Shown in pieces: positions 1 through 64,000 of a stretch of 64,000 bases of DNA. Below the pieces are notes generated by a model, which was given only the letters and a program-made list of their open reading frames with translations, searched no databases and was not told where the DNA came from. Position 1 is the first letter of the stretch, and every line of letters starts with the position of its first letter. Made by a program: the position numbers and the translations under genes. Origin of the DNA: Aquilaria yunnanensis (taxonomy: Eukaryota; Streptophyta; Magnoliopsida; Malvales; Thymelaeaceae); the NCBI GenBank assembly GCA_039654915.1, contig CM077597.1:60602001-60666000 (forward strand), given 5' to 3'.

Positions 1-3000
1 TTAAAACTATCAACTTCAAGTTGATCATTTCGGCCATGCAAGTTTAATGGGTGACTAGTGCAAGACTAGCCCAAATTTGGGAGACAACAATGATTACTAG
101 TCAAAATCTTGTCTTCCACTATGTGTACTATTCACTAGTTAACTAAACAAACTAACTAGTTTGTAGTCTAGTTATGGCCGGTTATGCATGGGAGTTTTTG
201 TGACCTTGGTACTTGTGTTACCTTGTACTTGGCATTATGAGCCAAGATAAGACTTGAGTGTCCATTTTAACACAAGTTTGAGTGGCGGCTTTGAGTATTT
301 ATGGAGTTAAGGGCTACATTGCACCATGCATTTTATTGGAAGGCAAAAGTTAGCATTGTAGCTAACTAAAACCCAAGTCCATTCGGCCGAAACTAGTCAA
401 GACCTCATTTCCTTCATTTGACCGAAACTTGTTTAGCTCTTGTTCTTGAGTTCTCTCAAGCTTAGTCTCGGATTTAAGCTTCATTGGAGAGGTGTGGAGA
501 TTGGGTGAAGAATTCATGCTTGAAAGTTTGATTTCGGTGCTAGACTACTTCAAATTCAAGTTGTTCTTGACGAATCAAGCCAAGGCCGAGAAGGAATCAA
601 GCTAGGGTTCTTGAGGTAACTTCAATGTTTCCTTGAATTCATGGTAGTTCTTCCATGTACAAGGAACTTAAGTGTTCAATTGAAGTTATGTTAAGCTAAA
701 TGAGCAAAATATGTCTCGGTTTGGAGGTGGATTGTTGGCCGAATGTGTTCTTGGTGTTCTTCTTCATTTCCATGGAAATTAATCCATGACTAAGTGTTGT
801 TGTTGCCTATTTGTTGTTGTGCTAGGCAAATTTGAGCAAGGAACATCAAGTTGAACAAAAGGAAGTTTGGCCGAAAGGTGCACTTGAGGTAATTGTGTGT
901 TCCTCATTCGTTTAGATGGCATTGATGCCATGGTCATTGATAAACGATGAGTTGGTGAACATGTGTTGGTTTAGAGTGATGAGGAACATTGATATGTGAA
1001 GTTTGGCTTTATGGCCGAGAGCTTGAAATGGCATGATTTGGTGCTCATCACTTGAATACATGGTAATGATACCATGAAACAATAATCATCAATGATTTGA
1101 TGCTATGTGTTGAATTGGTTGGATAAAGGACATAGATATGTGTAACTAGGCACTATGGCCGAGAACTTGAATTATAGTGGAATGGTGCATTTCACTTGGT
1201 TAATTGGAGATAATGATTTAGATGATGTTCATTAATCATTAGAATATTATGTGGTGTGTTAGAATGATGAGTAACACATGTATATGAAAATGGGCCTTTT
1301 TGGCCGAGAGCTTAAATGTGTGTATCTTAGTGTTCTTCATGTGGGTCATGGTAATTTAATCCATGAGTTAGTGTGTTGATGCCATGTGATTGATTTGGTA
1401 GGCATTGAGATTGAGGAACACTTGGATACTTGAAGCTTGGTTGTAGGCCGAGAGCTATTGAGGTAGGGTTCACTGGCACTTGACTTTGCTTGGTAATGTA
1501 CACCATGATTCAAGTGTCTAGAGTGGCTAAGTGATGGTTAAATGTGCCATATGACCTTAGTTACTTGATGGGCTTAATGGTTATACTTGGTTGTTTTGTT
1601 GATTAGCTAATTAACTATGGTACATGTACTAGAAATGCAAGTAAATGGGAGCTCCAAATGGAAATGGTGTATTGGTAAGTTTGTGTGCAAGAAATGCACA
1701 TGGGTACATGTATGGCTTATATGGCCGAGAGCAACATTGTGGAGTGTGTGTGTGTACTTGTGTGCTTTGGTGTTTCCTTGTGCATGCTAACCCCAGTTAT
1801 GAAGTATTTGACTTATTTATCTGTTTTGTATATGTATATGTCTGTTTTTTCTTGTCTTGGTGTTTGTTTTGCAGGTTGAGCTAACTAAGGGGAGGTTAAG
1901 CTTTAAGTGATTACTCAGCTTAACTAAATAGACTCAATAGGAGTTGTATATGTTTTAAGTGAATCCTACTGAGTTATATGCTCAATGCCCATCCTTTATT
2001 TTTCAGGCAAGGACATTCGGCCTGAGTAAGGCTAAGCTGCTTGTGTGTGTGCTTAGTGTTTATATTTTGCTTGTTTTGCAAGGTATGTGCCAATGTGTGC
2101 TTGGCTTAGCATTTTGATTAATTTACAAATCTTATTTCTTGTTTGGCCGAGACTTATAGTGGAAGTTTGCAGGCTGTAGTTGGAGACTTGTCTAGGAGAG
2201 CTACGGATACCTGGACTGTAGCTTTGATCATAGTGTTTTCCTTCATGACCATGAATCAAGCCATTGGGTTGGTGTTGCAGTGTGTACTCTTGTATGGCAT
2301 ACTTAAGGTCATGTTTGACCATTAGGAGTCTTAGCATGTAAACTTGGCATAAATACTTTTGGTTTCATGGCATGTGTAGCCATGTTATGGTTGCTAGGTA
2401 GACTACCCTTTTTGTGTTAATATGAGTAGTCTTTAACACCAAGACTTATAATGCTTCATGGTTTTGTATGCCAAGTTATGTATGGATTATGGATAGCATT
2501 ATGCTGGCTTATGTTTGCTGGATGTTATGGGCCAAGGTTTGGCACCTTTATGTGAATAGTATGAGCCTTGCTTCATGAAAATGTTGTGCATATTTATGTG
2601 TACCTTAACTGGCCGAGAACACCATGCACATTTTGTATATGCCTTTTTTTAAAATCTAAACCAAATCTTGTGGGCTTCTTGGTTGCCATATAGATAGTAC
2701 ACTTGATGCACACCATTTATGCACTTAAATTGCATTAAGTGTTGCCTTGCTTGTTGTGCAAGAAATTAATTGAACCCTTGCTTGTGGAGCAAGTTAAGGG
2801 TTCGGGCCTTGCCCTTGCTGCAAGTAATTTAATGAGTCCACATAGAAGCCACCTGGGCCACCTCCCAGGCTTTTCAATTTAAGAAAATAAGACTTAAAGT
2901 TAAGTTACCCAAATTGGCCGAATCTAAGAGATTGGAATTAAACTCCAGTTAACATGTTAAACTCAAGTTGGGAGGTTTAACATGAATTTGAAATTTGGGA

Positions 3001-3066
3001 GTTAAACTTAAGGTTTGAGAGTTAAACCTCTATAGTGATGGGCCAGGGCCTGTGTGAGGTGTGACA
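1..3066 (+). repeat. Partial ~3-kb LTR, + orientation, 5' end outside window
   Basis: Noncoding. Its sequence is matched, in reverse complement, by 18271-21242, which gives the full unit (2972 bp, TG...CA ends). This copy starts roughly 200 bp inside the unit and ends with TGTGACA at 3066. It is inserted into exon 3 of the antisense gene of Tat element A: coding similarity to the other copies resumes exactly at 3067. The short ORFs inside it are not conserved in the second copy and I treat them as chance. No internal retrotransposon sequence is seen, so it is either a solo LTR or the 3' LTR of an element extending left of the window. Confidence 0.75.
737..1735 (+). repeat. Degenerate ~144-bp tandem subrepeats inside the LTR
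   Basis: The motif GGCCGAGAGC or a close variant recurs at about 737, 869, 1013, 1157, 1302, 1446 and 1723, a spacing near 144 bp with one decayed unit around 1585. The sequence between motifs also aligns loosely (recurrent 'ccatg', 'gaacacttg', 'ttgatat' words). The inverted copy at 18271-21242 has the same arrangement. Confidence 0.55.
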
Positions 3067-4629
3067 GCCTCTGTAAGCACCCGCTTTGAAATCTGCTTCG
3101 CCATTTCAGGACAGTCCTCGGAGTACAAGTTCATGTCCTCCGTGAATGTCCAGAAAGGCTCTTTGGGTATCTTCCCTTCCGGGATTTTGGCGTTGCGAAG
3201 GGCCCGCGTCTTCGCGTGTTCGGCAGCCTAGTTCGGAGTAAGCAACTCCCCTGCATAGCGAAAACGAGAAGCAGGTCATAGACAAAGGAAATTTCAGAAA
3301 AACAAAAGAGCTATACTTGTTCTGAAAACAACAAACCTGGCGGCACTTCGACCACAACGTCCTCGGAGTCCTGAGACCCCTCGGTCGAAATCCCCTTACC
3401 TTTCTTCCTGCGCCGCTCCTCGGCAGAAGGAGCCTCTACCACGGCCTCCAGAAGGGCTTGCGGCGCGGAAGGGCTCTGGGGAGGTACGTCGGCAGAAGGA
3501 ACCTCGGCAGCAGCCTCGGTCGGCTGAATCTCGGCTGCCCCAGGCTCCTCGGCAGCCTCCTCAGAATTTTCCTCCAGAGGAACCTGGGCAGTTTTCTTTG
3601 CCCGTTTCGCCGAAGGCCCAGCGCCAGTAGACTTCCGCCTTCGGGAAGCTGCCTTCTTTGTCTGATCGCCCTTCTCCACCTGGCCGGAGAAAAGGGACTT
3701 GTAGAATGCAGCAGTCCCGTCCCCCATCTCTGAAAAAGAAAAAAGACATCAGCGTAAGTCCGAGGGAAAAACTGCAACGGAGTAGAGGATAACTTACTTT
3801 CGAAAATCGTTTCGAAAGAAACTTCCTCCCGAAGAAGCTGCACCAACCAGGAGTCCTTCCCGACGATAGCAGGAGCTGGCATGTCGAGGTCAGTCTCATG
3901 CTCCTTGACCACCCCTAACTCTCGAAGGACCTCTTCGGTCATCAACCTCCAGTTAATGGGCAGGGGGTAGAGGGAGCGTGCAGCGACCTCGGGAGCCCAA
4001 TCGGAGACGGCTCGAATGCGTCCGTCGAAGTCCTCGAACACAGGAGCCAACTCTGGAGTCAGCAGTATCCTCAGATCGACGACGTCCACATTCAGCCTTC
4101 CCCGAGCCCATTTGGTCGGAACATACGACCAGGCCTCATCTATCTACAGGAAGAAGAATTTCTGTTGCCACCCTCGCCAACTGTGCTTAGTGGAAAAAGT
4201 GAACATGAATTTTTTGTTCCCGGATCCCCGAGGTAGCATGAAATAGAAGCCACCCTTCGGGACCACGAAGAGCTTGTAGTACTGCATGAAAATCACAAAA
4301 TGGGGTTTTATCCCGAAGACGCCACACATACAGAGGAAGGCGTTAAAATAGCAGTACGAGTTCGGGGGAAGCTGATTCACAGCAATGCCATGAAATTGGC
4401 AGAACTCGCACACCATATGCGGGGGAGGATACCGAAGTCCGGCCTTCAGCTGGGCTCGAAAAACGGTAACCTCGGTACTATGGTTTGAAAAAGCATAGTG
4501 GTCAGGTCGTGGCAGCCGGGTAACGGCGTAAGAGGGAAGAAAGAACTTCTTCTTCCACCTCTCTAATTTTTTAGGGGTGGTGCAACAAGGATGAGATAAA
4601 AGACGCTGCCAGCTCTCAGGGATAGGCAT
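3067..4629 (-). pseudogene. Antisense ORF of Tat element A (Transposase_28-like), broken
   Basis: Exon 1 runs 4629 to 3798, exon 2 3729 to 3337, exon 3 3250 to 3067; introns have GT/AG ends and intron 1 is 68 bp. The start is the ATG at 4629 (MPIPESW...), shared with B2 and nearly with C (MLIPKSW). Exon 1 encodes the conserved block with FCQFHGIAVNQLPPNSYCYF, then a C-M-C segment and a GG.YFMLPRGSG motif, which I recognise as the 'putative gypsy-type transposon' domain. Exon 2 encodes a basic patch (RRRK...AKRAKK) followed by an acidic Ser/Glu-rich stretch. Breaks: a TAG at about 4146 in exon 1, a TAG replacing a conserved Trp in exon 3, and interruption by the LTR at 3066, which removes exon 4. 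Function of this protein family is unknown; it is not a demonstrated transposase. Confidence 0.7.
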
Positions 4630-4886
4630 TTTGGACAGAAAAATGAGTTCGAAGAAGGGCAAGAAAACAACTTCCGCAAAAACTCGAAAAAACAGAGGTA
4701 TCAAAAGACTCTGGAAAGAAAAAACCCACCAAAAGACTTGCCAAAATCGGAGGTCGCCATCGTAAAAGGTTGCCGGAAAAAGCTCTGTTAAAACAGCTCC
4801 ACCGCAAAAGCAAGGGAAAGCGTAGAGAAAAGGACAAGCAGGGAAAAAGCAGAAGCAAAAGCAAAAGGGCCTATGAAAAAATGGGC

Positions 4887-4894
4887 TATTTATA
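4887..4894 (-). promoter_or_regulatory. TATA box of antisense gene, element A
   Basis: The minus strand reads GGCCTATAAATAGCCC, about 260 bp upstream of the ATG at 4629. TATA boxes occupy the equivalent place in C, B1, B2 and E, supporting a real antisense promoter. Confidence 0.55.
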
Positions 4895-5310
4895 GGCCAA
4901 GGGTGGGTAAATGAAACGATGTCATAAGTGCTCTTTGAAGGTGAACCGTCGCCGTAACTGTACTCTGCGCCTGAAAAGATGCGCTCTCTGTATACGACGC
5001 GACTCTCATCCAATGACGGTGCGCCACATGTCAACCATCGCGCCAAAATAGGAGACACGTCTCCTGGCATCCCTAAAAAACTGGTACGCATCGCTCAGAC
5101 TGACGCGATTGGCCATCAGACGCGACACTGCACAAACCTGCAAAAGCAAGGAAGCAGGCTTTGCCTCGAAGACACCAAAAGACAGGCCAAAGCCGAGCAG
5201 CCCACACCTTTGGGCAAGAGGTGTACCTTCGACACAGGTGTTGCTCTCTATAAACTCTCAAAGAACATCCTCGGAAAGAAAACAAGACCGAAGTCGTCAC
5301 TTCGGCTTTC

Positions 5311-5325
5311 CAAAGGGGGGGCATG
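5311..5325 (+). other. Polypurine tract of element A
   Basis: CAAAGGGGGGGCATG directly precedes the LTR start TGATGGCCGAAGG. Near-identical tracts precede the LTRs at 27940 (+ strand) and 16589 (- strand). Confidence 0.65.
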
Positions 5326-6186
5326 TGATGGCCGAAGGACTATCGCCTCCGCCTGGCCGAACTCCCTGCCACCAGAATGGCCAGGAGATCTGGCATTACT
5401 CGGAAAAAGGTGGGATCACAAACCTTGGAGAAAAGCCGAAGAGCCCGAGCTCGGCACGCCAGGAAACCTGAGGATACTATCAGCCCCCCCGAGGATAGTA
5501 AACGGACCGCCTTCGGAAAAGTGGCACCAGCTAGGGCGGTCCGAACATGATCTTCCTGAAGGCGAAACTCCCAGGATCTGGAAACCCCTGAACAAGGGGC
5601 AGGTTTCCCGAAGTCTCATAGTCCGTACTACAGTACGACCTCACCCAGGAACCTCGGGAGTACGGCAGGAGCATTTAAGGAAGACTCTGACATGTCGCCC
5701 ACAGACGTCACAAGCCGCCTCAAACGGCGCTCTGACACGCCGACGCCATCAAAATCACATCATGGCCCGTCTCGGCTCAAGGCTCAAGGAAGCCTGCCAC
5801 CAGCTACTTGTCCTCTACGCCCAGACATTCAGAGAACATCCGACCGAACACGTGTCACAATCTGAACGGGCTGGACACCTCTATAAATATCAGGGGAAAA
5901 CACCCTGGCAAACGGTTGGCAAAGATCCTGACTCCTCACCCTAAGAAAACACGACCAGGTGAGTTCACTGAACCCCTCAGTGCTATTCCCTCTTCCTTCT
6001 CTCAGCACCACTGACTTGGGCGTTGGAGGCTCCTCCCCGGAAAAACACCCCGGGGACCTCCTAACCCACTTTTTCTGAACATCTCAGGCACTCTCCCTTG
6101 GGCAAACCGGCCACCAGGCATTCTTCCTCTCCTGGAGTCCCTCCATCAGTCACCATGACTACCAACGATGAAGCCCCCGGGCATTA
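5326..6186 (+). repeat. LTR of Tat element A (861 bp)
   Basis: Begins TGATGGCCGAAGGACTATCG and is homologous over its length to 6389-7257 and 36860-37715. It carries a TATA box near 5880 (CTATAAATA). The 3' end is set by alignment with element C, where the PBS starts right after ...GGGCATCA; here the corresponding end reads ...GGGCATTA. Stretches called ORFs here (for instance 4979-5944) cross the LTR boundary and are chance. Confidence 0.7.
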
Positions 6187-6388
6187 GTTGGTGTTCTTTC
6201 TGAGCCTGTGGGTTAGAAGGATGATTGGTACCTCGGCTATCAGATGCCCCCTCCTGGGGAACCGAAGCGGAGACTTCGGATTTATGCTTTTGGGAAGGCT
6301 TCTTCATCGAACTCGCGGTTGGAGCTCTACTCAAGAAGTTGCTCCTCTTCAGAAGGCGTTCTTTTATAGCTAAGATACCCTTCCCTAG
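6187..6388 (+). other. Short spacer between two Tat LTRs
   Basis: About 200 bp between two same-orientation LTRs. It begins with a weak echo of the leader (GTTGGTG where C has TTTGGCGCC), then diverges. I see no coding content. An LTR-LTR product of recombination or deletion would look like this. Confidence 0.4.
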
Positions 6389-7257
6389 TGATAGCCAAAG
6401 GTTATCGCCTCTATCTGGCCGAACTCCCTGCCACAAGAATGGCCAAAAGAAACTGGCGCTACCCGAGAAAAGGTGGGATCATACACCTCGGGAGATAGCC
6501 GAAGAGCTCCGAGCCCGGCACGCCAGGAAACTTGAGGATACTACTAGCCCCCCGAGGTTCTAAACAGATCGCCTTCGGAAAAGGGGCACCAGCTATTGCA
6601 GGCTGAATATGATCTCCCCGAAGGCGGAATTCCCTGAAGCTGGGTACCCCCGAACTGAGGGCGTGTTTCCCGAAGAGGCACCGTCCGTACCAAAGGACGA
6701 CCTCGCCGAGGGACCTCGGGAGTACGGCAGGAGCATTTAAGGAAGCATTTAAGGAAGCCTCTGACACGTCCTTTCACAGACGTCATAAAGTCGCCTCAAT
6801 AGGCGCTCTGACACGCTAACGCCATCAAAATCACATCATGGCCCATCTCAGCACAACGCTCAAGGCAACCTGCTACCAACTATCTGTCCCCTACGCCCAG
6901 AAACTCAGGGAACATCCGACCGAACACGTGTCGTGATCTGAACGGGCTAGGGACTCCTATAAATACCAGGAAATAAATACTTGGCAGGAGGTTGGCTGGC
7001 AAAGGTCTGACTCCCACACTCTGAGAAAATCACCAGGCGAGACTCTTCAGCCCCTTTTGTGCTATTTCCTCTGCCTTTCTCAGCCACCGCTGACTTGGGC
7101 GTCAGAGGCTCCCTCCCCGGAACACATTCCGGGGGCCTCCTAACCCTTTATTTCTGGACTTTCAGGCACACTCCCAAGGGCGAACCGTCCTCCAGGCGTT
7201 CTTCCTCCCAGAAGTCTCTCCACCAGTCACCATGACTCTAAACGATGAGGCCCCTGG
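6389..7257 (+). repeat. Second Tat LTR, 3' end abutting tRNA-like segment
   Basis: Begins TGATAGCCAAAGG and follows the LTRs at 5326 and 36860 throughout, with a TATA box near 6957 (CTATAAATACC). The expected last bases (...GGGCATCA) are missing: the sequence changes into a tRNA-like segment at 7256. Confidence 0.65.
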
Positions 7258-7336
7258 CCGTCCTAGTGGTTAGATGTGACCCCCCCTGAGGGGGTGTAAA
7301 TCCCTGCGGTCTCGGGTTCAAGGCTCCGTGCCGCCC
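7256..7336 (+). other. tRNA-like segment, possible SINE head
   Basis: Contains an A-box-like TAGTGGTTAGATG and a B-box-like GGGTTCAAGGCTCC with tRNA-like spacing. The terminal stem is not convincing and the B box departs from the consensus, so I do not call a functional tRNA. A related segment lies on the opposite strand at 16736-16824. Similarity to that copy seems to continue weakly after the B box (shared GAAATGGACAT), which favours a tRNA-derived SINE. Confidence 0.35.
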
Positions 7337-7727
7337 GTTAATGCGCCGTTCAAAGGGACAATACTACCACGCTGGTCCGCCCACGTGGTCGTCCAGAGAG
7401 GGCTCCGGCCTGAAATGGACATCACCTAGTTCTTTTTGTGACCTTGGGGTGTGTGCAGCTTTTGCTTTTGCTTTTTCTGCTGTAGGTCTGTGAACCGTTG
7501 CATCCTTTGGTCAAACGTGTCAGTTATGGATAAGCATGCCTGGGTGTCCGCGATGTCAGAGGGGCGTGCCCTAGTTCTTTGCGTTCGATGACACGCTGCC
7601 ACTAGTGGATGGCGGAATAGTTACGCCGGCCATGCTGATGGCGTCTCTTCGTCTTTCGAGAAGGAATAATGAGGACGTTGCGCCTTCGAGGAATAATAAT
7701 GATGACGTTTTGCCTACCTTCTTCGGT
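7337..7727. other. Noncoding junction region upstream of B1 antisense gene
   Basis: Joins the tRNA-like segment to Tat element B1. From about 7540 it resembles the antisense-gene upstream regions of the other copies (GATGTCAGAGG..., a TGACAC block). No LTR is recognisable, so B1 appears to lack its 3' LTR. Confidence 0.4.
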
Positions 7728-7736
7728 CTATATAAG
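7728..7736 (+). promoter_or_regulatory. TATA box of antisense gene, element B1
   Basis: CTATATAAG in the same position relative to exon 1 as in B2 (17120-17128), which supports an independent promoter for the antisense gene. Confidence 0.5.
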
Positions 7737-8029
7737 TGCCTTTTGCCTCATTCTTTGCCTCACTCTCTGTTTTTGCTCTCCTCTGCTCTAAAGCCTTTTC
7801 TTGCCTTTCTCCTTCTTCCCAGCGGCAGTTTCTGCGGCGGAGCGATCTCCAGCAATTTTCATGGCGGCGTTCAGTAATTTCAATTTTCGGCAAAACCTTT
7901 GGTGGGTGCTCCCTTCTGTAATTCTTTTCTCTTCACTCTTTCGAGGTCATTTTTCTGAGGTCTCTTTGTTTCCATACCCTTTCCGGAGTCGTCCTTTTTA
8001 TTTTGTAAAAAATATCAGATCCGACCCCG

Positions 8030-9305
8030 TTGCTAACTGTCCGACTTCTCCCTGAGAGTTTTCTTCCTCTCGAATCTCATCCTTGTACTACCATTCCGGA
8101 GAAGGTGAGGAAGTGGATGGCCAAGTATTACCTTCCTTCTTATCTCATCCCAAGGTTGCCCATCCCGGGCACCTACGGCTTTATGGCAGATTCGCATGAG
8201 GTTACCGTTTACCGAGCTCAATTGAAAGCTGGTCTTCGGTACCCTCCTCACAGCGTAATCTGTGAATTTTGCAAATTCCACGGGATCGGCGTGAACCAAC
8301 TTCCCCCAAATTCTTACTCCTACTTCAATTCTTTTCTCTGCATGTGTGGGGTGTTTAAGATAAAGCCCCACTTTCTTTTCATCATGCAGTACTACAAACT
8401 CCACCCGGTCCGGAAGGGCGGCTTTTATTTCCTGCTTCCCCGAGGGTCCGGGAGCAAAAAGTTTACCTTCACCTTCGACAACAAGGACAGCTGGCGGGCT
8501 TGGCAGAAGAAGTTTTTCTTCCTGCCGGTCCCCAAGCTTTGGCATCACGTCCCCACCAGATGGGCTTCGGGGACCCTGAAGATGGACGTCGTTGATCCCC
8601 GGAAACTCCTGACTTCGGAGCTGGCTGTTGAGTTTGATCAATTTGATAGGCTTATCCCGCTGCGTTCATTTTACCCTTTTCCCATCAAGTGCGATCTCAT
8701 GACCGAGGGGTCCTTTGGGAGTGGGAGTAGTGAACGCGCACAAGAGTGATCCCGGGATGACCGTGCCCGTTCTTCCAGGAAAAAAAGGCTTGGATAGTCA
8801 TGCTACTTCGGGGCGAGATCACATATGAGTATTTTGCTAAGAGTAAGTCTCTTTCCTGGTTTTGATACCTTTTTTCCTTTTGGACTTACGCTGATACTTT
8901 TTCCTTTTACAGAGATGGGCGATCAATCTGCTGATTTTTACAAGTTGCTCTTCCTCGCCCAGGCCGAGAAGGGGGAGCAGACGCGCAAGAAGGCACCTGC
9001 TAAGAGGAAGAAGACGATCGACAGCGAGCCTTCTAGGGCCAAGAAGACTAGGGCTGTTACTCCCCCTCCCGAAGTCATTGTGGAGGTGCAGGATCAATCT
9101 CCTGCTCTTCCTTCAACGCCAGCGGACGTTCCATCGGAACCTACCCATCTCGGGGCAACACTGAGCCCCATTCTTCCCACCAAGCCTCCTTCCGAGCAAA
9201 GACCTGCTCAGGAACTGGAAGATAGCAGTAGAAGGAAGGGGAAGAACATTCCCGGTGAAGTCCGAGAAGGCGAGTCTGAAGATGAAGTCGCCGAAGTTCT
9301 ACCAG
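8030..9305 (+). pseudogene. Antisense ORF of Tat element B1, truncated
   Basis: Exon 1 runs about 8030-8842, intron 1 is 8843-8912 (70 bp, GTAAG...ACAG) and exon 2 is 8913-9305. Exon 1 carries the Transposase_28-type block (FCKFHGIGVNQLPPNSYSYF and FLLPRGSG). The usual MPIPESW start is lost; only a TTG occupies the frame start. A frameshift lies after LMTE near 8705, and a further stop falls before the splice site. Exon 2 keeps MGDQSADFYK, a basic run (KRKKT...AKKTR) and an acidic tail before the 5' splice site. Exons 3 and 4 are absent because the gene runs into the element's leader. Confidence 0.65.
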
Positions 9306-9325
9306 GTTGGTTCCTTAGCCATTTT

Positions 9326-9600
9326 GCTGTGGCCATCTTCGGCTTAACTACCGCGTCATTTCGGCCAAGACAGGGCATGGGAATTCGCGCAGACTAGCCT
9401 ATGGTAATAATCAAAGGGCGCTCGCCCTCGGTCAGGAAAGTCCCTGCTGCCATTATTCGGTTGCCCGTTAAATCTCTGGCACGAACGGGGACCTCGGAAG
9501 TCCCTTCTCCTTAGAACGCCGAGCTTCATCTTCGGCAACCTGGGTGTGTTTCCGACAAATTGCGCTAGATGAAGCGGTACGGGGGTGCGGAGCTAGCATA
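9326..9600 (-). other. Leader region of B1 (between LTR and lost gag)
   Basis: Aligns with 24985-25200 of B2 (shared words such as CTACTGCGTCATTTCG, GACGGGGACCTC, AGTCCCTT). Noncoding. Its direct fusion to the antisense gene marks the internal deletion. Confidence 0.5.
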
Positions 9601-10613
9601 TGATGCTGTTCGGTTAGGCGGAGCCAGCATCTCCACTGTGTGCAGCGGTGTGGGCAGCAGGGGCTCCTGGAAGTACAAGAAGGTACCCTGAGAAGGTCAC
9701 CTTAAGTGGTGGCCGGCAGCTTCCTGGTACCGTGGCTGGTGAGGACGGGAAAGAGTTCTGGCATGGGAGAGAGCCCGGAGTGGAGATCCTTCAGGGAGAC
9801 CTGGCTGAAACACTCAGAAAATAGAGGTTAGGAGGCCCTCGGGGTGGTTTTCCGGGGGGGAACCTCCGACGCCCAAGTCAGTGCTTCGAGAGAGAGAGAG
9901 ACATAGAAATAAGCACAAGAGACGCTTCCCTGGCGTGTCTTTCTGAGGCCTGATGGGAGAGTATCCAGGCAAGAGAGAGGAGAGCGTCCTCTTGTCCTTT
10001 AGGTCCTCCGGGCGGAGGACCCCCCTCCTGTGACCATTTCCCTGGTCTATAAGGGAGGGGGTGATCCCTTCAGATTGTGACACGTGTTTGGTCAGATGGG
10101 GTTCGTATTTTTGGGCATGGAGGCCCCTAGCCACTTTCTGGCTCCTCAGTCCGCGAGCCATGGTAGGTGTAGCCCTGTGTGACAGGACGTATGCTGCGAT
10201 GCCATGTCAGAGCGGGTCTGGGGGTGGTGTGTCGGAAACGTATATGAGTGGAGTGTCAGAGAGTCCTTGATGGCTCTTGTCGTACAACCGAGGTCCCTTT
10301 GGTTGATGTCTCACTTCGGGTGAGGGGCCCTTTCCCGGAGTCGGGCTAGAACTTCAGTGTCTACGTCTTCGGGGGGCTTTCTCCCACAGGGGGTGGTTGG
10401 TCTTTCTCCCCCAAAAGCTGGTTCAGTCGCCCTCCCGAAGGAGGCGCTACACTGGCTCCTGAAGTTGGAATTGGGTGAGCTACCGAGGTGGTGTGCCTCA
10501 GGTGTATGACTTCCTTCACTCCGGAGTCCTTTCCGAGGTCGTATGCCTAAGGTGTGTAGCTCCCTCTTTCCCGTGGTCGGTAGGTGGTCAGGGCGATAGC
10601 ACTTTGGCTATCA
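9601..10613 (-). repeat. 5' LTR of B1
   Basis: On the - strand it starts TGATAGCCAAAGTGC at 10613 and ends GCATCA at 9601. It is homologous to both LTRs of B2 (15600-16589 and 25222-27631). TG...CA ends are present on both sides. Confidence 0.65.
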
Positions 10614-11382
10614 GCTACAAAGCTCGAAATTCAGAAATTTTAAATTCCAGGTCAACCTCTAGATGTTCTCTAGGTGTGGTTAAAATTTCATACAAATATT
10701 CCTTCTACATAGGGAGATATAGAACTTTAAGTCTGGAGTGGAAATTCTGGTAATTTATGACCATTTTGCCCACACAAAATTTCATAAGTGTGCAACCACT
10801 TCATTCACAAGGGTAAAACCCTCCAAATCTATCCCATGTATGTCCATTACACATAGGAATTACATTTTCTTGCATCTAGCAATTTTTGTGGCCAAAACAG
10901 AATTTAGAAGTAAGCAGGCTTTCATTCACACTTAGGTAGCTTTGCACCACATCACTTACATAGCCAAAACATTACGCAGATGTTCACATACTTGTCTCAT
11001 CTTACATAAACTACATGTACATGCATACATGCACTACAATATGGTCCAAACTTGTTTTCCATGAGCAATTTGGTCCTCCAATAGCACTTTCATACCATTC
11101 ATATCCTTCCCACAACTCTCCAAGTCTCTTTCTTGAGAGTTTTGCAATTGAGTACCCGAATTTCCAAAACCTTACAAAAAAGTCCATAGGTTGCTTGACA
11201 AACAAGAAATCCTTAAAGATTTTCTCGGGGGCCAAGTTACCAACTTGGAAGAGTTTTAAGGAGGTGTTAATCATGACTTTTACCCCCCCACACTTCAATC
11301 ACTATGGTGAGAATTACACAATATAATTATTTTTAGCTATTATGACACACTTGTAATTCTCCCATTTTTTTGTGGTGGTAAC
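10614..11382 (-). repeat. LTR-like fragment D1
   Basis: Noncoding. Parts recur at 46396-46838 and 48300-48795 (shared CATGAGCAATTTGGTCC, AGGGAGATATAGAACTTTAA, GCATACATGCACTACAATAT). On the - strand it begins TGTTACCACC at 11382, an LTR-like start, at the point where Tat pol sequence begins. It is truncated at 10614 by B1. At 46838 the same end abuts chromovirus integrase, so it may be a chromovirus LTR. Confidence 0.45.
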
Positions 11383-13468
11383 AACCCCTCTTGCTCTACC
11401 TTGCCGTTACTGAAAATGTGGTAAGTTCGGTCCTTGTAAAGGAAGAGGGGGCAAAGCAATGGCCAGTATATTATGTGAGCAAGTCTTTACATGGCGCCAA
11501 AGTCAGGTACCCCTTGCTACGAAAGGTTATTTATGCTCTGGTACTTGCAAGTAGAAGGTTACGACCCTATTTCCAAGGGAACTCCATTGTCGTTCGAAGT
11601 AACCTGCCTCTTAGGGATATCATGAAGAAGGTAGACCACTCGGAAAGGCTATCGAAGTGGTGCATCAAGCTCGGTGAGTATGATATCACCTATGAGCCCA
11701 GGAAGGCAGCAAAAGAACAGGCATTGGCATATTTCATTGCTGAGGTACCTGTTGCCGAAGACAGTCCACCTAACCTCGGAAAAGATGAACCTAAGTAGAC
11801 TCTGTTTGTCGACGGAGCCTCCGGCTCCAAACATCAAGGAGCTGGAGTAATACTTCGTGGTCCCGAAGGTATGGAAGCCATGATGGCCATCAAATTTGGG
11901 TTTAACGTCACCAACAACATGGTAGAATATGAAGCCCTCAGAGCAGAATTGCGCCTGGCCAGAAGAGTTGGTGTAAGAAACCTAAAGACCCACAACGATT
12001 CTCAGCTAGTGGTCCGACATATGTCAGGGACTATGGCACAAAGGACCCAACCTTGGCAAAGTATCATGATTTCATAACAAAGCTCATACAAGAGTTTGAC
12101 ATGGTACACATCGAGAACGTGCCTCATCGAGACAATACTGAAGCAGATACTTTGGCCAAGTCAAAAAAGTCCACCGAAGTGTTAAGTCACTCAAGCATAG
12201 CAATAATGAGCATAGCAACCTTGGAAAGAGGATGGAAAAATCCTATAAAAAAGTACCTTACGACTTCAGAGCTTCCAGCAAATCCTCTTGAAGCGACAAA
12301 AGTGTGAAGACATTCTGGACGATATTTCCTAATCGGAGAGGACTTGTACCGACAAGGGTACGCGAGTCCACTGCAAAGGTGTGTCGGCAAAGAAGATGTA
12401 TAGGCAGTCCTCACAGAAGTCCACGAGGGGGCCTGTGGTTCCCACATAGTTACTGACGCTCTAGCAGGAGTACTACTCTGCTAGGGATACTTCTGGCCCA
12501 CCCTAAGGAAGAATGCGAGGCAATTTGTCCAGAAATGTGACAATTGCCAAAGACACGCTAACATCCGGAGGCTACCCTCAGAAATGATAACTTCGGCTAA
12601 CTTCCCTTGCCCCTTCATAGTATGGGGTATTGACCTCATCGGGCCTCTCCCAACTGCACCTGGTTGAGTGAGGTTCTGCGTAGTCGCAGTAGATTACTTC
12701 ACCAAATGGATTGAGGCAGAGCCTCTGGCAACCATATCGGCGAAGGACATACAGAAATTTGTCTGGAAGAACATCATATGTAGGTTCGGCATACCGAGGT
12801 TGATAGTGGCCGATAATGGTTCCCAGTTTATTGATAAGGGGTTCCAAGACTTCACTACCGACCTTGGGATAAAAATGCACTTCGCCCCAGTAGCTCATCC
12901 TCAGAGCAACGGACAGGTAGAGGTGTCCAACAGAACCATAAAGGATGGTTTAAAAAAGTGATTGAAAAAAGAAAAAGCAAAATGGCCAAGAGAACTTCCT
13001 AGTATGCTATGGAGCTATCGGACAACCCCCCGAAGGCCCACAGGTGAGACGCCTTTCTTACTTGTATTCGGCACAGAGGCCATTGTTCCTATCGAAGCAG
13101 TTCAGCTGTCGATAAGGGTACAAGTGTTCGACTAGGAAGGGAACAACCTTGGGTTGAGAACCAAGCTGGATCTAATTGACGAACACAGAGAAGTGGCTGA
13201 ACTTAGAAGAAAAGCATTTCAGCAAAGGGTAGCTATCACTGCGAACTCGAATGTCAAGCAAAAAGGAATCAGGAAGGGGGACCTTGTCCTCTGAAAGGCT
13301 GAGTTTGAGGGCCAAAAACCATCTCACGGAGTACTTTGGGCAAACTGGGAAGGGCCCTAATTGGTTCTTGATGAAGTTCGGCTAGGAGTCTACAATCTCA
13401 GCGATACCGAAGGTGGAGAACTTAGGAACACATGGCATTCAGATGCCCTGAAAAAATTCTACACTTAG
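11383..13468 (+). pseudogene. pol remnant of E: RNase H and integrase
   Basis: Parallels 41094-43174 of element C. It contains the end of the RT-linked RNase H, then a second (archaeal-type) RNase H segment with VDGAS, EYEAL and NDSQLV motifs, then integrase: a CxxC of the HHCC finger (KCDNCQRH), D in GIDLIGPLP, D in VADNGSQF and E in NGQVEVSNR. Many nonsense codons interrupt it (for example near 11797, 12482, 12665 and 12960) along with frame changes. The reading ends at TAG 13466-13468 after a conserved WHSDALKKFY tail. Two RNase H domains are a known trait of the Tat lineage. Confidence 0.7.
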
Positions 13469-13872
13469 AAATTTTTTCTAAGGAAAATAGTCTCACCTAA
13501 GGAGTCTAGCCAAACAAGGTGTAAATACCAACATACGAAAGCAATACACCTTCTCTGAAGAAGCAACTGTCGAGCATGGCTAATAAAAATATGCAAAGCT
13601 TTACCAAAGGCCCAAACTGGTGCTATATTTACAGAAGGTGGTTAGCCGAATAATAGGTGCAAAGGGTACTTACTATCATCTCGAGGGACCTATATCGCAA
13701 AAGGTTAAACTGACGCTCGATACCGAAGATAGTATAAAAGAAATATGTCCTGAGACTTAGCCAAATTTTAGAAGAGGAAAAAAGAAATTCCATTTAATGC
13801 ATTTGTACAACAAGGGGGAGTTTACAACAAAAAAAAAAAGGAGAAAGAAAGCCTATTCGGGGTTTTGGACAA
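13469..13872. other. Noncoding spacer between integrase and antisense gene (E)
   Basis: Convergent interval: pol ends from the left and the antisense gene ends from the right. Includes a short A-rich run near 13830. No gene seen. Confidence 0.5.
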
Positions 13873-15323
13873 TTAGGGGACCTCGCTATCTTGAGTTACT
13901 CCACCACCAACCTCCTCTGTCACAACCTTCGGTGCCAAAGGAAGGGCAAAGGGAAGATTGAGGTGCCCTATCTTCGACTATGTCCAGCGAGGCCTTTCGG
14001 GGATGTCCAGACCCACCAAAAAGAAGACGTCAAGGTCTAGGTACTTGGCCAGGAATTGGTGTCGAGCCAAACAGAAGCCATCTTGGAACACAACCTTGGT
14101 TGCTTCATCAGCTTTGTCTTTCTCGACAGCCAATTCTTCCAGCTCGTCCCTCAACTCAGCGAGCTCATTCTCCAGCTTCTTCATCTTCTTCTTCTTCTTC
14201 TCCTTCTTTAGTGCGTCAACCTAGGCCTGAACTTTGGCGTTATCTGCAAGGGCCTTCGTGAGAAGTACAGAGTCCTCCTGCTTCTCCTTTCCGTATGCCT
14301 CGTTAGCCACCTCGTCGTTGGCTATTTTGTTGAGTTTGCTGTATTTAAGGACCGAGGTGGTACAAAATTGTTTGGCCCTTGCCAAGGACTCTTCGGTTCG
14401 AGATCGGACCGAAGACTACTTCGCTGCCCAAGCTCTGAAGTAACCATTGTACGCCAAGAGCTGCCAAAAGAAAGACTCCGAGTAAGGGTCAAAAGGCTAT
14501 AAAATCTTAGAAAAATCTTCTAAGTTCCAAAAGCTCAGAATTTACCTAGGCAGTGTGTTCAAACATCCTCACTGTGAGGACCTCCTCATTTGGGCACTCT
14601 TCACTGAGGGACTTGAAGGTGGCATTGCTGAGGACACCCTACGCCATTTGAGGAGCCAATTTCTGGCTGTCCTCAGAGAACAAGTTCATGTCCTCCATGA
14701 ATGTCTAGAAAGGCTCCTTCGGCACCTTGTACCTCGGGATGTGGGAGTCTTGAAGGGCCCACTTCCAGGCGTGCTCTGGCATCCATGCAACAGGTGCCTT
14801 CTCCTTTGCAAAATCACGTCGAAGTTTTGTCAGTACATAATCCCTTAGCCATTCGTCTATAACATCTAAAATGCCGAAAACTCCCAAACTCACAAAAAAA
14901 TGGCTAAGGGGCAAACCTGGTGGAACCTCGACGATGTCCTCCTCGGAGTCATTGACCTCCTGAACATCATCAAGGACTTGGTTGCCCTTCCTTCTTTGGC
15001 GCGCCTCGAGCTCCTCAGCAGAAAGGCTCCCTGCCGAAGTACTCAAGGACTCCACCACAGTGATGGGGCTCCGAGGGGTCGAGCTGATGGTCGGCTCCGA
15101 GGGTGGGTCGGCGCGAACCAAGGACTGGTCCTGCACCTCCATGTTACATTCTGGAGGGAGAGGAAGAGGGTCCTCCTTGGCTTTTTTCGACTGCCTTGTA
15201 GAAGATGGCCCTCCCCCCGACATCTTCTTCCTCTTTGGGCAACTTTCTTCCTTTGCTGCTCCCCCTTCTCGGCTTGACCGAAGAAGAGGGACATGTAGAA
15301 CACAGCAGATTTGCCACCCATCT
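13873..15323 (-). pseudogene. Antisense ORF of E, lacking exon 1
   Basis: Exon 2 runs 15323 to 14917, exon 3 about 14812 to 14546, exon 4 14460 to 13873. The promoter and leader are directly followed by the end of intron 1 and exon 2, so the Transposase_28-type exon 1 is missing. Exon 2 starts MGGKSAVFY and has a frameshift near 15230. Exon 3 has an apparent acceptor change (GCAG to GCAA), a TAG in place of a conserved Trp at 14704-14706, and a TAG as its last codon. Exon 4 encodes a coiled coil (KKLENELAELRDELEELAVEKDK) followed by FQDGFCLARHQF, ending at TAA 13873 after another Trp-to-TAG change. Confidence 0.65.
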
Positions 15324-15437
15324 CTGCAAAAAGGAGAATATCAATGTAAGTACATAGAGAGAGAAGCTTGAGAGAAAACGAGAGCAAAACAGAAGTAAAA
15401 GAAAGCGAAGGAAGAGAACTCTAAAGAGAGGAAGGTT

Positions 15438-15444
15438 TATATAG
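15438..15444 (-). promoter_or_regulatory. TATA box of antisense gene, element E
   Basis: The minus strand reads GGCCTATATAAACC, about 115 bp upstream of exon 2. In this copy the promoter is closer to exon 2 because exon 1 is absent. Confidence 0.5.
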
Positions 15445-15594
15445 GCCGAATGGGTAGGTGAATTATTGCCATAATTACCCCTTGATAGCAAAGAGACACA
15501 GTTGATGCAACCGACACAACTGTCCACCAATTTTCACGTGACACATGTCGCTCGATGTAGGAAATGAAGGCACGCCTTCTGACAGCACGGAGGC

Positions 15595-15599
15595 CTAGG
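15595..15599. other. Left target-site duplication CTAGG of B2
   Basis: CTAGG at 15595-15599 is repeated at 27632-27636, precisely flanking TG...CA-ended LTRs. Confidence 0.75.
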
Positions 15600-16589
15600 T
15601 GATGCGGGTCCAGTTAGGCGGAGCCCGCATCTTTACTATTGTGCAGTGGTGTGGGCAGCAGGGATTCCTGGATGGACACAGAGGTACCCTGAGAGGGTTA
15701 CCTAAAGTGATGGCCGGCGGCTTCAGATATCGTGGCTGGTGAGGAGTGCAAAGGCTCCCGGCATGGGAGAGAGTCTGGAGCGGAGATCCTTCAGGGAAAC
15801 CTTGCTGAAACACTCAGAAAACAGAGGTTAGGAGGCCCCCTGGGTGGATTTCCGGGGGGGAACCTCCGACACCAAAGTTAGTGCTCCGAGAATGAGAAAT
15901 ACTCAGTAATAAGCAGAAGAAACTCTTGCCTAGCGTGTCTTTTTGAGGACTGAAGGGAGAGTCTTCAGGCAGAGAAAGGAAAGCGTCCTCTTGTCCTTTT
16001 GGTCCTCCGGGCAGAAAACCCCCCTTTCCCTGTGATGACTTCCCTTGTATAAAAGGAAGAAGATGAACCCTTCAGATGATGACACGTGTTCAGCACGTGT
16101 ATGGTTTAGATGGTGTTCGTACATCTAAGCGTGGAGGCCCCTAGCCATCTGCAGGCTCTTCGGGTTACGAGTTGGAGTAGGTGTAGCCCTGTGTGACAGG
16201 ACGTTAGATTGTGACGTCGTGCCAGAGCACGCCTGGAGGTGGCGTGCTGGTGACTTGTGTAAGCGGAGTGTCAAAGACTCCTTAATGGCTTTTGCCGTAC
16301 AACCGAGGTCCCTTTGGTTGATGTCCCGCTTTAGGGCAAAAAGCCCTTTTCCGGAGTCTGGTTAAAACTTCGATCTATTTGTCTTCGGAGGCCTTTTTCC
16401 CGCAGGGGGTGGTCGGTCCTTTTCCCCGAGGGTGGTTTGGCCGTCGTCTTGAAGGACGCGCTACGCTGGCTTCCGAAGTTGGAATTGGCGGGCTACCGAG
16501 GTCGAGTGCCTCAAGTGTTTGAATTCCTTCACTCCGGAATCCTTTTCTATGGTTGGTGGTTGACCAGGGTGACAGAACTTCGGCTATCA
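15600..16589 (-). repeat. 3' LTR of B2 (990 bp)
   Basis: On the - strand starts TGATAGCCGAAGTTC at 16589 and ends CCGCATCA at 15600. Its partner LTR is 25222-27631 after removal of the inserted solo LTR. The + strand ORFs here are not coding. Confidence 0.7.
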
Positions 16590-16603
16590 CTTGCCCCCCT
16601 TGG
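16590..16603 (-). other. Polypurine tract of B2
   Basis: The minus strand reads CCAAGGGGGGCAAG immediately before the 3' LTR start. Confidence 0.65.
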
Positions 16604-17119
16604 AAAGTCGAAGTGAAAACTTCGACAAGTAGCTTTTCCGGCGTCTGTCTATCGCTCAACTGGCAGTTTTTGACAGAACAACCTTGTGGGCTCCCAGATG
16701 CCAACGTAGTAGCATGTCCATTTTCGGTCGAACAGGGCGGCACGGAGCCTTGAACCCTAGACCTGATTTACACCCAGGGTGTGACGTCGACTGAGGAGGC
16801 ACTTCGCCACCTAGGTGATCAGCCTTATTCGGATAGGTGTCATCTGTCTACCCTTTGGTGGTCTCGAGATTCCCAACTTGTTCACTTTTTCCCGCCATAG
16901 GCTAGTGAATCGTCGCGTCTTGAAACTAGGCGTCTCAGTCTCGAGCAATGTGCCCGGGTTTTTTGGATGCGAGAAAGCATGTCCTAGTTTCTCGTGACGG
17001 GTGACACGTGGCAGGCATTAGCTGGGATGGGCACGCCTTTTCATGTGCAAGGGATAATCATGGCGACGCTTCGACTTCATGCAGCATTTATGATGCCTTT
17101 TTGGCTACCCTTCCTCGAT
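16604..17119. other. Noncoding region between B2 3' LTR and antisense-gene promoter
   Basis: No coding content. It includes a tRNA-like segment on the - strand (16736-16824) and, from about 16970, the same upstream block as in B1 (a GACACGTGGCA word). Confidence 0.45.
16736..16824 (-). other. tRNA-like segment (possible SINE head)
   Basis: On the - strand it shares GGGTTCAAGGCTCCGTGCCG and a GGTGTAAATC block with 7256-7336. Opposite orientation relative to the neighbouring antisense gene suggests independent insertion rather than an element component. Confidence 0.35.
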
Positions 17120-17128
17120 CTATATAAG
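17120..17128 (+). promoter_or_regulatory. TATA box of antisense gene, element B2
   Basis: CTATATAAG about 265 bp upstream of the ATG at 17392. Confidence 0.5.
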
Positions 17129-17391
17129 CCTTCCCCCTGTCATACTCTTGATTTGTGTTTCTGTGCTCTCACTTTGCTCTTGCATTTTCTCCTTTTTGTG
17201 CGGCGGTCCTAGCGGCGGAGCGATTTCCGGCAACCTTTCACGACGGCGTCATCAAACCCCGACTTCGGCAAGACTTTCGGTGGGTTCTGACTTCTAGAGT
17301 TCCTTTGGTGTTTTGTTTTTCTTTTTGCTTTCCGAAGTCATCTTTCCGAAATCATTTTTTCTCTTTTTCCGAAGTCATTTTTCGGTCAACC

Positions 17392-20300
17392 ATGCCTATT
17401 CCCGAGAGCTGGCAACCTCTTTTGTCTCACCTTTACTGCACCACTCCTAAAAAATTAGAGAAATGGAAGACCAAATTTTTCCTTCCTTCTTATGCCATCA
17501 CAAGGTTACCTCGCCTTGGCCAATTTAGCTTTATGAATCGACGTGATGAGGTTACCATTTTCTGAGCCCAACTGAAGGCCGGACTTCGGTTTCCTCCTGC
17601 GAAGATGATTTGTGACTTTTGCCAGTTTCATGGCATAGCCGTGAATCAGCTTCCGCCCAACTCATTTTGCTATTTCAATGCCTTTCTCTGCATGTGCGGG
17701 ATCTTCGGGGTAGAACCCCATTTCATCCTATTCATGCAGTATTATAAGCTCTATCCGGTTCCGAAGGGTGCCTTTTATTTCATGCTGCCTCGGGGATCTG
17801 GGAGCAAGAAATTTATGTTCACCTTCGCTACCAAGGATAGCTGGCGAGGGTGGCAAAGGAAGTTCTTCTTCCTGAAGGTGGCGGAGGCCTGGTCGCACGT
17901 CCCTACTAAGTGGGCTCGGGGAAAGCTGGAGGCGGATGTCATGGATCCTAGAAAGTTGCTAACTCCCGAGTTGGTGGCGAGGTTTGGGGACTTTGACAGA
18001 CGAATCCGCGCTGTCGCCGACTGGGATGCCGAGGTCCCTTCAGGCTCTCTTTACCTTTTTCCGATCATGTGGAAACTTATGACCGAGGATGTCCTTCCGG
18101 AGCTGGGGGTGGTTACGGAGCATAAGACGGATCTCGGCATGCCAACTCCTGCTACCGAGGGAAAGAACTCTTGGCTGGTGAAGCTCCTTCGGAGCGAGCT
18201 CTCTTTCGAAGCCTTTTTTGAAAGTAAGTTTCTTTCAAAGTTTTTTCAACATAAGTGCCTGTGGACTTACTGTCATACCTCACTCAGGCCCTGGCCTATA
18301 AGTTTCTAATTTAACTCACAAGCCCAATTCCAAAATTAAGTTTCTAGCATTTGGCCAAGCAAACCATGGCAACATTAAGTCTTATTTTCTGAAGTTGAGA
18401 GGCCTGGGAGGTGGCCCAGGTGGCTTTAAAACAAGACCAACAAATACTTGCAGCAAAGGCAAGGCCCAATACTACTAACTTGCACAACAAGCCAGGTTTT
18501 AATTGAATACTTGCATACCAAGCAAGGCAACACTTAATGAAGTTTTTAAGTGCATAATTGGTGTGCAATCAAGTGTGCTATCTATATGACAACCAAGAAG
18601 CGACATTATTGGTTTAGATTTTGAAACCGCAAGTTAATATGTACATGATGCTCTCGGTCAACAACATACATATAATGGAGCACAACATTTCCATAAGACT
18701 AGGCCCATAACTATTCACATAAAAGTGCCATACATTGGCCCAAAACATTCAACATACATGTACAAGCGTAAAGCCATCCATAAGCCCATGCATAACTTGG
18801 CATACAATTCCCATAAAAGCATCACAAGTCTAGGCATCAAGGACTACACATATGTACACAAAAAGGGTAGTCTACCTAGTGTTCAACATGGCTACATGCC
18901 ATGAAACTGAAAGCTAAACATGCCAAGTTATTACATACCAAGACCATTAATGGTCAAACATAACCTTGAGAATTCCATACAAAAGTACACACTGCAACAC
19001 CAACCTAATTGCCTGATTCATTGTCATGAAAGCAAATACTATGATCAAAGCCAAAGTTCAAGTATCCATAGCTTTCCTAGACAAGTCTCCAACTACAGCC
19101 TGCATACTTATCACATAAGTCTCGGCCAACCAAAAATATAAGACTTGTAATGTACTAGAACTAATAAGCCAAGCACACATTGGCACAAACCTTGCTAAAC
19201 AAGCAAACAAGCACTAAACACAAGTACAGAGCAAACTAGTGCTACTCAGGCCAAATGTCTTTGCCTGAAAATAAAAAGATGGGCAGTGAGTAAAACTCAG
19301 TAGGATTCACTTATATATATTCAACTCTAAAAAGAGTCTATTTAGTTAAGCTGAGTATTCACTCAAAGCTTAACCTCCCATTAGCTAGCTTTACCTGCAA
19401 AACAAACACAAAGACAACGAAAACCAAGCATATACATATACAAGATAAATAACCATGGCATAAAATCCACAATTCCATAAGTGGGGTTAGCAAGCACATG
19501 GAAAGCACCAAAGCACACAAGAACACACACACACTACAAGTTTTGCTCTCGGCCCAAATAATCATATATGTACCCGTGTGCACATTGCACACAAAACACC
19601 ATCAAACCATCCACTTCCACTTAGAGCTCCAAAATGCTAAGCAAATAGGCCACATTTACTTGCATTTCTAGTACATGTACATTAGTTAATTAGCTAATCA
19701 ACAATATAACCGAGTGAAAACTCAATAGCCCATCAAGCAACTAAGGTCATTTGGCAAATTTTAACCATCACTTAGTCACTCTAAACACTTGAACCATGGT
19801 AATTCACCAAGCAATATCAAGTGTTAGTGAACCCTACCTCAAGAGCTTTCGGTCTCAAGCCAAACTTCAAATGCCCAAGTGTTCTTCAATCACAATGCCT
19901 ACCATAACAATACATAAGCATCAACAACACTTACTCATGGACTAACTACCATGATTTCAACGAAGAACACTACAATATACAAGCTTAAGCTCTCGGTCAC
20001 AATGCCCATTGCCAAACACTAATGTTCTTCACCCATCCAATCCAACATACAATCACCTAATCATCATTAATCAACGTTCATGGCACCATTACCATGCAAT
20101 TAGATGAAGAACATAGGATTACCTCAAAATGAGCTTCTCAGCCAAATGCTAACTTGCACGCATTGATGTTCCTTGCTCAAAATAGCCTAGCATAAGATCA
20201 CATTGGCACCAATTAACCTTAATCATGGACTAATTTCCATGTACACAATGAAGAACACAAAGCTCTATCAATTAATCCTTTCGGCCATAACTAGGTTTCC

Positions 20301-22887
20301 ACAACTACATATCAATTGCTCAATTCACTTAGCTTAACAATGTTTGAGCACTCAATATCCTTGTTCATGGAAGAAAATACCATGGATTCAAGGAATTTAA
20401 CAAGAATTACCTTAACCCTATCTTGAATAGGCTCGGCCTTCCTTGAATCTCCAAGAACAAGGCTTGATTCCAAGCGAGCAAAGGCCGGAACAACCTTCTC
20501 CAAGCTTGAATCCTTCAATGCCCTTAGGATTTCTTCAATTCCAGGCCAAATGGTGGATGAACTCTCAAGAACAACTCTCGGTCAAGTGAAGAGCAAAGAA
20601 CCCGAAATGGCAGAGTAATGGTCTTGACTAGTTTCGCCCGAAAGACTTGTATTTTAGTTAGCTAAAATGCTAACTTTTCCTTCCATTTCTTTGCATGAAA
20701 CAGTGTAGCCCCCAACTCCACATGAACACAAGGCCGCCACTTAAACTTGTGTCTAAATGGACATTTAAGTCACTTCATGGCCTATAATGCCATGTACACA
20801 TCAAACACAAGTACCAAAGTGCTTTAATTCCCTATATGTAACCGGCCATGTAACTAGAATAAAGACTAGTTAATTTAACTAGTTAACTAGTGAATAGTTC
20901 TTTAGTGGTAGACAAGACTTGACTAGCAATCATTATTGTCTACTAGTTTTGGTCTAGTCTTGCACTAGTCATCCAATAAACTTGCATGGCCGAAAATGCC
21001 AACTTTAAGTTTGTAGTTTTAATTGTACCACTAATCTGAGTGTACAATTTGATCCCCTTTCTCTGTTTTCTGTCAACTTTCCATAGTCCAGCTTCTAGGT
21101 GCAGTTAAGGCCTGAAGGTTTCTAGTTTTGCACATAGACCACTGTACTAGTTTCCATAGTTCTCCTCATCCTTCCTTTATACTTTTCTTTGTTTTCCTTT
21201 GTTTTTCTTGGCCTAAGCCAAGCACTTAGGAGGTACCTAACATGTACACTGATTTCTTCCCTCTTTTTCAGAGATGGGCAACGAGTCTGCCACCTACTAC
21301 CGATCTCTCTTCCTTGGCCAGGCCGAGAAGGGAGAACAAAAGAAGAGGCGCAAGGCGTCTGGGAGCGGATCATCTTTGGCCAAGAAGGCCAAGAAGGACA
21401 CCCCTTTTCCCTGTTCGGCGGATGTTTCGGAATTCTGCGATATTATTGCTACTTCCACTAAGGCTGGCGATGTCATTGCAACTTCCACCAAGGTTGCAAC
21501 TATCGCGGAGCCTGAAACTGCCATCGAAGTTCCTGCCGGGGTAATTGCCCTTCCTGCTCCTCTGAGTCCCGCCACGTCGGCAGGTCTTGTGGGCTCTTTG
21601 GCGGATCTTTCTGCTGAAGATTTAGAAAAGCGCCGAAGGGCCAAGGGCAAACATATTCCTGCCGACGTGGAGGAGGTCGGTGACTCTGATGACGACTCTG
21701 CCGAGGTCATGCCAGGTCTGTCTCCTTTTGCCTGTAATCAACTTATATATTTATATTTTTTATAACCAAGGAAATTTTACCTGATAAGATATGTGTTTCT
21801 TTTGCAGAGGATCCGGCGCCCCTTGCTTGGAAGATTGAGCACGCCCGAATGAGGGATCTTCGGGATTCTCATGTCCCGAAGGACAAAGTCCCGAGGGAGC
21901 CATTTTGGTCTTTTACGGAGGACATGAATCTGGTCTCCAAGGACTGTCAGGAAATGGCTCCCCAAATGGCGAGGGGCATCTTTACTCAGGCATCCTTCAA
22001 GGCAGTCGCCGAGGAGTGTGCCACCGAGGATGCCCTTGCTGCAAAAGTTTCCCAGCATGCTGCTCAGGTAACTCTTCAGGCTCTTCACTTTTCCTTCCCA
22101 CTTTTTGCCTAAGTGTTTTTGGCTTTCCTTGTGCAAATTTTGCTAAGTACCTTCTCAAAAATTTTTTTTTTTGCAGCTTTTGGGGTATAGCGGATACCTC
22201 CAAGCTTGGGCAGCAAAGTAGTCCTCTGCCCGAGCTTAGGCTGAAGACAAATTGGAGAAGGCCAAGGTTTTTTGTGCCAACTCGGTGCTAACGAACACCA
22301 AGTTGAACCCAATATGCAAAGAGAAGATTGCCGGTGTTTGGGAGGAGTTCTTGAAGGGCCAAGAAGAGCTCTTGAAGGACTTTTCCAAGAAGATGTCTGA
22401 CCTTGGCGATAAATTGGTCAGCCTGACTTCGACCAACGAGTTCCTTCAGAAGGAAAAGGAAGGGGAGTCTGCCCTTTTGGCAAAGGCGATGGCTGAGAAT
22501 GCCGAACTCCAGGCCAAGGTTAGCTTACTGAAGGAGAGTTCGGAGAAGAAGAAGAAAATCGAGGAGCTGGAGAAAGAGATTTCTGACCTTCAGCAGGAGG
22601 TTTCGGATCTTCATCATGAGGCAGACGAGTTGGAGGTTGAAAGAGATAAAGCCGTCCAGACGTCCAAGGTTGCTTTTCAGGACAGTTTCTGCCTTGCTCG
22701 TTATCAATTTCTGAAGAAGTATCTGGACCTCGATCCTTCCTTTCTGGCTGCCCTGGATATTCCGGGGGGGCCTCAGTGGATGTGGTCAAGAGTCGAGTTC
22801 CTTAACCTGCCGTTTCCTCCTCCTGCACCAAAGGTGGCGGTGAAAGATTCAGGAGCCAAAGCTTCCCATGACGCCGGGGTCCCTTAG
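17392..22887 (+). pseudogene. Antisense ORF of B2, four exons, intron 1 holding a 3-kb LTR
   Basis: Exons 17392-18223, 21272-21714, 21808-22067 and 22177-22887, all with GT...AG introns. The start is ATG 17392 (MPIPESWQPL). Exon 1: Transposase_28-type domain with FCQFHGIAVNQLPPNSFCYF and FYFMLPRGSG. Exon 2: MGNESATYYRSLF, a basic patch and an acidic tail ending at a splice site. Exon 3: a WSFTEDMNL motif. Exon 4: a long coiled coil of Lys/Glu heptads followed by FQDSFCLARYQF. Breaks are few: TGA at 17563 in exon 1 (conserved Arg, CGA to TGA) and two TAGs at the start of exon 4 near 22219 and 22240. Intron 1 is enlarged to 3048 bp by the LTR; without it and one duplication copy it would be 71 bp, the size in other copies. 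Role unknown; a coiled-coil protein with a basic patch could be nuclear. Confidence 0.7.
18271..21242 (-). repeat. 2972-bp solo LTR inside an intron
   Basis: On the - strand it runs from TGTTAGGTACC (21242) to GGTATGACA (18271), TG...CA ends. It is the inverted counterpart of 1-3066. Flanks are CTTAC (18266-18270) and TGTAC (21243-21247), an imperfect 5-bp duplication. It contains the same ~144-bp GGCCGAG subrepeats. No gag-pol sequence lies inside. Confidence 0.7.
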
Positions 22888-23322
22888 ATATTCTAGGACC
22901 TTCGTCTTCTTCTTTTTCTTTGTATTCTTCTTCTTGTAATCTTTCTCCTCGTATCAAGACCTTCTTCAATGAATTTTCCTTCACTATTTTGGCTAAGTCT
23001 TTTTGAGCAATTTTTGTTTCCCACTTGTCCCGACCACTTTCGGTCAAGGGACTTCGGTACTTTCTTTGCTCATTTTCGTCGGCCATTCTTCGAGAGGTCT
23101 TTCACAGTTGGCGAAGTTCCCTTTTTAGGCAAATTTTAGCCTGTCCCTTGTTGGCCATGTTCGGTAGACCTGCCTTCTTTTGGGCCTATAACCCAACTAA
23201 CTTCGGAAGGAATAGGAGACTTTCGGGCGTCTATGCTTCAGCTTTGTTCGGCAAACATTCTCAGACAGGGGAAAACTTTCTGTACTTAGAAAAATTTTTG
23301 GCTTTCACCATTTCTTGTAAAA
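22888..23322. other. Noncoding spacer between antisense gene and pol (B2)
   Basis: Convergent interval equivalent to 13469-13872 and 43175-43566. No gene seen. Confidence 0.45.
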
Positions 23323-24960
23323 AAATTCTAAGTGTAGATAAGGCGCCCGAGTGCCTTGTATTTTTCAATTTTCCTTCTTCGGTGTTGCCGAACTTGCATA
23401 CTCCCTTTCGGACCTCGTTTAGGACCAAATAAGGTCCTTCCTGTTTGGCCGAAGTACCCCATAGGATGGCTTTCGGGGTTCTGATTCACCCTTTTCGGGG
23501 GCGAGGTCTCCTTTTCCTTATTCCTTTTGGCCTATCATGCAGGTTTGCGCTTATGGCCATCTTTTGCCGAAAAGGCTCTTCTTTCGGCCTTGGCTCGTCA
23601 GCCATCCTTCATCAACCATCTGTATGCTGGCCGAACTACTTCAAATGGATAGTGGCTTCTATACTGGAGATAAGTGACAACTCCTTAGTATAATAGGAAG
23701 TTCTCTTTGCCACTTTTCCCTTTGCCTCTCTCATAGTCCCTCTTTTATAGCTCTTTTGGCAACTCTACGTGACTGTTGCTCGAGGGCTGAGCCAGTGGGC
23801 TGGAGTGCCTTTTTATTCCAAGGTCGATGACGGATTCTTGAAATCTTCTGTTCATAGACTGGAAATCATTATTGGCCAGTGTCACCATCGGTATGCCAAA
23901 TCAACATACGATGTTCTTCCAGATGAACTTTTTCTGCACCTTTTGCAGGCATAGTGGCTAGGAGTTCTACCTTACCCCACTCAGTGAAGTAGTCATCTCC
24001 TATCACGCAGAACTTCACATCTTCGGGTGCTGTCTGGAGCGGCTCGGTGAAATCTTTTCGAGGTTATCCACTCCGAAGGCAGTCTTCGGGTGCTAGCGTG
24101 TCTCTGGCCATTTTCACTCCTCTTGGATGAATTGTCCTGCACCAATTTTACTGATATATATTAATAACGGAATTGCATACCTTTGCCTGTATAGCTATTC
24201 CTTAATATCGTCCGGAATGTCTTCGCACTTCCAGCCTCTTCATGAGGATTTTCGGGACTTCTTGGTTGTGAGATTGCTCTTTGTAGGATCTTTCCGCCTT
24301 TTGTGCGAGGTTATTGCACCTAGCGTTGCCATGCTCGGATGGCCCAACACTTTTTGGTAAGCAAATTTGATCGTTTTGGTGGCCTCCCTACCTTCGGGCC
24401 CCTGAGGGGGTATCGCAGCACCCTGATGTTCTGTGCTTGGGGTTCCATTGACAAAGAGTTTCCACTCTAGATCTACCTTTGCTCTGTCTCCTCTATTGGC
24501 TTCAGCCTTCCTTTCTTCTGGGAATTCGGTAATGCAGTTTGCCAGTACCTGGGCGCTCACTGCCCTTCTAGGCTTATACGTGATGTAGTACTCTCCGAGT
24601 TCGATGCACCATTTCGATAGTCTTTTCCGAATGCTCTACTCTTTTTTTGCGGCGTTGCGCAGAGGCGGGTCACTTCGGATAGCGGTCGTGTCCTGGGAGG
24701 TAGAGTTAGTGCCTTCTGCCCGCAAGTCAAGTCGTAAACGACCTTTCGGGGCAATGGGTTTTGACTTCGTTGCCGAGGAGATGGTGATTTTTTTGTCGGG
24801 TGCAGAACTTTTTCGGCGGGGAGGTCTGGGTCATCGTTACCTTGCTTTTCCCATAGGTGGTACTCCGGGTAGGATGGTTCCCGCCGAGGACTCATCCCGT
24901 TGATCTTAATTTTCCCAATTCCTGTGAATTGGGCTAGGATTCTCCACCTCATGAGGTACA
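23323..24960 (-). pseudogene. pol remnant of B2: RNase H and integrase, heavily decayed
   Basis: Read on the - strand, fragments match element C: RLSKWCIELGEY and WKLFVNGTPS (where the others have VDGAS) near 24560-24450, an integrase stretch with FCV...DYFTEW near 24010, a NGSQF-equivalent region near 23870, and the C-terminal GP-rich region near 23430. Between the second RNase H and the integrase N-terminus there is an internal deletion (IKFA runs directly into the KVLGHPSMATL-type segment near 24350). Frameshifts and stops throughout make it non-functional. Confidence 0.6.
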
Positions 24961-25221
24961 GATGAGGAGGGCTTGGCCTGAATTTTTACTACGGCCTTCT
25001 TTGGCTTGACTACTGCGTCATTTCGACCATGCTAGGACATGGGAATTCATACAGGAAGCCTATAGTGATAGTCAGAGGACGTTCATCCTCAGGCGAGGAA
25101 ATCCTTGCCACCGCTTGTTCGGCTGCCGGTTGAATTTTTCACGGGGACGGGGACCTCAGAAGTCCCTTGTCCTTAGAATGCCAACTTTCAACGACGGTGA
25201 CCTGGAGCTGGGTTCCCACAG
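24961..25221 (-). other. Leader of B2 and PBS-like end
   Basis: Aligns with 9326-9600 of B1. Next to the 5' LTR the - strand reads CGTCTGTGGGAACC, close to the second half of the PBS region in element C (ATCTGTGGGAAACC). Confidence 0.5.
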
Positions 25222-27631
25222 ACGCGGGTCCGGTTAGGCAGTGTTAGTATTGCGCCCAAGAAGCCAATCATGAGATGATTGTACTTTTGCACATTGAGTC
25301 ATGATATTTTATTGAGGCATTAATCCAGCAATTTTGTTTGTTGTTTTGTTTCTGCGTAACGTAATAAACATAATTGTAACCCTAGAATAATGATATTCTT
25401 AAACGTCCCTAGTCTAGTATTATTGTGGAGCGGGTTGCAATAATACATAATGACTAGCATATGTGGAGACTAATATGAGATATGTAGTCTACATATGGGT
25501 ACAAGTTGGAGAACTTGTGTACTGGACCGACCCACCATGAGAACACTTCATGGATCGTTATATGAGTGTCATAAGTGATTCTCATAGTGATCATGGTATA
25601 TGTAGTCCTTCGACCTAAGATCATCAAGGTTCCCTACATGTGAGTCACATACTTTGATACTTTCCTTTGTTGCTCGTAACTGAGTGAACTTGAAGGAGGT
25701 CATTGGGTATGTCACATATCATGCGGAGGGATTTGTATGATCAAGATGGGATTTGTCCCTCCTATGTAACGGGAGTGATATCTTTGGGCCCCTTGATAGA
25801 GTGAGACTTAGAAAATGCATGGCCATGCTCCGATGAGTTGATATATGATATCAATGTCGTCAGTTTAAGTTGGTCTACTCGGTAATCAAGAAACCAAAGA
25901 TTGGGCTATATGAGAGTGACACATTCCATGTCTCGTGCTTAGTCTTGATATCTTGGACAAAGGGACAATGGCATATATCGGTGATGATCATAAAGGTTTA
26001 GTCGATTCACCGACAATCTTGTCACTTGGGTAGCAATGATGTGTTGCTAGACACCGCTCATTGCTTATGATCATAAATGTGATTTATGATCATTGCCAAC
26101 ATGGCAAGAACCTATTGGGTCGCACACATAGAGCTATTTGGATCATTAGAGTGCATCGGCTAATTATTTGGGTTATGGTTTCACTTTAATTTCGTATTAA
26201 TAATGGGCCAAGGAGTTGAGCCATTGTTAAGCCCGAAATTAAATCCTAATTGGATTAGGGCTTTGAAACCCATTAGGCCTGGAAGTTGAGTCTCACTATA
26301 AATACAACTTTTAAGTGAGAAATTCGCAGGTCTCCTTGCCCTAGCCTCCCAAAAGGACAGCCGCACTCTTCTCTTGCAATTCCTTGGAGGACGCAAGCTA
26401 ACACTGCGAGCGCAAGAGAAACGCATCTGCCGGGATGTGGTGGAAGCGTGGTGATCCCGAGAGGCTCGTGTGGATACCATAGAGAGCCTGAACACGTCAA
26501 CTGTTCAGGTTTTGTGATTCGACTCTACAGTTGAGTGAGAGATCTCAACCGAAAATTAGGTATGAAATTTTCGAACACCCGGTTTACCCCGTTTCACTTG
26601 GATCCTGGAGGGTTTCGGTTAAATTCTGCTGCGCTGTTTGGCTCCTGAAACCCAACAGGCAGAGCCAATGTCTTTATTGTTGTGCGGTGTTGTGGGCAGC
26701 AGGGACTCTTGGATGGACATGGAGGTACCCTGAGAGGGTTACCTGAAGTGATGGCCGGCGGCTTCAGATACCGTAGCTGGTGAGGAGTGGAAAGCCTCCT
26801 GGCATGGGAGAGAACCCGGAGCGGAGATCCTTCAGGGAGACCTTGCTGAAACACTCAGAAAACAGGGGTTAGGAGGCCCCCGAGGTGGATTTTCTGGGGG
26901 GAACCTCTGACGCCCAAGTCAGTGCTCCGAGAATGAGAGATACTCAGTAATAACCACAAGGGACTCTTGCCTGGCGTGTCTTTCTGAGGACTGAAGGGAG
27001 AGTCTTTAGGTGGAGAGAGGAGAGCGTCCTCTTCTCCTTTTGGTCCTCCGAGCAAAGAACCCCCCCTTTCCCTATGATGACTTCCGTTGTATAAAAGGAA
27101 GAGGATGACCCCTTCAGATGATGACACGTGTTCGGCACGTGTATGGTTTAGATGGTGTTCGTACTTCTAAGCGTGGAGCCCCCTAGCCATCTGCAGGCTC
27201 TTCGGGTTGCGAGCAGGAGTAGGTGAGGCCCTATGTGATAGGACGTTAGATTGTGACGTCGTGCCAGAGCACGCCTGGAGGTGGTGTGCTGGTGACTTGT
27301 GTAAGCGGAGTGTCAGAGACTGCTTAATGGCTCTTGCCATACAACTGAGGTCCCTTTGGTTGATGTCTCGCTTTGGGGCGAAAAGCCCTTTTCCGGAGTC
27401 CATTTAGAACTTCGGTCTATTCATCTTCTGGGGACTTTTTCCCACAAGGGGTGGTCGGTCCCTTTCCCCGAGGGTGGTTTGGCCGTCGTCCCGAAGGACA
27501 CGCTACGCTGGCTTCCGAAGTTGGAATTGGCGGGCGACCGAGGTCGAGTGCCTCAAGTGCATGACTTCCTTCACTCCGGAATCCTTTTCCATGGTTCGTG
27601 GTTGACCAGGGTGATAGCACTTCGGCTATCA
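25222..27631 (-). repeat. 5' LTR of B2, interrupted by a solo LTR
   Basis: Comprises 25222-25241 and 26658-27631 of the same LTR type as 15600-16589. The copia-like solo LTR at 25242-26657 splits it, with GGCAG duplicated at the junction. The LTR starts TGATAGCCGAAGTGC on the - strand at 27631. Confidence 0.7.
25242..26657 (+). repeat. Solo LTR S1 (1416 bp), TSD GGCAG
   Basis: Starts TGTTAGTATTGCGCCC and ends AAACCCAACA. Perfect duplication GGCAG (25237-25241 and 26658-26662). It closely resembles 32817-34231 and 35427-36842, and has a TATA-like CTATAAATACAAC near 26297. No internal element sequence, so it is a solo LTR left by recombination. The family is unassigned; a copia element is plausible. 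The - strand ORFs are not genes. Confidence 0.8.
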
Positions 27632-27636
27632 CTAGG

Positions 27637-27939
27637 CAAGCTTATCCGAAGTGACGCATTTGTCTGATTACGAGACATGATGATTCACTGACCTGCAGCA
27701 AGAAATTAAAAGGGAAATACAAACTTTGGAAATACCAAAGGCCTACCCAAGAAACAAGGATTGATGCTTACAAGCTACCTCAGCTAAGAAGACACACCTT
27801 CAGAGAACGAAGTGTCCCCTGACTAAAATGGCCAATAAGCTACATCTATGGTAACTGCTAGCTTCTATAACGTGCTCTACGAAATGCACTGAGACTCCAC
27901 CCACCGAAGTTTTAACTTCGGCTTCCCAAGGGGGGCATG
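27637..27939 (+). other. Resumption of element E, ending in polypurine tract
   Basis: Noncoding 3' internal sequence of E between the B2 insertion and the LTR. It ends with CCCAAGGGGGGCATG (27925-27939), the same tract as at 5311-5325. Confidence 0.55.
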
Positions 27940-28535
27940 TGATAGCCGAAGGACTATTATCCTTCAAACTCCCAAGCTTTGACGAGCACCACCCTCGGTA
28001 AAGACGAGCATCACCCTCGGGAATAACAGGACTGACCTCGGGAACATGGTACACTACCACCCTCGGTATGATGGCCTGACCAACTTCAGAGATGTAGACT
28101 CACCATTCTCGGTAGGGGAAAACGTCCTCTGAAGAGAATCATCTATGCCAAGGGGCCTCCTGAATGGCTGGAGCAACCTCAGCAAGAATCTCTCATATCC
28201 CAAAAGAGGTCTCTTTCACCGAAGGGGTCTTATGGACACGAAAAATATGGTTAAGGAGCCTCTAACATAGAGACCTCGCATCGCCCCTGACACACAGGCC
28301 TTCCATGGCTTTAACTTCTACCCAGAACGGCCTATGGCCAGCTGGAGATCCCCATCCCTGAAGGTACGAACCGCATCTGGCCGAACACATGTCATGATTT
28401 AAGTGTGCTGTGTCAAACAGACTTCCCCCAATGTCCTCCTATAAATACTTGTGGAATGACCTTGGTAATAGGACAGGCTGAACCCTTAAGAGAATTCTGC
28501 TCTTTACTCTCCTCTATACTTGCCAAATACTATCA
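27940..28535 (+). repeat. 3' LTR of E, 3' end truncated
   Basis: Begins TGATAGCCGAAGGAC. It has the Tat LTR plan with a TATA box near 28440 (CTATAAATAC), but similarity to 36860-37715 stops about 95 bp after the TATA box, near 28535. Confidence 0.55.
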
Positions 28536-28651
28536 TGCCCAACTTAGTCCTTAGCCCATTTGAAAGATTTAGGTCCTAAATAAAAGGTTAAGACACTCAA
28601 TTTTGTCTATCGGGTTTTATGTCTAAGGTGTACTAGACATATGGGCTTAAG
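28536..28651. other. Short noncoding flank of the 2.5-kb solo LTR
   Basis: Ends with TTAAG (28647-28651), the left copy of the target duplication. Probably continues the chromovirus-derived sequence at 31162 onward. Confidence 0.4.
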
Positions 28652-29479
28652 TGACACGATCCCCGTGCCCCTGCCCGGGATACCCTGTGAGCGTTTGTCT
28701 CACGGTGGATTGTAATTGGCTAGCTGGTTATGTGTGTGGATTAAATCCAATGCTACTAGTTGATTAACCTAGAAATGCAATATGTATGCACTTATGCTTT
28801 GACTTGGTTTATTAAAACCATAAAACATTTAATCATTTAGACATTTAGCCGGCTAAGTAAAATTCTATATAAATAAATACAAAATGCCAAAGCATATCAA
28901 AATCAACCTTTGAGTGATTAACTACACATACACCGCTCGTGAAAGCATTTATACATAAGTAACTAATGCTCTCACCCAGAGAACAATCCCCTGAGTCAAG
29001 GACTCTTTATAACATAAATACCGGAGGCAAAATAAAGTACTGTATCAAAATACAAGACTTTGCTGAGATCTTTTACCCTAGCTCCCACTTTGGACTCCTG
29101 TCCCAGTGGCGAGTCTCACAAGTCCTTTGCCAAGTGCTACTAGGCTCTGCAGCCAAAGGAAGAAGCAAGTTAGTACCACAGCCTGACCAACAGACCAACT
29201 AATCACTTAAGCAAGCTAGAAACTTAAAGTTTCTCAACTACCGTACCTTTACAGACAAAAAGGTACTACCGTGATAATCCTCAGCGATTATCCGGTCCTG
29301 CTACTCCAGACTCTGCATAACAAACAGGGAGTGAGAATTCAACATTCTCAGTAAGGGTCTTCGATGTACCTGCAAGAAAAAGCTAGGACTCTGGCTGCGA
29401 GCTCACACAGCATGAGGGTACTAGTCATATATATATAAACTAGGTCGGTAGACCTCTCCTCAAGTAGTCCTCTGTATCA

Positions 29480-29580
29480 GGCCAAGCGTAATCACTTAGC
29501 AACCTGACACATATACAGGCCAAGCGCAATCACTTAGCAACCTGAAATATAGGCCAAGCGCTATCACTTAGCAACCTATC
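29480..29580. repeat. Three ~37-bp tandem subrepeats
   Basis: The phrase AGGCCAAGCG.AATCACTTAG followed by CAACCT occurs three times in a row with small changes, within the solo LTR. Confidence 0.6.
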
Positions 29581-30005
29581 ATATGGCTCAAGGGCGAACC
29601 TTAGCAAGCCTTATTCAAACATAGAACCTCTCACCTAGTTGTTATGCAGGGGAATTTATGATGGGACTTGTAGACTAGGCCGCAGGGCCTCTTTGATGTA
29701 AACTAGATGAACAAGGTTTCACCTCGGGGCCTCGTGGCTACCGCACGGCTAGGCCGACGAGGGTTCTAAACCTCTCACCTGGGCTATTGATAGCTAATTA
29801 AGTTCAATTGCAACATTTGTTTCCTTACTTGTTGCCTAAGCAACTTACTTACCTCAAACAGTTCAAGAAAACTCATACTTCCAGTGGGACTTTCGGAAGT
29901 TTTGGAGTACCATCGGGATCCTCGGACCCTTAGGCACGTTCCGAGCCTTCCGTAGTCTCGGTCGGGTCAACGCAGCAAAAAGTCAAACCCCCCATTTTTA
30001 GGTGT

Positions 30006-30131
30006 TGGCGCCGCGTCGCCAAAGGCAAAAGGAATTGGCGACGCGTCACCGACGAACAAACGCTCTGTGAAGAAAAATTGAATTGGCGACGCGTCGCCAA
30101 TTTTCGGGCCAATTGGCGCCGCGTCGCCAAT
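30006..30131. repeat. Cluster of four GGCGxCGCGTCGCC palindromes
   Basis: The palindrome TTGGCGACGCGTCGCCAA occurs once perfectly, with three close variants (GGCGCCGCGTCGCC twice, GGCGACGCGTCACC once) within about 130 bp. They are CpG-dense inside an otherwise AT-rich LTR and could be protein-binding or cruciform sites. Confidence 0.6.
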
Positions 30132-31161
30132 TCTGCAGAAATGCAGAATTCGGCCGTTTGCTGCTACGAACTTTGGCAACCAAATACATATAGCAAACAT
30201 GCATCAAAAGTTACCAAATTTCATACACATGAAGTACATGTTGCAAGGAACAAAACCAACTATCAAAGCCAAACTATGATGCATTAGAAACATCAAACCA
30301 ATCCTTCGAACATAGCTAGTCCATCATAATTCCCAAAAACGTTTCTTCACACCATACCAAAAAATTACTCAACTTTCTCAATCCATTTCAATCCAAAAGC
30401 AATCCAACAACTTAAAAACACTTTCTCCCTTACCTTAACACCAAGAACAAGCAAGAATTCGAACCCTTCCTCTTCCAAACAAGCTTCCAAAGTTCTACAC
30501 AAATTCAAACCAAAACAAAGCTCCTCAACATCAAAAACAACTCTTCCAACCAAAACCCAAGCTTCCAATCAATCAAATAACACGAATTCAATCAAGAACA
30601 TGAATCATACCTCGTTCAAAAACAGGGGATGGAGAAAAACACCCTTTCAAGCTTCAAAAACATGGATTCAAGCTTGAAAATCACTTCTCCAAGCTTGAAC
30701 ACTTCAAACCACACCTTTTGGCACCAAAAGCTTTTGATTCCAAGCTTAATTTGAGAGAGAAATGGAGTGGAGAAGCTGGAAAACGGGTTATGCAGCTCCA
30801 AACCCTTCTTCCCTCTTCTTAAACCCCACTTAACCCCTCAAACCACCAAGGTTTCAAGTTAAGTGCAATTAGGTCCCCCATCTTTGTAACTTAACAGTTC
30901 TTGATTAAATCCTTGTCTATTTATTGAGTTTGAGTTAAGGTTAAAAGTTAAGTCCTAAAAATTCATTTTAAAACACTCGGGACTCGTCCCGGCCACTCAG
31001 GGTGCAAAATTACCATTTTGCCCCTGAACTTAGTTCAGAGCTTTATTCTTGTCGGAACTTAGTGAACTTTGGCAAACTTCTTAATTCTTGCTAGGCAAAC
31101 TTAAATTAAACTTCTAAACTAAATTCTAAAGTCCTTACCTCCCTCTAGAAGGGCCGTAACA

Positions 31162-32395
31162 TTAAGTACCTTAGTTACCTCATAGATGATTGGAGGTTAA
31201 GTCCAGCGCACCAGTACATAGTGGGAGGGTAACCAAGGGGTGCCTAGACACTACCAAGACACATGGGCAGACACACCCAGGACACACACAGCACCTAAAT
31301 TGTTTAGTACACCAAAAATTAATTCTCATCCGAAACAAATTTAGGCACCTAGATGGATTTTTATGCTTATTCATCAATGACATTATTCAATCATCAAGGT
31401 AAATGCATGGCAAACAAAACACCAGCTTAAGTTCAAAATTTCAAGCTTTCATGTACATGCCACACACATTCAAACCTCGGTAGGCCTACCAATAACCACC
31501 CTAGTACACATAACTTTCAAAAGTGCATATACATTTACTAATGCACTTAGGTGTGTATCCGATAATGATAAAAAACAACTCAAGCAAGTGTATCCACTCG
31601 AAAACAAATTCAACTAGCATACATGCACATCTTGATGGACCTACAATAGACCATATATACATGGACTATCCGAAACATTCATACACAATACCATCCATAC
31701 AAAACACAACATATGTGCCATCTATGTACATCAATCAATGCTAAGAGTTTGCTCCCACATCCATAGACACACAAGGCCTACAAGCAATCGAGTCACATAC
31801 ATTAGCTTGTTACAAAAGCAAATCCATAATACTTAGAATATTGAGCAAAACCTCAATCTAATTTAATACCTTTCCAAACTTGAAAGAGTATATAGAACAC
31901 TTTCCTTCCTTGTCTCTCAAGGAAACCTTTTCCTACAACATAATAAGTAGCGCAGTGAGTAATTTAACATGAACTTGAGTGTTCAACGATCAAGGACACA
32001 ACCAGCTGAAGGAGGAAGAAGGCTTAGTGGAGCAAGCATAAACCTGGATTAGCCAAGTGGCAATATAAATGGGTTAATCATTAATTCAACCGAGCAATAA
32101 TCTTGCATGCAACATTCTAGTCACTCGTCAAAAGATTCTTCCCAATTAGTCAGTCGATAGATCTTCCAGTTGAGTCCCCCAACCTTCTAAATCATGATTT
32201 GCATCTTTATTCTTCGCCAAGTTACCAAAGGCATCCAAAAGGTTCAAACCTTTAAAATACATTCAAGCTTCCTTTAGAATATTACTGTCCAAGCTCAAAG
32301 AGCTCATTTCAAGTGTCTCTAGCTTCACTCACCTTATTTCTCCTAGCCCATGGCTGATGTACAAGAGTCTTGAATGGCAAAACAACCTTTCCTCC
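31162..32395. other. Noncoding 3' region of the chromovirus remnant
   Basis: AT-rich and without convincing coding content. A GCAGTGAGTAA word near 31950 recalls LTR and leader sequences elsewhere. The left boundary is the TTAAG duplication of the solo LTR. Confidence 0.35.
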
Positions 32396-35300
32396 TTAAG
32401 AAATTTTGTCCTTCAATTTTCCTAGAAGTCTAGTGAATACGCTTGGATAGTTCTTAAGCTTTTCAACCTCAACTTCCCATGTGGCTTCTTCCTCAGAATG
32501 GTTAGTACATTGGAATTTAACAATAGGTATCCGCCTACACCTAAGCTTTATCGTGTCCTTTGCTAACACCCAAATTGGATCTTCTTTATATGTGAGATTT
32601 TGACCTATAGGAACACTAGTGACATGTACCACCTATCTTGGGTTTGAGACACGTTTCTTCAACAAACTCACATGGAAGGTGTCATGCATATGTCTTAGCT
32701 CAAGAGGTCACTTTAGCTTGTAGGCTACACTTTCAAACTTTACAAGTATTTGGTATGGTCCTACATACCTTGGGCTAATTTCCTTCTCTTGCTAAATCGC
32801 ATCTCCCTCTTCATGGTGTTAGTGTTGTGCCCAAAAGCCACTCATGAGATGATTGTATTTTTGCACATTGAGTCATGATATTTTATTAAGGCATTAATCC
32901 AGCAATTATGTTTGTTGTTTTATTTCTGCATAACGTAAAAAAGATAATTGTAGCCCTAGAATAATGATATTCTTAAACGTCCCTAGTCTAGTATTATTGT
33001 GGAGAGGGTTGCAATAATACATAATGACTAGCATATGTGGAGACTAATATGAGATATGTAGTCTACATATGGGTACAAGTTGGAGAACTTGTGTACTAGA
33101 CCGACCCACCATGAGAACACTACATGGATCGTTATATGAGTGTCATAAGTGATTCTCATAGTGATCATGGTATATGTAGTCCTTCGACCTAAGATCATCA
33201 AGGTTCCCTACATGTGAGTCACATAGTTTGATACTTTCCTTTGTTGCTAGTAACTAAATGGACTTGAAGAAGGTCATTGGGTATGTCACATATCATGTGG
33301 AGGGATTTGTATGATCAAGATGGGATTTGTCCCTCCTATGTAACGAGAGTGATATCTTCGGGGCCCTTGATAGAGTGAGACTTAGAAAATGCATGGCCAT
33401 GCTCGGATTAGTTGATATACGATATCAATGTTATCAGTTTAAGTTAGTCTACTCGGTAATCAAGAAACCAAAGATTAGGCTATACGAGAGTGACACATTC
33501 CATGTCTAGTGCTTAGTCTTGATATCTTGGACAAAGGGACAATGGCATATATCGGTGATGATCATAAAGGTTTAGTCGAATCATCGACAATCTTGTCACT
33601 TGGGTAGCAATGATGTGTTGCTAGACACCGCTCATTACTTATGATCATAAATGTGATTTATGATCATTGCCAACGTGATAAGAGCCTATTGGGTCACACA
33701 CATAGAGCTATTTGGATCATTAGAGTGCATGGGCTAATTAGTTGGGTTATGGTTTCACTTTAATTTCATATTAATAATGGGCCCAAGAGTTGAGCCTTTA
33801 TTAAGCCTAAATTTAAATCCTAATTGGATTAGGGCTTTGAAACCCATTAGGCCTGGCAGTTGAGTCTCACTATAAATACAACTTCTAGTGAGAAGTTTGC
33901 AGGTCTCCTTGCCCTAGCCTCCCAAAAGGACAGCCGCACTCTTCTCTTGCAATTCCTTGGAGGACGCAAGCTAGCACTGCAAACGCAAGAGAAACGCATC
34001 TGCCGGGACGTGGTGTAAGCGTGGTGATCCCGAGAGGCTTGTGTGGATACCATAGATAGCCTGAACATGTCAACTGTTCAGGTTTTGTGATTCGACTCTA
34101 CAGTTGAGTGAGAGATCTCAACCGAAAATTAGGTATGAAAATTTTTAAACACCCGGTTTACCACGTTTCACTTGGATCCTAGAGGGTTTCGGTTAAATTT
34201 CGTTGCACTGTTTGGCTCCCGAAACCCATCACATGGGTGATACCTTCAACCACATCCAATCTCTTACTTGGAACTCAATGTCCATTCTCCCATTTTCATT
34301 AGCATAAGAATTTTACCTATTGTTGGCATCTCTAATCCTTTCTTCGATGAGCTTAATCTTTCTAGTAATTTCTTTTATAAGTTCTAGGCCTAACTCCAAC
34401 TTATCTCCAGGTTCATGCAAATAGTGTGGAGTTATGCACCTTCTACCTAAAGTGCTTCATAAGGTGCCATGCCAATCATTGAGTGATGGCTATTGTTGCA
34501 GGAAAACTTCACCAAAAGGCAACTCTTTATCCAACTCTCGATGGAAGTCTATGACACAACACCTCAGCATATCCTCCAATACTTGTATAGTTGTTTCACT
34601 TTAAGGATGGTATGATAAAGTGAACTTCAAAATTTTTACCTAAGGCATGGTGTAAGGATCTTCAGAAACCTCGATACAAACTTAGGGTCTCTATCTGAGA
34701 CAATGCCATCTAGTACACAATGCAACCTCACTATCTCCTTAATGTAAAGTTGAGCTAACTTATCCAATGAGTCTGTGAGACTTATAGGCAAGAAATGGGC
34801 TACCTTAGTTAATTTATCCACTATAACCCAGATAGCATTGGGCTTTCTTCTGGTTAGGGGCATACCCACCACAAAATCGATAAAGATAAAGCCCTATTTG
34901 CTTTTTGGTATGGGCAAGCTTTGAAGCTTAGCGCCAAACCTCTAGTGGTCAACCTTGACATAATTGCAAGTCATACACTTAGCCACATAAGCACCTATCT
35001 GCTACTTCATGTATGGCCACCAGAAATAGGATCTTACATCCTTGTACAACTTTTGAGCTCTAGGATGTACATTTAGCATACTAGTGTGGGCTTCTTCCAA
35101 AATCTATTGCTTAAGACCATCCTTCTCGGGCACATAGATTCTATCCTGGAAATATAACGATCCATGTCTAAAGGAGAAATCTTGGTGTAACTTTCTTTGT
35201 TTTTTCCCACAAACTTCAAGAAGCTTCTCATCTTGCAACTTTACTTCCTGCATTTGATCATGCCATTCCGAACTAATGGTTAGTACCTTCACCTGGTCCA

Positions 35301-35426
35301 TTTCCCAATGCTCCCACCTTTAGGAAACTTAGTTAAACTAAGTACCTTTGCTCCAATAGGCTTCCTAGTGGCCTTGAGTACTATAATATATTTTTTTGTT
35401 GAGAGCATCAGCTACTACATTAGCTT
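32396..35426 (-). pseudogene. Chromovirus integrase with chromodomain-like C-terminus, split
   Basis: Reading on the - strand. Near 35300-35104 is the region upstream of the integrase core. At 34872-34636 is the core with RRKPNAIWVIVDKLTKVAHFLP (first catalytic region) and VSDRDPKFVSRF (second Asp). After the solo LTR, 32816-32640 gives LAPRYVGPYQIL-like and HDTFHVSLLKK-like stretches typical of the integrase C-terminal module. 32632-32396 gives EEATWEVEVEKLKNYPSVF, the end of a chromodomain-like tail. Frameshifts and the inserted LTR 32817-34231 make it inactive. The domain order is that of Tekay/Del-type chromoviruses. Confidence 0.65.
32817..34231 (+). repeat. Solo LTR S2 (1415 bp), TSD CATGG
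   Basis: Starts TGTTAGTGTTGTGCCC and ends GAAACCCATCA. Perfect duplication CATGG (32812-32816 and 34232-34236). Same family as 25242-26657, lying within integrase coding sequence of the chromovirus. Confidence 0.8.
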
Positions 35427-36842
35427 TGTTAGTGTTGTGCCTAAAAGCCAATCATGAGATGATTGTATTTTTTGCACATTGAGTCATGATATTTTATTAA
35501 GGCATTAATCCAGCAATTATCTTTGTTGTTTTGTTTCTATGTAACTTAACAAACATAATTGTAACCCTAGAATAATGATATTCTTAAACGTCCCTGGTCT
35601 AGTATTATTGTGGAGCGGGTTGCAATAATACATAACAACTAGCATATGTGGAGAATAATATGAGATATGTAGTATACATATAGGTACAAGTTAGAGAACT
35701 TGTGTACTGGACCGACCCACCATGAGAACACTACATGGATCGTTATATGAGTGTCATAAGTGATTCTCATAGTGATCATGGTATATGTAGTCCTTCGACC
35801 TAAGTTCATCAAGGTTCCCTACATGTGAGTCACATACTTTGATACATTCCTTTGTTGCTCGTAACTGAGTGAACTTGAAGGAGGTCATTGGGTATGTCAT
35901 ATATCATGCGGAGGGATTTTTATGATCAAGATGGGATTTGTCCCTCCTATGTAACGGGAGTGATATCTTCGAGCCCCTTGATAGAGTGAAACTTAGAAAA
36001 TGCATGGCCATGCTCAGATGAGTTGATATACGATGTCAATGTCATCAGTTTAAGTTGGTCTACTCGGTAATCAAGAAACCAAAGATTAGGCTATACGACA
36101 GTGACACATTCCATGTCTCGTGCTTAGTCTTGATATCTTGGACAAAGGGACAATGGCATATATCGGTGATGATCATAAAGGTCTAGTCGAATCATCGACA
36201 ATCTTGTCACTTGGGTAGCAATGATGTGTTGCTAGACACCGCTCATTACTTATGATCATAAATGTGATTTATGATCATTGCCAACGTGGTAAGAGCCTAT
36301 TGGGTCACACACATAGAGCTATTTGGATCATTAGAGTGCATGGGCTAATAATTTGGGTTTCGGTTTCACAATAATTTTGAATTAATAATGGGCCCAAGAG
36401 TTGAGCCATTATTAAGCCTGAAATTAAAGCCTAATTGGATTAGGGCTTTGAAACCTATTAGGCCTGGAAATTGAGTGTCATTATAAATACAACTTCTAGT
36501 GAGAAATTCATAGGTCTCCTTGCCCTAGCCTCCCAAAAGGACAGCCGCACTCTTTTATTGCAATTCCTTGGAGGACGCAAGCTAGCACTGCGAGTGCAAG
36601 AGAAACGCATCCGCCGGGATGTGGTGGAAGCGTGGTGATCCCGAGAGGCTCGTGTGGATACCATAAAGAGCCTAAACACGTCAACTGTTCAGGTGTCGTG
36701 ATTCAACTCTACAGTTGAGTGAGAGATCTCAACCGAAAATTAGGTATGAAATTTTTCGAACACCCGATTTACCCAATTTCACTTGGATCCTAGAGGGTTT
36801 CGGTTAAATTCCGCTGCGCTGTTTGGCTCCCAAAACCCAACA
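35427..36842 (+). repeat. Solo LTR S3 (1416 bp), TSD AGCTT
   Basis: Starts TGTTAGTGTTGTGCC and ends AAACCCAACA. Duplication AGCTT (35422-35426 and 36843-36847). Third copy of the same LTR family. Confidence 0.8.
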
Positions 36843-36859
36843 AGCTTTGCCAGCTATAT

Positions 36860-37715
36860 TGATAGTCGAAGGGCTGTCGCCTCTATCTGGCCGAACTCCC
36901 TGTCGGGAGAACGGCCTGGAAACCCGGCGTTACCTAAGGAAAGGTGGAATCACGCACCTCAGAAGCAAAGCCGAAGATCCCTAGCTCTGGACGTCAGGAG
37001 ACTTGAGGATACTATTAGCCCCCCCGAGGTACTAAATAGATCGCCTTCGGAGAAGAAATACCTGCTAGTGCAAGCCGAAGAAGATCCCTCGAAGGCCGAA
37101 CCCCTGAATTAGGGAACCCCCGAACTGCGGGCATATTTCCCGAAGGGGCATCGTCCGTACCAGAGGACGACCTCGGCCAGGGACCTCGGGAGTACGGCAG
37201 GAGCATTTAAGGAGCCTCTGAAGTGTCACCCACAGACGCTACAGATCACCTCAAACGGCGATCTGACACGTCGACGCCATCCAGGTCACGTCACGGCCTG
37301 TCTCGGTTCAAGGCTCAAGGAGCCTGCCACCGGCTACTTGTCCCCTACGCCCAGAAATTCAGAGAACATCCGACCGAACACGTGTCACGATCTGAACGGG
37401 CTGGACATTCCTATAAATACCAGGAAACAAGCCCTGGCAAAGGGTTGGCAAATAATCCAGCTCTCCCTCTCTGAGAAAATACAAACAAGCAAGCCCACCA
37501 AGCCTCTTAGTGCTATTCCTCCATTTTCTCTCAGCACTACTGACTTGGGCGTCGGAGGCTCCTCCCCGGAAACACACCCCGGGGACCTCCTAATGCTTTT
37601 TTCCTAAGCTTTTCAGGCATGCCCTCCTTGGCAATCTGGCCTCTCGGCGGTCTCCCTCTCAAGAGGTCCCTCCACAAGTCTCAATGTCACCCTACGAAGA
37701 TGCCGCTGGGCATCA
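36860..37715 (+). repeat. 5' LTR of element C (856 bp)
   Basis: TGATAGTCGAAGG...GGGCATCA, with a TATA box near 37411 (CTATAAATACC). Directly followed by the PBS. Homologous to 5326-6186 and 6389-7257. Confidence 0.75.
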
Positions 37716-37735
37716 TTTGGCGCCATCTGTGGGAA
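37716..37735 (+). other. Primer binding site of element C
   Basis: TTTGGCGCCATCTGTGGGAA begins directly after the LTR CA end. This TGGCGCC-type leader is characteristic of many plant Ty3/gypsy elements. An ATG at 37684 lies inside the LTR, upstream of this site, and is unlikely to be the true gag start. Confidence 0.65.
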
Positions 37736-40700
37736 ACCGCTCTAAGGTCGCCGTCGTTGAAACTCGGCGGTCTAAGGACAAGGGAGTCTTGAGGTCCCCG
37801 TCCGCGCCTGAGAACCAACCGGCTGCTGAGCAAACATTTCGAGGGACTTCTGCGCCCGAGGAAGACCGCCCTCTAGTCATTACGATGAGCTTTCTACGGG
37901 ACTTTCAGCGTTCGGTCGTGGCTGAGATGACACAGCAAATAGACCAAAGATGGCCACAACAAACTCAGGCCCAAAGACCTCCCTCACCAACACGCCATCG
38001 GGAGAAAAGCCCAAAATCGACTCATCGCAGTTCGGGAAGTTGAGACCCGCGTGAAGAATCCTTTACGGAAAACATACCCCTCAGGAAACGGCCTGTGGGA
38101 CAAACAGGGTCCAAGCGACCCAAAGTCTCACAACGAAGAAGTTCATCGCCTGAGGCGAGGTCCCTGTCCCCTCGACCCCGAACTCGCTCCCCCAAGAGGC
38201 GGCGGTAATCTCCCTTCCCAGAGGAAGAGCCTAATGGCACGGTTCTTATGGAGAGGATACTAGCAAGGCTGGACAGGGTGGAAAAACAGGTAGCTCGCAA
38301 ACCCGTCTGGGCTAGACTGTCGGGAACCTTCTGTGAAGATAAGTTCCCATTCATCCAGGCCGTAGTTGAGGCAGCCATGCCAAGCGACTTCAGAGTACCT
38401 CGGCTGGAGATTTATGATGGCCGCACTGATCCACAGGCCCATCTGACCAAGCACAGATGCAGCATGATAATGGACGGTGCTGACGATGCTACCATGTGCA
38501 AATGCTTCGAAGTCACCCTGACGGGACCGGCAACTGCGTGGTACAATTCATTGGCTCCAGGAACCATCACCGAATTTCAGGAGTTGTCGACGACTTTCAC
38601 GCAGCAGTTTATTGGAAGCCGGCCGATAGCGAAGATGCCTATCCAAATGTTCGACATAGAGCAAAGGAACGGAGAGACCATACGCGACTATGTCGAAAGG
38701 TTCAACAGGGAAGCTTTGAGCGTCCCGGACTTCCAGCTCGAAATACGCATCCACGCCATGATGCGGGGCCTTCGGAGGGACTCACAGCTGCTTTACAAGT
38801 TCTCTAAGGACCCCCCGGACACCCTCGGTGAATTTTACCGAAGGGCCGAACAACACATGACTGCCGAGGAGCTCAGAATGGGTGGGCCGAAGTCCGATGA
38901 CGCCCACGTCGAAGGCTCAAGCCAGTAAACTCGGCATCCGACGGAACAGACAGGCCGAGGTCGGAGACTAAGGGGAAGGAAACTCCCAATTTTCACACCC
39001 CTGAACACCAGACGGACAAACATCCTCATGACGATGGAAAGGCAGGGGACGCAGATTCGGCGGCCAAGGGCCATGACCACTGACAACAAGAAAAACATAA
39101 AGAAGTTCTGCCAGTTTCATTGCGACCACGGCCACGACACCGAAGACTGCTTCCAACTGAAGAAGTACATTGAGTCGCTAATAAAACTAGGCCAACTTCA
39201 ACAATATTTGTGGATGCCTTCTCCGAAAGGAAGAAAAGATGAGGAAGAAAAGGCCGAGGATGAGGACTACGACTCCGACAGGCGGAGGAACCGAAGTCCC
39301 AAAAGGCGTCCTCCACCTCCAGTCGGGGTAATTCAGACAATCATGACAGGGATCCCATCCTCGGAAAGAAAAAGGAAGGTCAGAGAGATAGCAGTCATGG
39401 GATATCAGAATCCGGCAAAGAAACTGGCCCGAAAGGACGGATCCACCGTCATCTTTCCCCATGACGATCCGCTGCTGATCATGGCAAGGATAGGAAACTG
39501 GGACGTCAAGAGAGTGCTGCTCGATGATGGATCGAACGCTGACGTCCTGTTTTCACACCTACTGCCGAACTTGGGCATATCCAACAGCGAGCTTAAGCCC
39601 GTCACCTCGCCTACCTTCGGGGTCGGACCGTCCGAACTACCTGTCCTCGGATGGATCGATCTCCCCTTGATGATGAAAGGCACTTCGGTGGATGGGACTG
39701 CTGAATTATACGCCTCCACAATGGTGAGGTTCATTGTCATGGATATCCCTTCATCCTACAATGCCATCCTCGGAAGGCAGACACAGGGAAATCTACACAT
39801 TCGCCCTGATGTGAAGTACCTGACTATCACTTTCGCCACCAAGGATGGAGATGCAGAGATCTTCATAGATCAAGGCGAAGTAAGGAGGGTGTTCATCAAA
39901 GCACGAAAAGCTCCAGCAAACAACTTCGCACAAACAATGGAGGCAAAGGCATCAGAGAAAGGCAAGGAAGAAGATCTCGCGAAATCGGAAATGGAAACAG
40001 TAGAACTTGTCCCAGGTCAATCTACCCGAATAGGGAAGAGCTTGGCCAAAGGTGACAAGAAAAAACTTGTATCTTTTCTACTGGAAAATAAAGATCTCTT
40101 TGCCTACTCGCCGAAAGACATGCCAGGGGTGAACCCTGGCGTAATACAGCATAGCCTCAAAGTAAGTCCGGAAGCAAAGCCTGTCCGGCAAAAGAAACGG
40201 GGCATCTCAGCCCATAAAAATAACTTCGTCAAAACCGAAGTCCAGCGCCTGCTAGACGCTAAGGTTATTAGGGAAGTCCAGTACCCCGAATGGTTAAGCA
40301 ACGTGGTCATTGCCACAAAAGAAGGCAGTAGTAAGCTCCGAATGTGCATCGACTTCAGAAACTTGAACGATGCTTGCCCAAAAGACTCATACCCCCTCCC
40401 ACCAATAGACCAATTGGTAGACTCGACTGCCGAATACGGACTCCTAAGCTTTCTAGACGCCTTCAGTGGTTACCATCAAATAAGGATGGACCCCGAAGAT
40501 GAGGAAAAAACCGCCTTCATCATCGAGGGAGGAACATACTGTTACGTCAGGATGCCCTTCGAGCTCAAAAACGTGGGAGCCACCTACCAAAGGTTAATGA
40601 ACAAGGTCTTTAAAGACCAAATAGGGAGAAACATGGAAGTGTATATCGACGACATGATAGTCAAAAGCAAGCTGCCTGACAAACACGTCATGGATCTTAA

Positions 40701-43174
40701 GGAGACTTTTCACCAGCTCAGAGACTTCAGGATCCGTCTCAATCCCGAAAAATGCATCTTCGGTGTGTCCTCGGGAAAATTCCTGGGGTACATGGTATCC
40801 GAAAGAGGCATTGATGCCAACCCAGAAAAAATTAAGGCTCTGCTCGAGTTTTGAACTCCCGCCACAATAAAAGATGTGCAAAGACTCACTGGAAGGATAA
40901 CCTCCCTCAGCAGGTTTATTTCTAGAAACGGAGATCGGTGTCGGCCATTCTTCAAAGTCCTCACAAAGGCAGCAAAAAAGGAGGACAACCTCGGAGGTGA
41001 TGACCATCCCTAGGGTGAAGATTGCCAAAAGGCCTGGGAAGAACTGAAAATCTACTTGGCCAGCCTGCCTACTCTGCGACAACCTCGCGAAGGAGAGCCT
41101 CTCGTACTATACCTCACCGTCACAGAAAAAGCTGTGAGTTCGGTCCTTGTAAAAGAAGAGGGGCCAAAGCAATGGCCGGTCTATTACGTGAGAAAATCCC
41201 TGCATGGCGTTGAAGTCAGGTATCCTTTGTTGCAAAAATCTATATATGCCTTGGTGCTAGTAGGGAGAAGACTACGACCATACTTTCAGGCTCACCCCAT
41301 CATCGTCCGAAGTAGTCTACCACTACGGGACGTCATGAGGAAAGTTGATCATTCTGGAAGACTCTCTAAGTGGTGTATAGAACTTGGCGAGCACGACATC
41401 GCTTATGAACCTCGGAAGGCCATAAAAGCTCAAGCACTGGCAGACTTCATTGCCGAAGTACCCACCACCGAGGATAGCCACCCAGACCTAGACAAAGGTG
41501 AGCCAGAATGGACCTTGCATGTTGACGGAGCCTCGGCGTCCGAACACCAGGGAGCTGGGGTAATTATCAGAGGCCCCGAAGGCCTAGAGGTAATGAAGGC
41601 CATCAAGTTCGGCTTCAACGTCACTAATAATGTGGCTGAGTATGAAGCCCTCATAGCAGGATTGCGCCTAGCAAGAAAAATCGGCGTAAGAAACTTAAAG
41701 GCCCACAACGATTCCCAGCTAGTAGACGGCAGGAGACTATGGGGCAAAGGACCCAACCTTCGCAAAATACCACGAGCTGGTAGCAAAACTCATCCAAGAG
41801 TTTGACGCCGTACAGATTGAGAACATACCCCAGAGAAATAACACCGAGGCAAATTGCTTGGCAAAATAAAAAACATACACCGAGGTGCTGGACCATCCGA
41901 GCATCGCAGTGCTGAGCATAGTAACGTCGGGAAAAGGTTGGAAAGACCCAATAAAAAGGTATCTCGCAGAAAATGTGCTCCCCGAAGACCCCGGCGACGC
42001 TGCAAAGTTGCGAAGACGCTCAGCCCGATTCTTCCTAATCGGCGAAGAGTTATATTGGCAGGGATACGGAAATCCACTACAAAGGTGTGTGGACGAGGAG
42101 GATACTGAAATGATCCTCGAAGAAGTCCACGAAGGCATTTGTGGTTTGCACATCGGAACCGACGCCCTTGCAGCAGTAATACTTCTCCAATGATACTTCT
42201 GGCCTACCCTGAGAAAGGACGCAAGGCAGTTCATCCGGAAATACGGTAGTTTTCAGAGACACATGAATATCCAGAGGACACCCTCGGAAATGGCAACTTC
42301 GGCTGACTATCCCTGGCCCTTCGTAGTCTGGGGCATAGACCTCATTGGGCCGCTCCCCACAGTGCCTGGAGGCGTGAAATTCTGCGTGGTGGCAGTAGAC
42401 TATTTCTCCAAATGGGTGGAGGCAGAACCACTAACGACTATCTTGGCAAAAGAAGTGCAGAAGTTCGTGTGGAAGAACATCATATGCAGATTTGGCATAC
42501 CGAGGGTGCTAGTAGCTGACAATGGATCCCAGTTCATAGACAAAGGATTCCAAGAATTTATCAGCGACCTCGGAATAAAGGTGCACTTCGCCCTAGTAGC
42601 TCACCCCCAAAGCAATGGGCAGGTAGAAGTATCTAATAGGACCATGAAAGATGGTCTGAAAAAGAGACTGGGGGAAGCAAAAGGGAAATGGCCAGGAGAA
42701 CTCCAAAGCGTATTATGGAGCTACCGAACAACACCCCGAAGAGCCACAGGGGAAACGCCTTTTTCGCTAGTCTTCGGTATAGAGGCCATCATTCCAATCG
42801 AGGTAGTACGACCATCAGTACAGGTGCAAGTGTTCGATGAAAGTGGAAATGACCTCGGCCTAAGAACAAAGCTTGACCTCGTCGGCGAACACAGAGAAAT
42901 AGCCGAGCTGAGAAGAAAAACTTTTCAGCAAAGAGTGGCCGCGGCCATAAATTTACGAGCCAGGCCAAAAGGGATCAAGAAGGGAGACCTCGTTCTCCGA
43001 AAGGCTGACTTTGCACCCCGAAGGCCATCCCACGGAGTACTTCGCGTGAATTGGGAAGGACCTTATCTGGTTCTTGCCGAAGTATGAAAAGGCGTGTACA
43101 GACTCGGCGACGCCGATGGCATAGAATTAAAAAATACTTGGCATTCAGATGCCTTGAAAAAATTCTATGCTTAA
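37736..43174 (+). pseudogene. gag-pol of element C with multiple nonsense mutations
   Basis: One frame from gag to the second RNase H, broken only by stops at 38041 (TGA), ~38206 (TAA), 38926 (TAA), 40852 (TGA) and 41011 (TAG). A frameshift near 41730 moves it to a second frame, with stops at 41867, 42191 and 43085, ending at TAA 43172. Domains in order: gag core (VTLTGPATAWYNSL...FTQQFIGSRP), CCHC-like finger (CQFHCDHGHDTEDC), aspartic protease (LLDDGSNADVLF), RT with YIDD at 40642-40653, RNase H, archaeal-type RNase H (VDGAS, EYEAL, NDSQLV), integrase (GIDLIGPLP, VADNGSQF, NGQVEVSNR). The CxxC of the integrase finger is lost (KYGSFQRH versus KCDNCQRH in E). gag start uncertain; ATG 37885 is a candidate. 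The dual RNase H marks the Tat lineage. Confidence 0.75.
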
Positions 43175-43566
43175 GGTTTCATGGAAGAATTGTGTTGTAC
43201 AAATTAGAGAAATATTCTAAGTACAAAAGTTTCTTAGAGAAATTCTTGAAGTACAAAACCATAATTCCACAAAGGTGCTCGCCGAAAAAAGCGCAAATGA
43301 TTTCCCGAAGTCCCTTGAGCAATCATGTTTGGGAAAAATGGGAAATAGCGAATCACGCAAAGATACTCGCCGTAACAAATGCAGATGCCGTTTCCCGAAG
43401 TCTTTTGAGCAAATGTGTTCGGGGCAAAGGGAAATGAAAAAACTCGCAAAAAGACTTAGCCAAAAAATCTTCATTAAAGATAAACCAGCTTACAAAGAAG
43501 AAGGATTGCCAGAAAGAAGAAGAAGAGAAAAAAGAACGAGGAAAAGGCGAAGGGCCCTAGAAGAGA
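43175..43566. other. Noncoding spacer with a ~110-bp duplication (element C)
   Basis: Lies between the convergent pol and antisense gene. Two copies of a segment containing TTTCCCGAAGTC.TTTGAGCA with following GGGAAAT and ACTCGC words lie at about 43300-43450. No gene seen. Confidence 0.45.
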
Positions 43567-45942
43567 CTAAGGATTCTCGGCATCCCGAGAGCCACCAGCC
43601 CCTGCATCCTTCTCCACCACCTTGGGCGCCGGGAAAGAAGAAGGCAGGTTCAGATGCTTGATCTTGGACCAGGACCACCGAGGCCCCTCGGGAATCTTCA
43701 AAGCCTCCAAAAAAGAGAGGTCCAGATCTGGGAACCTCTGAAGGACTTGGTGCCGAGCGAGGCAAAACCCGTCCTGGAAATCGACCTTAGTCATCTGGTT
43801 GGATTTATCCTTCTCGACCTCCAGGTCTTCGAGCTCATCCTTCAGGTCCGTGACCTCCTTCTTCAGCGCCTTTATCCTTTTCTTCTTCTCAGGCTCCTTC
43901 TTCAAGGAATCGACCTCGGCATGAAGCGCATTCTTCTTAATCAACAACCTCGCCGGAAGTTCTTCAGACTCTGATTTCAACTTTAGAAGCTCTTCGTTGG
44001 CCGAAAGCAGTCCTGCCACCTCGGAGCCGAGCTCAGAAATCTTCTGGGAGGAGTCCTTCAAAATCTCCTCTTTTTCCTGCCAAAGGGCGGCAACGTCCTT
44101 CTCTGCAGCATCAGCCAGCTGTAGGTTCTTAACGGCCAGTTCCGAACACATGGCCTTCATTTTTTCTAAGGCCTCTAAGACCGAGTTTCGGAACTGCGTC
44201 TTCCTGGCCAACCGAACTCTGAGGTAGCCAGCGTACGCCAGCAGCTACAAAAAGATGAAGGCGAGGTCAGTAAGAGCCAAACACTTAGAAAAACTTCTTC
44301 AAGGGCAAACCAGCGTACCTGGGCAGCGTGCTTCGTAACCTTTGCTGCGAGGGTGTCATCGCTCGGATGAGCCGCCGCAATAACCTTGAAGGCGGCCTCA
44401 GTAAGCACCCCCTTCCAGATCTCCTTAGCCATTTGGGGGCAGTCTTCGGAGAACAAATTCATGTCCTCCGTAAACATCTAAAAAGGCTCATTTGGGATCT
44501 TCCCTTTTGGGACTTTAGCATCACGGAGGGCTCGCTTTTGGGCGTGTTCGACTGCCCAACTTGGAGTAAGTGACTCCTCTGCATGGCAACACGAGCAGCT
44601 GGTGAGAATAAAAAGAACTTCAGAAAATAAAGGCATTAAACTTCGGCGAAAAAAGCAAACCTGGCGGCACCTCGACGACGTCATCGTCAGAAGTCGGGTC
44701 TTCCTCGGTAGAGATCCCCTTACCCTTGCGTTTACGCCTCTCCTTGGCAGAAGGAGCCTCCACCACGGCATCCAGAAGAGCCTGCGACGGAGTGGGGCTC
44801 TGAGGAGGGACGTCGGCAGCAACCTCGAGAGGCGGAATGGCAGCGACCTCGGGCTCCTCGCTTTCCTCCTCAATACTTTCCAAAGGGGGAGGAAGAATAG
44901 TCTTCTTCGCCCGTTTGGCCGAAGGTCCAGCACCAGTGGTTTTCCGCCTTCGGGAAGCCGCCTTCTTCATCTGCTCGCCCTTCTCAACTTGGTCGGAGAA
45001 GAGGGACTTGTAGAAGCCAGCAGTGCTGTCGCCCATCTCTGAAAAGGAAAGAAAGCATCAGTGTGAGTCCGAGATGAAAGCTATAACAACGGGAGTCAGA
45101 GATAACTTACTCTCATAAAAAGTTTCATAAGAAACCTCCTCCCGAAGGAGCTGCACCAACCAGGAGTCCTTCCCGGCGATGGAAGGAGCTGGCATCTTGA
45201 GGTCTGTCTTGTGCTCCTTCACTACCCCTAACTCCCGAAGAACCTCTTCGGTCATCAACCTCCAATTGATTGGGAAAGGGTAGAGAGAGCGCGAAGGGAC
45301 CTCGGGACCACAATCGGAAACGGCACGAATACAGCCATCGAAGTCCGTGAATACGGGAGCCAACTCTGGAGTCAGCAGTATCCTCGGATCTACGATGTCC
45401 ATCTTCAGCGTTCCCCGAGCTGATGTGGTCGTAACATCCGACCAGGCCTTCTCCATCTTCAGGAAGAAAAATTTTTGTTGCCACCCTCGCCAGCTGTCCT
45501 TGGTGGCAAAGGTGAACATATACTTTTTGCTCCCAGATCCCCGAGGTAGCATGAAGTAAAAGCCACCCTTCGGGACCACGGAAAGCTTGTAGTACTGCAT
45601 AAAAATCACAAAATGGGGATCTATCCTGAAGACGCCACACATACAGAGGAAGACGTTAAAATAGCAGTACGAGTTTGGCAGAAGCTGATTTACGGCAATG
45701 CCATGAAATTGGCAAAAATCGCAAACCATCTTCGGAGGAGGGTACCGAAGTTCGGCCTTCAGCTGGGCTCGGAAAATGGTAACCTCGCTACTATGGTTTG
45801 AAAAACTAAAATGGTCAGACCGTGGAAGCCTCGTAACGGCATACGAGGGGAGAAAGAATTTTTTCTTCCACTTCTTTAATTTTTCGAGGGTCGTGCAGCA
45901 AGGATGCGATAAAAGAGGCTGCCAGCTCTTGGGAATAAGCAT
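43567..45942 (-). pseudogene. Antisense ORF of element C, four exons, one clear stop
   Basis: Exon 1 45942 to 45111, exon 2 45038 to 44661, exon 3 44578 to 44319, exon 4 44244 to 43567; introns GT...AG (intron 1 is 72 bp). The start is MLIPKSW at 45942, equivalent to MPIPESW in A and B2. Exon 1: Transposase_28-type domain (FCQFHGIAVNQLLPNSYCYF, YFMLPRGSGSKK). Exon 2: basic patch RRRKTTGAGPSAKRAKK, which looks like a nuclear localisation signal, then an acidic stretch. Exon 3: EPF-stop-MFTEDMN, where the TAG at ~44478 replaces a Trp kept in A and B2. Exon 4: about 120 residues of heptad coiled coil, then FQDGFCLARHQV and a basic tail. Apart from that stop the frame is open through all exons. 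Biochemical role unknown. Confidence 0.75.
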
Positions 45943-46200
45943 ATTGGCAGAAAAATGGGTTTGGAAAAAGGAAAGAAAACAAATTTCCAAAAAAAACTCT
46001 TAAAATCAGAAGAGTCTGGAAAACAAAAACCCACCAAAAGACTTGCCAAAATCTGGGTTTGGAGTCACCGTCGTGAAAGGTTGCCGGAAAAACTCTGTTA
46101 AAACAGCTCCGCTGCAAAAAGCAAAAGAAAGCGCAAAAGCAGTGGCAAGCAGGGAAAAGAGCAGAAGCAAAAGCAAAAAGGGAACTTATGATGGAATGGG

Positions 46201-46210
46201 CTATATATAG
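46201..46210 (-). promoter_or_regulatory. TATA box of antisense gene, element C
   Basis: The minus strand reads CCTATATATAG about 260 bp upstream of the ATG at 45942. Confidence 0.5.
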
Positions 46211-46395
46211 GTCGAAAGTGGCTAGTCGAATCGGCGTCATAAGTACCCTTTGAAGGTGAACCGTCGCCATAACTGCTCTCTGCGCCCGAAAAGACGCGCT
46301 CTCTGTGACCGACACGACTCCCCTCAAATGACAGTGTACCACGTGTCAGCCGCCGCGCCAAAATAGGGGACGCACCCTCTGACATCCCTCATGGT

Positions 46396-46838
46396 GGGAT
46401 AACTCCAAATTGCTGCATTTGACTTAAGTCAAAAGCTTGAACACCTTAAGGTTTACACTAAGACATTTAGGTCCCTAATGCCTTCAGTGTTTCCTTTGTC
46501 CAAGCCTGTAGTCCATGAGCAATTTGGTCCTTCAATAGCAGTTGTATACTATTCATATCCTTCCCGTAACTCTCGAAAGCTCTTTGTTGAGAGTTTTACA
46601 ATTAAGTACCTGAATTTCCAAAACCTTACAAAATGGTCCATAGGTTACTTGAATAACAAGCAATCCTCAAGGCTTTTCTTGGGGGTTAAGTTATCAACTT
46701 GGAATACTTCTAAGGAGGTGTTCATTATACTTTTTACCCCTAACACTTCAATCACTATGAAGAGAATTACACAATATAATGGTTTTTGACCATTATGCCA
46801 CACTTGTAATTCTCCCATTTTTGTGAGCTGGTAACACT
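46396..46838 (-). repeat. LTR-like fragment D2
   Basis: Right half aligns with 11050-11382 (CCATGAGCAATTTGGTCC, CTTCAATCACTATG, ending GGTAACA). It lies directly between the truncated element C and chromovirus integrase, as a 3' LTR of that chromovirus would. Confidence 0.45.
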
Positions 46839-47850
46839 AACTCTAACTTACCTCCAGGTTCATGCCAACAGTGTTGAGTTATGCACCCCCTACCTAGTGT
46901 GCTTCATAAAGTGTCATGCCCAATCACTGAGTGATGGCTATTGGTGTAGGAAAACTCCACTAAAGGCAAAAGTTTGTCCTACTCTCCTTGGAAGTCTGTG
47001 ACATAACACCTAAGCACATCCTTCAATACTTGTATAATTGTTTCACTTTGCCCATCTGTTTAAGGATGGTATGCTGAGGAAAACTTCAAATTTGTGCCTA
47101 CAACATGGTGTAAGGACCTCCAAAACCTAGATACAAACCTAGGGTCTCTGTCTAAGACAATCTCATCTGTTACACCAAGCAACCTCTCTATCTCCTTAAT
47201 GTAGATTTGGGCCAACATATCCAATGAGTCTGTGAGATTTATAGGCAAGAAGTGGGCTGCCTTAGTGAATTTATCCATTGTAACCCAAATAGCATTGGGC
47301 TTTCTTCTGGTTAGGGGTATACCCACCATAAAATCTATAGAGATGGAGCCCCATTTCCTTTCCGGTATGAGCAAGCTTTGGAGCTTACCCCAGACCTCTA
47401 GTGCTCAACCTTGACTTATTCGCAAGTCATACACTTAGCCACCAGAAATGGGATCTCAAATCGTTGTACATCTTTTGAGCTCTAGGATGTATGCTTAGCA
47501 TACTAGAGTGGGCTTCTTCTAGAATTTGTTGCCTAAGACCATCCTTGTCTGGCACATAGATTCTATCTTGAGAGTATAACAATCCATCTCTAAAGGCGAA
47601 GCCTTAGTAAAACTTTACTTGTTTTTTCCCACAAACTTTACGAAGCTTCACATCTTGCAACTGTGCTTCCTATATTTGGTCTTTCCACTAAGAACTAATG
47701 GTTAAGACCTTCACCTGGTCAATTTGCCACTGCTCCCACTCTCAAGCCAACTTAGTTAAACTAAGTACCTCTACTCCAATAGGCTTCCCAGTGGCATTGA
47801 CTATAGCATATTTTTTGTTGAGAGGATCAACTACTACATTTGTTACCCAG
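46839..47850 (-). pseudogene. Second chromovirus integrase remnant
   Basis: On the - strand, 47374-47060 keeps an open stretch of integrase core: WGSISIDFMVGIPLTRRKPNAIW, then DKFTKAAHFLPINL, then DRDPRFVSRFW (second catalytic Asp) and a SSAYHP end. Upstream (47400-47850) resembles 35000-35420, and downstream (46845) matches 34390, so the source is closely related to the element at 31162-36859. Fragment D2 follows where the C-terminal module should be. Confidence 0.6.
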
Positions 47851-48795
47851 TCTAGGGTAGTCTAGTTATGGTGTCAAAACTGTTCATTTAAACTCCCAGG
47901 TTTGGTGTGTCCTGTAGGTCATCAGAACAACACTCCTAGTGTACATACTCAAGTGAACCTCTTGAGCACTATGTAAATACATGCATATTGCTCTAACCAT
48001 AAAACACATATTTACATTTATGCTCACTATGGCAGCTAACAAGGAAAACACTAGCACAAGTCTTAGTTTTGGCTTCCATACATTAGGCAGTCTTGTAAAG
48101 TTCTCGTGACCAGCTACTGCACATGTAACTTCCACTAATAAACTGTATCATTATAGCCATATAACCCCTTATTTTATTTGCTCCATTACCATAGAGACAT
48201 CTAGAGCAAACCAAGAAATTTTTTTTTACATCGATAGCCCACCTATGGACCAAATTATTGATTTTTGAAGTTGGTTACAAAATTCTGACTAAATGAACAG
48301 TAACTTAGCCAAATTTGTAATGTCATATCTTTGGTTATAGGCCTCCAAATTTAGAAATTCCTAATCCTAGTTCAAGTTCTAGATGTTCTCTACCTGTGGT
48401 CAAAATTTCATACCAAGATTCCTTCTACACAGGGAGATATAGAACTTTAACTCTAGAGTCAAAATTTTAGCCACTTTATGGCCATTTTGCCCATACAAAA
48501 TTTCATAAGTGTGCAAACACTTCATTCACAAGGGGAAAGCCCTCCACAGCTACCCCATATATGTTCAATATACATAGGGATTACATGCTCTTGCATCTAG
48601 GAACTTTATGTGGCCAAAATAGAATTAACAAGTAAGCAGCCTATCATTCACACTTAGGCAGATTTGCACCACATCACATACATAGCACAAAACATTGCTC
48701 AAATGTTCACATACTTGTCTCATTTTACATACACTATATTCCAATGCATACATGCACTACAATATGGTCTTAGCTCAGCTAAATACGAACCCTAG
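47851..48795 (-). repeat. Noncoding LTR-like fragment D3, cut by the Ogre-type LTR
   Basis: From about 48360 it aligns with 10640-11043 (GTTCTAGATGTTCTCTA, AGGGAGATATAGAACTTTAA). It ends at 48795, where the Ogre-type LTR begins. No coding content; the short ORFs are not conserved. Confidence 0.45.
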
Positions 48796-49059
48796 TGTTG
48801 ACACCCAATTTCGTCCGACTAAAATTTCTTTAAAAAAAAAAATAATAATTAATTAATCAAAATTTAAAGTAAAAAAAAATATATATCATTAATTAATTAA
48901 CTTAAAAGGAAAAAAATAATTAATATAGGGACATTTTTTTATACATATATATTAGTTAATTAATTAAATTAATTAGTTAATTAAAATAATAATAATAATA
49001 ATTAATAATAATAAAAAAAAGGGGAGGGTGGCCGACAGAGGCTCCCCCCCTTATCTCTA

Positions 49060-49330
49060 ATCTTATCTTTCCTCCCTCCACTAACTTCTTCTTCCTCTAC
49101 CAGCTTCTAGGCTCTCTCCCTCTCTGTTTTCTATCTGCTCTCCTTCTCCCTCTCTGTTTCTCTCTCACTCTCTCAAGCTCTCCCAACTGTTCTCTCTCTC
49201 TCTCCCTCTCTAACAGGCAATCGACAGAACTCTCTCACTCTCACCAAGACACTGAGCTCTCTCTTCTCTCTCTCAAAAAACTCTCTTCTCTCTCCCTCTC
49301 AGGTTCTCTCTCTCGGATCTCCCTAAAAAA
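49060..49330 (+). repeat. CT-rich low-complexity tract
   Basis: Long run of TCTCTC/CCTCTC words ending in a poly-A of about 20. Its position downstream of a TATA-like box suggests the transcribed leader of the LTR. Confidence 0.5.
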
Positions 49331-49439
49331 AAAAAAAAAAAAAAAGAACTCTCACGCTCTCAGTCATGAACTACTCTCGCCTCTCCTTCCCGAAAAGAAA
49401 AGAAAAGAAAAAAAACAGAAAACACTCTTCTTCTTCTCC

Positions 49440-49960
49440 CATCCCAGTTCGCCACCGACGCGACCACCATCATCCTCACCTCGTATCGCGCCACCTCCCC
49501 TTCTGCCGCTAGCCAAACCTGCCGTTCCCAAGCGCTCGCCGTGCATCCTGTCCGAGCCCACGGTCGCCGTTTCTAGCTCCCCTCCACCACGCTGTCCTCC
49601 CTCCGTCAGCACAGATAACGTCTCTCCTCCCCACGGCGTCGTTCCCCCTGTTCGCCACGATGCCGTTCCAGCCTCTGCCGACATGTCTTGCTGCTCCCCC
49701 TCTGCCGCCAACCTTTTCTCTTTCTCTGCTTCACCCCACCTCGCCTTGCACTCGCCGCCGCATCGCTTCCTGTTGCTGTCGCTCAGCTTTCCACCAGCCT
49801 CGTCGCTCTCTCGCGTCGCACCAGACCCACGCCTTTCCTCACCTTGCTCTCAGTCGCCCGCCGCTGCCGTGCTCGCGCCATCCCACCTGGCACCTGCGAC
49901 GTATCGTCACCAAGAAAGAAGAAGAAAGAAAAGCAAAAACGCGTCTGGCGTTTTAATTTT
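49440..49960 (+). other. GC-rich block, no recognised gene
   Basis: GC-rich island within an AT-rich LTR. Several overlapping ORFs (for instance 49660-49956 and 49688-50008) are Pro/Ser/Arg-rich and mutually inconsistent. I do not recognise a protein and treat it as LTR sequence. Confidence 0.4.
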
Positions 49961-50441
49961 GATGGAGTCAAAGATTTAAAATTTTTTTTTGGTAAAATCC
50001 TTGTTTAGTCCTTAGCTTTCTTTGTTTTATTTATTTAAGTCACTAACATATTTTATGTTGCAGATTAACCCCCATCAGCAAGATTTTCATTATTCATACT
50101 TTTCTTTGTTTTCTTTATTAATATTGGTTTGACCTTACATAAAATTTGATCATTGAATTGACATGGAAAATAATATAGGATTTTGATTTGATATGTATAT
50201 TCATGTATATTTATTGGATTTTAGAATAGTTTAATTTTTATTTTTGTAATATATTAATCTGTATCAAATTATTGGTTAATTAATATTTAAATTTATTAGA
50301 AATCCGTCCTAAGATGGATCATCTATCCATGTCCAGATGATTCGGTTAGAATCCATGGCTTGGATATTAATTGAAATTATTTAAAATAAAAAAAAATTAA
50401 ATTAAATAAAATTAAATAGCAAAAAAATCCAATCGTGCACC

Positions 50442-50606
50442 GCCAACTACCTCAAAATCAAGGACCTTCTCGAGCTGCTCAACCAAACGATCGCCAAGAG
50501 GATCGAGAACAAGAGCGTCGAGTACGTCAGGAAATTCTTCACTATCGAGAATGATTATACGCCAGAGAAGAAGGCCCACCAGTCGCGACTCGCGTTTGTT
50601 TCTTGA
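50442..50606 (+). pseudogene. SKP1-like C-terminal fragment inside the LTR
   Basis: Reading from 50442, 54 codons encode ANYLKIKDLLELLNQTIAKR followed by a segment ending KFFTIENDYTPEKK and a stop at 50604-50606. This matches the C-terminal end of plant SKP1/ASK proteins (the ANYL.IK.LL.L..QT.A..I and I.NDFTPEEE motifs), the SCF ubiquitin-ligase subunit that binds F-box proteins. Only this end is present, with no start codon. The usual acidic EEEE.VR.EN.WAF ending is altered (EKKAHQSRLAF). Base composition (GC-rich third positions) contrasts with the AT-rich LTR around it, as expected for a captured fragment. It lies in sense orientation. The identification rests on motif recognition without a search. 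Confidence 0.7.
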
Positions 50607-51322
50607 CTCAATCAAATTTTTGGGTAAAATTCTCATTTAGCCCTTGATTCTCTTAGTTTTTATTCATTTAAGTCACTAATGTTCTCCTGTTTTGCATATT
50701 CATCACTGACAGTATTGTTTTATGTTTTTATTTCTTTTTTTGGTTGTTGGTTTATTATTTCAAGAATCATGAATTAGTCTGTGATCAATATTACATAAAA
50801 TTGCAATTTTAGGTTAGGTCAGATTTTTACCTATTTATTTGATTTTAATTTTAATAGTTAGCATAAATTTAAAACTCATGCTTACATAACGTATTTAAAA
50901 AAAAAAGGTCATATTTACGAGATTCAATTCTGAGCAGATTTTAATGAAAATTCAAGGATGAATTTAGGATATTAATAAATTACAAAATCCATATCCAGAT
51001 GATTCGGTTAGAATCTATGGTTTGGATTTTATTTAAAATTGTTTAAAGTAAACAAAAATTAAAATTGAATAACGAAACCCGGATCACAAATCGGCTCGTT
51101 ATTGACCCAGTTATGAAAGTCCATAATTTCAGCATAATTTTAATTTTTACCCCTGCATTTATTTGATTTGTCTAATTGAGATCCTATGTTGTTCTAATTT
51201 GTAATATGGCCATTGGTTTATTGGCATTTATTTCCTTTTATGGATTTGTTTTGTTCAGCAAATTAAAGGCATAAATTCGTTTAGAAATTAACATTAAGCT
51301 TAGGCATAATTAAACATAATTA

Positions 51323-51363
<41 letters not shown>

Positions 51364-52625
51364 ATGGAAGGTTATCCCTCCTATTCATTTCTTTAAAAAA
51401 GTGGATGGCCAAAAAAGCCCCACTTTATTTATTTATATATCATCTTTTGATATTCTTTTGTTTACTTTATGTGTTTTCCCATTATCTATTTGCATGTGTT
51501 ATTTAATTTATGCACCTTTTATTTTCTTAAATGGATGTTCAAAACAAACAAAAAAAAAAAAGAAAACCTCCACTTTATTTATTGTTATTTAATTTTTCTT
51601 TATTTTATGGTTAAACTCATTTCATTTAAAGAAGTTAGCCATAAAAATATATATATATATATAAAATAAATCTGAGCCATGTTGTTAAGTTAAAAATTTT
51701 TTTTTAGTTCATGGTATATTGGCTGGAAACTGTCTCGTGCCCGCTTTTGAGCTGCTTCACCTGGTGAAGAGGGTCTGGCTGAGTAACAACGCCCCGTACC
51801 ATGATCAAAGTTTTTTTTTATTTTTAAACTCTTTGATTCCTTTAAATTAACTTCTTATTAAATAAAAAAATTAATTTTTTTTAATTCTTTTATAAATTGA
51901 GTAATTCTTTAAATAATAAATATCCTTCATTAAACAAGAAAAATAAATAAAAAGAATAGTAAAAGGAAAAGAAAAAGAAAGAAAAGAAAGAAAAGAAAAG
52001 AAAATATAAAGAAAGAAAAATCAAATTTTTAGATTATTAATAAACCTAAAATTTCATAAACAAAAGATTTCCAAATTAATAATTAAACTAATAATTGATT
52101 CCATAAAAATTAAATAATTAACTAAAAATTAAAATAATTTCCATATCCGGATGATCCGGCAGGATCTACGGTTTAGAAAATATCAACCTTTTTAAAATAA
52201 ATAGATTAAATAAAATGATAAAAATCCATATTTACGATATGGATTAATTGACTAAAATTTCGTCAAATTCCGTGTCCAAATGACTCGGCAGAGTCCATGG
52301 TTCGGAATCCAAATCTTCCGTGTCCAAATGACTCGGCAGAGTCCATGGTTCGGAAGTATAAAATTCTATACAAATTAACTTAAAAATCCACATTTTGACT
52401 AATTCAGTTAAAATTTCTAAGTTAACTGAAAATTATTTAAAAGCAAAGCAAAATAAAATTAAAATCAACTAAGGTGCCAATTTTTGGGCGTTTTAACAAA
52501 GTTGTTTTAACGTAACCGTACTCCCGATCCCCGAAATCTCGCAGACCATATTTTAGGTATCCAATCGACCAGAGCGAAAACCGATTGGTGGCGACTCCCG
52601 AAAAAGACCCGCACGTTGCCACAGC

Positions 52626-52645
52626 TTGGCGACTCCGCTGGGGAC
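52626..52645 (+). other. Ogre-type primer binding site
   Basis: TTGGCGACTCCGCTGGGGAC starts 2 bp after the LTR CA end. This is the form of PBS known from Ogre elements (reported as complementary to tRNA-Arg). It fixes the element's direction (+) and shows that 48796-52623 is a 5' LTR. Confidence 0.75.
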
Positions 52646-55194
52646 ACGGTTAGTGAGTCGAGCCTAAAACTTGATTTGTTTTGTTTTGCTTTGTTTATTT
52701 TTATGTGGATTTATATGTTATATTTACTTATTCTAAACATGCATAATGCATTCACAATATGGAGCTCTATACCCGAGCTTCCTCAAATCGAACACGTTCT
52801 TTCTAAGCGGAATTGGTGTTGTTGTCCTTGAGAGGCCATGGTCTCCAAGCCTTCACCGGTTTCAAAGTAGCAAAGTAGTGTATTGCCTCCTGAGACGGTT
52901 AGTCTCTGCATGGGCCCACGAAAAGCTACGACTCGAATTAATCCATTCCTTACATTAACCCTAGAGGGTAAGGAATCGGGCCGTCACTATGATTTAGTGA
53001 CGGGATTCGGGAACTATCCCTTGCCTTTTTGATAAGCCACCTTATGCATATAGAACTCCTCACTTAACCATAGAACTGACCATAGAATTTCTACCATTTT
53101 ACCAACGCCATAAGCATATCCTTGTTATGCTGTGTTGTTACTCTACACTTTTCTTCGTATGGTTTTAACTTGTTTATCCATAATACTTCATGAGTTGTTA
53201 ATTACTATTTAACTTGTTAATAACCTTATTTTTCTTTTGTTATACTTCCGTTCTGTGCAATTATTCTTCATGCATCAAAACCACGCATCAAATTATGCTA
53301 ACTTTTTGGTCTTTATAATGATAACTAGAAGTCTTGAAGTTTCACAATAGTTGATAATCTAGCTCACTCATTGCATGCATCCATTGCATCAATCATATAC
53401 ATGTAAAATCTAATAAAATCAATCTCACTTTAAAAAAAGTAAAATTGGATCTCAACACCAATATCCAACTTGACTCCAAACAAGACTAATGGCAGAGCAA
53501 ACCAAAAGACATCTTACAGATATTGAGTCCAACATAGAACATGGCCGGAGCAATTCCCTCCTCATTACACCAAAAAATGAAATTCATTATTGACAGAAAG
53601 TTAATCACAGTTTTGGCTGAAGAAAGCATTCTGCTATCATTTATATCAATAGTAGCAAAGACCAAGTGACCTTCTCTTCCAAGTTGGTGTGACTCAAATC
53701 TCAAATGTAACTGAAAATTCTGTCATATTGAAACTCAAGGTCCAACAGTTGGTCGAGTCCAAGTTGCTAGGCCCGATGTGATTGGTAATTGAAAGTGAAG
53801 ATTTTGAGCTGGAATTACATTAATCTTGGAAGGGCTCTAAGTCAGATCTGACCTAACAGTCCGCACACACTTTTGAATGACAGGGAATCCTTTGAATAAA
53901 CTTGTATCTTTGAAAGCTTGCAAAAGTAATTTAATAGTAAAAATCTCCTAGATTTAGTCCAGAATCTAGGGTGTAGTCTTTGTTAAATGGACACCTGCTA
54001 TTCTTTTTCTGGTACAACAAAAAGATGTAATGCGTGCATTCTACTACTTTCCATTTTTACACTCTTTGCCATTATACTATCCATTATTGCCATCACACTT
54101 TACTTTTCGACAACCGGTAATTCTTTTTGTTCTCTAACAAAAAGATGTTGCGTGTGCATTCTACCACTTTTTAATCCCATTATTACTTCTACACATTCTA
54201 CCAATTTTTACCAAAAATTCAATTATTACACCTACACATTCCACCACTTCTTACCAAAAATTCCGTTTTTACATCCATCTCTCACTCATTTCCATTATAC
54301 TATCCATTATTGCTATCATACTTTGCTTTCTAAATGATACTACTCGTGGGTGAAAATAAAAAGTTAAGGGAGATTTAATAGTGGCGATCTTGAAAGTGTT
54401 GTCAAATCTAGTAAGAAGGATTTCATATGTTGCACCCCAACTCTCAAAAAAGAATTCATAGTGGTTATCAACATCCTTGCAAGAAGTCTGGGGTTAGCTT
54501 CCAAACAAGGTAGCTCTCATATTAAATGACTTCAGTGGCCTCCCAATTCTCACAAATGCTCAATACAAAAAAAAGATTCTCAGTTTTCCGCAACACAAAT
54601 TCCAACAAAGGAAAGAAGTTCATCCCTTCCATCAAAAGCCATTAAAGGGAAAATCCAAAACAAAAAAAAAAGAGACTGAGAGCAAACACAAGCAAGTAAG
54701 GCCACTTGAATCATCTCATTTCAAGAAGGCTATGATCTCGGTTCTCTGTAACAAAAACTCCGAAAAGGAAAAAGTTCATCTCTTCCATCAAAAAGCCAAC
54801 AAGGAAAAATTCAAAACCAAAAAGAACTGAGAACAAGCACGAGCAAGCAAGGCCACTTGAGTCATCTCACTTCAAGAGAGTTATCAAGTATGTCATCACC
54901 ATAGCTCACAAAAAAAAAATAACAAAAAAACAAAAAAAAAACAACAAAACAAAAAAAAAGAGGAAAAAGGGCTCAAACTAGAGCAAAAGTAAAAAAAAAA
55001 AAAAAAGAAAAAAAAGTGAGCTATGGATTCTAGACTGAAAACCGGCAAAGGCGGTTTAGAACACAAAAGCAACCCTCGAACCAAGCATACATAAAGACCA
55101 CGATAGTTGGGGGGCAACAGATGAGGTTTAACTTTCTGGAAAGAGTGGCAAGTTTGAGGTCATCACTATTGAGTTTTTCATCATAATCAAATTT

Positions 55195-55665
55195 GCTCAC
55201 GAGTAGTATTAAAAGACCCTTCTTTCAAACCACTTAAACTTAACTTTCCTCAGACTTATCATCCTCATTCAGCTAAAAGACTATCATTGTGAAATATGTT
55301 TCTACCTTATTTAATACTGCTCACGAGTAGTATTAAAAGACCATTCTTTCACACCACTTAAATTTAACTTTCCTCAGACCTAACATCCTCATTCAGTTAA
55401 AAGACTATCATTGTGAATCATGTTTCTACCTTATTTAATACTGCTCACGAGTAGTATTAAAATACCCTTCTTTCACACCACTCAAACTTAACTTTACTTA
55501 GACCTAATATTTACCTCTTAATATTATTCTCATTCAGCTAAAAGACTGCCACAAAAAAAAAACATTCAAACTTAACTTTCCTCACACCTAACATTTACCT
55601 CTCGATATCATCCTCATTCAGTTAAAAGGATATTATTGTGAATCATGTTTCTACCTTATTGCCTT
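55195..55665 (+). repeat. 124-bp tandem repeat, three to four copies
   Basis: GCTCACGAGTAGTATTAAAA recurs at 55195, 55319 and 55443, each followed by CTTTCACACCACT, CTTTCCTCAGACC and TCATTCAG.TAAAAG words; a fourth, altered copy ends near 55665. Confidence 0.7.
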
Positions 55666-56599
55666 GCACAGTTTATGTCTTCGAGTTGGAAAGGGAAGAA
55701 TGGCAGGATATTTTAATTGAAAACAAAGACCGTAAATTACTTTGTCAAGCTTTGCAAATTGATGAAAGTTTTTCTTTAAGGCCAAACCATTATTCATTAA
55801 TGTATGTAGACTTAAAAGTGAGGAGATAGCTTGAGTCTTTCTTTAATAAGATGTGGTTCTTGTAAGAGAAATTTACGATCAAGTGCCATCACAAAGGTCT
55901 AGAAATGCTCGACCTTCTGTTAAAGGCGAGGTGATACCTTTTATCCACATAAATACCATATTCAGGGGGCAAAGTAGTCTCTACTAAGCGTAAGAAGAGT
56001 ACTGCCAAGAAAGAAGCTCAATAGACAAGGGGGCAAGTCTTATGGATCAAAACATGAGTTCAAGGAAGAGCAATCATTCAGATTATAACATGGGGATAAG
56101 TAAGTGTCGGCACGGTCACAAGAAAAGGGGCAAAGCAGACATTGAAAGTAAAGCCTTTGATGGTATCAAATCCATGACAAGGGATGAGTACCCAAAGAGA
56201 CATAAAGTATGAGGCAGGCAAACATTAAAGAAATTGAAGCCAAAATTCAAAGAACAAGTCAAAGAAAGAGGATTTTGAAAAGAGTTGGGCTTTTGAGGCA
56301 GCAAACAAAAGCTGGAAAGGATAAAGAGATTCAATGATAGTCCAAGAAGGCCATCACAAAGAGGATCCAGTAAAACAAAGACATAAAGAACTAGATCCAT
56401 ACAAAAAAAAGCCATTAGTTACACATGCTCTGCATTCATGCATTTCATATCATGCATACATAGCCTTTACATAACAAGGACCAAACGGGAATCACATTCA
56501 CAGCACAGTTACAGCAGTATAAGCTGAGATCTCAATGTCATCAGCTCTTACCAATCTATCACTGGATACACAGCTAATATGCGGGACCAACCCGCATCA

Positions 56600-56990
56600 G
56601 GAATTCAAGGATAAAGTAGACAATGTTGTCAAAAGCTTGGCTACCGATTCAATAATCGAGGCTACACCTGGAAGGATAGGATTGACGCCAGCTAGTAGTA
56701 TCCAAGATAAGAGATAGCTATAGCCAAGGATAAGGCAGATATCAAAAAAAATATAAAGTAGACAATATTGTCAAAAGCCTGGCAATTGATTCAATAATCG
56801 AGGCTACACCTGGAAGGACAGGATTGATGCCAGCTTAGCAGCATCCAAGATAAGAGATAGCTGTGGTCAAAGATAAGGCAGACATCAAGAAATATTGTCG
56901 TTGAAACTTTGTCAAAAGCGGACAAAAGATTCAATAATCAAGGACTCGATCGACGTCAGCTCGATGGAATATCCAAGATAAAAAAATATC
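56600..56990 (+). repeat. ~140-bp tandem repeat, three diverged copies
   Basis: The words ATTGTCAAAAGC, GATTCAATAATCGAGG and ATCCAAGATAAGAGATAGCT recur about every 130-145 bp. Confidence 0.55.
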
Positions 56991-57129
56991 TATCACATCA
57001 AAATGAAGTAGGATCCACTTTTCCGGTTAAACGGCGGATACAGTATTCCGTGACTCTCAAGTCGGTTCTCTCAGTTGCCCATAATAACTGATTCTTTCCT
57101 CTCTTCTGTCTTTTACTTCCCTCTAGAAA

Positions 57130-57678
57130 ATGGATCCTACTCTTTCTGTCTTAAGAAAATATTTTCCTTCTCTCCCAATGAACATTCTCAAAAAGATCTA
57201 CCAAGTTCGCTGTGAACGATTAAGAGTTCTGATGCACAAAGGAATCCCTGAAGATGTGCGGTGGTTAATCGAAGCCAAGGTTCGTCTGGCAGGTGAAATC
57301 CCAGAGGCATTTGTGTCTCACATGCCTGGTATAGGCAAAAGCTCTTATGCCAAAAAGCGAAGAGCGAAAAGGTTACAAGTCTGCCATAAATGTGGACGGT
57401 GGACTTGTAATACTAAATGTCGTTCTTTAGGGATGATCTCCGATAATCGAGAAGATAAAATACGATTCATCAAGAATGGCCTAAGTAAGGACTCATTGGA
57501 TGATATCCGATTGACTCTTGAGACACATTCTTGTGGATCAGTGCAACACGAACTTCTTGGTTTATGGAGTATTTTTCATGAAGAACGAGAGCGTTACAGT
57601 CCCGGGAATCTGACTTTAAATGACCCTGTTTGCCAGCTTGTAAGAAAGCTGGATGGGAAGCAAACCCTCGACTCATAG
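57130..57678 (+). CDS. Basic Cys4 zinc-finger protein 1, carlavirus CRP-like
   Basis: 182 aa, single exon, intact. N-terminal ~65 residues: LSVLRKYFPSLPMNILKKIY and RCERLRV, then GIP.DVRWLIEAKVRLAGE. Residues ~66-100: MPGIGKSSYAKKRRAKR, a strongly basic stretch, directly followed by C85-x2-C88-x4-C93-x3-C97 and RSLG. Residues 105-182: NREDKIRFIKNGL, HSCG, GLW and LNDPVCQLVRKLDGKQ. The basic run next to a Cys finger, followed by an F-I-K-G segment, is the arrangement of the nucleic-acid-binding cysteine-rich proteins of carlaviruses and relatives (Carla_C4 / Viral_NABP families), some of which suppress silencing or alter host transcription. That link is my inference from motif order; the N- and C-terminal parts are extra. 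Two paralogues follow in tandem. The upstream segment (57030-57100) resembles that of gene 2, but no clear TATA box is seen. Confidence 0.7.
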   Translation: MDPTLSVLRKYFPSLPMNILKKIYQVRCERLRVLMHKGIPEDVRWLIEAKVRLAGEIPEAFVSHMPGIGKSSYAKKRRAKRLQVCHKCGRWTCNTKCRSLGMISDNREDKIRFIKNGLSKDSLDDIRLTLETHSCGSVQHELLGLWSIFHEERERYSPGNLTLNDPVCQLVRKLDGKQTLDS

Positions 57679-57719
57679 AAGCCGTTAATGCCGTTACTAG
57701 ACGTAAAGCCAGTGGAAGA

Positions 57720-57848
57720 TGTGAGTCACAGTCACAATTACTGTACATACAGTTTGTTATATTTGGAAAAGTTTGCATTTTCTTTTGACAGATGTACATG
57801 CTCCCCTAAGTGTAATCGACACGTTATCCCTTTTCATCACTATAAATG
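57720..57848 (+). promoter_or_regulatory. Intergenic promoter block of zinc-finger gene 2
   Basis: Holds one copy of the 'CACAGTCACAATTACTGTACAT' type unit and ends in GTTATCCCTTTTCATCAC and TATAAAT (57841-57847), 121 bp before the ATG at 57968. The same CATCACTATAAAT block precedes gene 3. Confidence 0.6.
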
Positions 57849-57967
57849 CGTGTTCTTCCTTCTGATTAAGCAGCAGATAAGATACCTCGTGACTTCTAAA
57901 GTCGGTTATTCCAGTCTCCTACAATAACTGATTCATTTCCCTCTTCTCTCAAATTCTTCTCTCATCA

Positions 57968-58426
57968 ATGGATTCTACTCTTTCTGCACTGCAAAAATAC
58001 TTTCCTTCCCTTCCAATAAAAGTCCTTAAAAAGATCTACCTTGCTAGATGTGAAAGAATCAGAGTTTTTACACGCAAAGGCATTCCCGATAATGTGCAGT
58101 GGATAATTGAAGCTAAGGTCCATTTGGCAGGTGAAGTTCCAGATGCATTTATGCCCCGCATGCCCGGTTTAGGTAAAAGCCGTTATGCCAAAAGGCGAAG
58201 AGCAAAGAGACTAGGCGTGTGTTATAAATGTGGGCGATGGAATTGTATTACTAAATGTCGCTCTTTAGGATACATCTCCAGAAATCGTGAAGATAAAAGA
58301 AAATTCATTAAGAATGGCCTGCGTAAGGAATCTCTGGAAGATATCCGAGAGACTCTTGAAACGCATTCTTGTGGAAAAGTGCAAGGTGAAATTATCGGTT
58401 TATGGAGGACTTACCATAAAGAATGA
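57968..58426 (+). CDS. Basic Cys4 zinc-finger protein 2, truncated by a stop
   Basis: 152 aa to a TGA at 58424-58426. Same plan as its neighbours: LSALQKYFPSLPIKVLKKIY, GIP.NVQWIIEAKV, GKSRYAKRRRAKR, then C-x2-C-x4-C-x3-C (CYKCGRWNCITKC), NREDKRKFIKNGL, HSCGKVQ. At the position where genes 1 and 3 have an Arg codon (CGA), this copy has TGA. The sequence downstream is still homologous and in frame up to a TAG after PDL at about 58514-58516, so the loss of about 30 C-terminal residues looks recent. The zinc finger and basic region are intact, so a shortened protein could still be made. Confidence 0.65.
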   Translation: MDSTLSALQKYFPSLPIKVLKKIYLARCERIRVFTRKGIPDNVQWIIEAKVHLAGEVPDAFMPRMPGLGKSRYAKRRRAKRLGVCYKCGRWNCITKCRSLGYISRNREDKRKFIKNGLRKESLEDIRETLETHSCGKVQGEIIGLWRTYHKE

Positions 58427-58554
58427 AATCGTTACAGTCATGGGAATGTGATTTTAAACGACCCTGTTTGTCAGTTTGTAAGGAAACTGGATGGGAAGCA
58501 AATCCCCGACTTATAGAAGGCATTGAAGCCATTACTGGACATAAATCAGTGGAA

Positions 58555-58674
58555 GATGAGAGCCACGGTCATGATTCCTGTACATATAAGCTGTCATTTG
58601 TCTTTTCTTTTGACAATAATGTACTTGCTTCTGTAAGTGTAATTAACGCATTATCCCTTTCATCACTATAAATA
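58555..58674 (+). promoter_or_regulatory. Intergenic promoter block of zinc-finger gene 3
   Basis: Matches 57720-57848: CACGGTCATGATTCCTGTACAT, then ATTATCCCTTTCATCAC and TATAAAT (58667-58673), 60 bp upstream of the ATG at 58733. Confidence 0.6.
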
Positions 58675-58732
58675 TGTGTTAGTTATTTTCGTTTCCTACA
58701 ATCACTAATTTCTTTCTTTGCCTCCTTCATCA

Positions 58733-59281
58733 ATGGAGTCTTCTCTTTCCGCCCTACGAAAGTATTTTCCTTCCTTCCCAATAAATGTTCTTAAAAAGAT
58801 TTATCAAGCTAGATGTGAACGATTCAGAGTATTTATGCACAAAGGCATTCCTGATAATGTGCGGTGGCTAATCGAAGCTAAGGTTTGTTCAGCTGGTGAA
58901 GTTCCAGAAGCGTTCTTTCCCCGTATGCCCGGCTTTGGTAAAAGCGCTTATGCCAAAAAAAGAAGAGCAAAGAGGCTAGACGTTTGTCATAATTGTGGAT
59001 GGTGGATTTGCGGCAATAAATGTCGTTCTCCAAGAGTGATCACCAGAAATCGTAATGATAGAATAAGATTCATTAAGAATGGCTTGCGTAAGGAATCTCT
59101 AGAAGATATTCGAGAGGTTCTTGAAGCGCATTCTTGCGGAATAGTGCAATTTGAGGTTGTTGGATTATGGATAATTTTCCAAAAAGAACGAGATCGTTAC
59201 AGTCTTGGGAATCTGACCCTAAACGACCCTGTTTGCCAGTTTGTGAGAAAACTGGATGGGAAGCAAATCCCCGATTCGTAA
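58733..59281 (+). CDS. Basic Cys4 zinc-finger protein 3, intact
   Basis: 182 aa, single exon, intact. The start at 58733 (MESSLSALRKYF) aligns with the other two genes; an in-frame ATG at 58718 would add five residues absent from them. Contains YAKKRRAKR followed by CHNCGWWICGNKC (C-x2-C-x4-C-x3-C), then NRNDRIRFIKNGL, HSCGIVQ and LNDPVCQFVRKLDGKQ. Compared with gene 1, the sampled nucleotide differences are rich in synonymous third-position changes while the basic/finger region is kept, which hints at past purifying selection. Same family inference as for gene 1. Confidence 0.7.
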   Translation: MESSLSALRKYFPSFPINVLKKIYQARCERFRVFMHKGIPDNVRWLIEAKVCSAGEVPEAFFPRMPGFGKSAYAKKRRAKRLDVCHNCGWWICGNKCRSPRVITRNRNDRIRFIKNGLRKESLEDIREVLEAHSCGIVQFEVVGLWIIFQKERDRYSLGNLTLNDPVCQFVRKLDGKQIPDS

Positions 59282-59324
59282 AAGGCATTGAAGCCGTCCC
59301 TGGACATAAAACCAGTAGAAAACG

Positions 59325-59740
59325 TGAACTACGGTCATGACTACTGTACAGGCTAGTTGTCACTTTTCAAAATTTTTCCTTCTCTTCTGACAAATGATGT
59401 ACCTGCTCCTGACGTGATCCACAGTCACGATTACTGTACATGCTAGCTGTCGCTTTTGAAATTATCCTCCCAATAATGTACCCACTCCTGACATGAGATA
59501 CAGTTATGATTACTGTATATAGCTGCCACTTTTTAAAATTTTCCTTCTCTTCCAACAATCACGTACCTACTCCTGACGTAAGCTACAGTAGTGACTACTG
59601 TACATGCTAGCAGCTATTTTGAAAATTTTCCTCCTCTTTTAACGATAGTGTACCCATACCTGACCAAAGTCATACTTGTGACTACTGTGAATAGCTGGCA
59701 ATAATGTATCCATTCTTGAAAATAAAATTATTGCCTTATC
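59325..59740 (+). repeat. About five ~85-bp intergenic units upstream of LOG, with TGACG motifs
   Basis: The ACTACTGTACA-type core recurs at about 59340, 59431, 59511, 59596 and 59681. Between cores lie GCTAGCTGTC, CTTTT.AAAATTTTCCT, AATAATGTACC and CTCCTGACGT words. TGACG occurs at 59410-59414 and 59574-59578 (as CTGACGTGA and CTGACGTAAG), resembling as-1/ocs-type bZIP sites. The same unit occurs once in front of genes 2 and 3, so it has been amplified here. Confidence 0.65.
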
Positions 59741-59750
59741 TCTTCATCTC

Positions 59751-59760
59751 TATAAATATA
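59751..59760 (+). promoter_or_regulatory. TATA box of the LOG gene
   Basis: TATAAATATA preceded by CCTTATCTCTTCATCTC, a variant of the block in front of genes 2 and 3. It lies 40 bp upstream of ATG 59791, implying a very short leader. Confidence 0.6.
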
Positions 59761-59790
59761 TCCTCTTTTCTCACAAGGGTAAGAATAGGA

Positions 59791-60420
59791 ATGGAGAAAA
59801 CCCCAACTCGTAAATCCCGAAGTATTTGTGTATTTTCTGGGGCTTTTCCTGGAAAAGATGAAGAGTATTTAAAGGCAGCCAACCATTTGGGTAGAGTATT
59901 AGCTGAGCGAAAAATACATTTAGTTTATGGAGGAGGTAGTGTCGGATTAATGGGAGGTGTAGCATCAGCAGCATCTTTAGGAGAAAGTCAAGTTTTGGGC
60001 ATCATCCCTGGACCTTTGAAATTTGTTTCTAGGGGCACGATTGGAGAAGAATTAGTGGTTAAAAATTTGCAAGAGCGTGTGTTACAAATGCTTTTAAATG
60101 CTGATGCTTTTATCGCTCTACCAGGTGGTTTTGGCACATTGGGAGAAGTCTTTCAAATTGCTTCCATGGCCCAACTTAATTTGCATAAGAAACCCATTGG
60201 GCTTTTAAATGTTAACAATTTCTTTACAGGTCTGATAGCTTTTATGGATTATGCTATGCAGAAGAATTTCATATCAAGAGTGGCACGGCGAATCATAATA
60301 TCCGCAACAACTGCTGAAGAATTGCTAGATAAAATACAAGCTTTTGTTCCTGAACCAGATCCAGCAATGATTCAGATAGACTGGACACGACAGTCTTTCC
60401 CGACCAGTTCACTCCCATAA
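59791..60420 (+). CDS. LOG-like: LOG-type cytokinin riboside 5'-monophosphate phosphoribohydrolase
   Basis: 209 aa, intronless and intact. Family reaction: releases active free-base cytokinin from its nucleotide by removing ribose 5'-phosphate, normally in the cytosol. Visible motifs: SICVFSGAFPGKDEEY at the N-terminus; GGGSVGLMG (47-55); VLGIIPGPL; the loop NLQERVLQM with the conserved Arg (R96), although the usual RK pair is RV here; and the signature PGGFGTLGE (111-119) with catalytic Glu119, then ASMAQLNLHKKPIGLLNVN. Length is that of plant LOGs. I chose ATG 59791 because the earlier in-frame ATG (59704) lies upstream of the TATA box. Ordinary plant LOG genes have several introns, so this looks like a retrocopy or a captured gene. 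It is co-directional with the zinc-finger genes and shares their promoter type. Confidence 0.85.
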   Translation: MEKTPTRKSRSICVFSGAFPGKDEEYLKAANHLGRVLAERKIHLVYGGGSVGLMGGVASAASLGESQVLGIIPGPLKFVSRGTIGEELVVKNLQERVLQMLLNADAFIALPGGFGTLGEVFQIASMAQLNLHKKPIGLLNVNNFFTGLIAFMDYAMQKNFISRVARRIIISATTAEELLDKIQAFVPEPDPAMIQIDWTRQSFPTSSLP

Positions 60421-60960
60421 TGGTCCTCTACTCACCCTGTTGAAGTATTGTGGAAGAAAGAAGCGATCTGATCCGTTTTTCTTGTCCTTTAGTTTTATTA
60501 TCAGCATTTTCTTTTGCGTTTCAGTTTTTCTTTTCAAGGAATTTCTTTTTTTATAAGATAGTTTCGTCCATACTGATATTAAAACAATAGGACAATGCCT
60601 TTAGGTTGGAATGGTTGAGTAAAGAGTAATTTTTATTACTCTTGAGACGCATCCTATTAGGTCTACTAGGCATAACATTTTGGGGTAGTTAAGTTTTAAC
60701 CTTATTCGGATGACATATCTCACAAGGGAATCTATATTTACAGAAGAAAATATTAGATTAACCTTGAATATTGATTCCAAACATCCGTTCCCTTTACATA
60801 ATTTGTCAGTGTTATTGTCATCATCAAGATTCACTCATCTTATCGAAGTTTAAATTTTTGCACTCACCTATTATGAAAATTCACACTTTCGAAGAAAATT
60901 ATTCCAATTTCAATTGCTTTCATATAAATTTCGCTCGAGGTCCTAAGGAAAGCTACTTAG
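60421..60960. other. LOG downstream region, no gene
   Basis: AT-rich 3' flank. A T-rich stretch near 60475-60560 could hold poly-A signals. No coding content recognised. Confidence 0.45.
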
Positions 60961-61615
60961 CCTCAAAATCAATTTTCATCATCGGGGTTTTAAGGATGGA
61001 ACCTTTGCCTCAAAAATAATCAATCTTCATCATCGGGGTTTTAAGGATGGAACCTTTGCATCGAAAACAATCAATTTTCATCATCGGGGTTTTAAGGATG
61101 GAACCTTTGCCTCGAAAACAATCAATCTTCATCATCGGGGTTTTAAGGATGGAACCTTTGCCTCGAAAACAATCAATTTTCATCATCGGGGTTTTAAGGA
61201 TGGAACCTTTGCCTCGAAAATAATCAATTTTCATCATCGGGGTTTTAAGGATGGAACCTTTGCCTCGAAAACAATCAATTTTCATCATCGGGGTTTTAAG
61301 GATGGAACCATTGCCTCGAAAATAATCAATTTTCATCATCGGGGTTTTAAGGATGGAACCTTTGCCTCGAAAACAATCAATTTTCATCATCGGGGTTTTA
61401 AGGATGGAACCTTTGCCTCGAAAATAATCAATTTTCATCATCGGGGTTTTAAGGATGGAACCTTTGCCTCGAAAATAATCAATTTTCATCATCGGGGTTT
61501 TAAGGATGGAACCTTTGCCTCGAAAACAATCAATTTTCATCATCGGGGTTTTAAGGATGGAACCTTTGCCTCGAAATCAATCAATCAATCTGAGGTTTTA
61601 AGGATGGAACCTTTG
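60961..61615 (+). repeat. 51-bp tandem array, about 12-13 copies
   Basis: Unit contains TCATCATCGGGGTTTTAAGG and ATGGAACCTTTGCCTCGAAA, repeating every 51 bp from about 60976 to 61538, with a final altered copy at 61590. Because 51 is a multiple of three, a 177-codon ORF stays open on the - strand (61010-61543); I do not regard it as a gene. The GGGGTTTTAAGGA...CCTTTGCCTC part forms a weak inverted repeat related to that in the next array. Confidence 0.85.
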
Positions 61616-64000
61616 CCTCGAGATCAATCAATCATTCAGTCCATCTTACAACGATAGAACCTTTCCTATCGTTAGAGGTTCTAAGGACCTTTCCTTAACC
61701 TCAAACAAACAAACAATCAATCATTCAGTCCATCTTACAACGATAGAACCTTTCCTATCGTTAGAGGTTCTAAGGACCTTTCCTTAAACCTCAAACAAAC
61801 AATCAATCATTCAGTCCATCTTACAACGATAGAACCTTTCCTATCGTTAGAGGTTCTAAGGACCTTTCCTTAAACCTCAAACAATCAATCATCAATTTTT
61901 CTTAAACGATAAGAGAGTTCTTATCGCAGAGGTTCTAAGGTAGGGCCCTTAACCTCAAACTTTCAACGATAGAAGGGTTCCTATCGTCGAGGTTCTAAGG
62001 TAGGGCCCTTAACCTCAAACTTGCAACGATAGGAGAGTTCCTATCGTCGAGGTTCTAAGGAGAGTTCCTTAACCTCAAACAATCAATCATTCAGTCCATC
62101 TTACAACGATAGAACCTTTCCTATCGTTACAGGTTCTAAGGACCTTTCCTTAACCTCAAACAAACAATCAATCATTCAGTCCATCTTACAACGATAGAAC
62201 CTTTCCTATCGTTAGAGGTTCTAAGGACCTTTCCTTAAACCTCAAACAAACAATCAATCATTCAGTCCATCTTACAACGATAGAACCTTTCCTATCGTTA
62301 GAGGTTCTAAGGACCTTTCCTTAACCTCAAACAAACAATCAATCATTCAGTCCATCTTACAACGATAGAACCTTTCCTATCGTTAGAGGTTCTAAGGACC
62401 TTTCCTTAAACCTCAAACAAACAATCAATCATTCAGTCCATCTTACAACGATAGAACCTTTCCTATCGTTAGAGGTTCTAAGGACCTTTCCTTAAACCTT
62501 ATACAAACAATCAATCATTCAGTCCATCTTACAACGATAGAACCTTTCCTATCGTTAGAGGTTCTAAGGACCTTTCCTTAACCTCAAACAAACAATCAAT
62601 CATTCAGTCCATCTTACAACGATAGAACCTTTCCTATCGTTAGAGGTTCTAAGGACCTTTCCTTAAACCTCAAACAAACAATCAATCATTCAGTCCATCT
62701 TACAACGATAGAACCTTTCCTATCGTTAGAGGTTCTAAGGACCTTTCCTTAACCTCAAACAAACAATCAATCATTCAGTCCATCTTACAACGATAGAACC
62801 TTTCCTATCGTTAGAGGTTCTAAGGACCTTTCCTTAAACCTCAAACAAACAATCAATCATTCAGTCCATCTTACAACGATAGAACCTTTCCTATCGTTAG
62901 AGGTTCTAAGGACCTTTCCTTAAACCTCAAAAAACAATCAATCATTCAGTCTATCTTACAACGATAGAACCATTCCTATCGTTAAACCTCAAACAAACAA
63001 TCAATCATTCAGTCCATCTTACAACGATAGAACCTTTCCTATCGTTAGAGGTTCTAAGGACCTTTCCTTAACCTCAAACAAACAAACAATCAATCAGTCA
63101 GTCCATCTTACAACGATAGAACCTTTCCTATCGTTAGAGGTTCTAAGGACCTTTCCTTAAACCTCAAACAAACAATCAATCATTCAGTCCATCTTACAAC
63201 GATAGAACCTTTCCTATCGTTAGAGGTTCTAAGGACCTTTCCTTAAACCTCAAACAAACAATCAATCATTCAGTCCATCTTACAACGATAGAACCTTTCC
63301 TATCGTTAGAGGTTCTAAGGACCTTTCCTTAAACCTCAAACAAACAATCAATCATTCAGTCCATCTTACAACGATAGAACCTTTCCTATCATTAGAGGTT
63401 CTAAGGACCTTTCCTTAAACCTCAAAAAACAATCAATCATTCAGTCTATCTTACAACGATAGAACCATTCCTATCGTTAAACCTCAAACAAACAATCAAT
63501 CATTCAGTCCATCTTACAACGATAGAACCTTTCCTATCGTTAGAGGTTCTAAGGACCTTTCCTTAACCTCAAACAAACAAACAATCAATCAGTCAGTCCA
63601 TCTTACAACGATAGAACCTTTCCTATCGTTAGAGGTTCTAAGGACCTTTCCTTAAACCTCAAACAAACAATCAATCATTCAGTCCATCTTACAACGATAG
63701 AACCTTTCCTATCGTTAGAGGTTCTAAGGACCTTTCCTTAAACCTCAAACAAACAATCAATCATTCAGTCCATCTTACAACGATAGAACCTTTCCTATCG
63801 TTAGAGGTTCTAAGGACCTTTCCTTAACCTCAAACAAACAATCAATCATTCAGTCCATCTTACAACGATAGAACCTTTCCTATCGTTACAGGTTCTAAGG
63901 ACCTTTCCTTAAACCTCAAACAAACAATCAATCATTCAGTCCATCTTACAACGATAGAAGTTTTCCTATCGTTAGAGGTTCTAAGGACCTTTCCTTAACC
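61616..64000 (+). repeat. 85-86-bp hairpin-bearing tandem array to window end
   Basis: About 26-28 copies. Each unit has AACGATAG-(8 nt)-CTATCGTT, a perfect 8-bp stem, followed by a second inverted repeat GAGGTTCTAAGGA...TCCTTAAACCTC, joined by ACAATCAATCATTCAGTCC. Three variant units at 61890-62080 have TTCTTATCG or GGGTTCCTATCG forms. Extends past 64000. Confidence 0.85.
62925..63990 (+). repeat. Higher-order 495-bp repeat within the array
   Basis: A shortened unit with GAACCATTCC and missing second hairpin occurs at about 62967 and 63462; a CAATCAGTCAGTCC variant occurs at about 63091 and 63586. Both pairs are 495 bp apart, so a block of several units was duplicated. Confidence 0.65.

Follow-up and report, generated by a model that had tools for sequence, protein, structure and literature searches.

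In the analysed window, a stretch of DNA of 64,000 nucleotides, we identified a derivative of an Ogre-type LTR retrotransposon that has lost gag-pol by deletion; its leader retains scraps of the protease gene. Its sole recognisable genes are accessory ones, three for predicted virus-type nucleic-acid-binding proteins (NABPs) and one for a predicted LOG-type cytokinin riboside 5′-monophosphate phosphoribohydrolase. The element is non-autonomous, present in high copy number and young, a point absent from the first-pass annotation of this DNA, whose observation we otherwise confirm except for the stated gene position and whose interpretation holds in part. The reading that we favour, with a probability of roughly 60 %, is that this derivative multiplied recently, that its NABP and LOG genes were kept since they help it to spread, and that the gene module is older than the element.

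An Ogre derivative without gag-pol

All four ORFs are enclosed by a complete LTR element of 20.4 kb, the 3′ LTR of which lies beyond the window (Table 1). The LTR and PBS noted in the first-pass annotation are both real, and the extension past position 64000 that it proposed located the 3′ LTR; the gag-pol also sought there gave no match inside the element (best E 0.03). The LTR pair is 98.9 % identical (blastn; 18 mismatches over 3800 aligned bases), and the TSD has its partner copy after the 3′ LTR (C5:60671160-60671164). A G-rich, PPT-like tract precedes the 3′ LTR, and the tandem repeats continue to C5:60667252, ~100 bp short of it. We take the PBS sequence to be of Ogre type and assigned to tRNA-Arg. 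The Ogre PBS is described as antisense to tRNA-Arg (PMC9289625).

Table 1. Positions of the element's features; plain numbers are window positions, those with the prefix C5 or C1 genome positions.
Feature	Position	Strand	Basis or remark
TSD CCTAG	48791..48795		printed sequence contexts
5′ LTR, TGTTGACACC...CCACA	48796..52623	+	blastn vs 3′ LTR
5′ untranslated region common to pol-bearing Ogre copy C1:2021180	52624..53091	+	alignment with L050
PBS TGGCGACTCCGCTGGGGA	52627..52644	+	sequence
Ogre protease relic	53541..53639	+	reading frame kept, 88 % DNA identity
Relic of Ogre protease ORF end / start of pre-RT gap	53910..53987	+	81 %
Three patches matching the stretch 3′ of Ogre integrase	55720..56340 (55720-55753, 56180-56319, 56305-56340)	+	vs L053
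NABP1 leader	57019..57129	+	homologous to integrase-NABP leader of comparison locus L001
NABP1 (predicted), 182 aa	57130..57678	+	ORF, Pfam
TATAAAT 5′ of NABP2	57841..57847	+	motif scan
NABP2, broken, 152 aa	57968..58426	+	ORF, Pfam
TATAAAT 5′ of NABP3	58667..58673	+	motif scan
NABP3, 182 aa from ATG at 58733	58733..59281	+	ORF, Pfam
Four diverged ~78-90-bp block copies upstream of LOG	59303..59688	+	related to block 3′ of each NABP
TATAAAT 5′ of LOG	59751..59757	+	motif scan
LOG-type gene (predicted), one ORF, 209 aa	59791..60420	+	
Tandem repeats, 51-bp, then 60/86-bp units	60967..64000		continue beyond the window
3′ LTR	C5:60667358-60671159		outside window

One Ogre copy shares the LTR end and PBS with the window element. 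It was read in pieces with gaps (C1:2020700-2049700) covering LTR end, PBS and leader, protease to RVT_3, integrase, and NABP1. Its LTR end, PBS and leader are 90.8 % identical to window positions 52268-53091 over 837 columns, which bears out the earlier placement of the genes in an Ogre-type LTR element. The copy encodes a protease with G-patch and, after an ORF break, RT-RNaseH and a second RNase H (RVT_3), so that protease and RT onwards stand in two ORFs with a short gap between them (L049:1-1311 and 1506-3500). A family member in reverse orientation interrupts its integrase, and NABP1 lies in its 3′ part as an open frame with 93.5 % DNA identity to the window NABP1; in this one copy the pol genes stand upstream of NABP1, and neither gag nor LOG was seen in the pieces read.

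The G-patch after the protease, the split pol ORFs and RVT_3 of this partner resemble the Ogre lineage (Ty3/gypsy, non-chromovirus, Tat clade), as do the long LTRs, the Ogre-type PBS and the tandem repeats in the 3′ region. Gag-pol of its own, with the extra RNase H that Ogre has between RNase H and integrase, was not found in the window element, which is therefore an Ogre derivative and not an Ogre proper. It also differs in having NABP and LOG in its 3′ part: the genes had been placed at the gag or Ogre extra ORF position, but gag-pol is deleted and the position is a 3′ one. Among the Ogre eORF domains named in the available part of PMC6317226 is the plant mobile domain, and NABP and LOG are not among them.

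With two LTRs, PBS, PPT-like tract, TSD, multiple copies and no gag-pol, the element is LARD-like. LARDs are large non-autonomous LTR derivatives with a conserved but non-coding interior. The window element is likewise large, has complete LTRs and PBS, lacks gag-pol and was presumably mobilised in trans, but genes for accessory proteins remain in it, subject to purifying selection and with their own TATA boxes. Because identical LTR pairs occur without gag-pol, we infer mobilisation in trans by full-length Ogres; those with the common LTR end and primer site would supply the proteins that move the derivative.

Copies in the genome

The element was amplified recently. A pattern search of the 842-Mb genome found the exact junction of LTR end and PBS at 2353 places, and a reversed control pattern at 0. 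For the LTR end plus leader we obtained 4580 candidate places, and the 40 scored showed 92-100 % identity. NABP3 gave 8923 candidate places; all 150 scored were at least 96 % identical and stop-free, a conservation far above chance. LTR pairs of five elements differ by 18/3800, 9/3731, 0/3363, 0/2748 and 6/2542 mismatches.

The first-pass annotation had asked whether other copies of the LTR carry the genes or whether these belong to an older locus. All six copies that were read through lack gag-pol (those besides the window element screened at E<=1e-5) and retain LOG together with two or three NABP genes, and 20 of 20 further copies, picked by NABP3, hold NABP and LOG ORFs. That the LTR was inserted into an older host gene cluster is hardly credible: no supporting evidence was found, and in 5/5 elements with both ends read the genes lie between the LTRs and perfect 5-bp TSDs lie outside both, so the LTR did not enter an older gene locus.

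Regarding the single genes in these 20 copies, all picked by intact NABP3, a full-length LOG ORF is present in 18, which is not an unbiased rate because of this choice. The middle NABP is a 182-aa ORF in 14 and absent from three, as it is from L022/L023, and NABP1 has an ORF of at least 177 aa in 12. Among 26 aligned copies, 12 have an in-frame stop in NABP1. This gene is thus often broken, in both samples at about the rate expected of an unconstrained gene at 3 % change (0.49).

The NABP and LOG genes and selection on them

Three proteins of ~182 aa had been proposed for the window; this holds for NABP1 and NABP3, but a premature stop cuts NABP2 short at 152 aa. All three pass the cut-off of PF05515 (Viral_NABP; 31.2, 34 and 34 bits, cut-off 23) and two that of PF01623 (Carla_C4; 20.9), NABP3 falling below it at 19.8. 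By these profiles the NABPs have their relatives among the silencing suppressors of flexuous plant RNA viruses, which bind nucleic acid. They resemble the suppressors of carlaviruses, vitiviruses and allexiviruses in scoring above curated Pfam cut-offs, but are longer (182 aa), have a conserved C-terminal block (GNLT..DPVCQ..RKLDGK) and are encoded by retroelements. Foldseek against BFVD, with a query model of pLDDT 61.9, gave no match at E<=0.001; among the best 34 of 42 matches, all weak and from a poor model though specific, 27 bear the name of a plant-virus silencing suppressor or nucleic-acid/RNA-binding protein, 13 of these 27 being called 'RNA silencing suppressor'. In the comparison locus L001, similarity to the NABP1 leader begins 4 bases past an acceptor-like AG.

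Membership in the viral families PF05515/PF01623 could also suggest that the sequence is not of element genes but an endogenous, betaflexivirus-like insertion of a plant RNA virus. We regard this as extremely improbable, as no other viral gene was seen among the element ORFs of at least 120 aa inspected by eye, LOG is of plant type, and the sequence has thousands of candidate places, its LTR/TSD-bounded copies contradicting a viral origin of the locus.

The LOG ORF had been given as 238 aa from 59704. The likelier start is the one in Table 1, because the conserved TATA box falls after the ATG at 59704. The protein scores 105.8 bits with PF03641 (cut-off 27), closely matches solved plant LOGs (2a33, E 2e-49; 1ydh, E 2.7e-45) and is of plant type. 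It keeps the catalytic-type Arg (LQERVLQM) and the Glu of PGGxGTxxE (PGGFGTLGE), residues whose roles we presume. PGGFGTLGE stands in place of the ...EE form, the first Glu of the pair being lost. The Lys following the catalytic-type Arg, present in 4/4 solved LOGs compared, is also lost, and was found in 0/25 element-type LOG rows with a readable motif.

A TATAAAT motif precedes NABP2, NABP3 and LOG, in line with the earlier suggestion that these genes share a promoter block. In the 20 other copies it lies upstream of 36/36 scorable later NABP genes and 19/19 LOG genes (55/55 combined) and before the first NABP in 5/15 scored, with a chance expectation of 0.13 per 170 bp. Because these boxes are conserved, the later NABPs and LOG are probably driven by their own TATA promoters, and the first NABP may be expressed from the LTR transcript.

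Among the six gag-pol-less copies, dN/dS was 0.206 for NABP1, 0.152 for NABP3 and 0.175 for LOG; as these copies already lacked gag-pol, the range of 0.15-0.21 measures change after the deletion. With 22-26 copies the values were 0.203 (NABP1), 0.43 (NABP2), 0.114 (NABP3) and 0.169 (LOG), and the window NABPs gave 0.18-0.31 between themselves and 0.18-0.24 against L001. Judged by these ratios, purifying selection has kept the NABP and LOG genes in the copies compared, and selection among copies could partly be selection on unseen masters. Retention under such selection in copies without their own reverse transcriptase would mean that the genes help the copies to spread.

The genes might instead be passengers, captured once and carried neutrally, their low dN/dS being left from a viral and cellular past. 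The NABP1 stops, the broken window NABP2 with its dN/dS of 0.43 and the copies without the middle NABP would fit this; it is nevertheless improbable, given the low ratios among copies already without gag-pol, the persistence of TATA boxes and gene order, and that of the module in several plant families.

Origin of the module and its possible roles

The module is older than the window element, and in Athila-like elements of other eudicots it also stands behind the integrase. In Citrus, Melia, Populus, Orobanche and Pterospermum, NABP comes after an Athila-like polyprotein, unlike in Ogre; this occurrence, too, is absent from the first-pass annotation. The Athila-like elements carry pol and, in some gene models, also gag. 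Athila is told from Tat by the absence of a second RNase H after RT-RH (PMC6317226), and one such element (gene prediction P0244) has RVT_1, RT_RNaseH, H2C2 and rve and no RVT_3. Since NABPs are 54-71 % identical between hosts whose RTs share 36 %, the module probably passed between element lineages by recombination, in a direction that we infer.

RNA silencing and DNA methylation are regarded as the main controls on plant retrotransposons, and LOG enzymes activate cytokinin in cells. In the reading we favour, NABPs would most likely bind element RNA or small RNAs in the cell that makes them and so weaken silencing there, and LOG would increase active cytokinin locally, keeping the meristematic or gamete-forming cells that express it in division. 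These anti-silencing and cytokinin roles, like the biochemical functions and the benefit to the element, are presumed.

The genes may serve the element differently: NABP could chaperone or package RNA in the manner of a nucleocapsid, compensating for Ogre Gag or competing with it, and LOG could have another activity; we hold this possible, if unlikely. The basic character of NABP, its Cys4 cluster and its presence in an element that lacks gag speak for this, its three copies could mean dosage, and the lost Lys of the element-type LOGs would suit another activity. However, LOG retains the Arg and Glu, and NABP is not merely a gag replacement, because the pol-bearing Ogre copy and Athila-like elements, some with gag, carry it too.

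Also unlikely is a two-part system in which full-length Ogres give gag-pol, the far commoner partner without gag-pol contributes virus-type suppressors and a cytokinin-activating enzyme for common use, and the two-gene module moves among eudicot retrotransposon lineages like a retroviral accessory cassette at the env position. If true, the retrotransposon 'parasite' would be a provider of anti-silencing and host-cell-growth functions, its suppressors being encoded by several genes under internal TATA promoters.

To our knowledge, there are hardly any documented cases of LTR elements that encode counter-measures to silencing. In the present element, which presumably depends on another to move and has many young copies, purifying selection keeps two candidates for manipulating the host, one of them from a suppressor family of plant viruses. 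It can thus be tested whether a retrotransposon encodes a working silencing suppressor and a hormone enzyme. Steinbauerova et al. in 2011 reportedly described two Athila-like elements similar to LOGL4. The first-pass annotation was aware of no published element that combines these genes; this needs narrowing, since a LOG (YgdH) domain is already in print as an extra ORF in Citrus and poplar Ty3/gypsy consensus sequences (PMC9289625). From those, as far as they are described there, ours differs in the NABP partner, the Ogre host, the gag-pol-less amplified form, the selection test and the census. In the literature searched we found neither the NABP-LOG module nor its transfer, nor its persistence in elements that lack gag-pol.

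Elements of orchids that are related to Ogre have captured an m6A demethylase, a domain also found in flexuous RNA viruses (PMC9289625). They are likewise of Tat/Ogre type, and the gene they captured could influence control at the RNA level, but it is a different gene, in a single ORF, and gag-pol is present. Some of the genes annotated as 'LOG' or 'viral nucleic acid binding' in plant genomes may belong to elements. Surveys may have missed the module because NABP (182 aa) and LOG (~210-217 aa) fall under the minimum of at least 250 codons at which extra ORFs were counted in PMC6317226.

Structure and age of the element

All four genes proposed by the first-pass annotation are present as open reading frames, three for virus-type nucleic-acid-binding proteins (NABP1-3) and one for a cytokinin-activating-type enzyme (LOG), and they lie inside an LTR element of about 20.4 kb. 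All three NABPs passed the curated Pfam cut-off of PF05515 (Viral_NABP) and two of the three that of PF01623 (Carla_C4); the units are tandem duplicates with start-to-start spacings of 838 and 765. LOG scored above the PF03641 cut-off and matched LOG-type proteins of Arabidopsis whose structures are solved (2a33, E 2e-49). The C-terminal NABP block GNLTLxDPVCQFxRKLDGK (residues 157-177 of NABP3) is among the most conserved parts of the protein and lies outside the Cys cluster. The block found 3′ of each NABP forms four repeats ahead of LOG (59303-59688), which could possibly be regulatory. Rfam returned no matches within 48000-64000.

Features of the element (window positions unless a contig is named; TSD, target site duplication)
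Feature	Position	Remark
5′ LTR	48796-52623	TSD CCTAG alongside
NABP1	57130-57678	real ORF
NABP2	57968-58426	real ORF, broken at 152 aa in window copy
NABP3	58733-59281	real ORF
LOG	59791-60420	real ORF
3′ LTR	C5:60667358-60671159, beyond window	TSD CCTAG alongside

Reading on past position 64000, where a 3′ LTR and gag-pol had been expected, recovered the LTR, and gag-pol is absent from the element (best E 0.03 with the Tat gag and pol of the window and the integrase of L001, an Athila-like plant contig, as queries); the same Tat query recovered the reverse transcriptase (RT) of an Ogre piece, L049, at E 6e-79. The two LTRs differ by 18 mismatches per 3800 aligned bases. Five further copies, on C1, C2, C3, C7 and C8, show the identical order of LTR, leader, NABPs, LOG, tandem repeats and LTR, so the LTR does carry the same genes elsewhere in the genome, as had been predicted; all six copies were found via NABP3 matches. 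No gag-pol was found in these five, and the C3 copy has two NABPs, not three. LTR pairs differ at 9/3731 positions in C2, 0/3363 in C3, 0/2748 in C7 and 6/2542 in C8, each of these copies having a perfect 5-bp TSD; the start of the 5′ LTR of the C1 copy lies outside the sequence read, and it gives no LTR-pair figure. From the similarity of the LTR pairs, the TSDs and the absence of gag-pol it follows that the window element is young and recently mobile and has no polymerase of its own. The TSD-bounded copies also rule out both an older host locus hit by an LTR insertion and an integrated virus, and the genes belong to the LTR element, as first proposed. Scans of viral contigs, one for NABP and one for LOG, turned up no relative.

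Copy number and the Ogre partner

The NABP3 query gave 8923 candidate places in the genome, and all 150 that were scored, distributed over C1-C9 and C48, matched at 96-100 % without a stop. The LTR end plus leader gave 4580 candidates (40 scored, 92-100 %) and the exact 26-base pattern of LTR end and primer binding site (PBS) 2353 places against 0 for the reversed control, the copy-number figures being counts of junctions common to the derivative and its Ogre partner, not of intact derivatives. Same-orientation NABP3 pairs lie 13.7-15.1 kb apart at C1:105013480/105028624, C2:9365166/9379870 and C4:79428812/79442476. As the spacing of the C1 pair (15,144) equals that from LTR to LTR (15,143), adjacent elements probably share one LTR in a tandem array.

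Two LTR-end/PBS junctions were read irrespective of gene content. The one at C1:1065375 has a relic leader and NABP1-3, and the one at C1:2021180 opens an Ogre copy, the partner, whose LTR end, PBS and first leader (L050) are 91 % similar to the window. Downstream (L049) come a protease with G-patch, an ORF break, RT, RNase H and a second RNase H (RVT_3), followed by an integrase piece split by a member of its own family lying in reverse (L051 121-2707 and L052, C1:2030320-2034400); because this member sits inside the partner's integrase, the derivative inserts into its own partner. Piece L053 resembles window 55720-56340 in patches, and L054 holds NABP1 in the partner's 3′ part with an open frame and 93.5 % DNA identity, which rules out that the module is confined to the derivative. 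The pieces L049-L054 were joined as one element by order and spacing, with gaps between them; the pieces read contain no gag, no LOG and no integrase end.

The window leader holds scraps of the partner's protease with the frame kept (53541-53639 and 53910-53987), and after them patches of the region that follows the integrase. Judged from this order of relics, the NABP genes occupy the 3′ part of the element, and the derivative originated by loss of gag-pol. The 5′ slot (ORF1/gag) assigned to the genes by the first-pass annotation is therefore wrong, given these relics and NABP1 in the partner's 3′ part.

Selection, expression signals and the LOG enzyme

Among the six gag-pol-less copies, dN/dS (Nei-Gojobori) was 0.206 for NABP1, 0.152 for NABP3 and 0.175 for LOG, with a non-coding divergence of 0.05-0.07 versus 0.05-0.15 at synonymous sites. 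In 22-26 copies the ratios were 0.203 for NABP1, 0.43 for NABP2, 0.169 for LOG and 0.114 for NABP3, the last biased by how the copies were chosen. Two findings speak against selection: constraint on NABP2 is weak, and an in-frame stop is present in 12 of 26 NABP1 sequences; random substitution at 3 % would be expected to leave about half of the copies stop-free. In 20 further copies, ORFs were retained for LOG (at least 209 aa) in 18, for NABP1 (at least 177 aa) in 12 and for the middle NABP (182 aa) in 14. By these counts only NABP3 looks better kept than LOG, and the function may reside in the later NABPs.

TATAAAT occurs at fixed distances upstream of the later NABPs and of LOG, in 36 of 36 and 19 of 19 scored cases respectively; TATA-like sites precede the first NABP in 5 of 15 cases. 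In L001 a pyrimidine tract with AG lies four bases ahead of the start of the NABP leader, and the similarity of the window to this leader begins at the same point (57019), suggesting former expression of the first NABP via a spliced message.

A selection of 39 element-type LOGs from the best matches separates (98/98) from four other LOGs, two of them from Arabidopsis and two from bacteria. They retain the Arg and Glu that we take to be catalytic. The Lys after this Arg is absent in all 25 rows, out of 39, where the motif is readable, and to extend its loss to all element-type LOGs would be too broad. Plant LOG genes contain introns; as a single ORF, the element LOG fits capture from a spliced message. 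An Athila end motif noticed by eye after LOG was rejected, its score of 30 (third of 638 windows, best 31) not being above background.

The module in other plants and earlier work

NABP-LOG is a real and widespread accessory module of plant retrotransposons, kept here by a recently multiplied gag-pol-less Ogre derivative. Among 20 NABP matches from long gene models, the only ones searched, 16 carry gag or pol domains by a precomputed listing; they come from Citrus, Melia, Orobanche, Pterospermum and Populus, and for several of them sequences and domains were checked directly. Four models join NABP then LOG or have both domains (P0088, P0108 and P0253 of Citrus, P0120 of Acer). In L001, which by eye resembles P0252 of Melia, NABP directly follows the integrase ORF. 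This contig (DAIEQH010000041.1) is plant retrotransposon DNA that contaminates a Candidatus Nomurabacteria assembly. Among the 120 LOG matches listed, at least 36 (P0128 and 35 more) are LOG-like proteins of Reevesia pubescens, spread over many chromosomes and probably encoded by elements, though the annotation treats them as host proteins.

The NABP-bearing model P0244 looks Athila-like rather than Tat, since it has no RVT_3. The Citrus, Melia and Populus polyproteins are 69-77 % identical among themselves, with 36 % identity to the RT region of the Ogre; between their NABPs and those of the window the identity is 54-71 %. As the NABPs are more alike across hosts than their vehicles, the comparison points to transfer of the module between element lineages, in either direction. 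The window NABPs form a single clade (100/99) in a midpoint-rooted tree of 48 rows, 36 of them without known context. The data show structure, copy number and selection, and the likeliest reading of the sequences is that the module would provide anti-silencing and cytokinin functions and that the derivative would be mobilised in trans.

Steinbauerova et al. (2011) reportedly agree with a YgdH/LOG domain in Ty3/gypsy elements. PMC9289625 describes this domain from poplar and two Citrus species, in consensus sequences of Ty3/gypsy elements, and an extra-ORF survey took ORFs of at least 250 codons (PMC6317226). No report of NABP in retrotransposons was found in the literature searched, most subscription papers being outside its reach. 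Several more Tat-type elements lie at window 3259-45999, with repeated long ORFs containing the string FCQFHGIAVNQLPPNSYCYFN. These ORFs presumably resemble Retand's extra ORF, Transposase_28.
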